Origin: Rhizophagus irregularis
Lineage: Eukaryota; Glomeromycota; Glomeromycetes; Glomerales; Glomeraceae
NCBI RefSeq assembly: GCF_026210795.1
Contig: NC_089433.1
Span: forward strand, 4,117,001-4,181,000
Length of the DNA stretch: 64,000 bases
Direction of reading: 5' to 3'
Shown: positions 1 to 64,000 of the stretch, in pieces
How positions within the stretch are numbered: position 1 is the first letter of the stretch
Layout of the letters: each line of letters begins with the position of its first letter
Notes under the pieces: generated by a model
Database searches by the model: none
What the model saw: only the letters and a program-made list of their open reading frames with translations
Told to the model about the DNA's origin: nothing
Translations under genes and position numbers: made by a program

Positions 1-125
1 ACCATAAAAAATTAATGCAACAGGAAGAAATAAAATATCAAAAAAAAGACAAAAATATACTCTCTATTCTTGTTTCACACAACCTAGAAGTATAAAAATA
101 TTAGTAAAAAACTAAAAAATATAAT

Positions 126-1317
126 ATGGATCATAAATTGTATGAGATTTTCAATGGCATACCCGGCTTGTTCGCTATCGCTGTGTAACTATCATAATTC
201 TTATATTCATCGTACGAATTTTTCAATTTCCACACCTCCGCCGACAAATTTTCGTCGCTGACAATACTCTAAGCGCCCACACAAGAATATTTAAGATAAT
301 CGTTTTCTTGCTTCTAACTGCTGGCTTGATAGGAGTTATAGTATATAATATCTATAAAATGATCCATGATCCTCCCAAGTTTTCTTTGACGGTAGAATTG
401 AACAAAAGTCCACCATCTATACTTGTCTGTTTAATACATAATGGACCAACACTTGTTACGGCCAAATATTATACCAATTTTAATAACTATATTAATAAAG
501 TTGAGCTACCTGATGATTTAGTTGGTGACTTTAGTGATCTTATAGGGAGTAATGGCAAGTGCAGGTTTTTTAACGGTACATCATCTTCATCGTCAAAGCT
601 GAGGGGTAACGCTGGAGGATTTTATGTCTTAGGTTTTGGTCAAGATGAAAATGCTAGTGGCATAAGCAGTATAGTTGGTGATAGTGATCGTGGTGCTTTT
701 GTCTTCATTGGTGACACCAACAATGAAATGGACTGGACCCAACCTATATTCCTCAGGGAAACAAATTTAGTAATATAGGATTTCTATTTTTCAATGGTGT
801 GGGTGGCTTATTCCAATATGCAGAAACTCACCATAAAGCTTTGAATGGAAGCTCTTATCGAAATTTTCAGCTATCTTCCGTAGGAACATTTGGTTTCATA
901 GATTACTCTCGACCGGCAGCAGCATATGATGTCGGGATCATCGCACCCGAGAACATTGTAGCGCAGGTTGAAAATCCATCCCTCACTATAGCTGTCCTTC
1001 TTACTAATATCGGCGGTTATCTTGGTATTTGGGGAATTTTCGGCTTTCTCTTTGGTGAAAAAAAGGTGGATCCATTCGGGTTCATGTCACGTTTTATATT
1101 CATAAAGCAGGATAGGAAGAAACTTTTTGAGGAATTGGAGAAAATTAATGGTGAAAGAAGCACAAAGTTAAATATCTCGAAAGAAGAAGAAAAGGGTAGT
1201 GATAGTGTTACTAAAACGAGTAAAATAAGCAATCAAACTGAATTCAAGAACTTACTTGCAAAATACTATGTAGAAACGGATTTCTACGAACATGCTGTCG
1301 AGACGCCTGACGTGTAA
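126..1317 (+). pseudogene. Three-helix membrane protein gene, broken by two frameshifts
   Basis: Three reading frames chain into one protein. An ATG at 126 starts MDHKLYEIFNGIPGLFAIA. Near 183-187 the frame steps -1 into a run giving VTIIILIFIVRIFQFPH, which continues to about 750. A second -1 step there leads into IPQGNKFSNIGFLFF and on to the stop at 1317. The first hydrophobic segment spans the first break. A second lies around 275-350 (IFKIIVFLLLTAGLIGVIVY) and a third around 980-1050 (LTIAVLLTNIGGYLGIWGIF). The soluble part between helices 2 and 3 is rich in Asn, Ser and Gly, and the tail is charged. I do not recognise the family; it resembles lineage-specific fungal membrane proteins. 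Both breaks equal loss of one base, so the gene may be intact in reality and miscalled in the assembly. Confidence 0.6.
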
Positions 1318-3779
1318 TTATATGTTGATATAACACTAAGGTATAATAGATGCTTTTTAATTATTTAATATATCAAGCTTGTAATAATATATTACTATAA
1401 ATAATCATGTAAAATAAAACGTAACGCATACGATCGATAATAAAATAATAGGACAAACTTTTTAACGGTTCAAATCATTCTCATGTTATCTGCTGTTTTT
1501 ATCTATTATATCCTCTCCTATTGTTTCTTGTTTTCATTAACATAAAAGTATGGATAATTTTCGGGTGAATTCATAATTTATATGATAGAATCTGTAAGTG
1601 ATAAGTGATATATGAGTTGTTCGTTCCACTAATCATATGAAATTTCGCTAAATATCCTCAGTATCATCAATCAACAAACTTCTTCTTCCATGTGACCTTG
1701 GCGTACCGTTTTTTGGCTTATGTTTACATTGATATATATTACATTATTTTGTAATATATACAGTACATTTTACATCATTCGTTCCGGAAAGAAATTTTTT
1801 CCTCAAAATGACTTGTTTTCTTTGCAATCAAAAGAACGGAAAATATGATATTAGTGAGTAGTAACTAGTATGTAAATTTACTATATAAGACAAAATACGA
1901 TTTTATTATTTGCCAATAATTAAAAAACTGTTACACTTGTAATGGTTGTATTGAAATTACTATTTTTGAATTCATTGGCCTCTTCTTCAAGACCGGATCT
2001 TTTTTTTAATATATTATTTTTTTTGGTTTTTAAATCAAAATTTTAATAATTTTTCTTTCCATTTTTTTTTTTTTAAAAACTGAATTTTTAATACTTTTCA
2101 TTCCAGTTTTTTTCTCTTTATAATAATCTATAATAATATTTTTTTATGTAATATTTTATTTACTATTTATTTTTATACATTTTTTTTATTATCATATATC
2201 TTTATATTGGCCATATTTAGATTACCCCGTATAAATAATTTAAATTGTGTAACATTAAAAAGTGTGATATTCTTACGTCCGAGTCGTCCGATTTATTTCG
2301 TATTTATCATAAAATCTTAATTTTTTAACTGGATTTTTTTTATTCTAATGGATTTTAATACTAACAAAAAAAAATTTAATTTTTCTTATTGCCACAACTA
2401 ACCATTTCTATTAGATAAACAATAATAATTTTTTTATTTTTCAGTTTTTACCGTAAAAACTGAAACTACCTTTTTAGTCCTTTTTTTTATTGATTTTTTT
2501 TATGATTTTTTTTTTTAATCAGAATTTATCAAAATTTTCGGAATTTTTTTTTTTTAACCCAAAAAATATTGTTTATTCTTTTTTTGGTTTGGGTCAAGAC
2601 TATAATCGGATTAGAACTATGTCCTACGGCTTTTTCGATATTTAGTGGGATTTTTTTAGTTTATGATATTGTTTCTTACTAATTCGCGAGAAAATTTTTT
2701 TTTTAGTGAGAATTTTTTTGATTTAGTGAGAACTTTTTTTGTTTATTGAGATTGTTTTTTTCAATATTATTTCCGACTAATAAATTTGAGTGAAATTTTT
2801 TTTTTTTTGATATTAAGGATTTTTTTTTAGCGAGATTGTTTTTAATTATATAGATACATAACAATATTAATAATTTTGTAATTAAATCTATAATAAATTT
2901 TTTGATAAATCTATATAACAAAAAAATTTGTCTGGCGTTTGGCAAAATAATTTGAATTGTGTAACTTGAAATCCCATGCCATATAATTAAAATCCGTGAC
3001 ATGCCTGACATGCCTCGCATGCCTCTGCCTGATCTATTTATTCGATCCGTTGTACATTTCAATCAACTAATACAATTTCAAGTTAATGAAATTTTATCTT
3101 AATCAGAATTTTTTTTTTTTTGATTATTAATTTTAAATTTTTCGTTTTTTTTCAAACCGAAAAATTTGTTTTTTTATTATTCTTTTCCCGTTTTATAAGT
3201 TTAATTTTTTTTTCCAACTTTTTTTTATTAAATAATCCTATTATTATTTCGGTCTTTTAAGACCGATTTTTTTATCTTATTTTTTTCGATCTTTTTTTCT
3301 AGACTGTATTGTTATTTGTTTTTTTTAAAAATTTTTTTTTTCACTGTTTTTGGACCGAATTATTGTCAGAATTTTTTTTGGTACTTACTTTTTTTCAGAT
3401 TCCTTTTTTTTCAGAAATTTCCCTTTTTTGAACCGATTTCTTTCTTTATCCTTTTTCTTTCCCCCTAATTTTTTTTCTTTTTCTTTCAATTTTTTCTTAT
3501 TATTAAATAAAGAAATAAAATATTATTTACAAATCAATATAACATTTAAGAAAATTGACCGACGTTGATAGAAAGATGATTAAGATTTTCAATTAAATTG
3601 AACGCTGGATAAATAGTTTGATTTTTAAATTCAAAAAAAATTGATATTTTTACAATATTATATAATTAATTAATTAAAGAAATTGTTGATTTAATAATAA
3701 ACTACATTACAGAAACAGGTTAAATAGCGGCTTTGTGGCCACTACACATCTACTATATATATATTAAAAAGTAGTAGGC
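1318..3779. other. AT-rich intergenic stretch, no gene seen
   Basis: About 2.5 kb of AT-rich sequence dominated by long T runs, especially 2000-3600. The few open frames here are T-run artefacts encoding mostly Phe, Leu, Lys and Asn. No RNA gene or conserved motif was recognised. Confidence 0.6.
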
Positions 3780-4090
3780 GTACCGCTATTTTATAGTAAA
3801 TATAGTGTAGTGATGCAGTACTTCCATAGTTAGTATATAGAAAATTAGTATAAATGTAAATTTACCATAATGTAAACATATAGTAGCGATGTAACAAATT
3901 AACATAAATGTATGGTAATTATAAGTTCTAATAAAAGTAATTGTGCAGTAAATACAACTTTTATTTGTAGTAATTATGTAGTAAAATATAGTACATTTGC
4001 AGTAAGTATAGTACATTTGTGGTAAACATATAGTACATTTATGGTAAATATATAGTACATTTGCATTAAATATATACTCAATTGTAGCAA
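3780..4090. repeat. Degenerate tandem repeat with ATAGTACATTTG core
   Basis: A roughly 25-bp unit recurs with variation: a core close to ATAGTACATTTG followed by GTGGTAAATAT-like spacer. It is clearest at 3985-4075 and more diverged toward 3790. It overlaps no gene. It lies just downstream, on the minus strand, of the mini-exon array. Confidence 0.6.
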
Positions 4091-4278
4091 TTAAATAATT
4101 TTATCCTCAAATATAAGTAGTTCCGAGCGATAGCTCTTCCAATAATCACATGATGTGTTTTTACGACATACCAAAAAAATTATGAATTAAACACTGACAA
4201 CATTAAGCAAACCTTCAAGGATAAATTGCGCTTCAATCCTTTATGTTTCGAATTTTCAAATCGAAAATCGAAACTTAC

Positions 4279-5647
4279 CATATCAGCATATCCAAGTCCC
4301 AAAGTCGAAAACCGATATCTACAAAAAAAAGAGAGAAATTAATGTCCTAAAAAATAAAAGAAAAAGAACGGTTAGTACCGTTCGTTAACGTTAATATTAA
4401 AAAAAAGAAAAAAAAACCAAGCTTACGAATCTTGTTCTTCGGAACTCAGAAGTCCACCTAAAAAAATAAAGAAAAGAACGGTTATTAGTAACCGTTCATA
4501 ATAAAAAAAAATTAAATAAAATTAAAGTTTCGTACCGTAATAGTACGAAACTTTGGTTTTCTGCTATTCGAAAGCCACCCAAAATACCCGAGACCTAAAA
4601 AAAGAATAAGAACGGTTAGTACCGTTCATATAATAAAAAAATAAAAAAAAACTCCAAAAAATTCGTACTTACGAATTTTTGGAGTTTCTGTATTTCAGAA
4701 GCCCGCCCGAGAGCCGAACCTACAAAAAAAAAAGAAAAAAAACGGTTAGTAACCGTTCTATTAAAAAAAATTAAAAAAGACTTCAAAGAATTCGTACTTA
4801 CGAATCTTTGGAGTTTCTATATTTCGGAAGCTCACCCGAGAGCCGAACCTAAAAAAGAAGAAAGAACGGTTATTAGTAATCGTTCATTAATAAAATTAAA
4901 AAAAAAACAAAAAAAAAACCAAGATTCGTACTTACTTACGAATCTTGGTTTTCCGTTCTTCGGAACTCGTAAGCCTTCCCGAACCTATAAAAAAAATATA
5001 AGAACGGTTAGTAAACCGTTCGTAATAATACAAAAATACAAAAATAAAAAAAAAGTAAAGATTCCTTACGAATCTTTGGGGTTTTCCGTTCTTCGTAACT
5101 CGGAAGCCAACCCGAACCTAAAATAATAAAGAAAAAAAACGGTTATTAGTAACCGTTCATTAATATCACAAAAAAAAATAAAAGAATAAAACCAAGATTC
5201 GTACTTACGAATCTTGGCTTTTTCCGTTCTTCGGAACTCGGAAGCCCACGATCCTAAAAAAAGAAGAAAAGAACGGTTATTAGTAACCGCTCATAATATT
5301 AAAAAAAAATAAAAAAAAAACCAAGATGAATCTTGGCTTTTTTCCATCCTTCGGAAGTTCATTCCCTTTCGTTTTCCCCTTTCGTTTTCCCCTTTCGTTT
5401 TCCCTTTCTTTTTCGTTTTCCTTTTCCTTATCATTTTTACCCTATCCCTTTCGTTTTCCCCTTTTCCTCTCGTTTTTCGCTTTCTTTCATTTTTCGCTTC
5501 TCCTTTTGTTTCTTTTCCCCTTTCATTTTTCGCTTCCCCTCTCGTTTTCACTTCCCCTTTCATTTTCACTTTCCCTTTCGTTTTCTCTTGCCCTTTATTT
5601 CCTGCGAAACCTATATGGAAAACAAGAACGGTTAGTAAACTGTTCAT
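4279..5647 (-). CDS. Candidate secreted repeat protein built from tandem mini-exons
   Basis: An ATG at 5647 gives MNSLLTVLVFHIGFAG, which looks like a signal peptide, followed by a Lys/Glu/Gly-rich stretch. Downstream on the minus strand are repeated exon-like blocks at 5209-5253, 5070-5117, 4940-4984, 4802-4848, 4673-4719, 4547-4594, 4427-4457 and 4279-4318. Each is preceded by a pyrimidine run ending in AG. Most are followed by GTAAGT or a close variant. Joining them in order keeps one frame open through the 4547 block and gives repeated peptides such as SFGLASELRRTENPKD and SFGKAYEFRRTENQD. The 4427 block then reads TGA. Two weak points: the first exon lost its donor (the expected GTAAGTACGA is deleted near 5327), and the 4547 block has a poor donor (GTACTA). 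The signal peptide coincides with intron-like sequence (TTTACTAACC then ATAG). SP7-type effectors of Rhizophagus are known to have tandem-repeat exon structure; membership in that family is only a hypothesis. Confidence 0.45.
4366..5645. repeat. Tandem array of about 115-bp units with paired hairpins
   Basis: Nine copies of GAACGGTTAGTAACCGTTC or close variants lie at 4366, 4476, 4610, 4740, 4864, 5002, 5137, 5271 and 5625. Between them sits a second palindrome, typified by CCAAGATTCGT-AAGT-ACGAATCTTGG read on the minus strand, at 4524, 4652, 4781, 4919, 5057 and 5192, with a collapsed form at 5321. A shared block containing GTTCTTCGGAAC, itself able to form a TTCG-capped hairpin, follows each second palindrome. 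The array stops about 20 bp from the Polinton insertion. Confidence 0.8.
5349..5600. repeat. Pyrimidine-strand minisatellite (CCCTTTCGTTTT-like)
   Basis: About 250 bp of strongly strand-asymmetric sequence. Repeats close to CCCTTTCGTTTT form a pyrimidine-rich plus strand and a purine-rich minus strand. On the minus strand it encodes the Lys/Glu/Gly-rich part of the candidate secreted protein. Open frames on the plus strand across it are composition artefacts. Confidence 0.75.
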
Positions 5648-5662
5648 AATATTAAAAAAACT

Positions 5663-5667
5663 ACTAC
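5663..5667 (+). repeat. Polinton target-site duplication, left copy (ACTAC)
   Basis: ACTAC directly precedes the left TIR and is repeated at 28966-28970 after the right TIR. Polintons usually make 6-bp duplications; only 5 bp match here. Confidence 0.7.
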
Positions 5668-6288
5668 GTCGTCGGGCTGGTAGTGTGCCTCGCTACGCTC
5701 CTCCCACCTTGGCCTCGCGGCCTCACAGTACCTACATCCCCCCTCCGTGGGGCAGGTTTACCTGCCACAGTACCATGGTCTGCCACGGTATTTTTCCACT
5801 TATTTTTTTTCTACATTTTTTCTTATATATAACTTACTATGACAACTATGGCAACTATGGCAGACTACTTAAAAACGGAATAAAAACGCGAATAAAGCCG
5901 AAATCAGACAGAATCTCCTGCCATAGTACCTGCCATAGTACGAAAAACCTTATAATAATACTATGGCAGCCTTAGTCAGCCCCTTAGACCCCAAAACCCG
6001 ATTCACGCTATGATTACCCTTTATATACTCACCTAGACCCCCAAGTAACACCCCCTATGTCCTGAACTATGGCAGCCGAACTATGGCAGCTGAACTATGG
6101 CACCCGAATTATGGCACCTGAACTATGGCACCCGAATTATGGCAGCCGAACTATGACCCCAAGTATGACCCCCTATGTCCTGAACTATGGCACCCGAACT
6201 ATGACCATCAAACTATGACCACCGAACTATAACCACTTGCCCCCGTCAGAAAAAATACATTCGGCAATTGAAGATTAGGTAACTATAA
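5668..6288 (+). repeat. Left terminal inverted repeat of the Polinton
   Basis: About 620 bp starting GTCGTCGGGCTGGTAGTGTG, matching 28405-28965 in inverted orientation nearly throughout. It is about 60 bp longer than the right copy because of extra copies of a 14-15-bp unit (GAACTATGGCACCC and variants). CTATGGCA or its complement TGCCATAG recurs more than a dozen times. The inner edge carries ATTGAAGAT, so both TIRs bring the same putative promoter to the first gene inside. Open frames within the TIR are not credible genes. Confidence 0.9.
6267..6275 (+). promoter_or_regulatory. Shared ATTGAAGAT promoter-like motif, left TIR
   Basis: ATTGAAGAT sits 24 bases upstream of the ATG at 6299. The same motif occurs at comparable distance before other genes of this element. 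Promoter function is inferred from recurrence and position. Confidence 0.5.
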
Positions 6289-6298
6289 GTAACATACA

Positions 6299-6814
6299 AT
6301 GATAAACTTACACGCCGCCACTTCTCTTGCCGAAGATCTTGGTCTCGATCTTGTAGACATCTATGGAATCCGTAAATGGATCCAAATGCAGGCTTCGCCC
6401 TTCAACGACCCAGACATAGTAAGAGAGATGGTCAGAAACCTTCCGATCAAAGAATTCGGAAAACATCTCAAGATAAACAGACTCTGGTACAACGGTTGTA
6501 AAGCCAAGTTGTGGAAGCGATATAAAGAAGCTGAGGAGGTATACAAACAGGCAGTAGACTACTACAGGGAGGCCATTGGCAATTTCAATGAAGCCGATCA
6601 GAAAAAATACACTAGGTTCGCAGGAATGGTGGCAGTAGAAAGAGCTCTCCTCAGATGTGGCTTTATAACGCAAGAGTCCGACTGGGAGAAATGGACTCAA
6701 ATAACGTACAACATCCAATTGCTTAAGGAAGGCCGCACTCTTGATGACTCGGACGATGAATCAGATGATGGAGAGGTATCTCTCGATGACTCAGATGATG
6801 AGGAATACTTTTAG
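6299..6814 (+). CDS. Polinton hypothetical protein with acidic tail
   Basis: 171 residues from an ATG just inside the left TIR. The body appears helical and mixed-charge, with a TPR-like stretch (YKEAEEVYKQAVDYYREAIG, about residues 80-100). The last 30 residues are Asp/Glu/Ser-rich (DDSDDESDDGE repeated in variant form). No catalytic motif is visible and I do not recognise the family. It is the only gene driven directly from the left TIR and stops 10 bp before the convergent zinc-ribbon gene. An accessory or DNA-mimic role would be guesswork. Confidence 0.7.
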   Translation: MINLHAATSLAEDLGLDLVDIYGIRKWIQMQASPFNDPDIVREMVRNLPIKEFGKHLKINRLWYNGCKAKLWKRYKEAEEVYKQAVDYYREAIGNFNEADQKKYTRFAGMVAVERALLRCGFITQESDWEKWTQITYNIQLLKEGRTLDDSDDESDDGEVSLDDSDDEEYF

Positions 6815-6823
6815 AAGGCGGTA

Positions 6824-7144
6824 CTAATCTGTCTTTCTCTTTTTTGCTTCCTTAAGGTATTTATCAATACACTGTTTACACGCGTCATCAGCCTCTAAAA
6901 TTTTTTGCCCAAGTTTTTTGCATTGCCGATTATACGCCGTCTGATGTCTTTTAGCCGCGGTTTCTTTTTTCTTCTCCTTGGTTTTCTTTTTGATAACCCA
7001 GTCTATCCCAGTAAAAGTATTCTTATGCATCCCACAAACTACACAGTCACCATGTAAACGATAGCAGCCATTTGTGGTCATATCTTGTATTTCACTAGCA
7101 GTCTCGGTTTCCTTCTTACACTTTAGGCAGTAAAATCGTGTCAT
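6824..7144 (-). CDS. Small zinc-ribbon protein of Polinton/large-DNA-virus type
   Basis: 106 residues from the ATG at 7144. The open frame runs further upstream but only with non-ATG starts and on top of the integrase gene. The N-terminus is FYCLKCKKET, then a TTNG turn, then GDCVVCGMHKN. This CxxC, NG, CxxCG pattern matches small zinc-binding proteins seen in Polintons and large DNA viruses (DUF5679-like). The middle is very Lys-rich and there is a late CKQC pair (about residues 88-91). It is divergent to the integrase with 44 bp between starts, so the two probably share a promoter region. A nucleic-acid-binding role is likely from family and charge. Confidence 0.65.
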   Translation of the reverse strand: MTRFYCLKCKKETETASEIQDMTTNGCYRLHGDCVVCGMHKNTFTGIDWVIKKKTKEKKKETAAKRHQTAYNRQCKKLGQKILEADDACKQCIDKYLKEAKKRKTD

Positions 7145-7188
7145 CTTAAGATTTGAAGTCCGAAATCTTTCCTTTAATTTGTCGTAAT

Positions 7189-8280
7189 ATGTCGCATTTA
7201 GAGAATTATTACAAATACTACAATCTCTCCGGAGTACCGGCACGAATTCTAAAAGGTGAGGAGCACTACAACCTATACAAAAAGCCCTTAAAGGAAAAGT
7301 CATCAGAGCGTCCACGAGTAGTTGTATGGAAATCAAATGCGACGCATCAGGCAGATCTCGCAGAGATGCCAGTCGACCCCAAAGGATTCCACTATTTCCT
7401 CGTAGTGGTGGAAGTCGCGGGTAAACGAGTCGATGCAGAACCCCTAAAGGATAAGACTGCAAATAGGATTCTAAACGGGTTTGTCAAAATCTACAGAAGA
7501 AATCGTATTAAGCCACCAACACACAGACTGGAGACAGACTCCGGATCAGAATTCACCAATGATCAGGTACGTGATTTTTTCCTGAACAGCCTAGGGGTAA
7601 TGATGAGGTTCGGAGAGCCAGGAAGACACAAACAGCAGTCATATGCCGAACGAGCTATCCAAGCTATTCAAGAACCTCTTCTCAAACGAATGGTGGCACA
7701 GGAGTTGAAGACTGGGGTGACATCCGTGGAATGGTCAGAAGATTTCTGTGATGTAGTTAATAAAATAGATAAACTCTGGCAAAGAAATCCCCCAGACATT
7801 CCGACTGGGTCACCCAAGGTGTCAAAAAAGACGGAACTTCTCTCTGAAGGAACGCGTGTTCGAGTAAAGTTAGATGAACCTATCTCAGTACTCGGGAATA
7901 AACTCCATGGAAAATTTCGTACAGGTGATATAAGATGGAATCCCAATATCCGTGTCATCAAAAAAATGATCCTCTCACCCGAACAGCCTCCTACGTATCT
8001 TCTTGATGGACCACACGGGCGACTAGGTGTATCCAGATGTGCATACACCCGAAAAGAGTTGCAGATTGTTCCAGAAAATGAACATCCCCCACCTAACTCC
8101 GTGATAAGAGGGCAACCCGAAAGATTTGTACCTGAGCGGATACTCCGGCATCGCATCAGGAAGGGTCAAGACCAGTATCTAGTCAAGTGGGAACGATACC
8201 CAGATACCGAAGCCACTTGGGAACCCGCTGACCGGTTGGAGGAGGATGTCCCCGATTTAATCCGCAAGTTTTGGGAATAA
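7189..8280 (+). CDS. RVE-type integrase with C-terminal chromodomain
   Basis: 364 residues from the ATG at 7189; the frame is open slightly further upstream without a better start. The DDE triad is visible: D56 in HQADLAEM, D117 in ETDSGSEF and E154 in SYAERAIQ, the last two 36 residues apart. No HHCC zinc finger is seen. The C-terminus (about residues 316-364) is a chromodomain: PERILRHRIRKGQDQYLVKW followed by ERYPDTEATWEP. This enzyme would cut and join the element ends and explains the short target duplication. Chromodomains on integrases bind modified histones and can steer insertion. It is convergent with the protease ORF, with 14 bp between stops, and appears intact. Confidence 0.92.
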   Translation: MSHLENYYKYYNLSGVPARILKGEEHYNLYKKPLKEKSSERPRVVVWKSNATHQADLAEMPVDPKGFHYFLVVVEVAGKRVDAEPLKDKTANRILNGFVKIYRRNRIKPPTHRLETDSGSEFTNDQVRDFFLNSLGVMMRFGEPGRHKQQSYAERAIQAIQEPLLKRMVAQELKTGVTSVEWSEDFCDVVNKIDKLWQRNPPDIPTGSPKVSKKTELLSEGTRVRVKLDEPISVLGNKLHGKFRTGDIRWNPNIRVIKKMILSPEQPPTYLLDGPHGRLGVSRCAYTRKELQIVPENEHPPPNSVIRGQPERFVPERILRHRIRKGQDQYLVKWERYPDTEATWEPADRLEEDVPDLIRKFWE

Positions 8281-8294
8281 AAAATAAATATTCC

Positions 8295-9062
8295 CTATTT
8301 TTTGTCTCCTCGATTCACGTCAGAAACTATCGGGATAAAACCATTCTTCTCATTACAAGTAAGGGCGATATGTTCACGTGATTCATGGACATCATAATTG
8401 TAACGTTTCAGACACGTCCGGCTCAATCCAATCTCCCTATGCTTGTAATCGCTTAAAACCGCGAGGTCCTCAGTGATAATACAATCAGGGGTTAGTTTGA
8501 TTGACACACCTTTTACCATGCCGAATGTCCTACCAGATCCCGGAGCGCCGGATATGTTATGTGTAATACTCTTGTCGATATCCAACCCTAATTCTTCAGC
8601 GGCTTCTCTCTGAATAAAAGACGCGTTAGCACAAGTGTCTGCTAAACACTGAATTGCTATCCCATTGACCTCCCCATCCAGCGCTAAAAGATCTTTAGTA
8701 TTCTCCAAACGAGCTATGTCAATATCCATCGGGTCATCTTCCCTGATATCCTCTTCTTGTTTTTCCTCAACTAGGTCTTCTGGAATCTCCGTACTTTTAC
8801 GAGCAGACTTTAATTCTTCCCGAAGAATCTCGCGGAGTAATTTCCTAAAATCTGCAGACCTTAATAAACTTAATGAATCATTTTTGGTGACGGCTTTTAT
8901 AAGTGTAGGCTTACTCCTAGTAACCTTCACAGGAATCTTAATAGGAGTCATTTTAACTGATTTTTTTGGAACAGATTTAAGAAGTTTCGAGATACTTACA
9001 CCCTTATCCGAGTTTACTTTTTTTTTGTACTTCGAACCGCACAAATCCGAAAACCACCTTCC
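8295..9062 (-). CDS. Retropepsin-like aspartic protease, -1 frame to gag
   Basis: The frame is open from 9062 and overlaps the end of gag by about 50 bp. It has no ATG near its start: the first in-frame codon usable as a start in the overlap is TTG, and the first ATG is about 30 codons in, so expression as a Gag fusion is likely. The N-terminal third is basic, the middle acidic. The active-site region is CLADTCANASFI near residue 136 counted from 9044, with Cys where retropepsins usually have Gly after Asp-Thr. A downstream HREIGLSRTCLK segment fits the second conserved region. It would cleave Gag. There is no reverse transcriptase or RNase H after it; the ORF ends and the convergent integrase begins. 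Confidence 0.75.
   Translation of the reverse strand, partial: GRWFSDLCGSKYKKKVNSDKGVSISKLLKSVPKKSVKMTPIKIPVKVTRSKPTLIKAVTKNDSLSLLRSADFRKLLREILREELKSARKSTEIPEDLVEEKQEEDIREDDPMDIDIARLENTKDLLALDGEVNGIAIQCLADTCANASFIQREAAEELGLDIDKSITHNISGAPGSGRTFGMVKGVSIKLTPDCIITEDLAVLSDYKHREIGLSRTCLKRYNYDVHESREHIALTCNEKNGFIPIVSDVNRGDKK
9014..9030 (-). promoter_or_regulatory. Candidate -1 ribosomal frameshift site (A9 run)
   Basis: On the minus strand gag ends ACA AAA AAA AAG TAA. The nine A residues (9018-9026) contain an A-AAA-AAG heptamer, a known slippery type, immediately before the gag stop, and the protease frame is exactly -1. One missing A in the assembly would also create this arrangement from a fused gag-pro ORF. 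Confidence 0.6.
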
Positions 9063-10507
9063 TCATCAGGAACAATTTTCAAGTCATCAAAACTCACGGT
9101 ATTAGTATCAATATCCATAGCATCATCATTAAGATCGAGGTTTCTCATTGCTTGGGCTAATTCCAAATCATCGCGTCTATCTTTAGCCTTCTGAAGTCGC
9201 TTTGGAAATCTTTTAGACGTCTCATATCCCATAATAAGATCAATAACATGTTGATCATCCTCACTAGTCCATTCAGGAGCATCAGGGTCATCACCAACAT
9301 CATGATCTACATAACCATCATCCCAATCAGGATCCTGATGATCCTGAACAACGCGTGGCCGTGGCTTCGGCCGAACAGGTTTAATCTGTTGTCTATAGAC
9401 CGGTGGTTTACGAACTGGCTTAGATGCTTGTAATTGTTTAAATTGCGCCTGAAAATTCTTGGTAAGTTCCTCGGCTTGTGCCTTGAGCAATTCTTGTAAT
9501 CGTTTTTGAGTAATAACGTCTGTCGACCTTTGTATTACAGCACCTTCGTGTGGAGTCACGGGATGAGTATAGCCAGCTAATTCCTCTTTTTTAGCCTTTT
9601 CAATACCCTGGCGCCTTTGTAATCTATAGAACATTTCGCCCTTTCGTCGTTCAAGATCACTCAATCTATCGATTAATATATTAAGAGGTGCCACCCCGAT
9701 TCTGGAAGCTTCAATAACATTTTCCGGCAAAAGTCCTCTATAGAACTGGTCAGTAACCATGATTTGATTATATCCTACAATATCCCCAGCCCTCTCAACT
9801 CGCTTATAGTAAGATCGAACAGGTTCACCTTGTTCCTGGTAAAGGTTACTAAATCGTATTTGAAGTCTTTCTTCCACGACGGTTGGAAAATTTGTGCGCA
9901 TATGCATAAATGCTTGATCCAGGAGAATCCCCTGTAAGACTATCGGTTGATTCTGAACAGCAGCATTGAATGGACCTCCATGATCTCCCAACCCATTAAC
10001 GGGTAGATGAGTAGGACGTCCGCTCGCACGCCTCCACTGCTCTTCAACTTTAAAATTTGTTCTAACGATATCAGCGCGTGATGGGAAAAATGCGTCTCCA
10101 ATAGTTACCGCCGCATTAACCCCAACTAGAGAATATGCATGAGCAGCAGATCCAGGCACATAAGTATTAGGATGTAGTCGTCCAGCACCAGCATTTTCAG
10201 GAACAACCAAAGCTCTGAATGCTCGGCGAGTGGCACCGGCTCCACCATTTGCAGCAGCCACTAACCGAATATTCGAGAGTTCCCAATTTTTTCCAGTAAG
10301 TTCCGCATCAAACCACCTCGCCGCTTCATCTCTCATACAGCTACGAAGAACCCCCATCGCTCGCATCCGACCAGGAGGCGCACCGGCATCGTCCAATGGA
10401 TCAATACCAACGGTATTAATATACCCTAAAAAGTTATCAATAAAAAGATTAAGATCTTCATCTTCCCGACCATGAAATATGGGGGCAGCTATACCAACAG
10501 CAGCCAT
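9014..10507 (-). CDS. Retrotransposon-type Gag (capsid) protein
   Basis: 497 residues from the ATG at 10507. Features typical of Ty3-like Gag: an N-terminal PIFHGREDEDLNLFIDNFL, then RDEAARWFDAEL, and later IRFSNLYQEQGEPVRSYYKR followed by QFYRGLLPENVIEASRIG. A basic stretch (RKPPVYRQQIKPVRPKPRPR) and an acidic region follow; there is no CCHC zinc knuckle. It would assemble a retroviral-type capsid. It overlaps the upstream coiled-coil gene by 19 bp and the protease ORF downstream, forming a compact minus-strand cassette. It is unrelated in pattern to double-jelly-roll capsids. It is intact, which argues against a random dead insertion. Confidence 0.85.
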   Translation of the reverse strand: MAAVGIAAPIFHGREDEDLNLFIDNFLGYINTVGIDPLDDAGAPPGRMRAMGVLRSCMRDEAARWFDAELTGKNWELSNIRLVAAANGGAGATRRAFRALVVPENAGAGRLHPNTYVPGSAAHAYSLVGVNAAVTIGDAFFPSRADIVRTNFKVEEQWRRASGRPTHLPVNGLGDHGGPFNAAVQNQPIVLQGILLDQAFMHMRTNFPTVVEERLQIRFSNLYQEQGEPVRSYYKRVERAGDIVGYNQIMVTDQFYRGLLPENVIEASRIGVAPLNILIDRLSDLERRKGEMFYRLQRRQGIEKAKKEELAGYTHPVTPHEGAVIQRSTDVITQKRLQELLKAQAEELTKNFQAQFKQLQASKPVRKPPVYRQQIKPVRPKPRPRVVQDHQDPDWDDGYVDHDVGDDPDAPEWTSEDDQHVIDLIMGYETSKRFPKRLQKAKDRRDDLELAQAMRNLDLNDDAMDIDTNTVSFDDLKIVPDEEGGFRICAVRSTKKK

Positions 10508-11193
10508 ATCGTATTTTGTGGATGGTTGAGAGGATGTGGAGGAGGGTTCAATTGTCTAATCCGAAACCATTGTACTTGGATACGCAGAGCGGCTATTTGT
10601 TGGAAAAGTCGATTCCTAAGACGTCCCAATGTCCGAATTCCAAAAAGAACCCGATTATTGGCATATACAAGCCGATTTCGTGCCGCATCACGCTCGCCTA
10701 TAGCTCTATTACGTTCACCTATAGCTCTATTACGTTCTCCTCTCATAAGATTATATTGCTGCTGAAAACGACGATTAGTCGTCCGCATACCACCAAACTC
10801 ACGTTCCAATTCAGCCAAATTAGCTTCTAAACCAGTAATAGTATCTTGTACGTTATTTAACTCATCTTGTGTAAGACCTAACAAACCCGTTTGAACCTCG
10901 AGTTCATCTTGTAATTCATCGCGTTCTTTTCGAGATCGATCGCGTTCCGCTTTTAATATATCGTGTTCTTCGTATGTTTCTCTACAGCGATGAATTAATA
11001 AATTAAGAGCATGTTTAAGACGATGGTTGGCATTTTGTACATCTCGATTAACAACCATGCGATCACTGACAGTTAAAAAATCTGTTAGATCCTTAATTAC
11101 CGCAACTAATGGTATATTATTCATATCACGCAAATCCCTAGGAGGCGGTCCAGTAGGCTCTGAAGGAGTATAAATTGCAATTGGTGTCGACAT
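10489..11193 (-). CDS. Coiled-coil protein upstream of gag
   Basis: 234 residues from the ATG at 11193. A Pro-rich head is followed by a long charged coiled coil (about residues 75-175), including the near-tandem GERNRAIGERNRAIGERDAA. That repeat is also visible in the DNA as a short tandem duplication near 10695-10740. The C-terminal end is hydrophobic and Pro-rich. The stop lies inside the start of gag, so the two are probably cotranscribed and gag may be reached by reinitiation. A scaffold or capsid-cofactor role is plausible from position but unproven. It is divergent to the packaging ATPase, with 31 bp between starts. Confidence 0.75.
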   Translation of the reverse strand: MSTPIAIYTPSEPTGPPPRDLRDMNNIPLVAVIKDLTDFLTVSDRMVVNRDVQNANHRLKHALNLLIHRCRETYEEHDILKAERDRSRKERDELQDELEVQTGLLGLTQDELNNVQDTITGLEANLAELEREFGGMRTTNRRFQQQYNLMRGERNRAIGERNRAIGERDAARNRLVYANNRVLFGIRTLGRLRNRLFQQIAALRIQVQWFRIRQLNPPPHPLNHPQNTIWLLLV

Positions 11194-11224
11194 CGTATTT
11201 AAACTAAATTAGAATAAAATTCAA

Positions 11225-12448
11225 ATGGATCTTTATGTATACAATTTGGACGAGTACACGACCGACTCGAGACAGGGTAATGAGTTTGCCCCATCATGGC
11301 CTTTCCGTCTTGCCGTAGCAGGAAGTTCTGATTCGGGTAAAACAACTATGATCATTAATTTGTTAATGGGAGACAAGAAGGCAAAGGAGGATGGCGAAAG
11401 GTACATATTATGTGATGCGGTAATTCTAGTTGGCAGATACCTCGATGAACTGAAGTGGGCAGTCGTACGTGAATTTTTCAAAGAAGAAGAAATTCCGTTT
11501 ACCGCAGTATCCCATAGTGAGATTCCAAATGTTAAGGACTTCAACTCCACCCAGGCTACTGTGGTAATCTTCGAGGATTTGATGGATGCGCCTAAAAAAA
11601 CCCAGGATCTCATCACTGGATTTTTTACACACGGGCGTCATAAAAATATCTCGTGTATCTATGTGGCCCAAAGATTCTTTACCATTCCCAAGGCTATTCG
11701 TGAAAATGTGAATTATATTTCCCTATATGGAGGTCACGGAAGTTTGACCGATACTAAGAGGATCATCCGCCAGTATACAGAAGAATCGGAGTCACTAGCT
11801 CCAGTAATCGATGACCTTACTCTACAACGCGAATTTATAGTATTTGATCTTAGAAGATCCAAGAGCGATCCGTTATCCATTCGGGTTAGATGGGATACTA
11901 GTCTCAGTTCGATCACCGATCAATCTCAGTTCGATCCTAGTTCGATCTCAGTTCAATCTCCGTTCGATCCGAGTTTGAATCCAGTTCGATCCCCGTTCGA
12001 TCCGAGTTTGAACCCAGTTCGATCGAAGTTTAGTCCTTATGGCCAGAAGGCCGTAGCTGAAGCAAAAAAGTCCTCCCAGCTAATCGAGTTTGCTCGGGAA
12101 TATCCATTGCCTAAAGAGAGAAAACACCTTCTCGTATCTGGTGTTATAGCTAAGAACGCAGATACCTGGATTAAGTACGTCTTTCGGGAAGCCTACGGAC
12201 TATCTGGTAAGACCCTGGGATCAGACTTCCAAAACTTCTTAGCGAAAGTACGGGATAGGACCACGAAGACTGAAATTCCAAAACCTGAGACCGTAAAGGA
12301 GTTATTCTCCCGGTATGAAACCCTGAAGTCTAGTCACCCTTTGGATAATAAAAAAATAATAGAAGGCATTGGAGTCCTTTTACAGATCTTTTCTAAGGGC
12401 CACATGGACCGTCGAGCATTACGAGTAGGGATCAATAGTATTTTGTAA
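11225..12448 (+). CDS. A32-like DNA packaging ATPase (FtsK/HerA type)
   Basis: 407 residues. Walker A is GSSDSGKT (33-40), Walker B is VVIFEDL (113-119), and GRHKNISCIYVAQ (137-149) matches the sensor region of A32-type ATPases of Polintons and large DNA viruses. These enzymes pump DNA into a preformed capsid. After the ATPase domain, residues about 230-270 contain a short tandem repeat (QSPFDPSLNPVRSPFDPSLN), then a helical C-terminal domain of about 130 residues that I do not recognise. The 3' end overlaps the convergent 186-residue gene by 17 bp. Its retention beside a Gag cassette is the reason to suspect a chimeric virion. Confidence 0.88.
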   Translation: MDLYVYNLDEYTTDSRQGNEFAPSWPFRLAVAGSSDSGKTTMIINLLMGDKKAKEDGERYILCDAVILVGRYLDELKWAVVREFFKEEEIPFTAVSHSEIPNVKDFNSTQATVVIFEDLMDAPKKTQDLITGFFTHGRHKNISCIYVAQRFFTIPKAIRENVNYISLYGGHGSLTDTKRIIRQYTEESESLAPVIDDLTLQREFIVFDLRRSKSDPLSIRVRWDTSLSSITDQSQFDPSSISVQSPFDPSLNPVRSPFDPSLNPVRSKFSPYGQKAVAEAKKSSQLIEFAREYPLPKERKHLLVSGVIAKNADTWIKYVFREAYGLSGKTLGSDFQNFLAKVRDRTTKTEIPKPETVKELFSRYETLKSSHPLDNKKIIEGIGVLLQIFSKGHMDRRALRVGINSIL

Positions 12449-12992
12449 GAATCTCGCGAAGTTCTTCCGCAGAAGCCCTAAGAATCATGGCGCTTTTTTT
12501 ACGTCCTTCGAAGTCAATCCGTAACATCCTAGCTTTTAACCCAATAGCTCCTAAGGCTCGAGAAGCAAAGTTTTTAGTCATCGGATTACTTATATGACTT
12601 ACATAGTTCTCATAGAATGTAGTAAAGGGTTCATCAATACCATCCGGGTATGTATTCCGTAAGAACTGATATAAGGCAATTTCCCCACTGTCACATCCAA
12701 TGGCTATAAGCTGTTCAAGAAGCCACTTCCTAGTATCCTCGTATGAATCTCCATCCATAATTTTCATATCCAGTCTTTGTGTGAATAATTGCGTAAAATC
12801 CGCATTACTTGCCCGACGAATAATCTGGACCAACTTATCCCTGGCAAGTCCCAAGGCTTGTAAAGGTTCACTCTCGTCACCAATCTTCTTTATAATTTGT
12901 CTATACAACACGCTGGAAAATCCTCTATATGCCGCTTTTGCAGAGAATACTCCACAGTTTTGACACTGGTTTATTAAGATTGATGTTGACAT
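12432..12992 (-). CDS. Polinton hypothetical protein, 186 residues
   Basis: ATG at 12992. A CQNCGVF pair near the N-terminus could bind metal; the rest looks mainly helical with balanced charge. No known family was recognised. It lies 152 bp upstream of the 194-residue gene's stop on the same strand and converges on the ATPase. The upstream region holds ATCTTTAAA-like sequence (13055-13063), a weak version of the element's shared motif. Confidence 0.65.
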   Translation of the reverse strand: MSTSILINQCQNCGVFSAKAAYRGFSSVLYRQIIKKIGDESEPLQALGLARDKLVQIIRRASNADFTQLFTQRLDMKIMDGDSYEDTRKWLLEQLIAIGCDSGEIALYQFLRNTYPDGIDEPFTTFYENYVSHISNPMTKNFASRALGAIGLKARMLRIDFEGRKKSAMILRASAEELREILTKYY

Positions 12993-13144
12993 GGCTATCT
13001 TTCTTTGATTATTCGCTCACTTAGTATCCTTCACAATCTTTTTTATATATTGTTATCTTTAAATACCTGTCATTTGTATAAAAAAAAATAACTGACATTA
13101 AGGGATCAACCGTTGGAAAGACCAGAGGACCGGAGGACTGACCA

Positions 13145-13729
13145 TTAGGAAGCGCAGTCCTTGCACAACTTGTCCGTTAAGTCACTTGGGCTTACAGGCA
13201 TGAGACATTCCCTACACAACTCAATATTAAGCTCTGCAAGTCTCGGGGCATGGTCCTCCAAAGTTCGTGGACGACCGGAAGGACCGGAGGAAGGTGTCCC
13301 GTTAGTCGTATCCTGCTGTAAGATAAAATCATCATATTCATCTTGGTCAGCCTGAATAGCGGCCCTGATTTGTTGTATAACATTGAAAGTTAACCGCTGG
13401 CCATCAAGATTTTCCTCATTATAGTGTGTTTCATTGATGATTTCCTTTATAAGCTCCTCCTCTTCAGAATGAACAAGGTAGTAGTCCTCAACTACCTCGT
13501 AGTCACTCTCAACCAATCTATGATACGTTCTAGTACCGTGTTGAATATAGCGTCCTGTATCTGTATTTAAATATACAGGTTGTTCCTGGTGTGGAGGCGG
13601 TGCGGTTTGTCTACGGACAAGCCTTCCATCGATATAATCATGGGATTCCATAACTATTCGATTAAAGGTATCTCCACCAACACGGATTGGACGTCCGGTT
13701 ATAGGATTAGTTATATAAGGGTATGACAT
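13145..13729 (-). CDS. Protein with repeated NP-x-TGR motifs and a zinc finger
   Basis: 194 residues, ATG at 13729. Two similar segments, ITNPITGRPIRVGGDTFNRI (about 6-25) and LNTDTGRYIQHGTRTYHRLV (about 54-73), resemble the N-P-x-TGR-x-I motif of viral 2-cysteine-adaptor-like domains common in large DNA viruses. The C-terminus has CRECLMPVSPSDLTDKLCKD, a four-cysteine zinc-binding pattern. The middle is acidic. Function unknown; an adaptor or structural role is an inference from the motif. ATCTTCAAT (complement of the shared promoter motif) sits 37 bp upstream. Confidence 0.65.
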   Translation of the reverse strand: MSYPYITNPITGRPIRVGGDTFNRIVMESHDYIDGRLVRRQTAPPPHQEQPVYLNTDTGRYIQHGTRTYHRLVESDYEVVEDYYLVHSEEEELIKEIINETHYNEENLDGQRLTFNVIQQIRAAIQADQDEYDDFILQQDTTNGTPSSGPSGRPRTLEDHAPRLAELNIELCRECLMPVSPSDLTDKLCKDCAS

Positions 13730-13765
13730 GTCTTTTTTCTGTACGTGTCTACATACCTAATTGTT

Positions 13766-13774
13766 ATCTTCAAT
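13766..13774 (-). promoter_or_regulatory. Shared ATTGAAGAT motif before the TGR-motif gene
   Basis: Plus strand reads ATCTTCAAT, 37 bp upstream of the ATG at 13729. One of several such sites in the element. Confidence 0.5.
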
Positions 13775-13813
13775 TTACAATAACCAAGTGACATCGTCAT
13801 CAGTCCTTGTCAC

Positions 13814-14078
13814 AGCAAATATGGCATAGTAGCCTTTATCTTTATTAAATTTATTTAACGAACTTACAAAAATAAAATAAAATTTTCAAAGTACAAAAAA
13901 GAAAAATAAAATTAACTAAAAACAAAACTATATAGTCTCCAAAACAGTAATAAAGCTATAAAATAATTCAAAAAGAAAAATCGCATAACACTAAAACTAT
14001 CCTGATCCCCCGCCTAAATATATTTCAACCTAAGAAGAGGCAACTATGCAAACAAACCAACGAACAATGCGCCCATTA
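13814..14078 (-). other. 3' untranslated region of the LINE
   Basis: 265 bp between the ORF2 stop and the 3' boundary, A-rich on the plus strand around 13860-13990. No long poly(A) tail is visible at the end. Confidence 0.5.
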
Positions 14079-17000
14079 TTAAAATCGACACACCACCCTG
14101 CTAAAGCTGTTAGTAAGTTGCACCGTTAGACGACCCATAAAACCCGAATAGTGATTAAACCAAGGCAAACCATATTTCATCGAGTTCAATAAATAATCAA
14201 CGTCGGAGTCACGTGCGGCGTCGGAAAGGGTCGGAGGAGGTAAAGTTGAGAAAGGTAAGTACGTGGACTTTGGCAAATTTGAAGGCCGAGAAAGTTTGAG
14301 TTTATGAGTAATATTCATCGCGTCTTCCCATTTAGATTTATCATAGGAGCGCGGTAACCAAATTCGTTTTCTGATCTTCTGGATAAAGTGATTGTGGATA
14401 GCAGAAATAACCTTCATCGCAGAGTTACGTGGAATAGAAAGTTCTTCAAAAAATTCGACAAAGGATTTCGGAAGGCAGCCACAGACGAGACTATATGAAG
14501 TCCAATTTGAAGAAGAAAAGGACCAACAAGGAAGAGATTTAAATTTGTTAATAATTAAAGAGGGATCTTTCTTGACGAGATCACCAGCTTCCTGAAGTTT
14601 GTTGATAAAATGATGTTGGTAGGAGAGGAGAATCTGTTCCATAGCGATTCGTCTACATTTGCACATAAACAAGTGCATGAAATCTTCCTTGGAGTCGAGA
14701 CATGAACGACACAATAAGATGTCGATATATAAGTCCGGGCGAATTCTTTTAAGATGTTCCAAAGTAGGTAAATCTTCCAAAAAGAGTTTGAATTTGAAGG
14801 TGCGATGAGAGGAAGCATGAGCACGAGTAAAAGAAGCGTCATGCTGAGGATCCGAATTTAAAGAGAACCAGGTAAGATCCCAATCAATCACGAAATCTGA
14901 AGTAGAAGATAAAGCAATGGTAAAGTTAAACCGCGATAAATGCGTTAATCTATGCATCCACAGCATTTGCGAATATTGCTTAAATAGGCGTCGTGGGTTA
15001 GATTCGCATAAAATATCATCATATTTTAATAAGAAATCGTGAGGAGATACTTGATCCAGATCAGAAAGAAGAATCGCTGAAGAAGAGGTATGCGCAGAGT
15101 TGGCCAAAGAGTCCGCGTAGTCGTTGTAGAAATTACCAGAGTGACCTTTCACTTTGACAGCCGTGACGGACAAAAATTTTGATGAAATGAGACGTTCAAT
15201 AATAGCCCAGAGTTCAAAATTAGTGGTCTTGTAATAAAGCCTACTGTTGGAATAAGAAAAGGTAGCACATAGACGAAGACCATCTATGGCAGATTGAGAG
15301 TCAGTATGAATAGTGACCGTTGAAAAGGGAGGAGTGACTGTAAGAGCAGCATGTATAGCGGCAATTTCAGCTCTTGTAGAAGAAGGCCAATTACGAATGA
15401 TTCCATGAGCGTGAGCAGCGATAGATTGGAAAAAACCAGCGCCATCGAGAACTTGAACCCAAGACCAACCCATAGAAACATCAGGAGTGCCAAGGTTAAT
15501 TAAAGAACCATCGGTATAAAAACAATAATGATTATCAGGAGGAGTCACTAACGGTGAGGCAGCAAAAGCAAGAGGAGCAACCGGACCCAAAAAGGAAGAA
15601 GGAGAAGGAGAAGGAAGAGTAACCACATCTTCAAGTGAAAAATTAGGTTGAACGTCCAAACGACCATAATAGGATCTTACAGATTCGTCAAGGTCCGCCC
15701 AAGTAAAAGGAGAAGTAATAGTGGTGGTGTCATGTCTAATACGCTCCTGCGTGGTTGGGAGAATTAAAGATCTAAGAGGAGAAAGTTTTGGGATGATACA
15801 TAGAGGAGTAACATCTGTTGGATTGCTTTTAGTATGGGTAACCGGTACATGTTTAGAACAACCAGGACAAGGAGTGAGCGTGATAACATCATTAGGTCGA
15901 GTCACACAATCAGAGGTCCAATGGACAATCTTGCAGGAATATTGTTGTTTACTAAGTTGTTTTCCAAAAAGAGGAGAGCCATCTTCATCCAAAGTCACGA
16001 TCCATTTCATGGATTTTCTAGAGGAACCAAAAGCTGGAACCAAGTCAATGTTTGAAGGAATAGCATCGGAAGAGAATTGATCCAAGAGTAGAGAATTGGA
16101 ATTTGGGACAGTGACACATTGGTGAATGTCGCTGAACCATTTGTGCGGGAGGACTCGATGACCTTTCCTACTTGATAAATTGGACAAATAAACATTCCAA
16201 GTGATCATATGGGTTCCATGAGGCGTAATAAATTGAGATAGGTAATAGAGTTGCAAACATCTTAGACGTCGGAAGTAAGATATAAAAATTTTTGGAGTCA
16301 TCACTTCAAATAAAGGCGTATGACCGTTGGATATGGTGAGGTCAGACAAGGTTGACAGTCGAGAACGTGACAACTTGAAAGGAGTGGTGGTCAGGAGAGC
16401 AATAGTGCAAGCGATATAATCCTGTTTAAAAGCAAAAAGTTTAGACCATATAGTCCAATCTTTAACTAACAAAGGGGAAATAGGAATCAAAAAGGAAAAT
16501 TGAATTAAACGTAATCTATATAAAAACAAAATTTTCATAAAGGAAGAAGAAGAATTAGCTAACAAAAATAGATTAGTTAAATGTGTTTGTGATTGGTGAA
16601 AAAATAAATTAATCAATCCCAAGCCTTGAGATAAAAATAAAATGGAATCCGGGAGTACACGTGAAAAATTGGCCTTGTGTTTAACCAAGGAACGGATACT
16701 GCTGGTTGCCGAGGCACATTCAGATTCAGACAGGTGAGTGACTTGCATGCGATATTCCAATTTCGGAATAAGGACGGTGTTGTGTAAATAAACTACTTGT
16801 TTAGCAGATAGTTTGGCAGGGCGAACGGTGGCAGCGAAAGAGTTACATTCTCTAGCAACTTGATTTCTGACAAAATCGCGAGATCTGGCGACATTGAACC
16901 AGACGCCCAAGAAGCGGAAGGAGCTATTCATGGAAATGGGCACAATAGAAATGGAAGGAACTTCGTTCAATCCAGATAATTGCAAGTCAAACACTACTGG

Positions 17001-19700
17001 AGAAGGCGAGGAAACTGAAGAGGAAGGCAACGAGTTAGTAATTAAAACATATTTGTTGTGATTAGCGGAAGTATTATTGATTTGATAAAATTCTTCCGTA
17101 ATAGAGAGCATCGATTCCATTCCAGATTTGGATGATGATATTAAAGTGGAATCATCCATAAAGACCAAGTTGTTGATTCGTAATCCATCTGAACTTGTCG
17201 CAGCCAAGGGATTAGATAAAGAAGGAGCATGAAGTATATATGGATCCATCATTTCATTCTTAAGAACAGTCAATAAAGGGTCTATATATATAACCCATAG
17301 TAAAGGAGAGATAACTTCGCCTTGATCTATACCAATACGAACGCGGTAAGGAGGTGTAATTCCATGAGCAGTAAAAACGCAATTAGAGCGTTTCATGAAA
17401 AAGGATAAAATAAACTTGGTGGCAGAAGCAGGAAGTTTAATGCGTTCTAAAGCAAAACGCAACATCTTGAGATCAACCGAGTCGAAAGCCTTCGAAATAT
17501 CTTGTGAAAGGATCCAAAGCGGCGATTTGTTGACTTGAGCATCATGAATAATAGATTCCAGGACGACAATAGGGTCGCGACAGGAACCACCAGGGAGACC
17601 GGCGAAGTTTCCTCCTTTGAGAACTTCATTCGAAGCCAAAATGGAGGCGAGACGATTATAAAAGAGCTTGACCAAAGATTTTCTAATTACTTCAAGTAAA
17701 GTAATAGGTCTTGTATTTTTGAGTTGACATTTCCATTCGTGAGGTTTAGGGATAGGGAAAACCATAGCTTGACGCCATAAATCAGGAATATCTGCAATGC
17801 GGAAGCATGATTGGACCAGGATTAGGACTAAAGCAGAAGTATTGGAACCTAGATGTTTAAGCATCTCATAAGTAATCATAGAGGGACCAGGAGCTTTGTC
17901 GTTAGGCATAGAAGAGACCGTAGACAACCATTCTTTAAGAGTAGGAGGATCCAATAGAGAATTATAAATAGAAGAATCTACATCGTCCATAGGGCGATAA
18001 GCAGAAGACCATCTTTCCGGAAGAGCGGAAATGTTATCAGGAGGAGATGATTTAATAGGGACGGAGTTCTGGAAGTGGTTGATGACAGCGTCATCAATAT
18101 CATGTGGGTCCGTTAAAAGTTTTGGCTGTGTGGGATGGTCAATAAAGACACGATCTAAAGTAATACGGCGTCGAGTCCGTGAGAGAGCAGAATTAATGAA
18201 TGAGGAAATATCTGTTTCAAAATTGTTGTCCCTATCAGCCAATTTGGCACGAATGGAAGAATCTTGAAAGTCTTTTTCTTTGAGAAGAAGGAGGCCATAA
18301 AGGGCACTAGAAATAGTCTTTAAGGAATCTAATAAAGAACTAAAATCGTCTTGCCTACATGTGGATAAAGAAGTAGGTAAAGTAGGGGGAGAGGGAAAAA
18401 TCTTCTTATAAAGATGAAGAATTTTTTGAAGTCGAATAAAATGAGTGGACCAAGTACGTTCATATCTATTATAATACGTGAAAGGATATTTTCGCAATAA
18501 GCGTATCGAATGCAAAAGTCGGCTAAGGAAACGATAGTGTTGAGTTAAGGCTTCCAAATCCTTGGGCACCGTAGGCGTGTGTTGATTTCCAACAAGAACA
18601 GACGGAAGGGAGGCATTAGCAGCTTTCACAATACGCGAATGTAAATATTCGCATTGTTGATTGATGTGCCATGTTGAGAAGGTTGAAGGGAGAACGTCGC
18701 ATAGGGAGTCAGTGTGAGTAGAAAAAGATTCCCATTGTTGAGTAGTGACTGAATCAAATTTGAATATTCGGCGAGTTCGACGTTGAAGTTGTTTGGCACG
18801 AGCAACCTTGATGGACGCAACCAAAAGTGAATCGTCAAAGTACGTGATGATAGGATTATGGTCAGAAGAGCAGGTATCTTGGGCGTCAAATATGTAAGAA
18901 GTAAGAGCAAAGCCTTTAAGCATGGGGCAAGACCACACATAGTCTATACGAGTGACTTGATCATCACGGTGAAAGGTGCCTAAGGAATCAGAAGCGTTAA
19001 CAGGAATGGTTTCTTCATAGCCATGTGATAAAAGATGATGTAACAAACGATAAGCTCGTTGAAAAGCAATAGCAGGGCGATTAAAATAAATAGGGTAATA
19101 AGTGTCAAGGTGCATATTAAAATCACCACAAATGGCGTGATAAAAATTTTGTTGTTTGGTTTGCACCAGAAGTTGTAAAAGAAGGTCAATAGTTTCCGAT
19201 CGTAATTTAGAATCAGAAATAGGGGGAATGTATATTACAAAAATGCGAAATTTAACGTTGCCTTTAAAATAAAGATCAACAGATAAAATACGCGAGGAAT
19301 GTGAAATAAAATCTTGTACATGAGAAGCAAGGGATTTTTCAATAAAAAGGGAAACGCCACCAGTAGATTTGACTTGTTTAGTTTTATCTATGTCAGAGGA
19401 AAAGACAGTATAATTAGGAAGGCGTTTAGATAAAAAATGGATTTGTTTGGGGGATAAATGGGTATCTACGATACCACCAAATGAAATATGTTTAAGATTG
19501 AAAAAGTTTGAAATCTGTTCCATTTTAACTTGACTATTTTGGCGAAGACCATTAACATTAAAGGATGAAATAGTAAAAGAATTGGGGATAGGGGATAAAT
19601 TCGAAGTAGTAAATAAAGATTCATGTTCAGAAAAATTAAAAATATCTTCAGAGTTGGGCGGGTTTCGAACAAACGTATCATAATCAAAATTGTCAGTCAT
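14079..19700 (-). CDS. LINE ORF2: endonuclease, reverse transcriptase, RNase H
   Basis: 1873 residues, uninterrupted, ATG at 19700. The N-terminal APE endonuclease shows ISSFNVNGLRQN, CGDFNMH (about 190) and SSDHNPII. The reverse transcriptase shows NDKAPGPSMITYEMLKHL, DISKAFDSVDL, IDQGEVISPLLW and FMDDSTL with the catalytic pair at 849-850. RNase H starts near FYTDGSL (D1397) and includes SSTRAEIAAIHAAL, HTDSQSAIDG and KGHSGNFYND. A late CRSCLDSKEDFMHLFMCKC segment may bind zinc. Nicking, target-primed reverse transcription and RNA removal could all be done by this protein, so the copy could be active in trans if ORF1 is not needed intact. Confidence 0.93.
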   Translation of the reverse strand: MTDNFDYDTFVRNPPNSEDIFNFSEHESLFTTSNLSPIPNSFTISSFNVNGLRQNSQVKMEQISNFFNLKHISFGGIVDTHLSPKQIHFLSKRLPNYTVFSSDIDKTKQVKSTGGVSLFIEKSLASHVQDFISHSSRILSVDLYFKGNVKFRIFVIYIPPISDSKLRSETIDLLLQLLVQTKQQNFYHAICGDFNMHLDTYYPIYFNRPAIAFQRAYRLLHHLLSHGYEETIPVNASDSLGTFHRDDQVTRIDYVWSCPMLKGFALTSYIFDAQDTCSSDHNPIITYFDDSLLVASIKVARAKQLQRRTRRIFKFDSVTTQQWESFSTHTDSLCDVLPSTFSTWHINQQCEYLHSRIVKAANASLPSVLVGNQHTPTVPKDLEALTQHYRFLSRLLHSIRLLRKYPFTYYNRYERTWSTHFIRLQKILHLYKKIFPSPPTLPTSLSTCRQDDFSSLLDSLKTISSALYGLLLLKEKDFQDSSIRAKLADRDNNFETDISSFINSALSRTRRRITLDRVFIDHPTQPKLLTDPHDIDDAVINHFQNSVPIKSSPPDNISALPERWSSAYRPMDDVDSSIYNSLLDPPTLKEWLSTVSSMPNDKAPGPSMITYEMLKHLGSNTSALVLILVQSCFRIADIPDLWRQAMVFPIPKPHEWKCQLKNTRPITLLEVIRKSLVKLFYNRLASILASNEVLKGGNFAGLPGGSCRDPIVVLESIIHDAQVNKSPLWILSQDISKAFDSVDLKMLRFALERIKLPASATKFILSFFMKRSNCVFTAHGITPPYRVRIGIDQGEVISPLLWVIYIDPLLTVLKNEMMDPYILHAPSLSNPLAATSSDGLRINNLVFMDDSTLISSSKSGMESMLSITEEFYQINNTSANHNKYVLITNSLPSSSVSSPSPVVFDLQLSGLNEVPSISIVPISMNSSFRFLGVWFNVARSRDFVRNQVARECNSFAATVRPAKLSAKQVVYLHNTVLIPKLEYRMQVTHLSESECASATSSIRSLVKHKANFSRVLPDSILFLSQGLGLINLFFHQSQTHLTNLFLLANSSSSFMKILFLYRLRLIQFSFLIPISPLLVKDWTIWSKLFAFKQDYIACTIALLTTTPFKLSRSRLSTLSDLTISNGHTPLFEVMTPKIFISYFRRLRCLQLYYLSQFITPHGTHMITWNVYLSNLSSRKGHRVLPHKWFSDIHQCVTVPNSNSLLLDQFSSDAIPSNIDLVPAFGSSRKSMKWIVTLDEDGSPLFGKQLSKQQYSCKIVHWTSDCVTRPNDVITLTPCPGCSKHVPVTHTKSNPTDVTPLCIIPKLSPLRSLILPTTQERIRHDTTTITSPFTWADLDESVRSYYGRLDVQPNFSLEDVVTLPSPSPSSFLGPVAPLAFAASPLVTPPDNHYCFYTDGSLINLGTPDVSMGWSWVQVLDGAGFFQSIAAHAHGIIRNWPSSTRAEIAAIHAALTVTPPFSTVTIHTDSQSAIDGLRLCATFSYSNSRLYYKTTNFELWAIIERLISSKFLSVTAVKVKGHSGNFYNDYADSLANSAHTSSSAILLSDLDQVSPHDFLLKYDDILCESNPRRLFKQYSQMLWMHRLTHLSRFNFTIALSSTSDFVIDWDLTWFSLNSDPQHDASFTRAHASSHRTFKFKLFLEDLPTLEHLKRIRPDLYIDILLCRSCLDSKEDFMHLFMCKCRRIAMEQILLSYQHHFINKLQEAGDLVKKDPSLIINKFKSLPCWSFSSSNWTSYSLVCGCLPKSFVEFFEELSIPRNSAMKVISAIHNHFIQKIRKRIWLPRSYDKSKWEDAMNITHKLKLSRPSNLPKSTYLPFSTLPPPTLSDAARDSDVDYLLNSMKYGLPWFNHYSGFMGRLTVQLTNSFSRVVCRF

Positions 19701-19747
19701 TAGGACACAATGATAATTATAAACGGGGAGGAGAATTAAGAAGTCAA

Positions 19748-21878
19748 TTATTGCGAAGGAGCAGAAGCTCGATCGGAGGGAGAACCACCAAGAGAAGCAA
19801 TAAAACCTTGAATGGAACCAGTGAGCGATTGTAGAGTATCTTTAATCGCTTTTTGATCTTGGATAACCGAGTTCAATTCGTCTTGCGGGGAAGGGGTATA
19901 AGTGGATGTGAGAGCTGAGTGCGGAACAATGGTAGGTGCAGATTTGGGGGGAGTGGATTTCTTAGGACCAGAAGACAAAGGAGCATTAGGATGTGGGATT
20001 AAGGTACCAGTAATTTCAGGAGGGTCTTCTTCCATCCGATCAGGTTCAGAATTGACAACAGGAGCGGAAGGAGGATTGATGCCTAAATGGGCTTCAATAG
20101 CAGATAGCCGTTGATTGTTAAGTTCAAGATGGGAGATGCGGGATTCCACACGAGCAACATCTTGTTGAAGGGTTTGCAATACGTTAAGTATCTTAAGGGC
20201 AGCCTCAAGAGCATTAGAAGAATTCGGATCCGAGAGCGGAGCACGAGCATTGGACGAAAAAGAAACAGATCTATCTTTGCCTTTTCGATTATTGGAAGGC
20301 GTGCGTCCATAAGCAGTTGAGGAGGAGTTAACAGGACCAGAGGAGGAGGGTATAGTATTGTTAGAGTTATTATTATTATTATTAGGGCGGTTAGAGTGTG
20401 AATTCGGACGTTGAGCAGAGGCAGAACGATCTCGAGATTTAGAGCGAGAGCGAGACCTAGAATTATTACGTGGAGATCTTTGTTGAGCAGGTCTTTGGCC
20501 AATATTAAAACGGTCTTTAAGGGCGGCAACAGGATCACGTGTACGTGAGCGTCCACGACGTAGATTGAGCGGGCAAGAGGTAGGAGCACAGCCGAGTTTA
20601 CCACATCGGTGGCAAAGAGCTTTTGAATCGTTGGAAGAACCCCACCGAAGAGTACGACCTTGGAATCCGATTGTTTGTTCCATAGCGGCATCCATTGTCG
20701 CTTGTGAATTGAAGGTAACATAAGCCCATGGTTTAGGTTTATATGAGTTTAAGGAAAGAGGAATATTAATAGCTTTGGCTCCATGTTCTTTAACTAATGG
20801 AGCGAGATGGATATCTTTAGTGTTAGCAGGGAGTCCAGAAAGGACAGCAACAAATTCACGACGAGCAGCTTTTTGATCCACAGAATAGTGACAGGGAGTA
20901 ACACGCAAACAAGTGGAGAAACAATAGACTGCCCATTGGGTGGTGAAACGGGCGATGGCATCGGCATGATCATAGACGATGCGGGCTTGTTGCATCTTAG
21001 CACCTTTCCTTGAATAGAGATGGAGGGAGAGCAAATTGCCAAATTTTTTAAAGTAGGATTGTAGTTGAGGTTTCGTGATGAAGAACGGTATATCGGTGAC
21101 TTGGATAGCTCGGAGATCTTCATCAGATCGGAGCTGTTTGGGATCGTACAAGTGGAATTGAAGGTCCAGAAATTCAGAGTGCGTACTACCAACACACAAG
21201 TCACGAGCCTCCGCAGTGTGAAAATGAATGATAAGACGTTTAGCGTCCCCTGAACCAGTCATACGAGCTCGACCGGTATATGATTCATAAGTTTCTAAGA
21301 ATAGATTATTAACGGCATCAATGATTGCCTTATTAGTTTTAAGTTTCTCAAGAGTTTGGGGAGCGGAGTTGGGCGCAGCCGCAGCCAGAAAATCCTGACG
21401 ATTAATGGTAATGGTGGGGAGGGATCGACAGCCTGATCGGGCGATGTACCATCATTTACGTCCATATTAAGGGACGCGTTAGGGATGAGTTATTTTCTTT
21501 GTTTCTTGGTGCATGAATAGACGCGTTAGCTCCAGAGGACGCGTCTTGGCCAGGCGCAGTGGGCGCAGCAGAATTAATCAGGGCAGATGCTTGAGTATTT
21601 TCTAGGGGAGTGCTGCGGGAATTATTTTGTTGAGGAATAGCGGTCGAAGTTGAACCAACTAATCCACCGTCAGCCAGCGCGTCGGCAACGAAATCTTCAT
21701 AGTCTTCATCCATGGAGTCTTTTGTAATGATACGGGAACGTTTTTGGGAAGTGTTATCACTATTGGAACCAGAGTTGTCAGAGAGTTGTTTTTTATTATT
21801 TTTCTTTTCTTGACGAGCAGCCTTATTACTATTAGGATTAAAGCTGCCGCCACCTCTTTTAGCAAAGTTTCTAGACAT
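19748..21878 (-). pseudogene. LINE ORF1: RRM/zinc-knuckle RNA-binding protein, frame-broken
   Basis: The ATG at 21878 begins MSRNFAKRGGGSFNPNSNKA. The frame must step -1 between about 21465 and 21500 (into NASLNMDVNDGTSPDQAV), and -1 again at a run of four G on the plus strand (21416-21419) to reach PTITINRQDFLAAAA. From 21262 on it is open to 19748. The intact C-terminal part has two RRM-like segments (IQVTDIPFFITKPQLQSYF and AVLSGLPANTKDIHLAPLV), a CHRCGKLGCAPTSC knuckle, an Arg/Ser-rich region and a late coiled coil. This is the usual RNA-binding ORF1 of such elements. It ends 47 bp before ORF2. Confidence 0.75.
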
Positions 21879-21920
21879 GTTAAAAGGTATGAGTTGGGTA
21901 AAATATAAGAGTTGTTAGTA

Positions 21921-22010
21921 CATCAGTCCTTGTCACGAAACACGAGGATACCTGATGATGAGGTTACATGGTCATCAGTCCTTGTCACAAAACACGAGGA
22001 TACCTGATGA
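21921..22010 (-). repeat. Two hairpin repeats at the LINE 5' end
   Basis: Copies at 21921-21958 and 21972-22010. On the minus strand each reads TCATCAGG...AGGACTGATG, with TCATCAG able to pair with CTGATGA and TCCT with AGGA around a CGTGTTTYGTGACA loop. A 17-bp partial copy (TCATCAGTCCTTGTCAC on the plus strand) is at the 3' end of the element, 13797-13813. Confidence 0.75.
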
Positions 22011-22364
22011 ATAAGTTATTGGATTATTGGCCTAAAAAGCATTCATGGAAAAACCGTGGAATTTTTTACAGTACAGTGTATAAAAAAAGTGCTAAACTTT
22101 GAGATCGGGACACGATGTCTCGATCTAATAATTTCGATGTCATGTGACTTCATGCGGGTACGTAGATCATTTCCTTATTGGGCGATACCCGTTCCACAAA
22201 AAATCGATTTTGGTAAAAATGCGTTTGGAATCTTGTGTAACATAAATTTCCCTTTTCGGTAATTCGGGATTACGCGGTAATGCCGGCCGGATCTAAATAA
22301 TATGACTCTGCAGGGTAATTCCTACGAAAGTCAAGTACAAAATGCTTACTTCTGTTGAGTCCAT
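22011..22364. other. Non-coding Polinton spacer right of the LINE
   Basis: 354 bp with no credible gene. Contains TAATGCCGGCCGGAT (22278-22292), a variant of a near-palindrome dispersed in the right half of the window. Confidence 0.5.
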
Positions 22365-22757
22365 TCATACCACTCCCAGTCCCCAAGGATCGCCTCCCCA
22401 TCTATGTTCACTTAATGCATGCTCTATGGTTTCCCTCTCTTGGGGGTCCACGACCATCCCATTCCTAAGCATTTTCTCCATAATATAAAGCTGATCCTCG
22501 GTGAGGCGGTCTATCCATCTTTTATAGAAGTCGTTTACATCTTCAAATGTTATCCAGTCAACATTCCCTTTTTCGAATGGCTTTCCAAGAGCTCGGACAT
22601 ACCCGATCATAGTGGCATAATTTTTCCACCTCTTATATGCCTCTTGACGAACTTCCTGCCACCACACTCTATCTACCTTACTCACTGCAATAAGGTCAGT
22701 ATCCGGGATCTTTGCGACAATGCGTTTGACTATTTCTACTGGTAATCGGTCCAACAT
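22365..22757 (-). CDS. Polinton-borne F-box protein
   Basis: 130 residues, ATG at 22757. The N-terminus MLDRLPVEIVKRIVAKIPDT followed by DLIAVSKVDRVWWQEVRQEA matches the F-box pattern (LPxEI, then DLxxxxxVxxxW). F-box proteins bind Skp1 and bring substrates to SCF ubiquitin ligases. The remaining 85 residues are too short for a known substrate domain. The gene is probably host-derived and could modify host protein turnover in favour of the element, which is inference. The shared promoter motif lies 27 bp upstream. Confidence 0.7.
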   Translation of the reverse strand: MLDRLPVEIVKRIVAKIPDTDLIAVSKVDRVWWQEVRQEAYKRWKNYATMIGYVRALGKPFEKGNVDWITFEDVNDFYKRWIDRLTEDQLYIMEKMLRNGMVVDPQERETIEHALSEHRWGGDPWGLGVV

Positions 22758-22783
22758 GATGTTATGTTACTTATACTATAGCT

Positions 22784-22792
22784 ATCTTCAAT
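22784..22792 (-). promoter_or_regulatory. Shared ATTGAAGAT motif before the F-box gene
   Basis: Plus strand ATCTTCAAT, 27 bp upstream of the ATG at 22757; coding-strand context GTAATTGAAGATAG. Confidence 0.55.
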
Positions 22793-22866
22793 TACTGTAT
22801 GCCTATTACACATGGATAAAAAATATAGACTAAATTCGTACAGGATCGTAGGATCACAGGAGCCGC

Positions 22867-23328
22867 TTATGCAAGAAGTTCTGTTAAGGTTTTCTCAGCC
22901 TCGTTTTTAGTAATAGCTCGCTTTGGAGTACCGGTTGATGAGTCCTTAGTCGCATTATAATACAATTCGAAGAGGGCCTCAAGCTTATCTAGGAGAGCTT
23001 GTTTATTCTTGTATGATTCGCGGATTTTTGCTATCTTAGCAGTATATGCCGCATTATCTGGGAAGAGTTTTCTGGCCACGAACTTCACATATGATACAGG
23101 AGAATTTGCCGTCTGGATTCGCTTGATATACTTCACGTGGTCCTGGACGAGGTAACTGGTTTTGCTAAACCCAGATACTAATGCGACTACTATAGTATCT
23201 TTTAATGCGCGGATAATCTTGGGGACAGTTTCGTCAGAGACAACATTAGGCTGAATGCGCGATGCCTCGTAAATAACCTCCTCACTAGTGCTGTTAACAA
23301 TGCTTGCGAATTCGGTATATGTTGACAT
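22867..23328 (-). CDS. Polinton hypothetical protein, 153 residues
   Basis: ATG at 23328. Predominantly helical-looking with no Cys and no recognisable motif (for example SYVKFVARKLFPDNAAYTAK, then a Lys/Glu-rich tail). It has its own promoter-like motif 29 bp upstream and is separated by 109 bp from the F-box gene downstream. Function unknown. Confidence 0.65.
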   Translation of the reverse strand: MSTYTEFASIVNSTSEEVIYEASRIQPNVVSDETVPKIIRALKDTIVVALVSGFSKTSYLVQDHVKYIKRIQTANSPVSYVKFVARKLFPDNAAYTAKIAKIRESYKNKQALLDKLEALFELYYNATKDSSTGTPKRAITKNEAEKTLTELLA

Positions 23329-23356
23329 GATTCTTTGTACTTTGTAATAAATATGA

Positions 23357-23365
23357 ATCTTCAGT
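23357..23365 (-). promoter_or_regulatory. Shared motif variant (ACTGAAGAT) before the 153-residue gene
   Basis: Plus strand ATCTTCAGT, 29 bp upstream of the ATG at 23328; context GGTAACTGAAGATTC. Confidence 0.5.
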
Positions 23366-23410
23366 TACCTGTTCATTAAAACGAGAAAAAATAAATATGA
23401 ACCTCGGGGT

Positions 23411-23932
23411 TTACACTTGGGATACTGCAAGGCGGTAGAAGCGTTGCTCGGCCTTTTGCATCAATGGAGAGCCTGGTCTATACAACCAGGGGATAGCGAC
23501 TTTCTGGATAATCCTAGCCGCTTTATTGTTCCTTCTTTCTATATATCTCCTAAAGGCATTCTGGATCATTTCAGCATGATGAGTATAATAGTCGAAATTA
23601 AAATGCTTTGGGCAACTATATAAATGTAGTCGTACCGCTTGATCCATAGAAGCGTTGGCTTCCCATCCGCGATCAATAAAATATTTACAGTAGGTACAGT
23701 ACCACCTATTTGGTAGTCGTGATACTATTCTCCTAATGTGCACAATATAAGCATATACAGCTTGACGAGACCTTGGATAAGGTGGCCGCTTATAACCTAT
23801 TCTACTACAAGTATCATAATATTGCACAGCATTCTGAATGCGCCTAGCCCACGTGTGGAAACTTTCATCGTCTTGTCTACCTAATCCGTCAGTGTTTTGC
23901 ATTTGGGTATCTCGTAAGATTACATATCCCAT
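23411..23932 (-). CDS. Polinton protein with CxxC and IQ-like segments
   Basis: 173 residues using the ATG at 23932 (MGYVILRDTQ); an upstream TTG is less likely. It has WYCTYCKYFIDRG (a CxxC pair), a later CPKHF that could complete a metal site, and a C-terminal IQNAFRRYIERRNNKAARII resembling two IQ calmodulin-binding motifs. IQ-like tails of this type are also seen in large-virus-like proteins. The gene follows the polymerase by about 60 bp on the same strand and may be cotranscribed with it. Confidence 0.6.
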   Translation of the reverse strand: MGYVILRDTQMQNTDGLGRQDDESFHTWARRIQNAVQYYDTCSRIGYKRPPYPRSRQAVYAYIVHIRRIVSRLPNRWYCTYCKYFIDRGWEANASMDQAVRLHLYSCPKHFNFDYYTHHAEMIQNAFRRYIERRNNKAARIIQKVAIPWLYRPGSPLMQKAEQRFYRLAVSQV

Positions 23933-23995
23933 AGGTTTATTCAATTATGCCATCACGGTATGTCAGTAAAAAATACACATACCGGTCCCTAGCAA

Positions 23996-25849
23996 TCATG
24001 TCCAGATAACTTTGTTCGCATTTTTCACATGGCAGTATCCCGCGGTTTCAAACTTGAAAGTCTTTAGAGTCGTATCTGCATTCTCTGAACAAGTGAAAAG
24101 CGCGGGGCTATCTGGCTGTTCTTCTAAAATAAATCCGTCTGTATGGATACGTCGTACTTTATCCTTGTATGGTTGAATTGCCTCAGATGTGATTTTGCGA
24201 CCACGTGCTAATAAGAATGGGGCGATCCTGGGATACTCACCTTTGAAGGGATTACCCGGGTTTGTAAACTGGAATCGCCACTGGTCGGATCCTACTGGTA
24301 TGATAGAGTCGAGTGTATGGCCCTCTGGAAATGTAAATGGGTCTGTTTGATCTGTGGTGAGTGTCTTATAATTACGCTTCCTCTGGCATAATGCTCCTCA
24401 TAATGTGTTGAGGACTCGCTTTGCCACGCGGCCAGCTACGCCACCCTGGTTTTTAATTTTGAAGAGGAAGTATACATACTCACCGAATATTACAGTTCCA
24501 GGAATTCTCGCTTCTCTATCATATATCAATGCATTTGGCTTCCCATCCTGTATTAACTGTATATTGAGACCAAGTTTTTTTGCTCGTTGTAAGTCGATGA
24601 ATGTATAGATTCCCCTTTTATTCTGTCGGAAGAGAATATTATTCCCACTTACCTTGGCACGGAATAATCCATACAAGGCATAACCCCTGTGGTCAACAAA
24701 GTTATTAAGTGTCTGGAATTTACCCCGTCTGATTGGAAAGTTCGCGTTCGATTGTTGGATACTCGGGTATAAACTTGTTGCGTCGTACTGTCTTCCATAG
24801 CCCTTCCACTCATTATCTGCCCAGATTAATCCTCCCATCATTGCATCACTTAACCACTCTGCTTCTATCGGGTCAAGAGGATCATTGGCTGGAATCCCTA
24901 CACTTAATCGTTCGAATAACCAGAGAGCCATTCTTTTGTAAGACCAGTTATGGTATGATAAGTCGATTCCTAAACCGAACTTCTTTGTAGTCTGTAAAAA
25001 GACATCCCGCTCCTCGTGGATTCTCTGATATGCTTCTTCAAGAGTTTCATATATTCCCGTTTTACGGTTTTTCTCAACAGAGATAAAGGAACTCTTGGAA
25101 TTCTTAGTTTTTTGAAACTGCGCAATTGTGCAAGACTTAACTGTTTTGCCGTTGTATATTGTGACTACATTGTTTACTCCATCTTCATGATACACAATGG
25201 GCAGATTACGCTTCCTATCTAATTTACTGGGGTGGAGTCTTCCGGGATTTAACGCGAGGGAGTAATGACCCTCAGACAGGATGAGAGTCGCACGTCTATC
25301 GGACTTACTCTTAGAGATTCGGGTAATGTCCCCCACAATATTAATTGTGAGACTTCCTGCGAGTTGTTCAACCTTGTCCATGCATGAAACTGGGATGGGA
25401 GCATCGCGATTGAGACCTAATGCCTTTTTGATATACTCAGGCTTTTCGATTGACTTTGGCATTTTAGAGAATGTGCCGTAGATATATTTCAGGCATTCAT
25501 ACAGGCAATCATTTAGCTCCCCGTTGCAACCTCCTGCGGCTGGTGGACTATCTCTCGCATAAATTATGAATTGTTCAAAATAATCAGGGTCTGCGTCATC
25601 CAGTAGTTGTGCTTCATCATAATGGTCTAATAGTGAAAAGAGGCTGGCTGGTTGGTTTCCTGATGTCCATCCACTGGGTTTCCAGTTTTCATAGGGAAGT
25701 AGGATCTGGAACTTTCTATCTGGAAATCGCGCCTGAAGAGTCTGACCGAGTCTGGTGATAGCTCCTCTGGAAAAGCGGGCACCAGAATATTGAAGTTCCT
25801 TGATGTCAGGTCATGTTGGTAAAGTGCGGGCGATTCTTGAGTATTGCAT
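23996..25849 (-). pseudogene. polB: DNA polymerase B (Polinton type) with two in-frame TGA codons
   Basis: One frame runs from the ATG at 25849 to the stop at 23996, 617 codons, interrupted only by TGA at 25811-25813 (codon 13) and 24398-24400 (codon 484). Motif A is YDATSLYPS (about 354-362). Motif B is KRVLNTL-TGA-GALCQRKRNY, where the TGA replaces the Trp expected in NTLWGAL. Motif C reads RIHTDGFIL (about 568), with His where DTD is usual. No 3'-5' exonuclease motifs are evident, and the protein is shorter than the 1000+ residues common for Polinton PolB. The role would be replication of the element. Either the gene is dead through two point changes, or TGA is read through as an amino acid; the second TGA fits Trp. 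Ordinary TGG codons are used elsewhere in the gene. Confidence 0.85.
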
Positions 25850-25866
25850 TTTTATGTATATGATTT

Positions 25867-25876
25867 GTCTTCAAAT
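25867..25876 (-). promoter_or_regulatory. Shared motif variant (ATTTGAAGAC) before polB
   Basis: Plus strand GTCTTCAAAT, 17 bp upstream of the ATG at 25849, in the gap between helicase and polymerase genes. Confidence 0.4.
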
Positions 25877-25932
25877 ATAAATAATAACTTTCTATATATA
25901 CGAAAAAAAAAAGAAATAATCTCAAATAGTGC

Positions 25933-28376
25933 TTACAATATGTCGTTGATAACGCCCTCAGTATCCTCTTCGTTCCAGTCATCGATGATTCCATTGGCGG
26001 CCTCCCATTCACGTTCCATATCAGTTTTTGGACGTTCCTCGGGGATCTCTCGCGCTTTTCCCTTATCTGCCCTCATAGTTTCATACCCAGAGGGGGTGGG
26101 AATAATCTTGGCATTACGATTCTCCTTGTATACTCTTATTAAATCCGCGAGTTCTTTACGGCTAGGTGTTTTAGATAAGTATCCATTATATTCGATCCAG
26201 TCCTTGAAGCGGTCTACTACTTCCATAAGGTAGTACTGGTACTCATCCTCAATACGCGTTGTGGGACATTCCTCTACTTCAAACGCGAGTATTTCCCAGT
26301 CATAGTCATCTGACGCATCTTGATACTTGGCCCATAATTCCTTACCTGTATTGTAGAGATCATTGAAGACCTGGTCCTTTAAATTTTTAACCCACGGTTT
26401 GCGATCCCATCGGTGTCTTTCATGCCAAGCCCAGTGCGCTCGAGTGCCTTCCTTTGGTTCAGGATCCCGGTCGACTTCTGGTTCTGTGTCAGGTTCTGGG
26501 ATAAGTTGCTCTTTGGGAGCCGGTACTACTACAGGTTCTGTAGAAAATTTAGAATCTGCGAGGGATTCAGATTTTGTGGAAGATTCTGCGGGTTGTTGCT
26601 CAAGAACTGGGTCCACGGTTGTAGAATCCGAGTCTGATAACAAGTCGTCTAAAACGTCATAGTCATCTGGCTCGGGGGTGGGTTCTTCTTGGTCAGGTTC
26701 CTCGTCAGATAGATAACAATCTGAGAAGCTATCTATAGGTTCATCGGTGTTTGACTCACTAGTGTTTACATCGGGATCCGGTTGTTCTTCCCTTAACCCT
26801 TGTGGACGTTCTTTTAAGTGGTCAGGCTTGGGTGGAAGCGGTGGAGGAGTCTTGCGAATTACAGGTGCGGGTTTTTCTTCAGCGGGTTCGGGTTTTTCCT
26901 CTGTGGGTTCGGGTTTTTTCTCAGCGGGTTTATCCTCTGCAGGTTTCTCGGCAACTAACTCTACTTCCTCTACTGGTGCTTCCTGTACGTCTTGTACATC
27001 TTGGATTACTTTACTAAAATTCTCCGCGATTTTTGCTTTATCTAGTATGTAATAGTTTATTCGGGTACCTGAGCGGCTTACACGCATTTTGGGGGCGAAT
27101 TGTTTAATCTCCATACCGAATTTATTGTCACTTAGTGTTTTGTTTTCACCCTTCTCACTGCACCAGTTTTGGTAAGTACTATAGAAATTTGTACACGGGA
27201 TTTCAAGTGTATCACAATTGTCGGGCCACATTATTTCAAGGTAATATTGTATAAAACGCTGGGGATTCGGGATACTTGCTTCGATTAACTCCCGTTTCAT
27301 TTGAATATCAGGAATAGATCGGGGATTGAAGCCAGTTAAGTCTCGGCTAAGTAGATAGGACATGAAGGAACTGGCTGTATCCAGATTTTCTAATACTTTT
27401 ACGAGAGAACTGAAGTATTCTCTATTGCCCTTATATTTGGCTGAGACGTTGAGAGCTACAAATCTTTCATCCCCCATTTCTATACGGATTGGCATAGCAT
27501 GATTACTGAGGATCATGTAGCCAGCAAAGTCATCAATAACCTTCACATCTATCCCCTTTTCCTCGATAGAGATGTAAGGCTCGGTGATTAAACTCTTGAG
27601 TCGGTTGTTTGCCCCATGCCATTCCTTGCCTGACATATCGCATTCATTGAGGATGATAAGTTTTTTGGCATGAACAGCCGCATTGAACCTTCCCATTACA
27701 TCTTCAAGACGCGTAGTGGAAAGGAAGTTTTCACGGCCGAGAATACGTTCTCTGATAAAATCGGTTAAGATATTCTTACCACATCTGGGGGGACTGCGCA
27801 TGATAATTGCTGTACCGGGTTTTTTGTCTGGATTTTGAATAAGGAATGCGAGCCAGTTGAGGATGTATGTGGTTAACTGCTTGTCCTCCGCACACCATAC
27901 CTCATGAACGTGTCGGATGATTGGATTAACTAGATTTAGTTTGATGCGCTCAGCGGGTTGGGCCCTGAAACCTAGGAAGAGATTGAAGAATTCAGGATTA
28001 TACTTTGGTGCGTTTGGGGGATAAGGCATGAAGTTTACATCTGTATAACAGATCTTTGCAATTGAGGCTTGGAGAAGAAGATCCTTTAATTTGGTGGATG
28101 TGGTCGCATCACTGTCTTCTCCGGTATCTGACCGAATAATTACCTTGTGCTTAGTAGAAATCCCCTTGAGATCTGCGGCGAACTCGAAGTATATACTTCC
28201 ATTGTAAGCCTTCTTTTTCTAATCCACATGCCGGATTTTGTGGTGATGAAAGCCACAGAAGCCGAGATTGCTGAATTGACGCTTTCTTTCGTGTGTGTAC
28301 CTACACATTTTTTAAGAAGGTCATCGTAGAAGAAACGGTTGTTGGGGTTAAAGATTGCTGGAACTTGAGCGGCCAT
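25933..28376 (-). pseudogene. SF3 (D5/DUF5906-like) helicase, one frame break
   Basis: The ATG at 28376 gives MAAQVPAIFNPNNRFFYDDL up to about residue 54. The frame then steps -1 in an A-rich run near 28213-28222 into KAYNGSIYFEFAADLKGIST, which is continuous with the 698-residue frame starting at 28029. Counting from 28029, Walker A is SPPRCGKN (79-86), Walker B LIILNECD (124-131), the sensor ILSNHAMP (173-180), and Arg in DERF (189). This is the superfamily 3 pattern of viral replicative helicases. Residues about 345-540 are a disordered Pro/Glu/Asp-rich linker with EEKPEP-type repeats, then a helical C-terminal region. It is the first gene inside the right TIR. If the break is an assembly error the protein is about 810 residues and intact. 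Confidence 0.82.
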
Positions 28377-28404
28377 TTTTTGTTCTATTAAATCGAGTAC
28401 TAAT

Positions 28405-28965
28405 TTATAGTTACCTAATCTTCAATTGCCGAATGTATTTTTTCTGACGGGGGCAAGTGGTTATAGTTCGGTGGTCATAGTTTGATGGTCATAATTCGGG
28501 TGCCATAGTTCAGGTGCCATAATTCGGGTGCCATAGTTCAGCTGCCATAGTTCGGCTGCCATAGTTCAGGACATAGGGGGTCATACTTGGGGGGTCTAGG
28601 TGAGTATATAAAGGGTAATCATAGCGTGAATCAGGTTTTGGGGTCTAAGGGGCTGACTAAGGCTGCCATAGTATTATTATAAGGTTTTTCGTACTATGGC
28701 AGGTACTATGGCAGGAGATTCTGTCTGATTTCGGCTTTATTCGCGTTTTTATTCCGTTTTTAAGTAGTCTGCCATAGTTGCCATAGTTGTCATAGTAAGT
28801 TATATATAAGAAAAAATGTAGAAAAAAAAATAAGTGGAAAAATACCGTGGCAGACCATGGTACTGTGGCAGGTAAACCTGCACCACGGAGGGGGGATGTA
28901 GGTACTGTGAGGCCGCGAGGCCGAGGTGGGAGGAGCATAGCGAGGCACACTACCAGCCCGACGAC
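28405..28965 (-). repeat. Right terminal inverted repeat of the Polinton
   Basis: About 560 bp, inverted match to 5668-6288, ending CCAGCCCGACGAC. It has fewer copies of the CTATGGCA-bearing unit than the left copy. The near-identity of the two TIRs suggests fairly recent insertion or ongoing homogenisation. Confidence 0.9.
28418..28426 (-). promoter_or_regulatory. Shared ATTGAAGAT motif, right TIR
   Basis: Plus strand ATCTTCAAT, 42 bp upstream of the helicase ATG at 28376; the mirror of the site at 6267. Confidence 0.5.
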
Positions 28966-28970
28966 ACTAC
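28966..28970 (+). repeat. Polinton target-site duplication, right copy (ACTAC)
   Basis: Matches 5663-5667. On the minus strand it reads GTAGT directly after CTTCTTC, a possible 5' splice site of the interrupted minus-strand locus. Confidence 0.7.
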
Positions 28971-28986
28971 GAAGAAGATTACACCA

Positions 28987-29118
28987 TCATTTGATACACT
29001 CAACTTTCGGTATAATAACCATATTCCATATATCCGTTATTTGTTTTTCTGTTACATTCTTTTGCTTCATTATTCTCGTTGCGTCATTTATATTTCTTTT
29101 ATTTTTTTCACATAAATA
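28987..29118 (-). pseudogene. Possible reverse transcriptase relic
   Basis: A 43-residue open stretch on the minus strand ends EKQITDIWNMVIIPKVECIK. It resembles AKQVVYLHNTVLIPKLEYRM in the reverse transcriptase region of the LINE ORF2 in this window (KQ...N.V.IPK.E). It begins right after CTTGCAG, so it could also be an exon. Too short to decide. Confidence 0.3.
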
Positions 29119-29934
29119 CCTGCAAGTAAAAGAAAGAAAAGAAACGTTAAAACATTTCTAAAATAAAAAAAAAACTGACTTCCCCTCCCATTTACCTTAT
29201 TATCCAAAGTCCGGTGCGTAGTTTTGACCGGCATTCTGGGAAGGGAAAGATGAAGCCACACTAAAATTTTAAAAAAAAATAAAAAAAAAATTTTTTTTTC
29301 CGCGCCTATAGAGCCAAAGGACGAGGATAAAAGTTTAAAACAGAATGCATAAGATTCTTTTTTAAACTTTTGATACGTGTAACGGCTATAACGCGTGACG
29401 TAGATATTCGACCAGCATGAACTGGCAGTTTTATTGTTAATATCACGTGATAAATGATATACAATTGATCGTACAATTGGAGAATACAGTATGTATGATC
29501 TTAAAAATTTTTTTTAGTTAAAATTTTTTTTCCAATATAGATGCAATTAAAAGTCTAATATAATATTTTATTTATATATTGTACAAGACAATTTACAATG
29601 AAATTAATAAAATTATACTTTAAAAATAAAATATTGAATATTACGTGATCAATTCATTACTATTTACTACTGCCAGTTTGATTTTAAAAATTTAAACTAA
29701 ACTTTTTTAAGCAACTCCCTTTATTCGCCCTTTCTCATTTCTTTGTTTTATCCTTCTTCCCTTCCTTCATTCTTATAAAAAAAATTTTTTTTTATTTATT
29801 TTTTTTACGGTTTTTAACTGTCATATTTTTATTTATAAAAAAATAAACCATTTTTCTTCCTTTATCCTTTCCTCCTCTCGTATTTATCGTATTTATTTAA
29901 AAAAGCCCATGAAAAAAAAATTTCAAATTCTATA
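29119..29934. other. AT-rich intergenic stretch
   Basis: No gene seen. Contains poly(A)/poly(T) tracts (29260-29300, 29500-29530, 29780-29830) and CACGTGA-type sites (for example near 29452). Nothing else recognised. Confidence 0.5.
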
Positions 29935-31345
29935 ATGAAACGCTATAACATTTCAATTTTTTCTTCTTTTGCTAGGTGTATTTCATTTTCTGGGTGTACA
30001 TTTTGTAAGTTTTCAAAAAAAATTTTTTCTTTAATTTATTTTAATAAATGGTCACCACTAACAGTTCATTTTTTCCTTTTTTTTTTAGACAAACTTTTGA
30101 GTCTTTGGATGCGTTGGAATTCAGTACTAGGCAAGGGTTTTTTTATTATCTTTTTTATTTATAGTCATAGTATTAAGGCTAATGGAATTTTTATCTTTTT
30201 TTTAGACAGGTCTGGATGCGTAAATCTCAGTAAAATTCAGAAAATTTTTTTTAGACAGGTCTAGAATGTGGATTTTGGTAGGAAATGGTGAAATTGAAAA
30301 TTTTCTTAGATGAGTATAGAACATGGATTTCAAGATTTGAACATTTTCTAATGTTCATCTTTTCTTTTTCTTTCAGTAAACAGTCCTAGACGCGTGAATT
30401 TGTTATAAGAATTCTTTTAGAATGATCTGGACATAGAATTATGGTGAGAAATTAAATTTTTTTTTAAATTTTATTTATTCAAATTTTCTAATGTTACATC
30501 TTTTCTTTCTTTAGACAGGTCTGGACACGTGAATTTTGGGTTTTGGATTTTGAATTTTAACTTTGGATACGAGATTTAGGCAAGTAAATCAGATTTTTTT
30601 CTTTATTTTTTTTTAACAAACTTTGCTAACAGTTCGTTTCTTAGGCAATTTTTCAGATTTTTGGATGTGTGGGATAGATTTTGATAGGGAGGTTTTTTGT
30701 TAAATGATTTCTTTACGAAACATTTACTAACATTTTGTTTTTTTTTCTTTTTTATTTTAAGATTCGATGAGGTAGGTACCTTTGGAACATCGTAAAGTTA
30801 TGTGAGAGTTGATTTAAGTCAAGTCAACCTGTTGATTGTATTGAAGATAAGTACTGTCATTCAAGATCAAGACCAAATTCAATAATCTATCTTTGACATA
30901 TCAAGTATGACCTGAGTAATGGTCTGACACATTAAGTGCATAGGATTTTGGTGAGAAATTGGCTGATTTGTTCTCTTAATGAAATGTTTTCTAACATTTT
31001 GTACTTTCTATATTTTTATATGGTTGTCTTTAGATTTCTTTGATGTGCAAGAATTTGCTATTCTTTGAACTATTTATTTTAATGAAACATTCATTAATGT
31101 TTCAATTTTTTCTTTTTAGATGTGGGATAGGTAAGTTTCAAAAAAAAAAAAAATCAAACTTTAAAAAATTGATTTTAACTTTTTTTTTGTAGGAACTTCA
31201 GCTATAACTCTGAATGGCTGAATCGGGTAAGTTTTTGAAAATAATTTGAGACTCTTAAAAAATGTTCTTATTAACACTTTTCTGCAATTATATAGGTCCT
31301 GGCTTTAAAATTTTGAAACTTTATCTTCTGCAGGACTTCATTCTT
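29935..31345 (+). other. Decayed mini-exon array (plus strand)
   Basis: Exon-like blocks repeat, each after CTAAC-type or pyrimidine-rich sequence ending in TAG/CAG and often followed by GTRAG. The block core is ACAGGTCTGGACACGTGAAT or variants, at about 30206, 30254, 30376, 30421 and 30518, with weaker forms near 30090 and 30660. Later short blocks look like clean exons: ATGTGGGATAG then GTAAGTTT near 31120, and one ending GAATCG then GGTAAGTTT near 31230. The ATG at 29935 gives MKRYNISIFSSFARCISFSG, signal-peptide-like, with GTAAGT after it near 30006. Stop codons in several blocks mean that a simple protein-coding model fails. It may be a noncoding transcript or a dead relative of the 4-5.6 kb locus. 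Confidence 0.4.
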
Positions 31346-32899
31346 TTTTCTTAGCTTAAATTCAGATTTCAGATCAATCAGGTGATACTATAGATTCCCA
31401 CCTTGTTATGGTTGTGTCACCAGGGGCGCTATGTCAACGGAAATTTAGTACGTTGATCGCTTAAAAATCCGCGGCTATCCAATTATAACAAGAGGAAAAG
31501 GAAGAAGATTGTTGGCATAAATCATCTTCAACATCATTCTACATGTCAGATTATAGTATATATGATAGAATTATTTTTAGAATTTAGACATAGACAATGT
31601 ATTTGATGTATTTGTAAATTGTAATGTAATTTTATTATTAAAATTGCACAATAAATTTTACGATGAATTTATAGGTATTTTTTAATATGATCATATAATT
31701 TTTTCAAATTATTAGATTAATAATACATTATAATAAAAAATTAAAGAAATACTGCATTATAAAAATTTATCAAAAATTCATTAAATTCTTTATAGCATCT
31801 ATATAGCTGATGTGAAGTAATGAGAAAGAAACTATATAGTCAAAACAAAAAATTGCCGCTAGCACTTGATCATATAGTCATGTGACAGTAACATGCAAGC
31901 GGTGCTAAAGTCGCCAAATCATAAGTTTCAGCAATGTATTATAATCAAATCCATATCCAAAATTCTCTAAATCAGATTTTTGAATAAAAATTTTAATTCA
32001 AATGGTTTTAGTTAAATTAATAATTTATCGAATAAAATGAGTATCAAAAGAATAATAATAATAAATGAAAATTTAACAGATTCTAAGACATTTAATTGTT
32101 AAAATATTTTTCCTAAGTTGATTATAAGTTTAAAATTGACATAATATAAAATAATAATAAGAAATAATTATAAAATTTATAATTAATTAATAAAAATATT
32201 TGTAGTATTTTCATAATATTAAAATTTTTTCGAAATTACTTTTTAAAAAATTAATCGATTTTTATTGATAATTATTTTTTCACAATTTCTTAATTAATCC
32301 GAATTTCATTCTACACTCAAACGTTAAATCATTAATATAAGATACATTATTTAAATATAATTTATATCATTCTAATTTATAAATATAATTTAATACATAT
32401 TATTTTATTATTTTTTGTTAACTAATTATTACCTATATTAAATTCCTAATTATAAACAAAACTACTATAACCATCTTTAATTTACTTGGTATTACATTAT
32501 AATACTAAATTTTTCTATTTAAACAAACTCATTGGTTCTGGTGCGAAGCAATGGGTAACTGCTAGTGGTGTATTATTATTTATTTCGTCTTTTAGGCTTA
32601 GATCTAGATCAGTGAGATTTTACGATAAGCGCAATTTTTGTTTTTAATAATTTTTTTCTTATTATTTTACTAATTTTTTTTCTATTTTTTTTTCATGGTT
32701 CCAGCCCTTAAGTTTGGATTGTTGATATAATCAAAATAAATATATATTTTTTTATTGAATAAATATGTTTTTTAGTTAGAATAAGTATATTGTTTACTTA
32801 ATAACAAAAACACATAATTTATTTAAATTTAAATGAAAAATTTTATTGATATATTGATTTAAACTGTTGCAACGCAACTATTTTATACTAATATGTATC
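31346..32899. other. AT-rich intergenic stretch
   Basis: No credible open frame or RNA gene. A less AT-rich island around 31380-31500 and another around 32525-32640 have no recognisable feature. Confidence 0.5.
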
Positions 32900-33524
32900 C
32901 TATACGTAAAAGCAAAGGATCGAGAATGAATATTAGTAATTTGTAAATTTAATAAATACTAAATGTACACAAAATATATCATTAATTAGTCCGAAATGTA
33001 ACGAAGGACTATATATATCTACGCAAGTTGAAGTGTCATTCTGATATATAAAAATAAAAATAAATATATGTTTATCAAGAATCATACTATAAACATGTTA
33101 AGAATGATATTTTGGCTTTGCATGATGTGATATTGTGCAACAAAAAAACTTTAAATGGTACTTCGGACTTAATAGCGGATTCCGTTTCGTATTATTCGAA
33201 AAATATCGATGATTAGAAAATTTTTTCACTTTAACACTCTGTTAACCAGTCATCTCTATGTATCAATACTCATAAATAGTAAATTTTGTTTGCCTTTTAA
33301 TATTAGCAAAGATTTTTTTTTTATTGATAATATCATACTAATAAATAATACTTTACAGAATATGACGACTATGGCGTAGTTAAAACTTAATTTTTAATTT
33401 GGAAAGAATCTGCATCATTTAACCATATTTAAATAAAATAAACTTACAGGGACTTGAACTTTTATAGTTTTATACACTTTCTCCTCACACATATTAAAAC
33501 TATTTTTTTTTTATCTAAAATAAT

Positions 33525-35042
33525 ATGTCAACACAATTTCTTTCAAAATTAAGTCAAAACTATATTGAGTTATTAGAAGATGATGAATATTATGATATTA
33601 CAATTGAAGTTGGCGAAGATCCTAATGTAAAAATCCTTCGTGCGCACATGAGCATTTTGTGTTACCGTTCTCCATACTTGCGAAGAATTTTAGCTTCTAA
33701 CAAAAATCGAAGTAAGGAGAATATTTTAGCTCATATTAAATTATCAAATATTTCTCCCGAAGTCTTTCAAATTATTTTGAAGTAAGTTTATACATTAACC
33801 TGTTACGAAATATCATAGACTCAAATTTTTAAATTTTTAAATTCGAACTTTAAATTTTTCGTATAGATATATTTATGGTGGTATTCTTTCATTAACTGAT
33901 GACACTTTAGAAAATTTCAAAATTTTATTGACTGCCGATGAGCTGCTTCTTCAAGAGGTAGTTGATTATTTACAGAAATATTTTCTTGAGAGTAAATCTG
34001 AATGGATGGAACAACATTTGAACTTGTTCATAGAACAAGCTTTCAATCAAATTCATTGTTAGAACTTCAACAATTTTGTACGAATTTTATGGCAAACTCT
34101 CCAGAGAAAATATTTAAATCACTTGATTTCACATCACTTCCCGAAAAATCTTTATTTCAACTTATTAAAAGAGATGATTTACAAATGAAAGAAATCGAAG
34201 TTTGGGAGCATGTATTAAAATGGGGTCTTGCACAAAATCCCACACTCCTTCCAGATCCTAATACTTGGTCAGATGACGATTTCAAAACAATGGAAAATAC
34301 TTTACAACATTGTTTACCCTTGGTTAGATTTTTTAGTTTATCATCAAAAGAGTTCTTACAAAAAGTTCGTCCTTATAAAAAACTCTTAAAAGGTCAACTT
34401 TATGAAGATTTATTAAATTCTCATTTGGATCCTGATAGTGAATCAATTAATAATATTTCACTTCCTAGAAATATTAAAAATGATGAAATCATTGATTCAA
34501 AAATTGTTAATAATTTAAGTATTATCTCAACAATTTCAAGACGGATTGATAAAATAGTAATTAATAATAAATTTGATCATTTAAGAGAATTATATTTACC
34601 ATATAAATTTCAATTATTGTTAAGAGGAAGTCGAGATGGATTTTCTCCTAAAAAATTTCATGAGATTTGTGATGGTTTGCATAATACTGTTACTTTTATT
34701 AAGGTAAGTGGAACAGAAGAAATTCTTGGTGGATATAATCCTATAAAATGGGAATCTACTGGTTGGGGTAAAACAAAGGATAGTTTTATTTTTTCTTTTA
34801 AAAATAACTTTATTAAAGATGCAATTTTTAGTAATGTGGTAAATACAGATTATGCATTGAGATTTTACGTCCAGTGTGGTCCAAATTTTGGTAAAGATAT
34901 TATTTTATGTTCTAAAAATGATGAGACCGCAAATTATGATCATTGTTATTATCAAAGATGTTTTTATGAAAAAATGATAAGAGATATCAGTAGTAATTTT
35001 TCTATAAAAGATTATGAAGTATTTCAAATTAAAGTAAGATAA
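33525..35042 (+). pseudogene. BTB-BACK-TLDc protein, copy 1, one frame break
   Basis: Exon 1 (33525-33781) encodes a BTB start, MSTQFLSKLSQNYIELLEDD, with YYDITIEVGE. The intron 33782-33866 (GTAAGT...TATAG) is followed by YIYGGILSL. In exon 2 the frame steps -1 at a T run (34017-34019), where copy 2 has one more T, and then stays open to 35042. A BACK-like helical region and a C-terminal TLDc domain follow (LLLRGSRDGFSPKKFHEICD, GTEEILGGYNPIKWES). BTB domains mediate dimerisation and cullin-3 binding; TLDc domains are linked to V-ATPase regulation. The combination is expanded in Rhizophagus. With one base restored the gene reads through, so an assembly error is a serious alternative to loss of function. 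Confidence 0.85.
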
Positions 35043-36057
35043 ATGTACAATATTTTTTACATCAGATGAAGTATACTAATTTTATTTGAACATGAATTTA
35101 ATTTAGAAATATTCAAATTTAAGATTTATACATGCAAATTCTTTAAGGAAATTTTAATGCATGTTAATTGTTGTTTTATTTATATTTTTATACATTTATT
35201 CATTTTCGTATATTATTTTCGAAATTTCATTTCATTAATTTATCTCAGCCTTTTAGTTAAGAGCGGTAAGTCAACGGTCAACAATAACTTTGGGTTGCTT
35301 ATAATTTTTTCCTTTAATCTATCCATTCTTTTATATTTTAATGGATGCATGAAACTGACATTCTAAAAAGCTAATATGCAAATCATATACAGGGTCTATC
35401 CTAAATCTAATAAAGAAATGCGTTACAATTTTTTTTTTTTAAAAAAAAATCCTATACAGGATCGATAACGAACATAATAATTTGTAAATTTAATAAATAT
35501 TAAATGTATACAAAATATAAACAATTTATCACCGATGATATATAAAAATGAATGTCAATGATCAAAAATTTTTCACCGTTAACTAATATACAGTAAATAC
35601 TACCGTACAATATCTATATTATCGTATGGCTAATGCACGAATAAACTATCGATATTTGATATTTTACGCTATTGTACGATAATGAAAATATCGGTCAAAT
35701 AAAATCCACATGATCCTGGGCCGTGAGATAATAAAGGATTTATTAGACTTTCACTTGAATACTTGATAAAATCAAAAATATGACTCGTTTTTTTTATTTT
35801 TGTTAACATTGATCCACTGGCTTAATGATGCGTAAAATTTGTTTATTTTTTAATATTAGCTAGGATTTTATTTTTTTATTGGGTATATCATACTAATAAA
35901 TAATAATATTCTACAGACTATGACGTAATATAAACTTAATTTTTCAATTTGGAAAGAATCTGCGTCAATATTCCATTTAATTCATAATGAGTTAAACTTT
36001 TATAGTTTTATACACTTTCTCCTCACACACATTAAAATTATATTTTTTATCTAAAAT
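35043..36057. other. Spacer between the BTB-TLDc copies
   Basis: AT-rich. The left part is unique; from about 35440 it is homologous to the upstream region of copy 1. No gene. Confidence 0.6.
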
Positions 36058-37568
36058 ATGTCAACACAATTTCTTTCAAAATTAAGTCAAAACTATATTG
36101 AGTTATTAGAGGATGATGAATATTACGATATTACAATTGAAGTTGGCGAAGATCCTAATGTAAAAATCTTTCGTGCGCAAACGAGCATTTTGTGTTACCG
36201 TTCTCCATATTTACGAAGAATTTTGGCTTCTAATAAAAATCGAAATAATGAGAATATTTCAGCTCATATTAAATTGTCAAATATTTCTCCCGAAGTCTTT
36301 CAAATTATTTTAAAGTAAGTATATAGTATACAATAAACCTGACCTGTTATGAAATATCATAATCCCAATTATTCAAATTCGAACTTTAAATTTTCGTTTT
36401 AGATATATTTATGGTGGTATTCTTTCATTGGATGAGCAAGACACTTTAGAAATTTTCAAATTATTAATCGCTGCGGAAGAATTGCTTCTTCAAGAATTAG
36501 TCGATTATTTACAAAAATATTTCATTGAAAATAAATCTGAATGGATGGAACAACATTTTGAATTTATACATAGAACAAGTTTTCAATCAAATTCTTTGTT
36601 AGAACTTCAACAATTTTGTACAAATTTTATGGCAAACTCTCCGGAGAAAATATTTAAATCACTTGATTTCACGTCGTTTCCAGAAAAATCTTTAGTTCAA
36701 CTTATTAAAAGAGATGATTTACAAATGAAAGAAATCGAAGTTTGGGAATATTTATTAAAATGGGGACTTGCACAAAATCCTACACTTCTTCCAGATCCTA
36801 ATACTTGGTCAGATGATGATTTCAAAACAATGGAAAGTACTTTACAACATTATTTACCCTTGGTTAGATTTTTTAGTTTATCATCAAAAGAATTCTTAAA
36901 AAAAGTTCGCCCTTATAAAGAACTCTTAAGACGTCAACTTTATGAAGATTTATTAAATTCTCATTTGGATCCTGATAGTAAACCAACCAACAATGTTTTA
37001 CTTCCTAGAAATATTAAAAATGATGAAATTATTGATTCAAAAATTATTATTAATTTAAATATTATTTCAATAATTTCAAGACGAATTGATAAAATGGGAA
37101 TTAATGACATTTAAGAGAATTATATTTACCATATAAATTTCAATTATTGTTGAGAGGAAGTCGAGATGGATTTACTCCTAAAATATTTCATGAATTTTGT
37201 AATGATAAGCATAATACTGTTACTTTTATTAAAGTAAGTGGAACGGAGGAAATTCTTGGTGGATATAATCCTGTAAAATGGGAATCTCTTGGTTGGGTAG
37301 AACTAAGAATAGTTTTATTTTTTCTTTTAAAAATAACTTTATTAAAGATGCAATTATTAGTAATGTGGTAAATACAGAATGTGCATTGCCATTTTACACT
37401 TCACATGGTCCATATTTTGGTAGAGATATTAATATATATTCTAGTGATGGTGAGACCGCAAATTTTAATTATTGTAATTATAAAAAGTGTTTTTATGAAA
37501 AAATGATAAGAGATACCGAGGGTCAATTTTCTATAGAAGATTATGAAATATTTCAAATTATAAAGTGA
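36058..37568 (+). pseudogene. BTB-BACK-TLDc protein, copy 2, two frame breaks
   Basis: Same architecture as copy 1. Exon 1 is 36058-36314, the intron 36315-36402, exon 2 from 36403. Compared with copy 1 it lacks about 10 bp near 37106 (before the TLDc domain) and one G near 37296 (GGTTGGGTAGAAC versus GGTTGGGGTAAAAC). Both shift the frame by -1. TLDc segments LRGSRDGFTPKIFHEFCND and SFKNNFIKDAIISNVVNTE lie in different frames. The 10-bp loss is not a homopolymer slip, so this copy is more likely a true pseudogene than copy 1. Confidence 0.85.
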
Positions 37569-37900
37569 TAAGTTTGGTATCATTGTATTTGTTTATTTGG
37601 ATTTTTTTTCATCATTTATTAAAATATTAAATTTATTTTAAAAAAGGGATTTGTTTTATGTTTATTAATAATGTACAATATTCATACACATATCCTTTTT
37701 TCGATTAACATACGCTAATTTATTTGCAAATCGCATTTAAATTTATTTTTAGAAGTTCATCCATCATTTGAAAAAACGTATTTATATTTCATTTCAACTT
37801 AAACTAATAATTTGTAAAATTATGTTCTATTTATTGCTATTTTTTTTATATTTAATATAACTACCAAAGAGGTATCATTCGAATTTTCTTCATATATAAG
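37569..37900. other. AT-rich spacer
   Basis: Downstream flank of BTB-TLDc copy 2. Nothing recognised. Confidence 0.5.
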
Positions 37901-38818
37901 GATGGTCATCGGTCCTACCGATCCTACTCAGTCCTGGACCGGTCGGTCCCAGGACTTGTAGGACCGGACCGCGGTCTTGCATTTTTTTGTGGCGCAGTAG
38001 GACCGGTCCTGAGGACCGACCAGTCCTCATACCGGTCTTCATATAATAAATGATTTTTATATTGAATAAACCTATTAATCTGACAAAGGTCATCATAAAA
38101 TAATATAAAGACCGGCCATTTCCAAACCAATAAATAATTCCCACTTGTAGAGTTGCTTGTCAAAACGCTGAAACTCCGAAACTCCAAAAAAGCGTTTAAG
38201 CGGAATATCTCGTCATCCAGTGATCATAAAAGGATGAAACCACCACCATTCGAATCGTCTCAGCGAGACGCGTCGAATGGTGACTAAATCATGTTTCTAG
38301 GATCGATAGATAGTCGGTAATTATTGAATTTATTATCAAATAGTTTTGCCGATGTAATTTTTTTTTATCGATTCTAAAATCATGATTTTGATACCATTCG
38401 ACGCGCCGCAGCGAGAAGATTCGAATGGTGGTAAAATCATCCTTTTATAATCACTGGATAGCGAGATATTACGTTTTGAAGTATTTTTTCTCAAAGCTTT
38501 AAATTTTGCATGACGTTGTGATGATATCCAGGTGATTTGTAAAAAAAAAATTTATATTAAAAATCATCATCCCAATTAGTGTTCATTTATAAAACAAGGC
38601 TATTCCTAATAAAGTTAGGGAAGAAAATCTTTTTTTATTTGCAAAAAAAAGAAAAAAGACCGATCGGTCTTAAAAAGACTGCGGTCCTTAAAAAGACCGA
38701 CGGTCTTAATATATGTGATACAGGACCGAAAGACCGCGGTCCTACACTAAGACGGACTGGTCCGTCTTTTTATGGTGTAGGACCGTAGGACCGCGGTCTT
38801 CTAGGACTGATGACCATC
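37901..38818. mobile_element. GGACCG-rich foldback element
   Basis: About 920 bp with inverted ends GATGGTCATC(G/A)GTCCTA. The outer 100-150 bp on each side are packed with GGACCG, CGGTCC and the palindrome GACCGCGGTC. No coding capacity: open frames over these arms are composition artefacts. The target duplication is unclear. Confidence 0.65.
38196..38480. repeat. Inverted repeat nested inside the foldback element
   Basis: Arms of roughly 120 bp, one beginning ATATCTCGTCATCCAGTGAT and the other ending ATCACTGGATAGCGAGATAT. Both contain CCACCATTCGAATC and a CGTCGAATGGT-type segment. Probably a separate MITE inserted into, or captured by, the larger foldback. Confidence 0.65.
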
Positions 38819-40299
38819 TTTATTCATATATGACTGATAATGTTAATTATTATTTTGTTTATGATCATGTTATTGATGTTATTTCTGACCAAATTTAAAA
38901 TAAATAATATTAAATCAATTTTAAAAAAGTGGCAATTTTAAATTCTGCATAATTAATTATTCACATTAAAAAAAACTGGGTAACTATTATCCTAATGGCA
39001 TTTTCAATCTATTAAATTTTAACAATCCAATCTTTCGTTTCTATTAATGATACTCACGGATCTGTTTCCGTATATATATAAGTAAGAAAGTCTAGATATA
39101 TATATTATTAATAAATATTGAAATTATTTTAAGTATAGTGTTTTTATTATGAACAAACGAAAAGATAATATCGGAATGTGATAATCCCAAATCGAATAAT
39201 AAATTAAATCGTAAAGTGAAATACTACGTTCTTTGACAAATATTATCAGTTGATGTTGATTAATACGAGGAGTTTACACGTGATTTGAGCAATGTAAAAC
39301 ATGTTAGTATAATCTTACATACAGGACAATTCAATCCATCATATACAATATGACAGGACGTCGTTTTTTTATTTGTTCTATTGTAGGAATTTCTTCTAAA
39401 AATATTAGTATAAGTATGATTATGTATGAACTCACAACAAATTGTAAACATTGCTGATGTTGAACATAATATTCAGTTTTCTATAAACCTCGATAGAGAA
39501 CAACTAGAAATTACATAATATACAGTAGAATTTTATACTAATTTAATGAAATGATGTTAGAATTGGGACCTTGACCCTAAAAAGACCTTCTAGTAAGTGG
39601 TATACAAATATAATACCACTATATATGGCTAAATTAAAGTATCGACTAAATCTTCCTTTTTATAGGGTATGATGCAAATAAAAAATACAAAAATATTCTA
39701 TAGGGCTGAATCAAAAAAATTAGAAATAATAAGATTAAAGAAACTTGAACTCAAATTTAGTGAAAAAGTTCATCCGAGTGCAATTTATAAATTTAGATCG
39801 TTAAAATCATTTGTTTTTAAATGTTCATCTAAAAATTCTTCAAAAGGTATGTGTTATGGTATGTGTTATATTAGAAAATTGGATATGTACCGTATATGTA
39901 AAATATTAATAGCTAAATCTTTGAATGAATATATTAAATTTCTTTTATAGATTATACCCTAATAAAACTAGATCTACATATATATTGAAAGGTATTTTAA
40001 GGTGAAACCATTTTCATTTATTTTTACAAAATCTTAAGCCCACAATTTAAATCATCAAGACATCAACCCAATAAAATTCTATATATATCAGTAGGCAAAG
40101 ATATTTTGAAATATTGAAGGGACAAATATTATTTCTTGCAAAAATAGTGGTAAATATTCTAATTTATTATATTCATTTGTATAATATTTTAGTACTTATT
40201 TCTTTCGATTATAAATACTAGGAAAACACATTAAAATTAATTGTTCAAGTAATTTTTTCAAAAACTAAGAAAATATAATTATAAATAAATGAGAAGCTG
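38819..40299. other. AT-rich intergenic stretch
   Basis: No gene I can support. A 93-codon open frame at 39669-39950 has Lys/Ile/Ser-biased composition without family features. Confidence 0.5.
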
Positions 40300-41060
40300 T
40301 AAAAAAATACTATTATTTTGTATTGTGCGTTCATTCAACAAATATCTAGTTCTAACAAAGCCTCTACCATATATATTTGAAATTTTTATTTTATAACGTA
40401 AATACGAATAAATATCATCTCACAAAGTAACGAGTTTAAACTTATTTGATTCATAGAATTTACCTATTAATTCGACAATATTTTCTTCCAGTCTTTTAAG
40501 ATATTTTTCCTTAGCAACAATGTCTTTCTATATAACGCCATATTTTATTAAAAACGAAAGTATCTAAAAATAGTTAAAGGTAATTTTAGCCTTTGTAGAT
40601 TATGTAAGATAAACTCGCTGTATCACTTATCTAAATTTTATGATAATACGAAAAAAGTGTTTTCATATACAGTACACTTATTTATGTTTATTTATTCTAT
40701 AAAATCAATGAAATTCTATATTATTGGCAAATCATAAAAAGCTTTTCTAAGATATAAATTTGTTATCCCTGTTATCACTGTATATAATTTTCTCAGTTGT
40801 ATCAGAATAGTATCAGAATATTCTTCTAATAAATCTTGATAAAATCGTTTAATATTCTGTATTTTGATTCTAATATTATTATTTATCTGTTCATTAATAA
40901 ATTAATTAAATCCTGCAGGTAATTTAGAGTAAACCTATATTTAGTGAATATAATATTGGCATCATTAATAAGCTGAATACTCAAATCTTTATTTTGTTTA
41001 ATAAATTAAATCACCAAGAATACTTTTCTACGAAAAAATCTATTCACTTCAAATTAATTT
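40300..41060 (-). pseudogene. Decayed coding sequence of unknown family
   Basis: On the minus strand, coding-like fragments alternate with stops: KDLSIQLINDANIIFTKYRF, KIQNIKRFYQDLLEEYSDTI, YLRKAFYDLPII, then KYLKRLEENIVELIGKFYES and SYLRYKIKISNIYGRGFVRT. Amino-acid composition is more protein-like than the surroundings. I do not recognise the family. Confidence 0.35.
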
Positions 41061-42224
41061 ACTGAAAATCAATAAACAAACTATATTCGCCTTGTACTGA
41101 CGGTACTGTGCATATTATTATTAACACCTCTCATTAATTCATGATAGAATACAGAAGAGATTTTATATTCTTGTTAATAATAATATATATCTTACTGTAA
41201 TTAATTTTACAATATAATTCTCTTAGTTATATCCATTTGTAGTTTTAAATTATTAGATATTAAAAGATCTAAATCATTTTCATACCATAAACTCAATATC
41301 AATCTAGGTAACACGAAGCTTAAACTATCTTGTTGAGGGCTGTATCAAAACCCATCAAGAATTTCATACATAATTCTGTTTACACAAAAATCATTGCTGT
41401 ACAAATTAGGAAGATTATGACTTTGAGAAATTTTATATAATAAACAGGAGTTTATAATTTTTTTTTTTTTGGCCCCTATTCTCTCTCTTCCTTTTTTATT
41501 TTTTGTATTATCAATCTACAACAGCAGCAATAATCATTTGTTATTTAAAATCATTTTTTTTTTATAAAGAAAAATTTTTTTTTTCATAACTTAACTCAAA
41601 ATCATAGTTATTGTCTATATCATATTAAAATAATTTTAATACAATCCAAGTCATTATAAAATATGATGTCAAATGATATCTTTAAAAAGGAGATCCATTA
41701 GAAATTTATTTGCAAATGGATCAATCGTGATATATAATAATATGATCAATGGAAACATTTTTGTTCAGGACATATTAGTTATAATGAATTCTACCCATGG
41801 TTGAAGACCCACTTCTAATAATCCATTGGAATGAAAATTCTTTAATCAACCCAATGGAAGCAAAACACCCTCATTGTAATGGTAAACATTTAATAGAATC
41901 AATGGGTACATTTCTATGCAGAACATATTCACCTACTGGAAGACCCATGCACACAAGTTGCAAAATCTCGTTGAATTTATTAAAAATTCTGGTGATGTTG
42001 AAAACACACCCATCGTATTTGCATTTAAGACCAGTGATGATTTCCTTATTCATATAACTTCAAAATTCATACACTAGACATATAAATAGCTACACTAATT
42101 CCTTTATCACATTTGAAAATTCTTTTAATTAACCAAATGGAAGCGGGTCTCTCTTATCCATATAACTTCAAAATTCATAGATATATTATTTTCGATACAT
42201 ACTTATTAGAGTTATTATAAAAAA
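41061..42224. other. AT-rich intergenic stretch with imperfect internal repeats
   Basis: A segment resembling GAAAATTCTTTAATCAACCC occurs near 41835 and again, diverged, near 42115. The 86-codon frame at 41797-42057 overlaps these repeats and is not credible as a gene. Confidence 0.45.
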
Positions 42225-42234
42225 TATATATGTA

Positions 42235-43008
42235 CGGTGTACCGTTTGGATGAAAAGTGCCAAAATTTCGAAAAATTGATTTTTCGAATTTTTGAATTTT
42301 AAAATCTCCTTATAAGGAGATTCTCCTTATAAGGAAAATCTCCTTTTATGGCAATGTAACGTTACACAAATATCCAAATAAGGAAGTTGGTGTCACCGAA
42401 TTTCCTTTTTTGGACGTTTTGTGTAACGTAGATCTATCCTATAAAAGGAAAATTTCCTTATAAGGCGATTTTAAAAGTTCAAAATTTCAAAATTTCGAAA
42501 TTTCAAAAAAAAATTACCATAAAAGGAATTTTTTTTAAGATTTTTGAAATTTTGAAATTTTGAAATTTTGAATTTGAAAATCGCCTTTTAAGGAAATTTT
42601 CCTTTTATGTAAGGGATCTACGTCGCACAATATTTAATTTATAATGCCAGCCAGAATTATAATCTCCTTATACAGAAATTTTGTTTAAAAATATTTTTTT
42701 AACAAATCTGGTGGCTAAACTATTTACCCGAATTCCGAAATCATGTGATTGTAATTCTGGCCGGAATTATAATTGATTTTATTAATTTTACAGTTACTTG
42801 TGATCAATTTTTCAAAAAAGGAAATATTTAATTTTTACCAAAAATTGGAGTAATTCTGGGCGGATTTAAGAAAATTATTAATGTAACGTTACACAAATTT
42901 CCAAAAAAGGAAATTTTACTTCTTGCAAAAAATTGGAAATTTGGTTTCACAAATACTCCAAAAAAGGAAATTTATATGGAGATCACTTAATTCCGGCCAG
43001 CATTATAG
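42235..43008 (+). repeat. Left TIR of the Mutator-like element
   Basis: Made largely of sub-palindromes such as CTCCTTATAAGGAG, GTAACGTTAC and CGAAAAATTGATTTTTCG, plus near-palindromes centred on GGCCRG (42641, 42752, 42989). Confidence 0.85.
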
Positions 43009-44953
43009 CTTAATTATAGTGTGATAATTTTTTTAATATTCTTTTTAATATTCTTTTATATTCTTTAATTTTTATTTAATTTATTAGTAGTATTACTACA
43101 AAATTTTTTTTTTCATGATTTTTTGGCTAGCATTATGAACCATATGATAAGTAAGATCATAATAAATAGATTTTAATTACTAAAAAAATTCTGTTTTTAG
43201 AATACTTATAAAAATGGAAATGTGAAGAGTATTTAAAGTATTTATTATATAAGGAGATAAATTTTTGCTATAATTATATAAGAAAAATTTTGTAATAATA
43301 CTAAAAAAGCTATTTATTACAGACATTATACTTTCTATTTTTTATTTTCAATAATTAATCTGTTATTATTTATTATTAGCTAGTGGTAATGTTGTAGGCT
43401 AAATTTTAACAATTGTTTAACTGCTAAATTTTATTTTAGATAATTTTACCTAAAATGCAAATTAATAAAATTTTTTTTTAATAAATTTTTTATATTTTTT
43501 CCAATAAGTCTCTCCAATATTTGCCTTTAATATCCTTTTTATATTATTTTATTATAAGTAAATTTATTCATTACATATATAATGCATTACACTTTCCTTT
43601 TTGAAGAATGTCTAAAGTAGAAGTAAATTATATAATTTCAAAAAAAAATTTTTTTCTAAATAAAATTTTCACCATATATATAAAATAATACAATCTCTTA
43701 AACATATATATTAAATGTACTATTTTAATCTGCTCTATAAGTTTACTTAAAATACAAAATGAGGTTTTAAATGCCATTTCAATTTATTTAAATTTTTATT
43801 TTTTGTTTTTCTATTTTTGGATATAATTAGCAAAATCTTTGTTTAAATATAAAGTTAAAAATAGTATTTAAAAACTATTTTTTTTCTTTAAGTAAACTTA
43901 TAAAACAGATTAAGATATGCTTATTTTATGATTTTCAAATTTATATTAATTTTAATTTATAAAAAAAAGAATATTTATTAAAACAATTTATTAAAAAGAA
44001 AAGAATATTTATTAAAAAGAATATTTATTAAAAAATTTTATTAAAAAGAATATTAAATAAGTTTATTATATATTGTTTTCTTTTCATTAAAAATATGTTT
44101 AATATATCACTTAAATACAAATATTGAGTTATTAATAAAATCAGTAATAATTATTTTGTATAATTGAAAATTTGATAAAAAAATTAACAAAAAAAATTAA
44201 AAAAAATTAAAAAGCTTATTAAAAAAAATTAAAATGTTTATTAAGAAAAATTAAAAAGTTTATAAAAAAAGTTTATTAAAAAAAATATAAAAATTATTAA
44301 AAAATTATTAAAAAGAATATTATATAAGTTTTATCATATATTGCTTTTTCTTTATTAAAAATATTAATATATCACTTAAATACAGATATTGGAAAATGTT
44401 AGCCATTAGTAAAATTGATAATCATTTTGTATAATTGAAAATAATTTGACAAAAAAAACAAAAAAAAATTAAAAAGTTTATTAAGAAAAAAGCTAAAAAG
44501 TTTTTTAAGAAAAATTAAAAGATAAAAATATAAAAATTATAAAAAAATTTATTAAAAAGAATATTAAATAAGTTCATTATATATTGTATATATTGTTTTC
44601 TTTTTATTAAAAACATATTTAATATATTACTTAAATACAAATATTAAGCTATTAGTAAAATTAATAATTATTTTGTATAATTAAAAATTTGTTAAAAAAA
44701 AAAAATTAAAATGTTTATTAAAAAAATTAAAAAGCTTATTAAAAAAAAATTAAAATGTTTATTAAGAAAAATTAAAAAGTTTATAAAAAAAGTTTATTAT
44801 AATTTATTAAAAAAATATAATAATTATTTAAAAAGAATATTATATAAGTTTTATTATATATTGCTTTCTTTTCACTAAAAACATTAATATATCGTTTAAA
44901 TACAGATATTGGAAAATGCTAGCTATTAGTAAAATTGATAATTATTTTGTATA

Positions 44954-45108
44954 CAGTCAACCCTTGATATAGTGAATTTTTCAGACAACTATAATAAATT
45001 TCCCTTGTTATAATAAATTAACCAATTAAATCTCTTAAAATCTTCACTATAGCCTTATAGCAAAGTTAAGGTCTAGAATCTAGGGTTTGTTATAACAAGG
45101 GTTGATTG
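44954..45108. mobile_element. 155-bp Tc1/mariner-type MITE
   Basis: Begins CAGTCAACCCTTG and ends CAAGGGTTGATTG, flanked by TA on both sides. It interrupts one of the 260-bp repeats. Removing the element plus one TA restores TTTTGTATAATTGAAAA exactly as in the uninterrupted repeats, which proves the insertion and its TA duplication. Confidence 0.88.
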
Positions 45109-45395
45109 TAATTGAAAATTTGATAAAAAAAAAAATTAAAATGTTCATTAAGAAAAATTAAAAAGTTTATAAAAAAAGTTTATTATAATTTATTAAAAAA
45201 AATAAAAAAATTATTTAATTAAATACAAATATTGGAAAATGCTAGCCATTAGTAAAATTGATAATCATTTTGTATAATTGAAAATAATTTGACAAAAAAA
45301 AAACAAAAATAATTAAAAAGTTTATTAAGAAAAGTTAAAAGAAAAAAAAGTTTTTTAAGAAAAATTAAAAAATAAAAATATAAAAATGGGGTTTA

Positions 45396-47215
45396 TTTTT
45401 TATCACACCTGTGTTATGTCGCATTCCCTATAAAAAAACTGGATACGTTTTTTATAAAGTTTTTATACGATTTTTTTCCTTAGAAATAACGTATCATAAT
45501 AGGATACGGAAAAATGCACAATTCCATATCACCAAAAATATGGTTTGGATATGGAATTTGCACGGGATTTATATGGAATTTACATGATTTGATCACTGAT
45601 TTTATCATGAAATTTATACGATTTGGTCACTAAATTTACTATTTGTATTACAGTTTACTATAATTGTATTTACATAAATCTAATTTTACTTTATTAAATT
45701 AAATAAAAAATAAAAAATAAACAAAGTACAAATACATTATGAAAATTCCCTCTTTATTAAAACCACCTATTGCAACCTAAATTATCTATAAGTCCAGGTT
45801 CATTTGGATCAAACAACCTAAAAGAACAAAAAAAAGAAACATAAGAACGTCTAACTTAATCGGAAACTAAACCCCCCCTTCATATAGTATCTGCAATCGT
45901 CCAAGTCACCAAAGGTCAGCATTCCTACAAAAAAAGAAAGAGAACTCCAGAATGTCTGACCTACATAAATGAAAAGAATTATGAAGCATCTGATGAAAAA
46001 GAAACTAAAACAACAAAATAAATCCAAAACTGACCTACAAAAAAAGAAGATTCTAAAGCAACAAAACTGAAACAACCTACAAAAAGAAAAGAATTTGAAC
46101 CCAACATACAAAAAAACAAAAAAATTTGAACTGACTTAAAAAAAAAAAAAATCCTGAATCATTCTACAAAAAGAAAAGGACTTCCAAACTGATTTACAAA
46201 AAAAAAAAAGAAACTGAATATTCTCACAAAAAAAATCTGCTGGCCTATGAAATTAAATATAAATAAAGAAGAAAGGGGAATAAAGAATAAACCAAAAAAA
46301 ATATTTTTTAAAAAAGAGGGATAACGAAGTTAGGAAAGTTAAAAAAAAATTTTTTTTTAAAGGGAGGACGTCAAAGTTAGAAAAATAAAAATTTTTTTAT
46401 AAAAAGGAAATAGAAATAGAAAGAAAAAATTTTTTTTCAAAAAAAAGAAGAGTGGAAATAAAAGAAAAAAATTTTTTTTAAAGGAGCGATAAAAAAAAAT
46501 TTTTTTTCAAAGGAGAGTGATGAAAAAAAATTTTTTTTAAAGTGAGGTATGAAAAAAAAAATTATTTTTAAAAGGGGGTGACAAAGAAAGAAGAAAAATT
46601 TAGAAAAAATAACAAAAATAAGATAAGAGAAAGAGAAAGGAAAGGAAAGACAGAAAGGAAGATCAGAAGATCAAGTAAGGGTTTATATAAAAAACAAAAA
46701 ACGTATCATAACAAAACAATAAACAATCATGTGATCTTGTGTTATGATGGGTAAAATTATCTTAAGTTTAAAAATTCCGTATACATTCCGCATGATTAAT
46801 TTTTTCCGTATACATTAGTTTTTTTAAAAAATGTTCAAAAATGAATTGCTTATTAAATATACAGAATTTGTATACAGAATCTATAAAAACGTACATAAAA
46901 TGTATACAAAACGTATCCTTTCTGTATACATATTTCTTATAGGAATTCCTATAACATTTTACATATAAAAGTCAAAATGACAATTTAAATCTCTTTTGAT
47001 ATATTGAGAAAACTTGCAGAGCGGTTAAAAATACATATAGTATAAGGTTTCTTATAGTACATAATAAGTGCATAAGGTTTCACACCAGGATTTTTTAAAA
47101 AAATGGGAAATCTTAACAAAGTCATATGATCAAAATGATCAACATAATTAATATATAAAAATTACCAAAAAAAAGGAAGATGTGACATATTGCAGGTGAA
47201 AAAAAAACATATTTC
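45396..47215. other. Probable further insertion splitting the 260-bp repeats
   Basis: Unlike the flanking repeats. Near its ends are weak inverted similarities (CCTATAAAAAAACTGGATACG at 45430 versus the complement of CGTATCCTTTCTGTATAC near 46912). The centre has long A/T runs and CTACAAAAAAAGAA-like segments. No gene. Confidence 0.4.
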
Positions 47216-48109
47216 TATAAAAATTATAAAAAATTTTATTAAAAAGAATATTAAATAAGTTCATTATATATTGTTTTCTTTTCATTAAAAATATATTTAA
47301 TATATCACTTAAATACAAATATTGAGTTATTAATAAAATCAGTAATAATTATTTTGTATAATTGAAAATTTGATAAAAAAATTAACAAAAAAAATTAAAA
47401 AAAATTAAAAAGCTTATTAAAAAAAATTAAAATGTTTATTAAGAAAAATTAAAAAGTTTATAAAAAAAGTTTATTAAAAAAAATATAAAATTTATTAAAA
47501 AGAATATTATATAAGTTTTATTATATATTGCTTTCTCTTCATTAAAAATATTAATATATCGCTTAAATACAGATATTGGAAAATGCTAGCCATTAGTAAA
47601 ATTGATAATTATTTTGTATAATTGAAAATAATTTGATAAAAGAAAACAAAAAAATTAAAAAGTTTATTAAGAAAAGTTAAAAGTTAAAAAGTTTTTTAAA
47701 AAAAATTAAAAAATAAAAAAATAAAAATTATTAAAAATTTTATTAATATAAATTTTATCATATATTGCTTTTTCTTCATTAAAAATATGTATTATTCAAA
47801 TACAAATATTAGAAGATACCAGCCATTGGTAAAATTGATAATTATTTTGCATAATTAAAAAATTAATATAATGCTAATAATAATAATAATAATAATTATT
47901 ATTATTAAAAAAAATTAAAAAGTTAAAGTTTATTAAAAGTTTATTATTTTGATGATTGCATTCTATTGGATGGATATAGCTTATGATAATTTTTTATATG
48001 GTATATGAACTTAATATTAATAAAGTATATATAGATCATTAAAAATAAAAAATTAAAAGTTTATTAAAAAAATTAAATTTTTTTAATTAATAAAGAATAT
48101 AAAAAATTT

Positions 48110-48807
48110 ATAATGCTGGCCGGAATTAAGTGATCGCCATGTAAATTTCCTTTTTTGGAGTATTTGTGAAACCAAATTTCCAATTTTTTGCGAGAAGCAA
48201 AATTTCCTTTTTTGGAAATTTGTGTAACGTTACATTAATATTTTTCTTAAATCCGGCCAGGATTACTCCAATTTTTGGTAAAAATAAATATTAACACATG
48301 ATTTCGAATTCGGGTAAATAGTTTAGCCACCAGATTTGTTAAAAAAATATTTTTAAACAAAATTTCCGTATAAGGAGATTATAATTCTGGCTGGCACTAT
48401 AAATTAAATATTGTGCGACGTAGATCCCTTACATAAAAGGAAAATTTCCTTAAAAGGCGATTTTCAAATTCAAAATTTCGAAATTTCAAAATTTCAAAAA
48501 TCTTAAAAAAAATTTCCTTTTATGGTAATTTTTTTTTGAAATTTTGAAATTTTGAAATTTTGAACTTTTAAAATCGCCTTATAAGGAAATTTTCCTTTTA
48601 TAGGATAGATCTACGTTACACAAAACGTCCAAAAAAGGAAATTTGGTAACACCAACTTCCTTATTTGGACATTTGTGTAACGTTACATTGCCATAAAAGG
48701 AGATTTTCCTTATAAGGAGAATCTCCTTATAAGGAGATTTTAAAATTCAAAAATTCGAAAAATCAATTTTTCGAAATTTTGGCACTTTTCGTTCAAACGG
48801 TACACCG
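48110..48807 (-). repeat. Right TIR of the Mutator-like element
   Basis: Inverted copy of the left TIR, ending GTTCAAACGGTACACCG before the target duplication. Confidence 0.85.
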
Positions 48808-48817
48808 TATATATGTA

Positions 48818-49645
48818 TATTATGTAATAGTTTCTAATAGGCAGTATTTCATTCACTTAATAATATTACCAGTTAGTTATATATTTATAATGGGTTAAAC
48901 ATAAATTCATGTCTCTGACTAAAAAAATTATTCCAAAATTTTGTGTCAAGAATTTCGACAAATAATTACTTTTAATATTAGTTACATTTACCAACTCCTT
49001 AAGGAACCAGAAGACGTTCCTCAATGAACGAAAACACAAAACTAGAAATACGTTTGATTATCTGCATTACGATTATGTATTTAATTATATATTCTTTATT
49101 ATTTAAATAACAATGATAACTTCTTATCAACTTTATTAACAACTATAACAACACACTTTAACACTTAAAGAATATCAAACCGCCTAGAGTATTTATATTG
49201 GGGAAAAAATTGGGTACTTGCAAGTTAATGTCGGGTTGGAGATTCTGTTAAATACTTTTTTTTAACAATGCAAAAAAAATTTGTAGATATAATTTTACAG
49301 CGCCATTCGACAAATACACATTATCAAGATTACCCTTCAGTTTACATTTTGGTAAATATATATACCATCACTATTATTTCATATTAACGATCAAGACTAT
49401 ATTAAGATTTTAAGGATATATAATAGTGTAATATAATATTAGAGAATTTTGTTTGTTACTGTATAATAAATAATTTATTTATTTATCAACTTAAAGTTGT
49501 CTATTCTATAGAATATAATTGGTTATCAAAATTAATAAGAACTTATTGTTTAATAAAGATTTAAGAACAGTAATAAGTAATTAAAAATAAAAATAATGAA
49601 AGTTGAAATTATTTATTTTTCATAGAGTAAAGAACTGTTTGAATA
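48818..49645. other. Intergenic region, possible 5' exons of the Sel1 gene
   Basis: A short ATG frame at 49268-49351 (MQKKFVDIILQRHSTNTHY...) is followed by GTAAAT, but its phase does not match the Sel1 frame, so I do not call it as an exon. Otherwise AT-rich and featureless. Confidence 0.4.
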
Positions 49646-51436
49646 GGAATTGAAAAAAATGAAATTAAAGCATTTAAATTATATAATGAAGCAGCTGAAA
49701 AAGAATATATTGATTCAATTAATAATCTTGGATATTGCTATCAACATGGAATAGGGACTAAAAAAAATGAGGTTAAAGCATTTGAGTTATATAATGAAGC
49801 AGCTGAAAAAGAATATATTGATTCAATTAATAATCTTGGATATTGTAATCAATATGGAATAGGAACTGAAAAAAATGAAATTAAAGCATTTGAGTTATAT
49901 AATGAAGCAGTTGAAAAAGAATGTATTGATTCAATTTATAATCTTGGATATTGTTATCAACATGGAATAGGAACTGAAAGAAATGAGGTTAAAGCATTTG
50001 AGTTATATAATAAAGCAGCTGAAAAAGAATGTATTGATTCAATTTATAATCTTGGATATTGTTATCAACATGGAATAGGAACAGAAAAAAATGAAATTAA
50101 AGCATTTGGATTATATAAAAAAGCTGTTGAGAATGATGATATTGATGCAATATATAGACTTGCAGAATGTTATGAATATGGAATAGGAACTGAAAAAAAT
50201 GAAAATGAAGCATTTGAATTATATAAAAAATCAGCTGAAAAAGGAGATATTGGTGCAATATATAGACTTGTGGAATGTTATTGTTATGGAATAGGAACTG
50301 AGAAAAGTGATATTAAAGCATTTGAATTATATAAAAAGTTGGCTGAAAAAGGAGATATTGATTCAATATATAATCTTGCAGAATATTATTATTATGGAAT
50401 AGGAACTGAAACAAATGAAATTATAGCATTTAAATTATTTAACAAAGCAGCTGCAAAAGGTCATATTGATTCCATATATCAACTTGGGGAATGTTATTAT
50501 TATGGTGTAGGAACTGAAAAAAGTAAAATTAAAGCATTTGAGTTATATAATGAAGCAGTTGAAAAAGGGCATGTTATTTCAATATATCAACTTGGAAAAT
50601 GTTATCAACATGGAATAGGAACTGAAAGAAATGAGGTTAAAGCATTTGAGTTATATAATAAAGCAGCTGAAAAAGAATATATTGATTCAATTTATAATCT
50701 TGGATATTGTTATCAACATGGAATAGGAACAGAAAAAAATGAAATTAAGGCATTTGAATTATATAAGAATGCAGTTGAAAAAGGAAATATTGATGCAATA
50801 TATAGACTTGCAGAATGTTATTATTATGGAATAGGAACTGAAAAAAATGAAACAAAAGCCTTTAAACTATACAATAAAACTGCTGAAAAAGGTCATATTG
50901 ATTCAATATATAATCTTGGAAAATGCTATCAATATGGAATAGGAACTGAAATAAATAATTTTAAAGCATTTGAATTATATAATAAAGCTGCTAAAAAAGG
51001 CCATATTGATTCAATTAATGATCTTGGATATTGTTACCAACATGGAATAGGAACTGAAAAAAAAGAAAGTAAAGCATTTGAGTTATATAAGAAATCAGCT
51101 GAAAAAGGAGATGTTTATTTAATATATAATCTTGCAGAGTGTTTTTATTATGGAATAGGAACTAAAAAAAATGAAATTAAAGCATTTAAGTTATATAAAG
51201 AAGCTGCTGAAAAAGGTCATCTTACTTCGATGAATAATCTTGGAGAATGCTATCAATATGGAATAGGAACTGAAAAAAATGAGATTAAAGCATTTGAATT
51301 ATATAGTGAATTAACTGAAAAGGGCCACATATATTCAATATATGATCTTGGATATTGCTATGAGAATGGAATAGGAACTGAAAAAAATGTAATTAAAGCA
51401 TTTGAATTATATAAGAAATATGAAAATAAATTATAA
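49646..51436 (+). CDS. Sel1-like repeat protein, 5' end unresolved
   Basis: One frame is open for 597 codons and consists of about 16 Sel1 repeats of 36 residues (consensus near AFELYNKAAEKGHIDSIYNL then GYCYQHGIGTEKNEIK), visible as 108-bp DNA repeats. A TGA precedes the frame at 49640-49642 and no ATG lies near its start, but GAATAG at 49641-49646 could be a splice acceptor. Either the first exon is upstream or the gene is 5'-truncated. Sel1 repeats form TPR-like superhelices for protein binding, often as adaptors, and such genes are numerous in Rhizophagus, sometimes fused to kinases. No kinase or other domain is visible here. The high similarity between repeats suggests recent internal duplication. 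Confidence 0.85.
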   Translation, partial: GIEKNEIKAFKLYNEAAEKEYIDSINNLGYCYQHGIGTKKNEVKAFELYNEAAEKEYIDSINNLGYCNQYGIGTEKNEIKAFELYNEAVEKECIDSIYNLGYCYQHGIGTERNEVKAFELYNKAAEKECIDSIYNLGYCYQHGIGTEKNEIKAFGLYKKAVENDDIDAIYRLAECYEYGIGTEKNENEAFELYKKSAEKGDIGAIYRLVECYCYGIGTEKSDIKAFELYKKLAEKGDIDSIYNLAEYYYYGIGTETNEIIAFKLFNKAAAKGHIDSIYQLGECYYYGVGTEKSKIKAFELYNEAVEKGHVISIYQLGKCYQHGIGTERNEVKAFELYNKAAEKEYIDSIYNLGYCYQHGIGTEKNEIKAFELYKNAVEKGNIDAIYRLAECYYYGIGTEKNETKAFKLYNKTAEKGHIDSIYNLGKCYQYGIGTEINNFKAFELYNKAAKKGHIDSINDLGYCYQHGIGTEKKESKAFELYKKSAEKGDVYLIYNLAECFYYGIGTKKNEIKAFKLYKEAAEKGHLTSMNNLGECYQYGIGTEKNEIKAFELYSELTEKGHIYSIYDLGYCYENGIGTEKNVIKAFELYKKYENKL

Positions 51437-52633
51437 ATTTATAATTATTTCCTTGTCTTGCTACTTGGCTCAATAGTATTTAATATATGGTGTAATATTC
51501 TTAAATAGACTATTTAGTGAAGATGAATTCCGAATAATAATAGTACATTATTAATATAACAATAACTGAATATTTAAATCAAACTCAAAATAAAAACATG
51601 TTACATATTAGCTATATCCTGGCTAATTAGGAATATATAACTATTCCAATTAGCTATATTTATATGCTATTAAATATGTTCTTTTCTGATTAAATTTACC
51701 ATCACGACTTTAAATTAAATGAACCCAAGAAATATGTATTATTTTTTATTTTATAAGATTAATATATTCTCAGGCAATTTTAATAAATTGTTCAAAAAGT
51801 TGCCCGAAATTTCTTTAATTATTCTATTTATTGATAACTGATAAGTATAATATTTGGTAACGTAAATCTACCAGATTGAAGCTATTTGGAATCTATTTGA
51901 CCCTACATACGTGTTTTATTGTTACTGAATTTATGTGATTCGAATATTAATATATTTACAGTGTCAAATAACAAAAAGAACTAATAAATTCGTTCATTTG
52001 ATTTTTTAGTGTAGTTATTTATTAATTTATATATTGTAAATATTTTTCTTTAAATTTACTGGTAGCATTATCATTTTCTGCCTCTAATATTTTTAAATAT
52101 TGTAAAAAAATCTCATGATAATGGGAAGAGCACATCGCAAGTGAAATTGTAGGCTCATTTTCTTCTCAAAGAATAGTACCGACTGTTGACAAAGTTTTTA
52201 GGCCAGCAGGTGACAGCACATGAAAAATAAATCTCAAAACTGAATTATTAACTGAACTGTTCATTGTGAAATAAGAGGCAGGGCTATAATTTTAATAAAA
52301 GCAGTATTTACATAAAGTAGAGTTTGAACTCGAACCAGGGTGAGTCAATTCAAGTAAGTCAGTTGAATTAGGACTCGTGTTAAGACAAAACTGAAGCTAT
52401 AATATTGGCCAACCTCTCACCTCTAACAGCAATACAGGCTAACATTATGATAATTCTGGCCGGCATTACCGATCACATGCCAAAAATTCTTGATGAGTGC
52501 GAGTCCAAGCTTTAAAATAAAGCCTATGGCCTGTATTCTTAAATAAAGATTCTTTAATAAAGAAGGTTCTTCTATCTGTTAATACCATTCTTGAACTACT
52601 GCTACTTGTAAGTTGTAAAGTTTGTATTAGTTA
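51437..52633. other. AT-rich intergenic stretch
   Basis: No gene seen. Contains one copy of the dispersed near-palindrome (TAATTCTGGCCGGCATTA, 52451-52468). Confidence 0.5.
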
Positions 52634-53129
52634 CACAGTGAAATTCGATAAACCGGATCTTTGATAAACTAGATTTGGGCTTAAACCGGACTTTTTTGCT
52701 GGAACCAAATACTGTAGTAACCAAATCACGTATATTAAAATAAGTTTTGATATACCAGAGTTTACTAGTAAAAGCTCGATATTCGCTATAACGGATCAAT
52801 TTTCTAACAAAAATGATTTGATAAACTAGATCACGTGATCATTAACCAATAAAATTTAAGTAACGTGATGCGGTAAATCTTAATTTTGGCCAGAATTATA
52901 AAAATCTTAATTCCAGCTGAAGTTATGTATTACTTATATCTTCAATTAAAAATATTTTATATTCATTTCATGAACTCTATGACTTAAAACTAAGATGAAA
53001 AACTTAAATCGGCGTATATTAGTTTTATTAGCATGAAATTCAGTATAATAGATTTTCAGTATATCAAAATTTTTTTGCTATACCAGATATCCCGGAACTG
53101 ATAGATCCGGTTTATCGAATTTCACTGTG
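52634..53129. mobile_element. 496-bp Tc1/mariner-like non-autonomous element
   Basis: Left end CACAGTGAAATTCGATAAAC, right end GTTTATCGAATTTCACTGTG, with inverted matching of about 27 bp including CCGGATC. TA flanks both ends (52632-52633 and 53130-53131). No transposase remnant is visible. It contains a copy of the dispersed near-palindrome near 52881. Confidence 0.85.
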
Positions 53130-54081
53130 TAGTTAAAAAAAATCATTTAAATATGACACAGCAATATCTAGAGATAGTGGTAATTCATTCGTATAAAAAT
53201 GAATAATAAACTAAGTAATGGAGTGCTTCTATCTAATATACCGTATCTCATAATATGAAATTTGTATAAAAATGTCCAAATAACTGAAGTGTTGAGTTCA
53301 TTAAACTTAAGCGTAAGAGGGGGCATAAAAAATACAAAGTATCATATGTTTCAATATTTTTCGCAACAATTAATCCAATATTCCAATTAATTGCTCATTT
53401 GGCAAATAATTTAATTCAAGAATTTTTCGAAAAGGGCAATCGAGTCGAATGTACTGACTGTACTTGATGTATTAATGTAGCAATATATAAAATAAATATG
53501 GATTTTACTTTCTTATTTTAAACTGATTATAAAGTATAAGAATATTATTAATATCTAAAAATTAGCGAAATCAAATGTAAATAATCTGATGTATATTAAT
53601 AAACTAAATAGACAAAAAGTTTCTAAAATTTCATATATAATCATTTTATAGTGGCATATTATTCTATTATTTATTTTTATTTTATGTAAAGTCGGAAGGA
53701 ACTATCTAAGAGAGCATTAATCCATGAGAATAGGCCCAACATTAGTTCCATCATCCATTCCATAGAACGGATCCTACCTAATTGTTATATATAGACTGGT
53801 CCAACAACACGACCGATGAAGGAACAGGTACCATGAAACCGAGGACGAACAAAACTAAAAAAGGAGTTCTAGTCTATCATGCGTATTTTTCTTTTAACTA
53901 TTACTAGCTATTGTATGTAAATACTGTCATATACAAAATGATATATTATAAAAAAGGTCCGTAAATGTTTTTTTGTGGGTGTATATAAATTTTGGATGTC
54001 TATATAAGTTTTGGGTGTCAAATAAAATTTGGGTGTCTATATAAAAATTGGGTGTCTTTTGTTTAAAATTTGGGTGTACTA
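53130..54081. other. Intergenic region with TTTGGGTGTC repeats
   Basis: Five to six copies of a TTTGGGTGTCTATATAAA-like unit lie at about 53980-54075, immediately downstream of the minus-strand DUF8211-like gene, so in its 3' UTR. The rest is AT-rich without features. Confidence 0.55.
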
Positions 54082-55923
54082 TTAGTTAAAAGGGTAAATA
54101 TCCGAATCAGGCGTAGGTGGTAAATCATTTTTCTTTCTCCGAGGTCGCGCAATAGGTCTCTGGGGTGAATCAATAATAGTTCGACTAGGACCAGGTGGAG
54201 GTGTATTACAATTATCAACGGTATTCGTAGAAGGGGTTTTCATTTTAGACCAAGGTCGTGCTATTTGTCTCAGGAGTAAATTATTAATAGGTTGATTAGA
54301 ATTAGGTGAGGGTGTGTCATCATTAGCCAAAGCGTTTAAACGAGCTTTTTCTTTTGCACTAGGATAAACCATGGACGGCAATGTAGGTTTGACAAGCGAT
54401 AAAACGGGTGTCGAAACAGCGGTAGAATTTTGACCAGAAGCCAACCTAAATCGGGCACTTTCATATCGAGAAACGCTCAAAGCGTAATCTACAAAAGGAA
54501 CAATTTGAGGTTGTGTGGGGTAACTAATGATTTGAGGAGGAGATGGTTGTCTAATAATAGGAGGGTGTAAATTTTTGCGATCCATATAATTATTATAAAG
54601 CCTCTTGGCCTTCAAATAGCCATATTGACATTGAGGAATTGTGGACAAATCATATCGCCTTCTAACTTTATAAGCGAATAAATTAATGTTATATGTTTGG
54701 AAATAATAATTCCGAGCATCACCACTAAAATCAACAGGTAGTGTGGGTAAAATTTTCTTGAGTTTATTACGATTATTAACGCGTCGTCGCCAATTCTTGG
54801 CACGTTTCCGGGTAAGTTGATCCAATACTTTATCCTCCTCAGATTTCTCATATGAGAGATCCCGTTCCACAAGATGAGATACTTTTTTAAATACTGTAGA
54901 ATTTTCTTTTAATAGAAAGGGTTTACTATGATATAAGTATTCTTCATGTTTGATGATCGATTCTTTTAAACGATTCCATCTTTTGACTTGTTGTGGTGTT
55001 CTTTTATCGTAAAACTCAACATTTTTGTATTCTTTGTAAAAAGGTCTTGTTGTAGATTTACCTTTACGATTAGTTGTGATAGGTTCCATCACCTCTTTTA
55101 AATCGGAATTGTTCTTTCCTTTCCATTCATTATAACGTTTAATAATTACATTATATTTTAAACCTAAACGTGTTGAGTGAACTTCTTTCCATGGATTAAA
55201 ATTAACATTTTTGTAATCTTCTCCTCTCCGTTGTGTGGTATTTGATCTAAACCCCGGTACAGGAGTAAAATGTTGATTGCATTGCCATTGATTATTTGGA
55301 AGTACAAATGCCGCTGGTTGGGTACAAGTATTACTACAGCGAAAATAAAATCCAAGATAGATCATGTGAGTTCCAGAACTAAACCGGATATAAGTTTTGG
55401 TTTGTCTATTTTTAGCCGAATAAGAAAGTCTATTTTTAATCGCTATTAATTTTTCTATTAATAGTTGGCGTAAACGTTTAAAATACTTTTTCACAATATC
55501 AGGTGAAAATTGTCTGTTGATAGAAAATATAAATGCAAGATATGTCCCTATTAAGTAATTAAGATTGATCTTTTTACTAGTTGAGTTGAAGATCCTCTGA
55601 TGATCATTAAGCATATCAATATCATTGGTGTAGACGTTGAAAGAATTTTTCTTTGTTAAACAAAGATCAGCATTTGGGTGTAACTCCATAAGGAAGTATC
55701 TACTTTTTTTGGTGTTATACAAGGTACCACTACCTCGTGTATCGCTAACTATATATGGATTGAGCTTGTGAGTTTGAAACGAATAAGCAAAAATATTACG
55801 TATTTTGTGTAAAGATTTCTTGTTGTAACCATCCTTATCAAGAACGGTCACGTGCGATTTAGAAACAGAAGCGTCAGAGGGGTTTATTTTCCCAAAGGAA
55901 GGTAAAATATTCAAAGGTGTCAT
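54082..55923 (-). CDS. DUF8211-like protein of Glomeromycotina type
   Basis: 613 residues, ATG at 55923, single exon. The N-terminal HKIRNIFAYSFQTHKLNPYI followed by VSDTRGSGTLYNTKKSRYFL resembles a domain abundant in Rhizophagus proteins (DUF8211 as I recall it). A putative zinc site CSNTCTQPAAFV...QCNQHF lies near residues 198-222. The middle is very basic (KRAKNWRRRVNNRNKLKKIL) and the last 150 residues are Pro/Ser/Asn-rich with two related segments (LLLRQIARPWSK and SPQRPIARPRRK). Basic charge and a Cys/His site suggest nucleic-acid binding. Copy number in these genomes hints at a link to mobile DNA, but no transposon ends were identified around it. Confidence 0.75.
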   Translation of the reverse strand: MTPLNILPSFGKINPSDASVSKSHVTVLDKDGYNKKSLHKIRNIFAYSFQTHKLNPYIVSDTRGSGTLYNTKKSRYFLMELHPNADLCLTKKNSFNVYTNDIDMLNDHQRIFNSTSKKINLNYLIGTYLAFIFSINRQFSPDIVKKYFKRLRQLLIEKLIAIKNRLSYSAKNRQTKTYIRFSSGTHMIYLGFYFRCSNTCTQPAAFVLPNNQWQCNQHFTPVPGFRSNTTQRRGEDYKNVNFNPWKEVHSTRLGLKYNVIIKRYNEWKGKNNSDLKEVMEPITTNRKGKSTTRPFYKEYKNVEFYDKRTPQQVKRWNRLKESIIKHEEYLYHSKPFLLKENSTVFKKVSHLVERDLSYEKSEEDKVLDQLTRKRAKNWRRRVNNRNKLKKILPTLPVDFSGDARNYYFQTYNINLFAYKVRRRYDLSTIPQCQYGYLKAKRLYNNYMDRKNLHPPIIRQPSPPQIISYPTQPQIVPFVDYALSVSRYESARFRLASGQNSTAVSTPVLSLVKPTLPSMVYPSAKEKARLNALANDDTPSPNSNQPINNLLLRQIARPWSKMKTPSTNTVDNCNTPPPGPSRTIIDSPQRPIARPRRKKNDLPPTPDSDIYPFN

Positions 55924-58900
55924 AATAATAAAACTATTTGGTATACTATTATAAAATACTCTCTAAAAGCAACAGGGTATATTAAGGAGAACTTTCCGTC
56001 GAGGCCACCAAGTGGTCCTCTCTCCTTGTTTACTAACAATAAAGGTTAAAAAATAAAATAAAAATTTGTTTTACTGCGGAATTTTATAAAATCTGACGGA
56101 AAGGGGAGAGAGTTTTTTTTTCTGGCATATTATTCTATATTAATGTTGCAGATTAACGCTACCAAATATGGAATGCACGTGATCTGGGTTGATCTTCCGC
56201 AGACTGATCTGAGGCACAACATTAATATTTAACCATCTAATGTTGTTGGATAATTTATACATAAGGTATGGCGAAAATATCTGTTTATAAAACACTATAA
56301 GGATCGTTGCATTAATTACCGTAAATATTGTCAAAACGCAAGATAATATGAACAATCTCAAAAAAGTAGTGCTTCGATCTGGATGAAATGAAAACCATTA
56401 TCCGGATTATACAGTACAAAAGGATTATATCCGGATTGGGTTTACACATAAAAATTTTTTGACTGCGGACTAAATGATGATAGTCTATAATAAATTCGTA
56501 TAGCATTTCAAAATGTTTATTAATAGAAAACTTCCCAAAAATAATCATTGAAATCTGCAAAAAATACTAAAAATAATTTAAGAATAAATATTAGCTATGA
56601 AATAACAGCAATTTATTGACATTACTTTTTTTAAAAACAATTTTATAGTTCCAACTTAACTGTTTTTAACCTAACTGTTTATTTAACGTATCTCACTCGT
56701 TCTTAAAAAGTTTTTAAAGTAAATGTATGATAGAGAGTCTCTTAGGATTAGAATTAGAATTAGTTTAAGGATAAACTAAAAAAATCTTTTACGTAAAAAT
56801 TTATGATATTTTTTTCCGATTCTAATTTTTATCGAAATTCATTTTTTTAAAGCTAGAGGAGGATGAGGGATCTTATTGCCTCATTGGATAAAAAGCATTT
56901 ACAATAAATACAGTTTAAGTCGATTTGACTAATTTATTTTAAAAATCAAAATCGGCCAGTTAGTTTGATAATTTCTAATTATTCATTGATCTGAATTATT
57001 AAATTTCAACATTTTTTTTTAAAAAAAAAATTACCAATAAATATTTTAAAAAATCATATTTGGACATACCTAGATTTTTCTAAAAAATCTGGACATTAAA
57101 CAAAAAATTAAGTTGAATCTCAATGTATTATTTTTACAGTTTTTACTTATTAAAAATTCAAAGAAGTGTGGCGAAACACGTTAAAAATATATTAGAATAT
57201 AAATTTGTTTAAAATTATAATTTATAGTAACAAATCAACAAATCAAAAAATAGTTTTGGTTCATGTATTGTATTAAGGCGTTTTATTTGAGAAAAAATCC
57301 ATCCGGGTTTCGGTTCAAGCCGGATATTTTTCATTCGGTTTATGAACCGGATGAAAGCGGATCAATCCGGATAAATCCGAGTATCATTACGTGGAAGTAA
57401 AGTAACAAAGAAATCTGGAAGTTATGATTATGATATGATAACAAACGTCCACATCAAAGAATGGTAATTTACGAAACACAAATGGGCGTAACGATCAATA
57501 TGTAATTAATAAATTTTTGCGATCACCTTTACATCATCACGTGCCGGTGGACATCCTATCAGATATCACCTTTGCGTAGAATTACTGTATATAGCATTCG
57601 TTACACTTCGGAATTAAAAATTCTTATAGCCTATATGATTGCAAATATATTATTAATATTTAGCCATTGGCAAAAAATGTCAGTCCATCAAAATCACCAT
57701 ATTCTGACATAATTATTAATGGTTACGGATTTTAAAAAAAGAATGTGAAAAAAATACCCTTCCGAATATATTTTATCTAAATATATTAATAAACTAGCAC
57801 TTCTCAATAAATAAGACAAAGCGAAATTGAAATTAGTTGAATACAATTTTGTGTTAACCAAAAATTTATTGTCTTTTTAAAGTAATAATTAACTTCGATT
57901 ACCGTATTTAATATTTGTCTATTTCACATTATTCCAAAAAGATAGTAAGAATATCAATTTCTTTCTTATCTAGTACGACTAGTACGACGATAAATCTACG
58001 TACGATTGTACCTGCATTTTTAGTTTTCAGCCTCTTTGAGATAATATCAAAAAAATCAACATACGTTAAATATAAAAATATTCTTACACAACGGGCAAGA
58101 AATATTTTTTCATACATTACAATATATTAAAAGTAAAGTTCACGTTCTGATCCCATAAATGACTCATTTAAGGAAACATAAAATAAAATTGGTCAGGTAA
58201 TCTTATATCAGATATGTAATGTTATTAATTATGATATTAACTAGTCTTTTTTTTTTTGACAATTAAAAATACTAGAAATATAATTTTAATCAGAGTTGTC
58301 AATTTCACCGCGTGAATTAGTCTAGTCACCAGACATACTTCGTATCATCGTATCATCGTAACATTGTATCATGCGATTTATGTGTAACGTAACTTAAACT
58401 CATTCCAGCGCGTGAAAGTTATAATAAAAATCGTTTACAATTAACATGGTTTAATCCGATTTACAAAATTCCGTCATTTTTGAGTTGATTGGTGCTTTAT
58501 TATTGTAAAATTTTTTTTTTTATTAAGTTTTATGAATTTAGTTTGTTTATTTGTTTACATATTCTATACATTCTACGTAGTAAACGCAAAGCATAATTGT
58601 TATATTTAATGTTGTTTATGTATTGACGATAAGCGTGCGTTGAGCATTTCCTTGTTTAATTATTTTTATTATTATTAATCCGGTCGATCCCAGCTAATGT
58701 GATTAATTCTGACCAGCTTTAAGAATACCCAAATGACGATAATGTTGGCTGACATTATAATCGATTTAACAACTACTACTTTGATCGTCTCAAATTAAAA
58801 AAAAAAATTTCTACAAAATATATCGAAATCGAAAAAATTTTTATTATCTTCACTTTTTGAAAAAAAAAAATAAAATAAAAAATTTCTTGCAAAAAAATTG

Positions 58901-59793
58901 CGTCTATAATAAAATAAACAAATATTGGGTGTACTGTAATTTATGATACATGCAGTGCATATTCATTTGTGTAATAAATTAATGCAGAAAAATTAAGTGA
59001 ATGTATATAAAAGGAAAATAAGAATTATTCCTTTTATTTCTTCTTTTCTTTTTTATTATAACGCTTTATGCATACACGTGCATATATATACACTATATAC
59101 ATATATATTTTTGGAAGGATGTTTTTTTTGGGCGTTGTTTGAACGAAGATTGTTCATCATAAAATTCCGTTAAACTGTAAAAAAAAAAATTAGTAAAATA
59201 TTTATTTATTTTTTTTTTTATAAAATTACAAGAATTACAAGGATCATATATATTAAAGAGCTTTGTTTCATATATATTAATTAATGAATTTTCATTAATG
59301 CTAATTAACATTAATTAATATATTTTTCTTTTTTAAAAAAAAAAAATGAAACCAAAATTTAATTTTAATGTTTTACTTCTAAAGAAGCATTATTATTAGG
59401 TAAGATTATACATACGTATTATAAATTTATTTATCCTGTAAAATACCGTAAATCAGACATTGAGTTACAAATAATTTTAATATCTTTATCAAAGAAATTC
59501 ATTCATAACGTATGTATTCCATATTCCTTTCCACGTTCATAAATATTTACCCTTTATTTACATTTACCAACTAACCTACTAACCGAATATACGTTTAAAA
59601 AATAATTAATTGGTAGTATCCGCATAATTAAAAATTCGTGTGACACAAATAAATGGATCACTCATCATTATATAATTATAATATAAATATCGGGCTCATA
59701 AGTAATTTCAAAATACCGTCACTCTTCTACTGCAAGTGCAAGAACTGTCGTTAAAAAAAAAAATAACTATAAATAAAATCAAAAAAATATATA
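55924..59793. other. Long AT-rich intergenic region
   Basis: About 3.9 kb with no gene I can support. Short open frames at 56140-56560 and 57915-58130 have no homology-like features. CCGGAT-rich clusters occur at 56400-56440 and 57300-57385. A stretch around 58680-58760 contains degenerate copies of the dispersed GGCCRG near-palindrome. Confidence 0.5.
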
Positions 59794-60498
59794 ATGTATA
59801 TTAAAAAAGCTTGTATAGAAGATAGTAATAGACCAAAAAATGAAAATGATAAAGAAAAACGTTTTTCTTTGATTGTAAAAAGGGAAGAAAAAATTAATTC
59901 TTCCATTCCTTCAAATATACAAACATATACTACCACTAAAATATTATCTACTCCAACTTCTACAATAAATCCTGGAGGTTCAAATAATTCAAATATATCA
60001 AGTATATTCTCAGGAAGTAATCCGTATCATAAATCATTTATAGCCAGTATGATAATAGCGATATTAATTGCCGTAATATTTATTGGCTTTATCATAAAGA
60101 AATTGGTCTTTTACAAAATACATATTAATCAAGGTCAATTATTAGATTCAATGGCGAGTAGTAGCATAAGTGAATATAGTAGTAATTATGATTTACGATC
60201 ATCAAAATTTAACGCAACTTTGACTGAATCCAATCTTGAAAACAATAATTCTTTATTATTAATAGAAATAGAACAACAAAGTAATATTAATAATATTACT
60301 AATAGCGTTATTAGCGATGAAACTATTAGCGAAATCACAAATGTAAATTCAAATTTAACTAGCGATGTGATTGATGCATTAAATTATATTCCAAATAATT
60401 CTGTTTCGGAAATTTCTGATGATAATTCTAGTATTGATATAGATTTAGAACTACCTTCTTCAAATACTGATGTTAATTGGGAAGAATGTATGAAATAG
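59794..60498 (+). CDS. Single-pass membrane protein, Ser/Asn-rich
   Basis: 234 residues, ATG at 59794. A charged N-terminus, a Ser/Thr/Asn-rich stretch (about 45-75), one strong transmembrane helix (FIASMIIAILIAVIFIGFII, about 83-102), then a basic KKLVFYK edge and a long Ser/Asn/Glu-rich acidic tail. There is no cleavable signal peptide. The positive residues after the helix suggest the C-terminal tail is cytosolic and the Ser/Thr-rich N-terminal part faces outward, as in some fungal mid2-like surface sensors, though no family is recognised. The ORF stands alone, about 340 bp before PIG-U on the same strand. Confidence 0.65.
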   Translation: MYIKKACIEDSNRPKNENDKEKRFSLIVKREEKINSSIPSNIQTYTTTKILSTPTSTINPGGSNNSNISSIFSGSNPYHKSFIASMIIAILIAVIFIGFIIKKLVFYKIHINQGQLLDSMASSSISEYSSNYDLRSSKFNATLTESNLENNNSLLLIEIEQQSNINNITNSVISDETISEITNVNSNLTSDVIDALNYIPNNSVSEISDDNSSIDIDLELPSSNTDVNWEECMK

Positions 60499-60839
60499 AA
60501 TTTTTAAGCATTTATTTTTATAAGTCATACAATTCTATAATTCTATGACAATTGTGTAATACGATTATTAGTAAGCTTCGTGGTCGATCACATGACTGTT
60601 GATCATTGTTATGTCTATAAATACCCCTTTTCAAAAAAAAAAAAATTACGAAAATTTTTTTTCTTTTAAATTGTAAATTGTAAATAGTTTTAGAATTTAA
60701 TAAATCTTTTAAATAAAAAAACAGATTTTTTTGATTAACATTTTTAAAAACTATTTTAAACTATTGATAAATTGAATTAACACAAACAATTATTAAATGT
60801 GTAATTTATTTTGATTCACGATTTTTTTTATCGAAGAAA
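60499..60839. promoter_or_regulatory. Upstream region of PIG-U
   Basis: 341 bp containing the 3' end of the preceding transcript and presumably the PIG-U promoter. AT-rich with poly(T) and poly(A) runs. No specific element identified. Confidence 0.35.
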
Positions 60840-62767
60840 ATGTCGACGAAAAACAAATTTACCGGTGTCCTTATATTTGGTGCCGCTTTTACGATTCGGT
60901 TAATTCTTTTTCAATCTTCAAGTATAACAGAAACTTTAGGAAGTCGAGTAGAAATTGTAACCCCCGTAACGAGTTTTACTCGACGTATGTATTTTTCGTA
61001 TTTATTTATTTATTTATTTGAAATTAATTAATTAATTATTTATTTATTTTATTAATAGTTACTGAAGGACTTTATTTATTTGAAAATGGGGTTCCGCCAT
61101 ATGATGGTGGTGCCTTTCATCAAGTATGTCATCGTTGTTTTGTTAATTTTTATAAGAAAGATTTACAAAATTTAAAATTAACTTAATTTTTATTTAAGGC
61201 TCCATTATTACTTGCATTTTTCCAATTACTTGGTTATTTACCAGTTATTTTTACAAAATTAACGTTTGTATTGATGGATCTCATTTTAGCTTATTGTTTG
61301 ATGAATATCGCTGGAATAAAACAACAACTTTATTATAATTTTCCTAAACTTGAGATTGAATTAAAAGATAATGTACCGAAAGAAATTGATCCATGGGTTG
61401 TTACTGGATTGTATCCTGAAAAAATATTATATATATTTATGATTTATTTAAAAATGATATTATTATCCTTTCATTTAAAAAAAATTATTTTCTAGTTATT
61501 TATTTAATCCATTGACAATCGCATCATGCCTTTCAAAATCTACGATTATATTTACTAATTTATCGATAATTCTTGGAATTTATTATTCGCTCAAACGTTT
61601 GTAAATAATTAATATATTATATATCATTCGTTCAAACCCTATTTTAACGAATTTTATTTGATTTTATAGATAATAAGAGTTATGGAATGTTTTGGATCGC
61701 AATGGCAACATATTTGAGCTTTTATCCATTTATGTTGTTTTTACCTTTAATACTAATTTTCACAAATAACGTTGAATCAAGTGGGAAAATTATTAAAGTA
61801 TGAATTGTTGTAATATCAACAATGAAATATTTATTTTACTTTATTTTTATTTACTCATTATTTATTTTTATTTTACAGAGCGAAATTATTGGATGTGTTG
61901 GATTATTTGTTGTATGGTTAAGTGGATTATTAATATTTTCATATTTTCTAGTTGGTTCTTGGGACTTTTTAGGTGCTACGTATGGCGTCATGTAAGAACT
62001 TTTTTTGATAATTTCTTCCGTTATTAATTGAATATTTACTAACTCGTGTCAAAAAAAAATTTTTTTATTTTTTTGAAGACTCTTATTGCCAGATTTAACG
62101 CCAAATATTGGATTATTTTGGTATTTTTTTATCGAAATGTTTGATCAATTTAGAAGTTTCTTTTTGGTGGTTTTTCAATTACACGCGTTCGTATTTATGG
62201 TACCAGTTTCAACAAAATTTAGGTAAGTTATAATTATTATATTAAATATTTTTTATTATAATTATACTAAATCATTTTTTTTTAGAAAACATCCGTTATT
62301 TTCAATTTTTATATTGAGCGGGATAATGGCAATATTTAAATCATATCCATCAATTGGAGATGCTTCTCTTTATTTGGCATTTCTTCCAATTTATTCGGAA
62401 ATAATAAAATGTAATTATTGATTTATTTCTTGTTTTATTCATATGATGAATAGTAGAATTTTAATTCTACAGTCACTTTAAATTAATACTTAACATCCAA
62501 TGTTTCTCCCTTTTCTTTTTTTTTTTAGATATGCGATATAATTTTTTAACAACTAATATATTTTGTTACTGTTCAATATTATCACCAATATTTTATCATT
62601 TATGGATATACGCAGGTAGCGGGAACGCTAATTTTTTTTACGCTATCACTTTAGTTTATACTATTGGTAATATCATTTTATTAGTTGATGCTACCTTTGC
62701 TATGTTTAGAAGGGAATTTGATATTTGGAATCCTGATCTTAAAAATTATGAAATTATTCAAAAATAA
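60840..62767 (+). CDS. PIGU: GPI transamidase subunit PIG-U (CDC91 family)
   Basis: Nine exons: 60840-60984, 61059-61123, 61199-61410, 61496-61600, 61680-61797, 61879-61991, 62079-62222, 62286-62410, 62529-62767, total 1266 bp, 421 residues. Introns are 70-120 bp with GT and AG ends; phases agree across all junctions. The fifth exon's acceptor (AAGAG) was chosen because the nearer TATAG leads to an immediate stop. Family signatures are [54 protein letters not shown] and [20 protein letters not shown], which recurs in PIG-U proteins across eukaryotes. PIG-U is a multi-pass ER membrane subunit of the complex that attaches GPI anchors, where it helps present the GPI lipid. The gene appears intact. 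Confidence 0.93.
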
Positions 62768-63029
62768 AAATAGTAATAAAAAAAAAAGAAAGTAAAAAAA
62801 TTTAACGTAAATGAATCATAGATAGATTATTGTAAAAAAAAAATAACGCAAAAAACGTGAATCACGTATTTGAATTTTATAGATTATTGTAAAAAAAAAA
62901 ATGTAATTTTATATTTAATAAAATGATTTTGACTTTGTTCATTATAATTTTTTTTTTTAAAAAACAACGGAATTTGTAGTAATATCACGTAAATAAATTA
63001 AAAGCATCACAGTAACTTGTGTATAACAA
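62768..63029. other. 3' flank of PIG-U
   Basis: AT-rich with a roughly 60-bp direct repeat (ATAGATTATTGTAAAAAAAA at 62820 and 62879). Contains TTTAATAAAATG, a possible polyadenylation region near 62915. Confidence 0.45.
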
Positions 63030-63455
63030 TATAACATAAATACAGTATATAGATGCTGTTGAAATTCTTGAATTACGGCAGTAATTACGGTGTCGGAGTT
63101 ACGGTATATGCCGAAATTATTCAAAATGCCATGACCGTAAAAAAAATTACAGCATTGCAGCATTACGGAATAAGCTTAATCAAATTTCGCAGATGTGCGT
63201 ACCGTACCCGTGACGACACCTATAGCATTAAATACAGTACCGTATAACGGGGCCGCAGTACCCCGCGTATGATGTAGATTTATTAGTAGATATGTATAAA
63301 ACTTATTTAATAATTGGGTATTTATCATGCGTAATACCTAGGTATTTATTAAATTATTTTAAATAATAAAATCGGTAGAAAATGGGAGTTGTATATAGAG
63401 TACTGTACGGGGGGGTACTGTGGCCCGCAAAATACGGTATATTGAATTTTTTGAT
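63030..63455. repeat. TTACGG-rich segment and inverted repeat
   Basis: TTACGG or its complement recurs about eight times at 63073-63170. ACCGTATAACGGGGCCGCAG (63235) pairs with the complement of CTGTGGCCCGCAAAATACGG (about 63417-63436), and both arms contain GTACCCC. Probably a small transposon-derived foldback; no target duplication was identified. Confidence 0.45.
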
Positions 63456-64000
63456 GATCGTACTCGTTAGTATTTTCTGTATTGTTCAGGGCAAAAGGGT
63501 AATAATTACTGTATCACCTCGATAACGAAAATATGGAATTATAAATATTGAAATACGTTCCTAATAGAAATAAAAAAAAAGATACAATCACGTGACTTTG
63601 GGCCTAACATCACTCCGGGTTGAATATGCATATATCACGTGAATGCTACTTTTTTCATTGCGAAAATAATTGATAATATCGAGCAATAACATGATGCATT
63701 GATGCAATATCATACAATACTTTCTCAAAATTTTGTTTAATAACAAAATATAGTTAAAAATCAATTTTTTTCCATTTAGGGCTTAATGATAATATATATA
63801 TTTTTTCATTGTAAACAAATAAAAACGGAAAAAAATATATAAATACTAAAAAAGTCATTTCCATTTGGTTTTTTCACATTATAGATGGTTAAAATGTAGA
63901 TGAAAAATCTATTAATTTGGAAAAATTAGGTGAAAAAGAAGAAGAGTTCTAGGTTAAAAGATCTCCATGAGCTATCTTAGTAGGGACAATTAAATACGCT
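63456..64000. other. AT-rich end of window
   Basis: No gene recognised. Two CACGTGA sites near 63591 and 63637. Confidence 0.45.

Follow-up and report, generated by a model that had tools for sequence, protein, structure and literature searches.

A conserved coiled coil-Gag-protease cassette in Polinton-type DNA elements of Rhizophagus irregularis

Results and discussion

Polinton-type DNA elements of Rhizophagus irregularis have been found to carry a cassette that encodes a coiled coil, a Gag and a retropepsin-like protease, which is conserved in two lineages of one element family (family 1), coiled coil-Gag-Pro being present in two further families as well. The identities of the genes, the CA fold of Gag, selective constraint and a conserved A tract were established by computation. 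The reading that we prefer, to which we give about an even chance, is that these DNA elements bear a retroelement-derived structural module, in which Gag would stand in for the missing capsid and form a shell around DNA.

The element and its genes

The window, that is, the whole stretch of 64,000 nt analysed (R. irregularis, GCF_026210795.1, contig NC_089433.1, positions 4,117,001-4,181,000 of the forward strand), holds a Polinton-like element that runs from one terminal inverted repeat (TIR) to the other (Table 1) and measures 15.1 kb without an inserted LINE. The sequence ACTAC lies directly outside both ends and is a putative target-site duplication, of 5 bp and not of the 6 bp usual for Polintons. 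With its rve integrase and chromodomain, its A32/FtsK-type ATPase, its long TIRs, its size of ca. 15 kb and a family-B polymerase of the organellar/viral type, the element resembles Polintons/Mavericks (Polintoviricetes), from which it differs in having coiled coil-Gag-retropepsin and in that no double-jelly-roll major capsid protein (MCP), penton or Ulp1-type protease was found. A packaging ATPase of the A32/FtsK type is typical of Polintons, 83% of which encode one (PMC4028283). In the whole genome, 110 integrase rows and 108 A32-like ATPase rows were counted, fragments included.

Table 1. Features of the element, in positions of the 64,000-nt window
Feature	Position	Strand	Evidence or remark
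Left TIR	5668..6288		best piece against right TIR: 490/507 aligned bases identical
Conserved hypothetical, 171 aa	6299..6814	+	ORF; also in sister copy L034
Zinc-ribbon protein (DUF5679)	6824..7462	-	PF18930, E 6e-15
rve integrase with C-terminal chromodomain	7153..8280	+	PF00665, 6e-8; PF00385, 7e-18
Retropepsin-like protease, triad DTC	8295..9044	-	PF13650, E 6e-8, above its cut-off
Gag: CA N- and C-terminal domains (residues ca. 1-290), then basic C-terminal region	9014..10507	-	relatives, fold
A9G tract, candidate site of -1 frameshifting or transcriptional slippage	9017..9026	-	directly before Gag stop
Coiled coil, N-terminal part of Gag polyprotein	10489..11193	-	ORF
Predicted 95-nt intron, fusing coiled coil to Gag in frame	10556..10650	-	GT/AG ends
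A32-like packaging ATPase	11225..12448	+	PF04665, E 6e-11
Conserved hypothetical, 186 aa	12432..12992	-	ORF; also in L033, L034
Conserved protein, weak 2-cysteine adaptor match	13145..13729	-	PF08793, E 9.5e-4, below cut-off; in L033, L034
LINE (RRM ORF1; endonuclease-RT ORF2), foreign to the element	13815..21970	-	RT PF00078, 3e-22
F-box-like small protein	22365..22757	-	PF00646, E 0.018, weak; in L033, L034
Conserved hypothetical, 153 aa	22867..23328	-	ORF; in L033, L034
Hypothetical, 177 aa	23411..23944	-	ORF; among genes of L034, not of clade-B L033
Family-B DNA polymerase	23999..25810	-	one in-frame stop in window copy; frame open in sister L039
D5-like superfamily-3 helicase	25933..28029	-	PF19263, 4e-19; PF03288, 2e-6
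Right TIR	28405..28965		pair of TIRs ca. 0.6 kb

The polymerase ORF of the window had no Pfam match, and that of a sister copy matched DNA_pol_B_2 (PF03175) with E 7e-6 and 25.6 bits, just under the cut-off of 25.8; searches with the polymerase against PDB and phages gave no match. The helicase of a sister copy matched PF19263 (1e-17) and, weakly, PF03288 (0.14). No significant Pfam match was obtained for the 171-aa ORF, a PHROGs search with eight element proteins rendered nothing convincing, and IMG/VR scans with Gag and the ATPase found no relative.

The sole reverse transcriptase (RT) match in the element belongs to the unrelated LINE, which is flanked by a 19-bp target duplication (at 13796 and 21971) and is missing from the sister copy L034. 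An earlier note on this DNA had stated that no RT, RNase H or LTR accompanies the cassette, and this is borne out by Pfam and a repeat search; the element itself does contain an RT, that of the LINE. No direct repeats of at least 40 bp flank the cassette, which is thus without LTRs of that kind. Gag was also considered as a gene of the LINE and rejected as such, since ORF1 of the LINE is an RRM protein and is separated from Gag by the ATPase.

The cassette and the A tract before the Gag stop

The ORFs and Pfam matches agree with the previous claim that coiled coil, Gag and retropepsin make up one minus-strand unit between the integrase and the A32-like ATPase. The ends of the predicted intron are found at the same positions in 30 of the 32 loci checked, clade-B L033 among them, the searched context being missing in the other two (L005 and L034, both in this set, are one copy). 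Database protein models join the coiled coil to Gag at this intron, and in the family-2 locus L036 coiled coil, Gag and protease form a single open frame. One gene would be expected, probably after splicing, to give a coiled coil-Gag protein.

In the window copy the frame of the protease is -1 relative to that of Gag. The sequence A8-A11, G and stop was present in all of the 31 family-1 loci checked, one of them from clade B (A9 in 22, A8 in 8 and A11 in 1), and the tract precedes the Gag stop also in L031, L032 and L038. On both strands of the 15.1-kb element, A8G plus stop occurs a single time, 0.03 occurrences being expected. Slippage on this tract could yield a lesser amount of Gag-protease. 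RNA structure downstream of it was not significant (z of -1.1 and -0.6), and in the loci with A8 or A11 (9/31) the frame relation between Gag and protease is altered.

Identity and fold of Gag

The window Gag alone had no significant Pfam match. We nevertheless regard its identity as firm, judging from sequence comparison and modelling, because Retrotrans_gag was matched by 30 of 50 members of the Gag family at E<=1 (best, 1.5e-5), because a second element has a homologous Gag (E 5e-26 in a pairwise BLASTP comparison), because it has weak collinear matches, of very low similarity, to the Retrotrans_gag ORFs of the genome itself, and because the structure prediction that had been proposed returned a two-domain CA fold (AlphaFold, pLDDT 74, pTM 0.66). 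The 50 PDB matches listed by Foldseek were all retroviral CA or PEG10, and both CA domains are aligned in the VIA rows. An earlier model, made for full-length Gag with 20 close sequences, was unusable (pLDDT 33), a profile of close Gag relatives had no Gag match in PDB, and a wider profile reached the Copia particle protein at E 0.09 and PEG10 and Gag zinc knuckles at 0.28 and above.

A CCHC zinc knuckle is present in 31 of 87 proteins of the wider Gag family, and the CA C-domain of PEG10, which is among the fold matches, has the highest sequence identity there (23-24%). Both observations could be accommodated by a Gag shell that is real but packs RNA, be it its own mRNA or host RNA, as capsids of the PEG10/Arc type do. 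This we consider improbable, since family 1 has lost the zinc knuckle (0 of 120 proteins) and no RT was found in the elements apart from that of the LINE, so that the elements would have no means of their own to turn packaged RNA back into DNA.

Between clades A and B, CA is the part of Gag that diverges fastest (46% identity, dN 0.49), and the genome is rich in Retrotrans_gag genes (150 rows, all above the cut-off), as might be expected if Gag-Pro were an interference gene whose product assembles together with host Ty3/gypsy particles, or with competing elements, and poisons them. Against this, the Gag proteins of the genome itself are only very distantly similar, Gag-Pro is present in three element families, and a poison subunit needs neither the protease nor the slippage tract that have been kept, all of which makes interference an improbable function.

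The protease motif

With an open pattern the protease motif was found in 101 of 120 listed relatives, and was DTC in all 101; a pattern that itself requires DT matched 3 more, and 16 had no match. Family 1 thus deviates from the D-[S/T]-G triad of retropepsins. DPG or DSA occurs in some relatives, whereas the loci read in family 2, and some of those in family 3, have the canonical DTG or DSG. Given these DTC, DPG and DSA motifs, maturation cleavage by the protease may have been lost. The ORFs of the cassette, previously described as intact, are so with respect to their frames but not to the protease triad, and the window copy also has the broken polymerase frame. Likewise, the argument that Gag and protease staying together indicates function is weakened by the motif, although the protease is under strong selection.

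Conservation and constraint across copies

The order integrase-protease-Gag-ATPase is kept in 43 of 49 clade-A and 29 of 34 clade-B Gag rows, which argues against a stray insertion, and Gag or protease lies within 6 kb of the integrase in 103 of 108 integrase rows. Among the findings that the earlier note had named as speaking against its reading are a cassette absent from sister copies and LTR or RT remnants of a dead insertion. The full syntenic set was found in 72 of 83 Gag rows, and the cassette showed no remnant of an LTR or RT; a dead retroelement insertion was rejected.

The dN/dS values point to constraint on gag and pro, with medians within clade A of 0.39 for the coiled coil, 0.28 for gag and 0.20 (0.204) for pro; against one clade-B copy, the corresponding values were 0.56, 0.39 and 0.15. 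Many copies contain stops, the stop-free clade-A gag copies being only 13 among the loci analysed, window included. Such stops would suit a functionless retroelement fragment that hitch-hiked in an ancestral element and was amplified along with it, but this is already contradicted, and hardly tenable, in view of the constraint, of the conserved slippage tract and of the maintenance of CA at 28-46% identity across lineages.

Further families with Gag-Pro

Families 2 and 3 combine an rve integrase with coiled coil-Gag-CCHC-Pro, no RT having been found; PolB was found in L035 and L032, and the A32 ATPase in L037 and L038. The PolB-like frame of L036 had no Pfam match, unlike that of L035, and at two family-2 loci the 9 kb of surrounding sequence that were read at each showed no ATPase. 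The Pfam column contains no RVT domain for any of 31 listed Gag-Pro relatives, lengths up to ca. 1,880 aa being admitted. The cassette is convergent with the integrase in family 1 and divergent from it in families 2 and 3, so that the cassette need not have been acquired only once.

The missing capsid and the role of Gag

In agreement with the earlier note, neither a jelly-roll capsid nor an adenovirus-type protease was found in the element by open-frame sizes and Pfam. Once Gag, ATPase, integrase, PolB, helicase and LINE are set aside, no open frame in the window copy and the sister copies exceeds ca. 220 codons, so that a jelly-roll capsid does not fit among the hypothetical proteins as a single frame, the kind of gene, as opposed to many-exon genes, to which this count applies. 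The VIA list, which aligns Foldseek's own matches only, contains no jelly-roll, and searches of the genome with PF04451 and PF00770 gave no match, the control genomes being silent too. No element ORF had a Pfam match to an Ulp1/adenovirus-type protease; PF02902 (Ulp1-type protease) was found at seven places in the genome, the nearest at 147 kb from a listed row.

Neither gene is universal in Polintons: the double-jelly-roll MCP, though typical, was detected in 46 of 72 full-length elements, and the Ulp1/adenovirus-type protease in 74% (PMC4028283). According to the accessible part of another study (PMC7805220), MCP was undetectable in the Polintons of R. irregularis (as Glomus intraradices), and a "missing" Polinton MCP of another species turned up later. 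Those elements are of the same organism and class as ours, but the accessible part of that study does not mention a Gag-Pro cassette, nor did our literature search find a report of one in R. irregularis Polintons.

Since the jelly-roll capsid and the Ulp1-type protease were not found, whereas the elements retain an ATPase, an integrase, a polymerase and a helicase, Gag likely replaces the capsid. Of the capsid exchange proposed earlier, replacement is therefore the best reading, whereas the shell and its DNA cargo are inferred. A Gag with a two-domain CA fold should build a CA-type lattice, and the shell would enclose the element's linear DNA and the integrase, perhaps with the ATPase acting in its filling, and carry them from one nucleus or cell to another, or to the site of integration. 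We know, however, of no CA shell that is filled by an A32-type motor, which counts against this explanation, as do the non-canonical protease triads, the lack of a zinc knuckle in family 1, the altered frame relation at A8 and A11 loci and the MCP that was found belatedly in another species. More tentatively, this lineage of DNA elements in a mycorrhizal fungus may form CA-lattice particles with dsDNA made by their own family-B polymerase and may have swapped CA modules between families; a CA-lattice capsid packed with dsDNA is, to our knowledge, not known for any DNA virus.

Alternatively, Gag-Pro could be functional without forming a shell: as a multimer that binds DNA or tethers to chromatin, it would accompany the integrase-DNA complex or condense element DNA, and the elements would be pure transposons. 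The cassette's position beside the integrase in most rows, the basic region instead of a zinc knuckle, the N-terminal coiled coil and the degenerate protease motif are consistent with this, as is the view, in the accessible part of PMC7805220, that MCP-less Polintons have turned to transposon life. It is nonetheless somewhat unlikely, because the fold of both CA domains is retained, as is a packaging-type ATPase, and the conserved A tract could set the ratio of Gag to Gag-Pro.

Comparison with known Gag systems

The higher ranks of virus classification are built on capsid type, and it is through the jelly-roll MCP that Polintons are connected with adenoviruses, virophages and giant viruses. 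If Gag does form the capsid, an abundant lineage that has stably gone over to a retroelement Gag would offer a rare example of a DNA element changing its type of capsid. Such a swap would be a third kind of Gag use, next to retroelements and domesticated host genes. It would also account for the seemingly capsid-less Polintons of R. irregularis, a published puzzle as far as the accessible part of PMC7805220 goes.

The module shares with Ty3/gypsy LTR retrotransposons and retroviruses the CA fold, the retropepsin, a possible slippage before the Gag stop and, in families 2 and 3, the zinc knuckle. It differs from them in that no RT, RNase H or LTR of its own was found, in the element's own DNA polymerase and, in family 1, in the lack of a zinc knuckle and the DTC triad. 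Foamy virus Gag likewise has an N-terminal coiled coil and no zinc knuckle, and its particle contains DNA; its comparison with family-1 Gag is one of features, and foamy viruses are reverse-transcribing viruses with their own Pol. As in PEG10, Arc and other domesticated Gag genes, the CA fold has been retained for a function outside retrotransposition, but here Gag lies within three families of DNA elements that encode an integrase and a polymerase of their own.

Structure and gene content of the element

The stretch belongs to an assembly of 32 contigs (146.7 Mb), and its Gag finds a 99% match among the proteins of Rhizophagus irregularis. The Polinton-like element has a GC content of 36-47% in 1-kb windows, versus mostly 11-36% around it, and once the inserted LINE is subtracted it measures ca. 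15.1 kb, similar to the sister copy on contig C13 (L034), which is free of the LINE. Encoded in it are an integrase with a chromodomain, a retropepsin-like protease, a Gag with the predicted fold of the capsid domains (CA), a coiled-coil protein, an A32-like ATPase, a D5-like helicase, a family-B polymerase and several small proteins; for the polymerase, a Pfam match was obtained in the sister copy only and none for the window copy.

Coordinates and features of the element and of related loci (L031-L039) elsewhere in the genome
Feature	Position	Details
Element inverted repeats	5668-6288 and 28405-28965	ACTAC immediately beyond each end
LINE within element	13815-21970	8.2 kb, flanked by 19-bp target duplications; looks intact (RRM ORF1; ORF2 an endonuclease-RT of 1,873 aa)
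Window polymerase frame	23999-25810	single in-frame stop; open copies elsewhere in genome
AT-rich repeat array	4353-5311	just beyond left end of element; short GGTTA-TAACC palindromes
Direct repeat	33450-37570	unit of ca. 2.5 kb in two copies, holding related genes that belong to a family of host repeats
Sister copy, contig C13	658218-673230	between end repeats; 86 bp of repeat matched at 87-88%
Sister polymerase frame	L039:1-1791	N-terminal part OTU-type-domain-like, by eye
L035		polymerase frame (PF03175, 2.6e-8) and integrase (PF00665, 8e-9) adjoin coiled coil-Gag-CCHC-Pro
L036		family-B polymerase frame (no Pfam match) and integrase adjoin coiled coil-Gag-CCHC-Pro
L037		integrase, A32 ATPase (0.005), coiled coil-Gag-CCHC, protease
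L038		integrase, A32 ATPase (7e-11), coiled coil-Gag-CCHC, protease
L032		coiled coil-Gag, protease, polymerase
L032 polymerase	L032:5476-6999	YGDTDS motif, PF00136 (3e-13); organellar/viral-type PF03175 in families 1 and 2
Family-3 coiled-coil protein	L032:4032-4853, L037:47-907, L038:6997-8070	conserved; membrane-anchor-like C-terminus, by eye
L031		degraded relative; integrase-like frame, PF00665 only 0.12
Large ORF in L031	L031:3-2579	adjoins degraded Gag element; Helitron-replicase-like, by eye

Conservation and constraint of the Gag-protease cassette

Within family 1 (the window element and clades A and B), the order and orientation of integrase, protease, Gag and ATPase are shared by 43 of the 49 Gag matches of clade A and 29 of the 34 of clade B, by the coordinates of genome searches in which only the best candidates were scored (for Gag, the best 86 of 363), copy numbers thus being lower bounds. 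The other 11 Gag matches have one or two neighbours absent from the match lists. The distance to the ATPase is most often 718 bp in clade A (15 matches) and 811 bp in clade B (24), and Gag or protease is found at most 6 kb away from 103 of 108 integrase and 94 of 100 ATPase matches. With 46% identity between the clades, CA is far more divergent than the integrase (90-94% in most full matches), the ATPase (mostly 83-86%) or the protease (mostly 81-88%).

Values of dN/dS (Nei-Gojobori) were obtained for the window copy, the 29 further clade-A loci with the highest scores and a single clade-B locus, wherever the sequence carried no stop. Medians within clade A were 0.28 for gag (13 sequences), 0.20 for pro (24) and 0.39 for the coiled coil (23). 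Against the clade-B copy they were 0.39 for gag, with CA near saturation (dS 1.6), 0.15 for pro and 0.56 for the coiled coil. Between the clades, the ATPase (0.09) and the integrase (0.06), each with two clade-A copies, had lower values still. The choice of stop-free, high-scoring copies depresses the values somewhat. Both gag and pro are under constraint.

Expression of the Gag-protease unit

Gag ends in A9-G-stop in the window, where the protease is read in the -1 frame with respect to it. A tract of A8-A11 before G and the stop is present in all 31 family-1 loci checked (the window, L002-L030 and the clade-B copy L033), as A9 in 22, A8 in 8 and A11 in 1; A8G plus stop occurs once in the element, versus 0.03 times expected under a Markov model. 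A9-G-TGA is present also in L031, L032 and L038. In the 22 A9 copies the tract makes a classic -1 slippery context and is a candidate frameshift site; no significant RNA structure was found downstream of it. In the A8 copies (L002, L003, L006-L008, L019, L022, L023) the relation between Gag and protease frames is altered; these and the A11 copy, whose frames differ, could reflect transcriptional slippage, homopolymer errors or decay. Gag and protease share a single frame of 737 codons in two clade-B matches, and in L036 the whole cassette is one frame of 1,075 codons.

In 30 of 32 loci, L033 included, removal of a predicted 95-nt GT-AG intron would fuse the coiled coil to Gag in frame, the searched context being absent from the remaining two; the coiled coil-Gag junction of database protein models falls at this same site.

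Apparent absence of a Polinton capsid gene and a proposed role for Gag

A double-jelly-roll major capsid protein (MCP) is larger than ca. 220 codons. Once the named genes and the LINE are set aside, the largest single open frames in the window and sister copies have ca. 220 codons and thus appear too small for it, though a gene of many small exons would escape this criterion; the argument rests on size because none of the jelly-roll profiles in the searched libraries is known to detect Polinton MCPs. Ulp1-type protease was found at seven places in the genome, none of them closer than 147 kb to a listed match.

An MCP could not be detected in the early Polintons of Glomus intraradices (R. irregularis), a result that led to the idea of MCP loss, and in Phytophthora infestans a Polinton MCP once missing was found later (PMC7805220); full MCPs were found in 46 of 72 Polintons (PMC4028283). 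Mavericks are among the recent expansions in R. irregularis and in its curated TE library, the available text of both accounts making no mention of a Gag-Pro module (PMC8647823, PMC11075540). Ngaro retrotransposons inserted in virophages (PMC8547959) are a different phenomenon. No report of Gag in Polintons was found in the literature searched, subscription papers lying mostly outside that search.

The replacement of the capsid module by retroelement Gag-Pro, proposed in the earlier note, is the best reading of these data: Gag-protease would be made by frameshifting at the A tract, Gag would assemble, and DNA would be the cargo. In the main rival reading, less probable but plausible, Gag forms no shell and instead escorts the integration complex; room for it is left by a protease motif that is degenerate (DTC, and in some relatives DPG or DSA) and by a zinc knuckle that family 1 has lost.

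Gag-Pro in other element families

Distantly related Gag or protease genes were examined at six loci (L031, L032, L035-L038), where neither inspection of the listed ORFs by eye nor a Pfam scan of 19 ORFs revealed an RT. Cassette and integrase converge in family 1 but diverge in families 2 (L035, L036) and 3 (L032, L037, L038). Integrase identity is 21-27% between families 2/3 and family 1 and 43-48% between families 2 and 3, and that of CA 28-32% and 35-52%, respectively; since the two move in step, long joint descent is suggested. An exception is L032, which resembles L038 at 78-81% in three other genes, but their CA share only 33%, and the L032 CA is 52% identical to that of family 2 (L036), as if CA modules move; exchange between element families is likely. 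The PF00136-type polymerase of L032 raises the question of whether the polymerase was exchanged too, and the anchor-like end of the family-3 coiled-coil protein that of whether it is an envelope or membrane protein.
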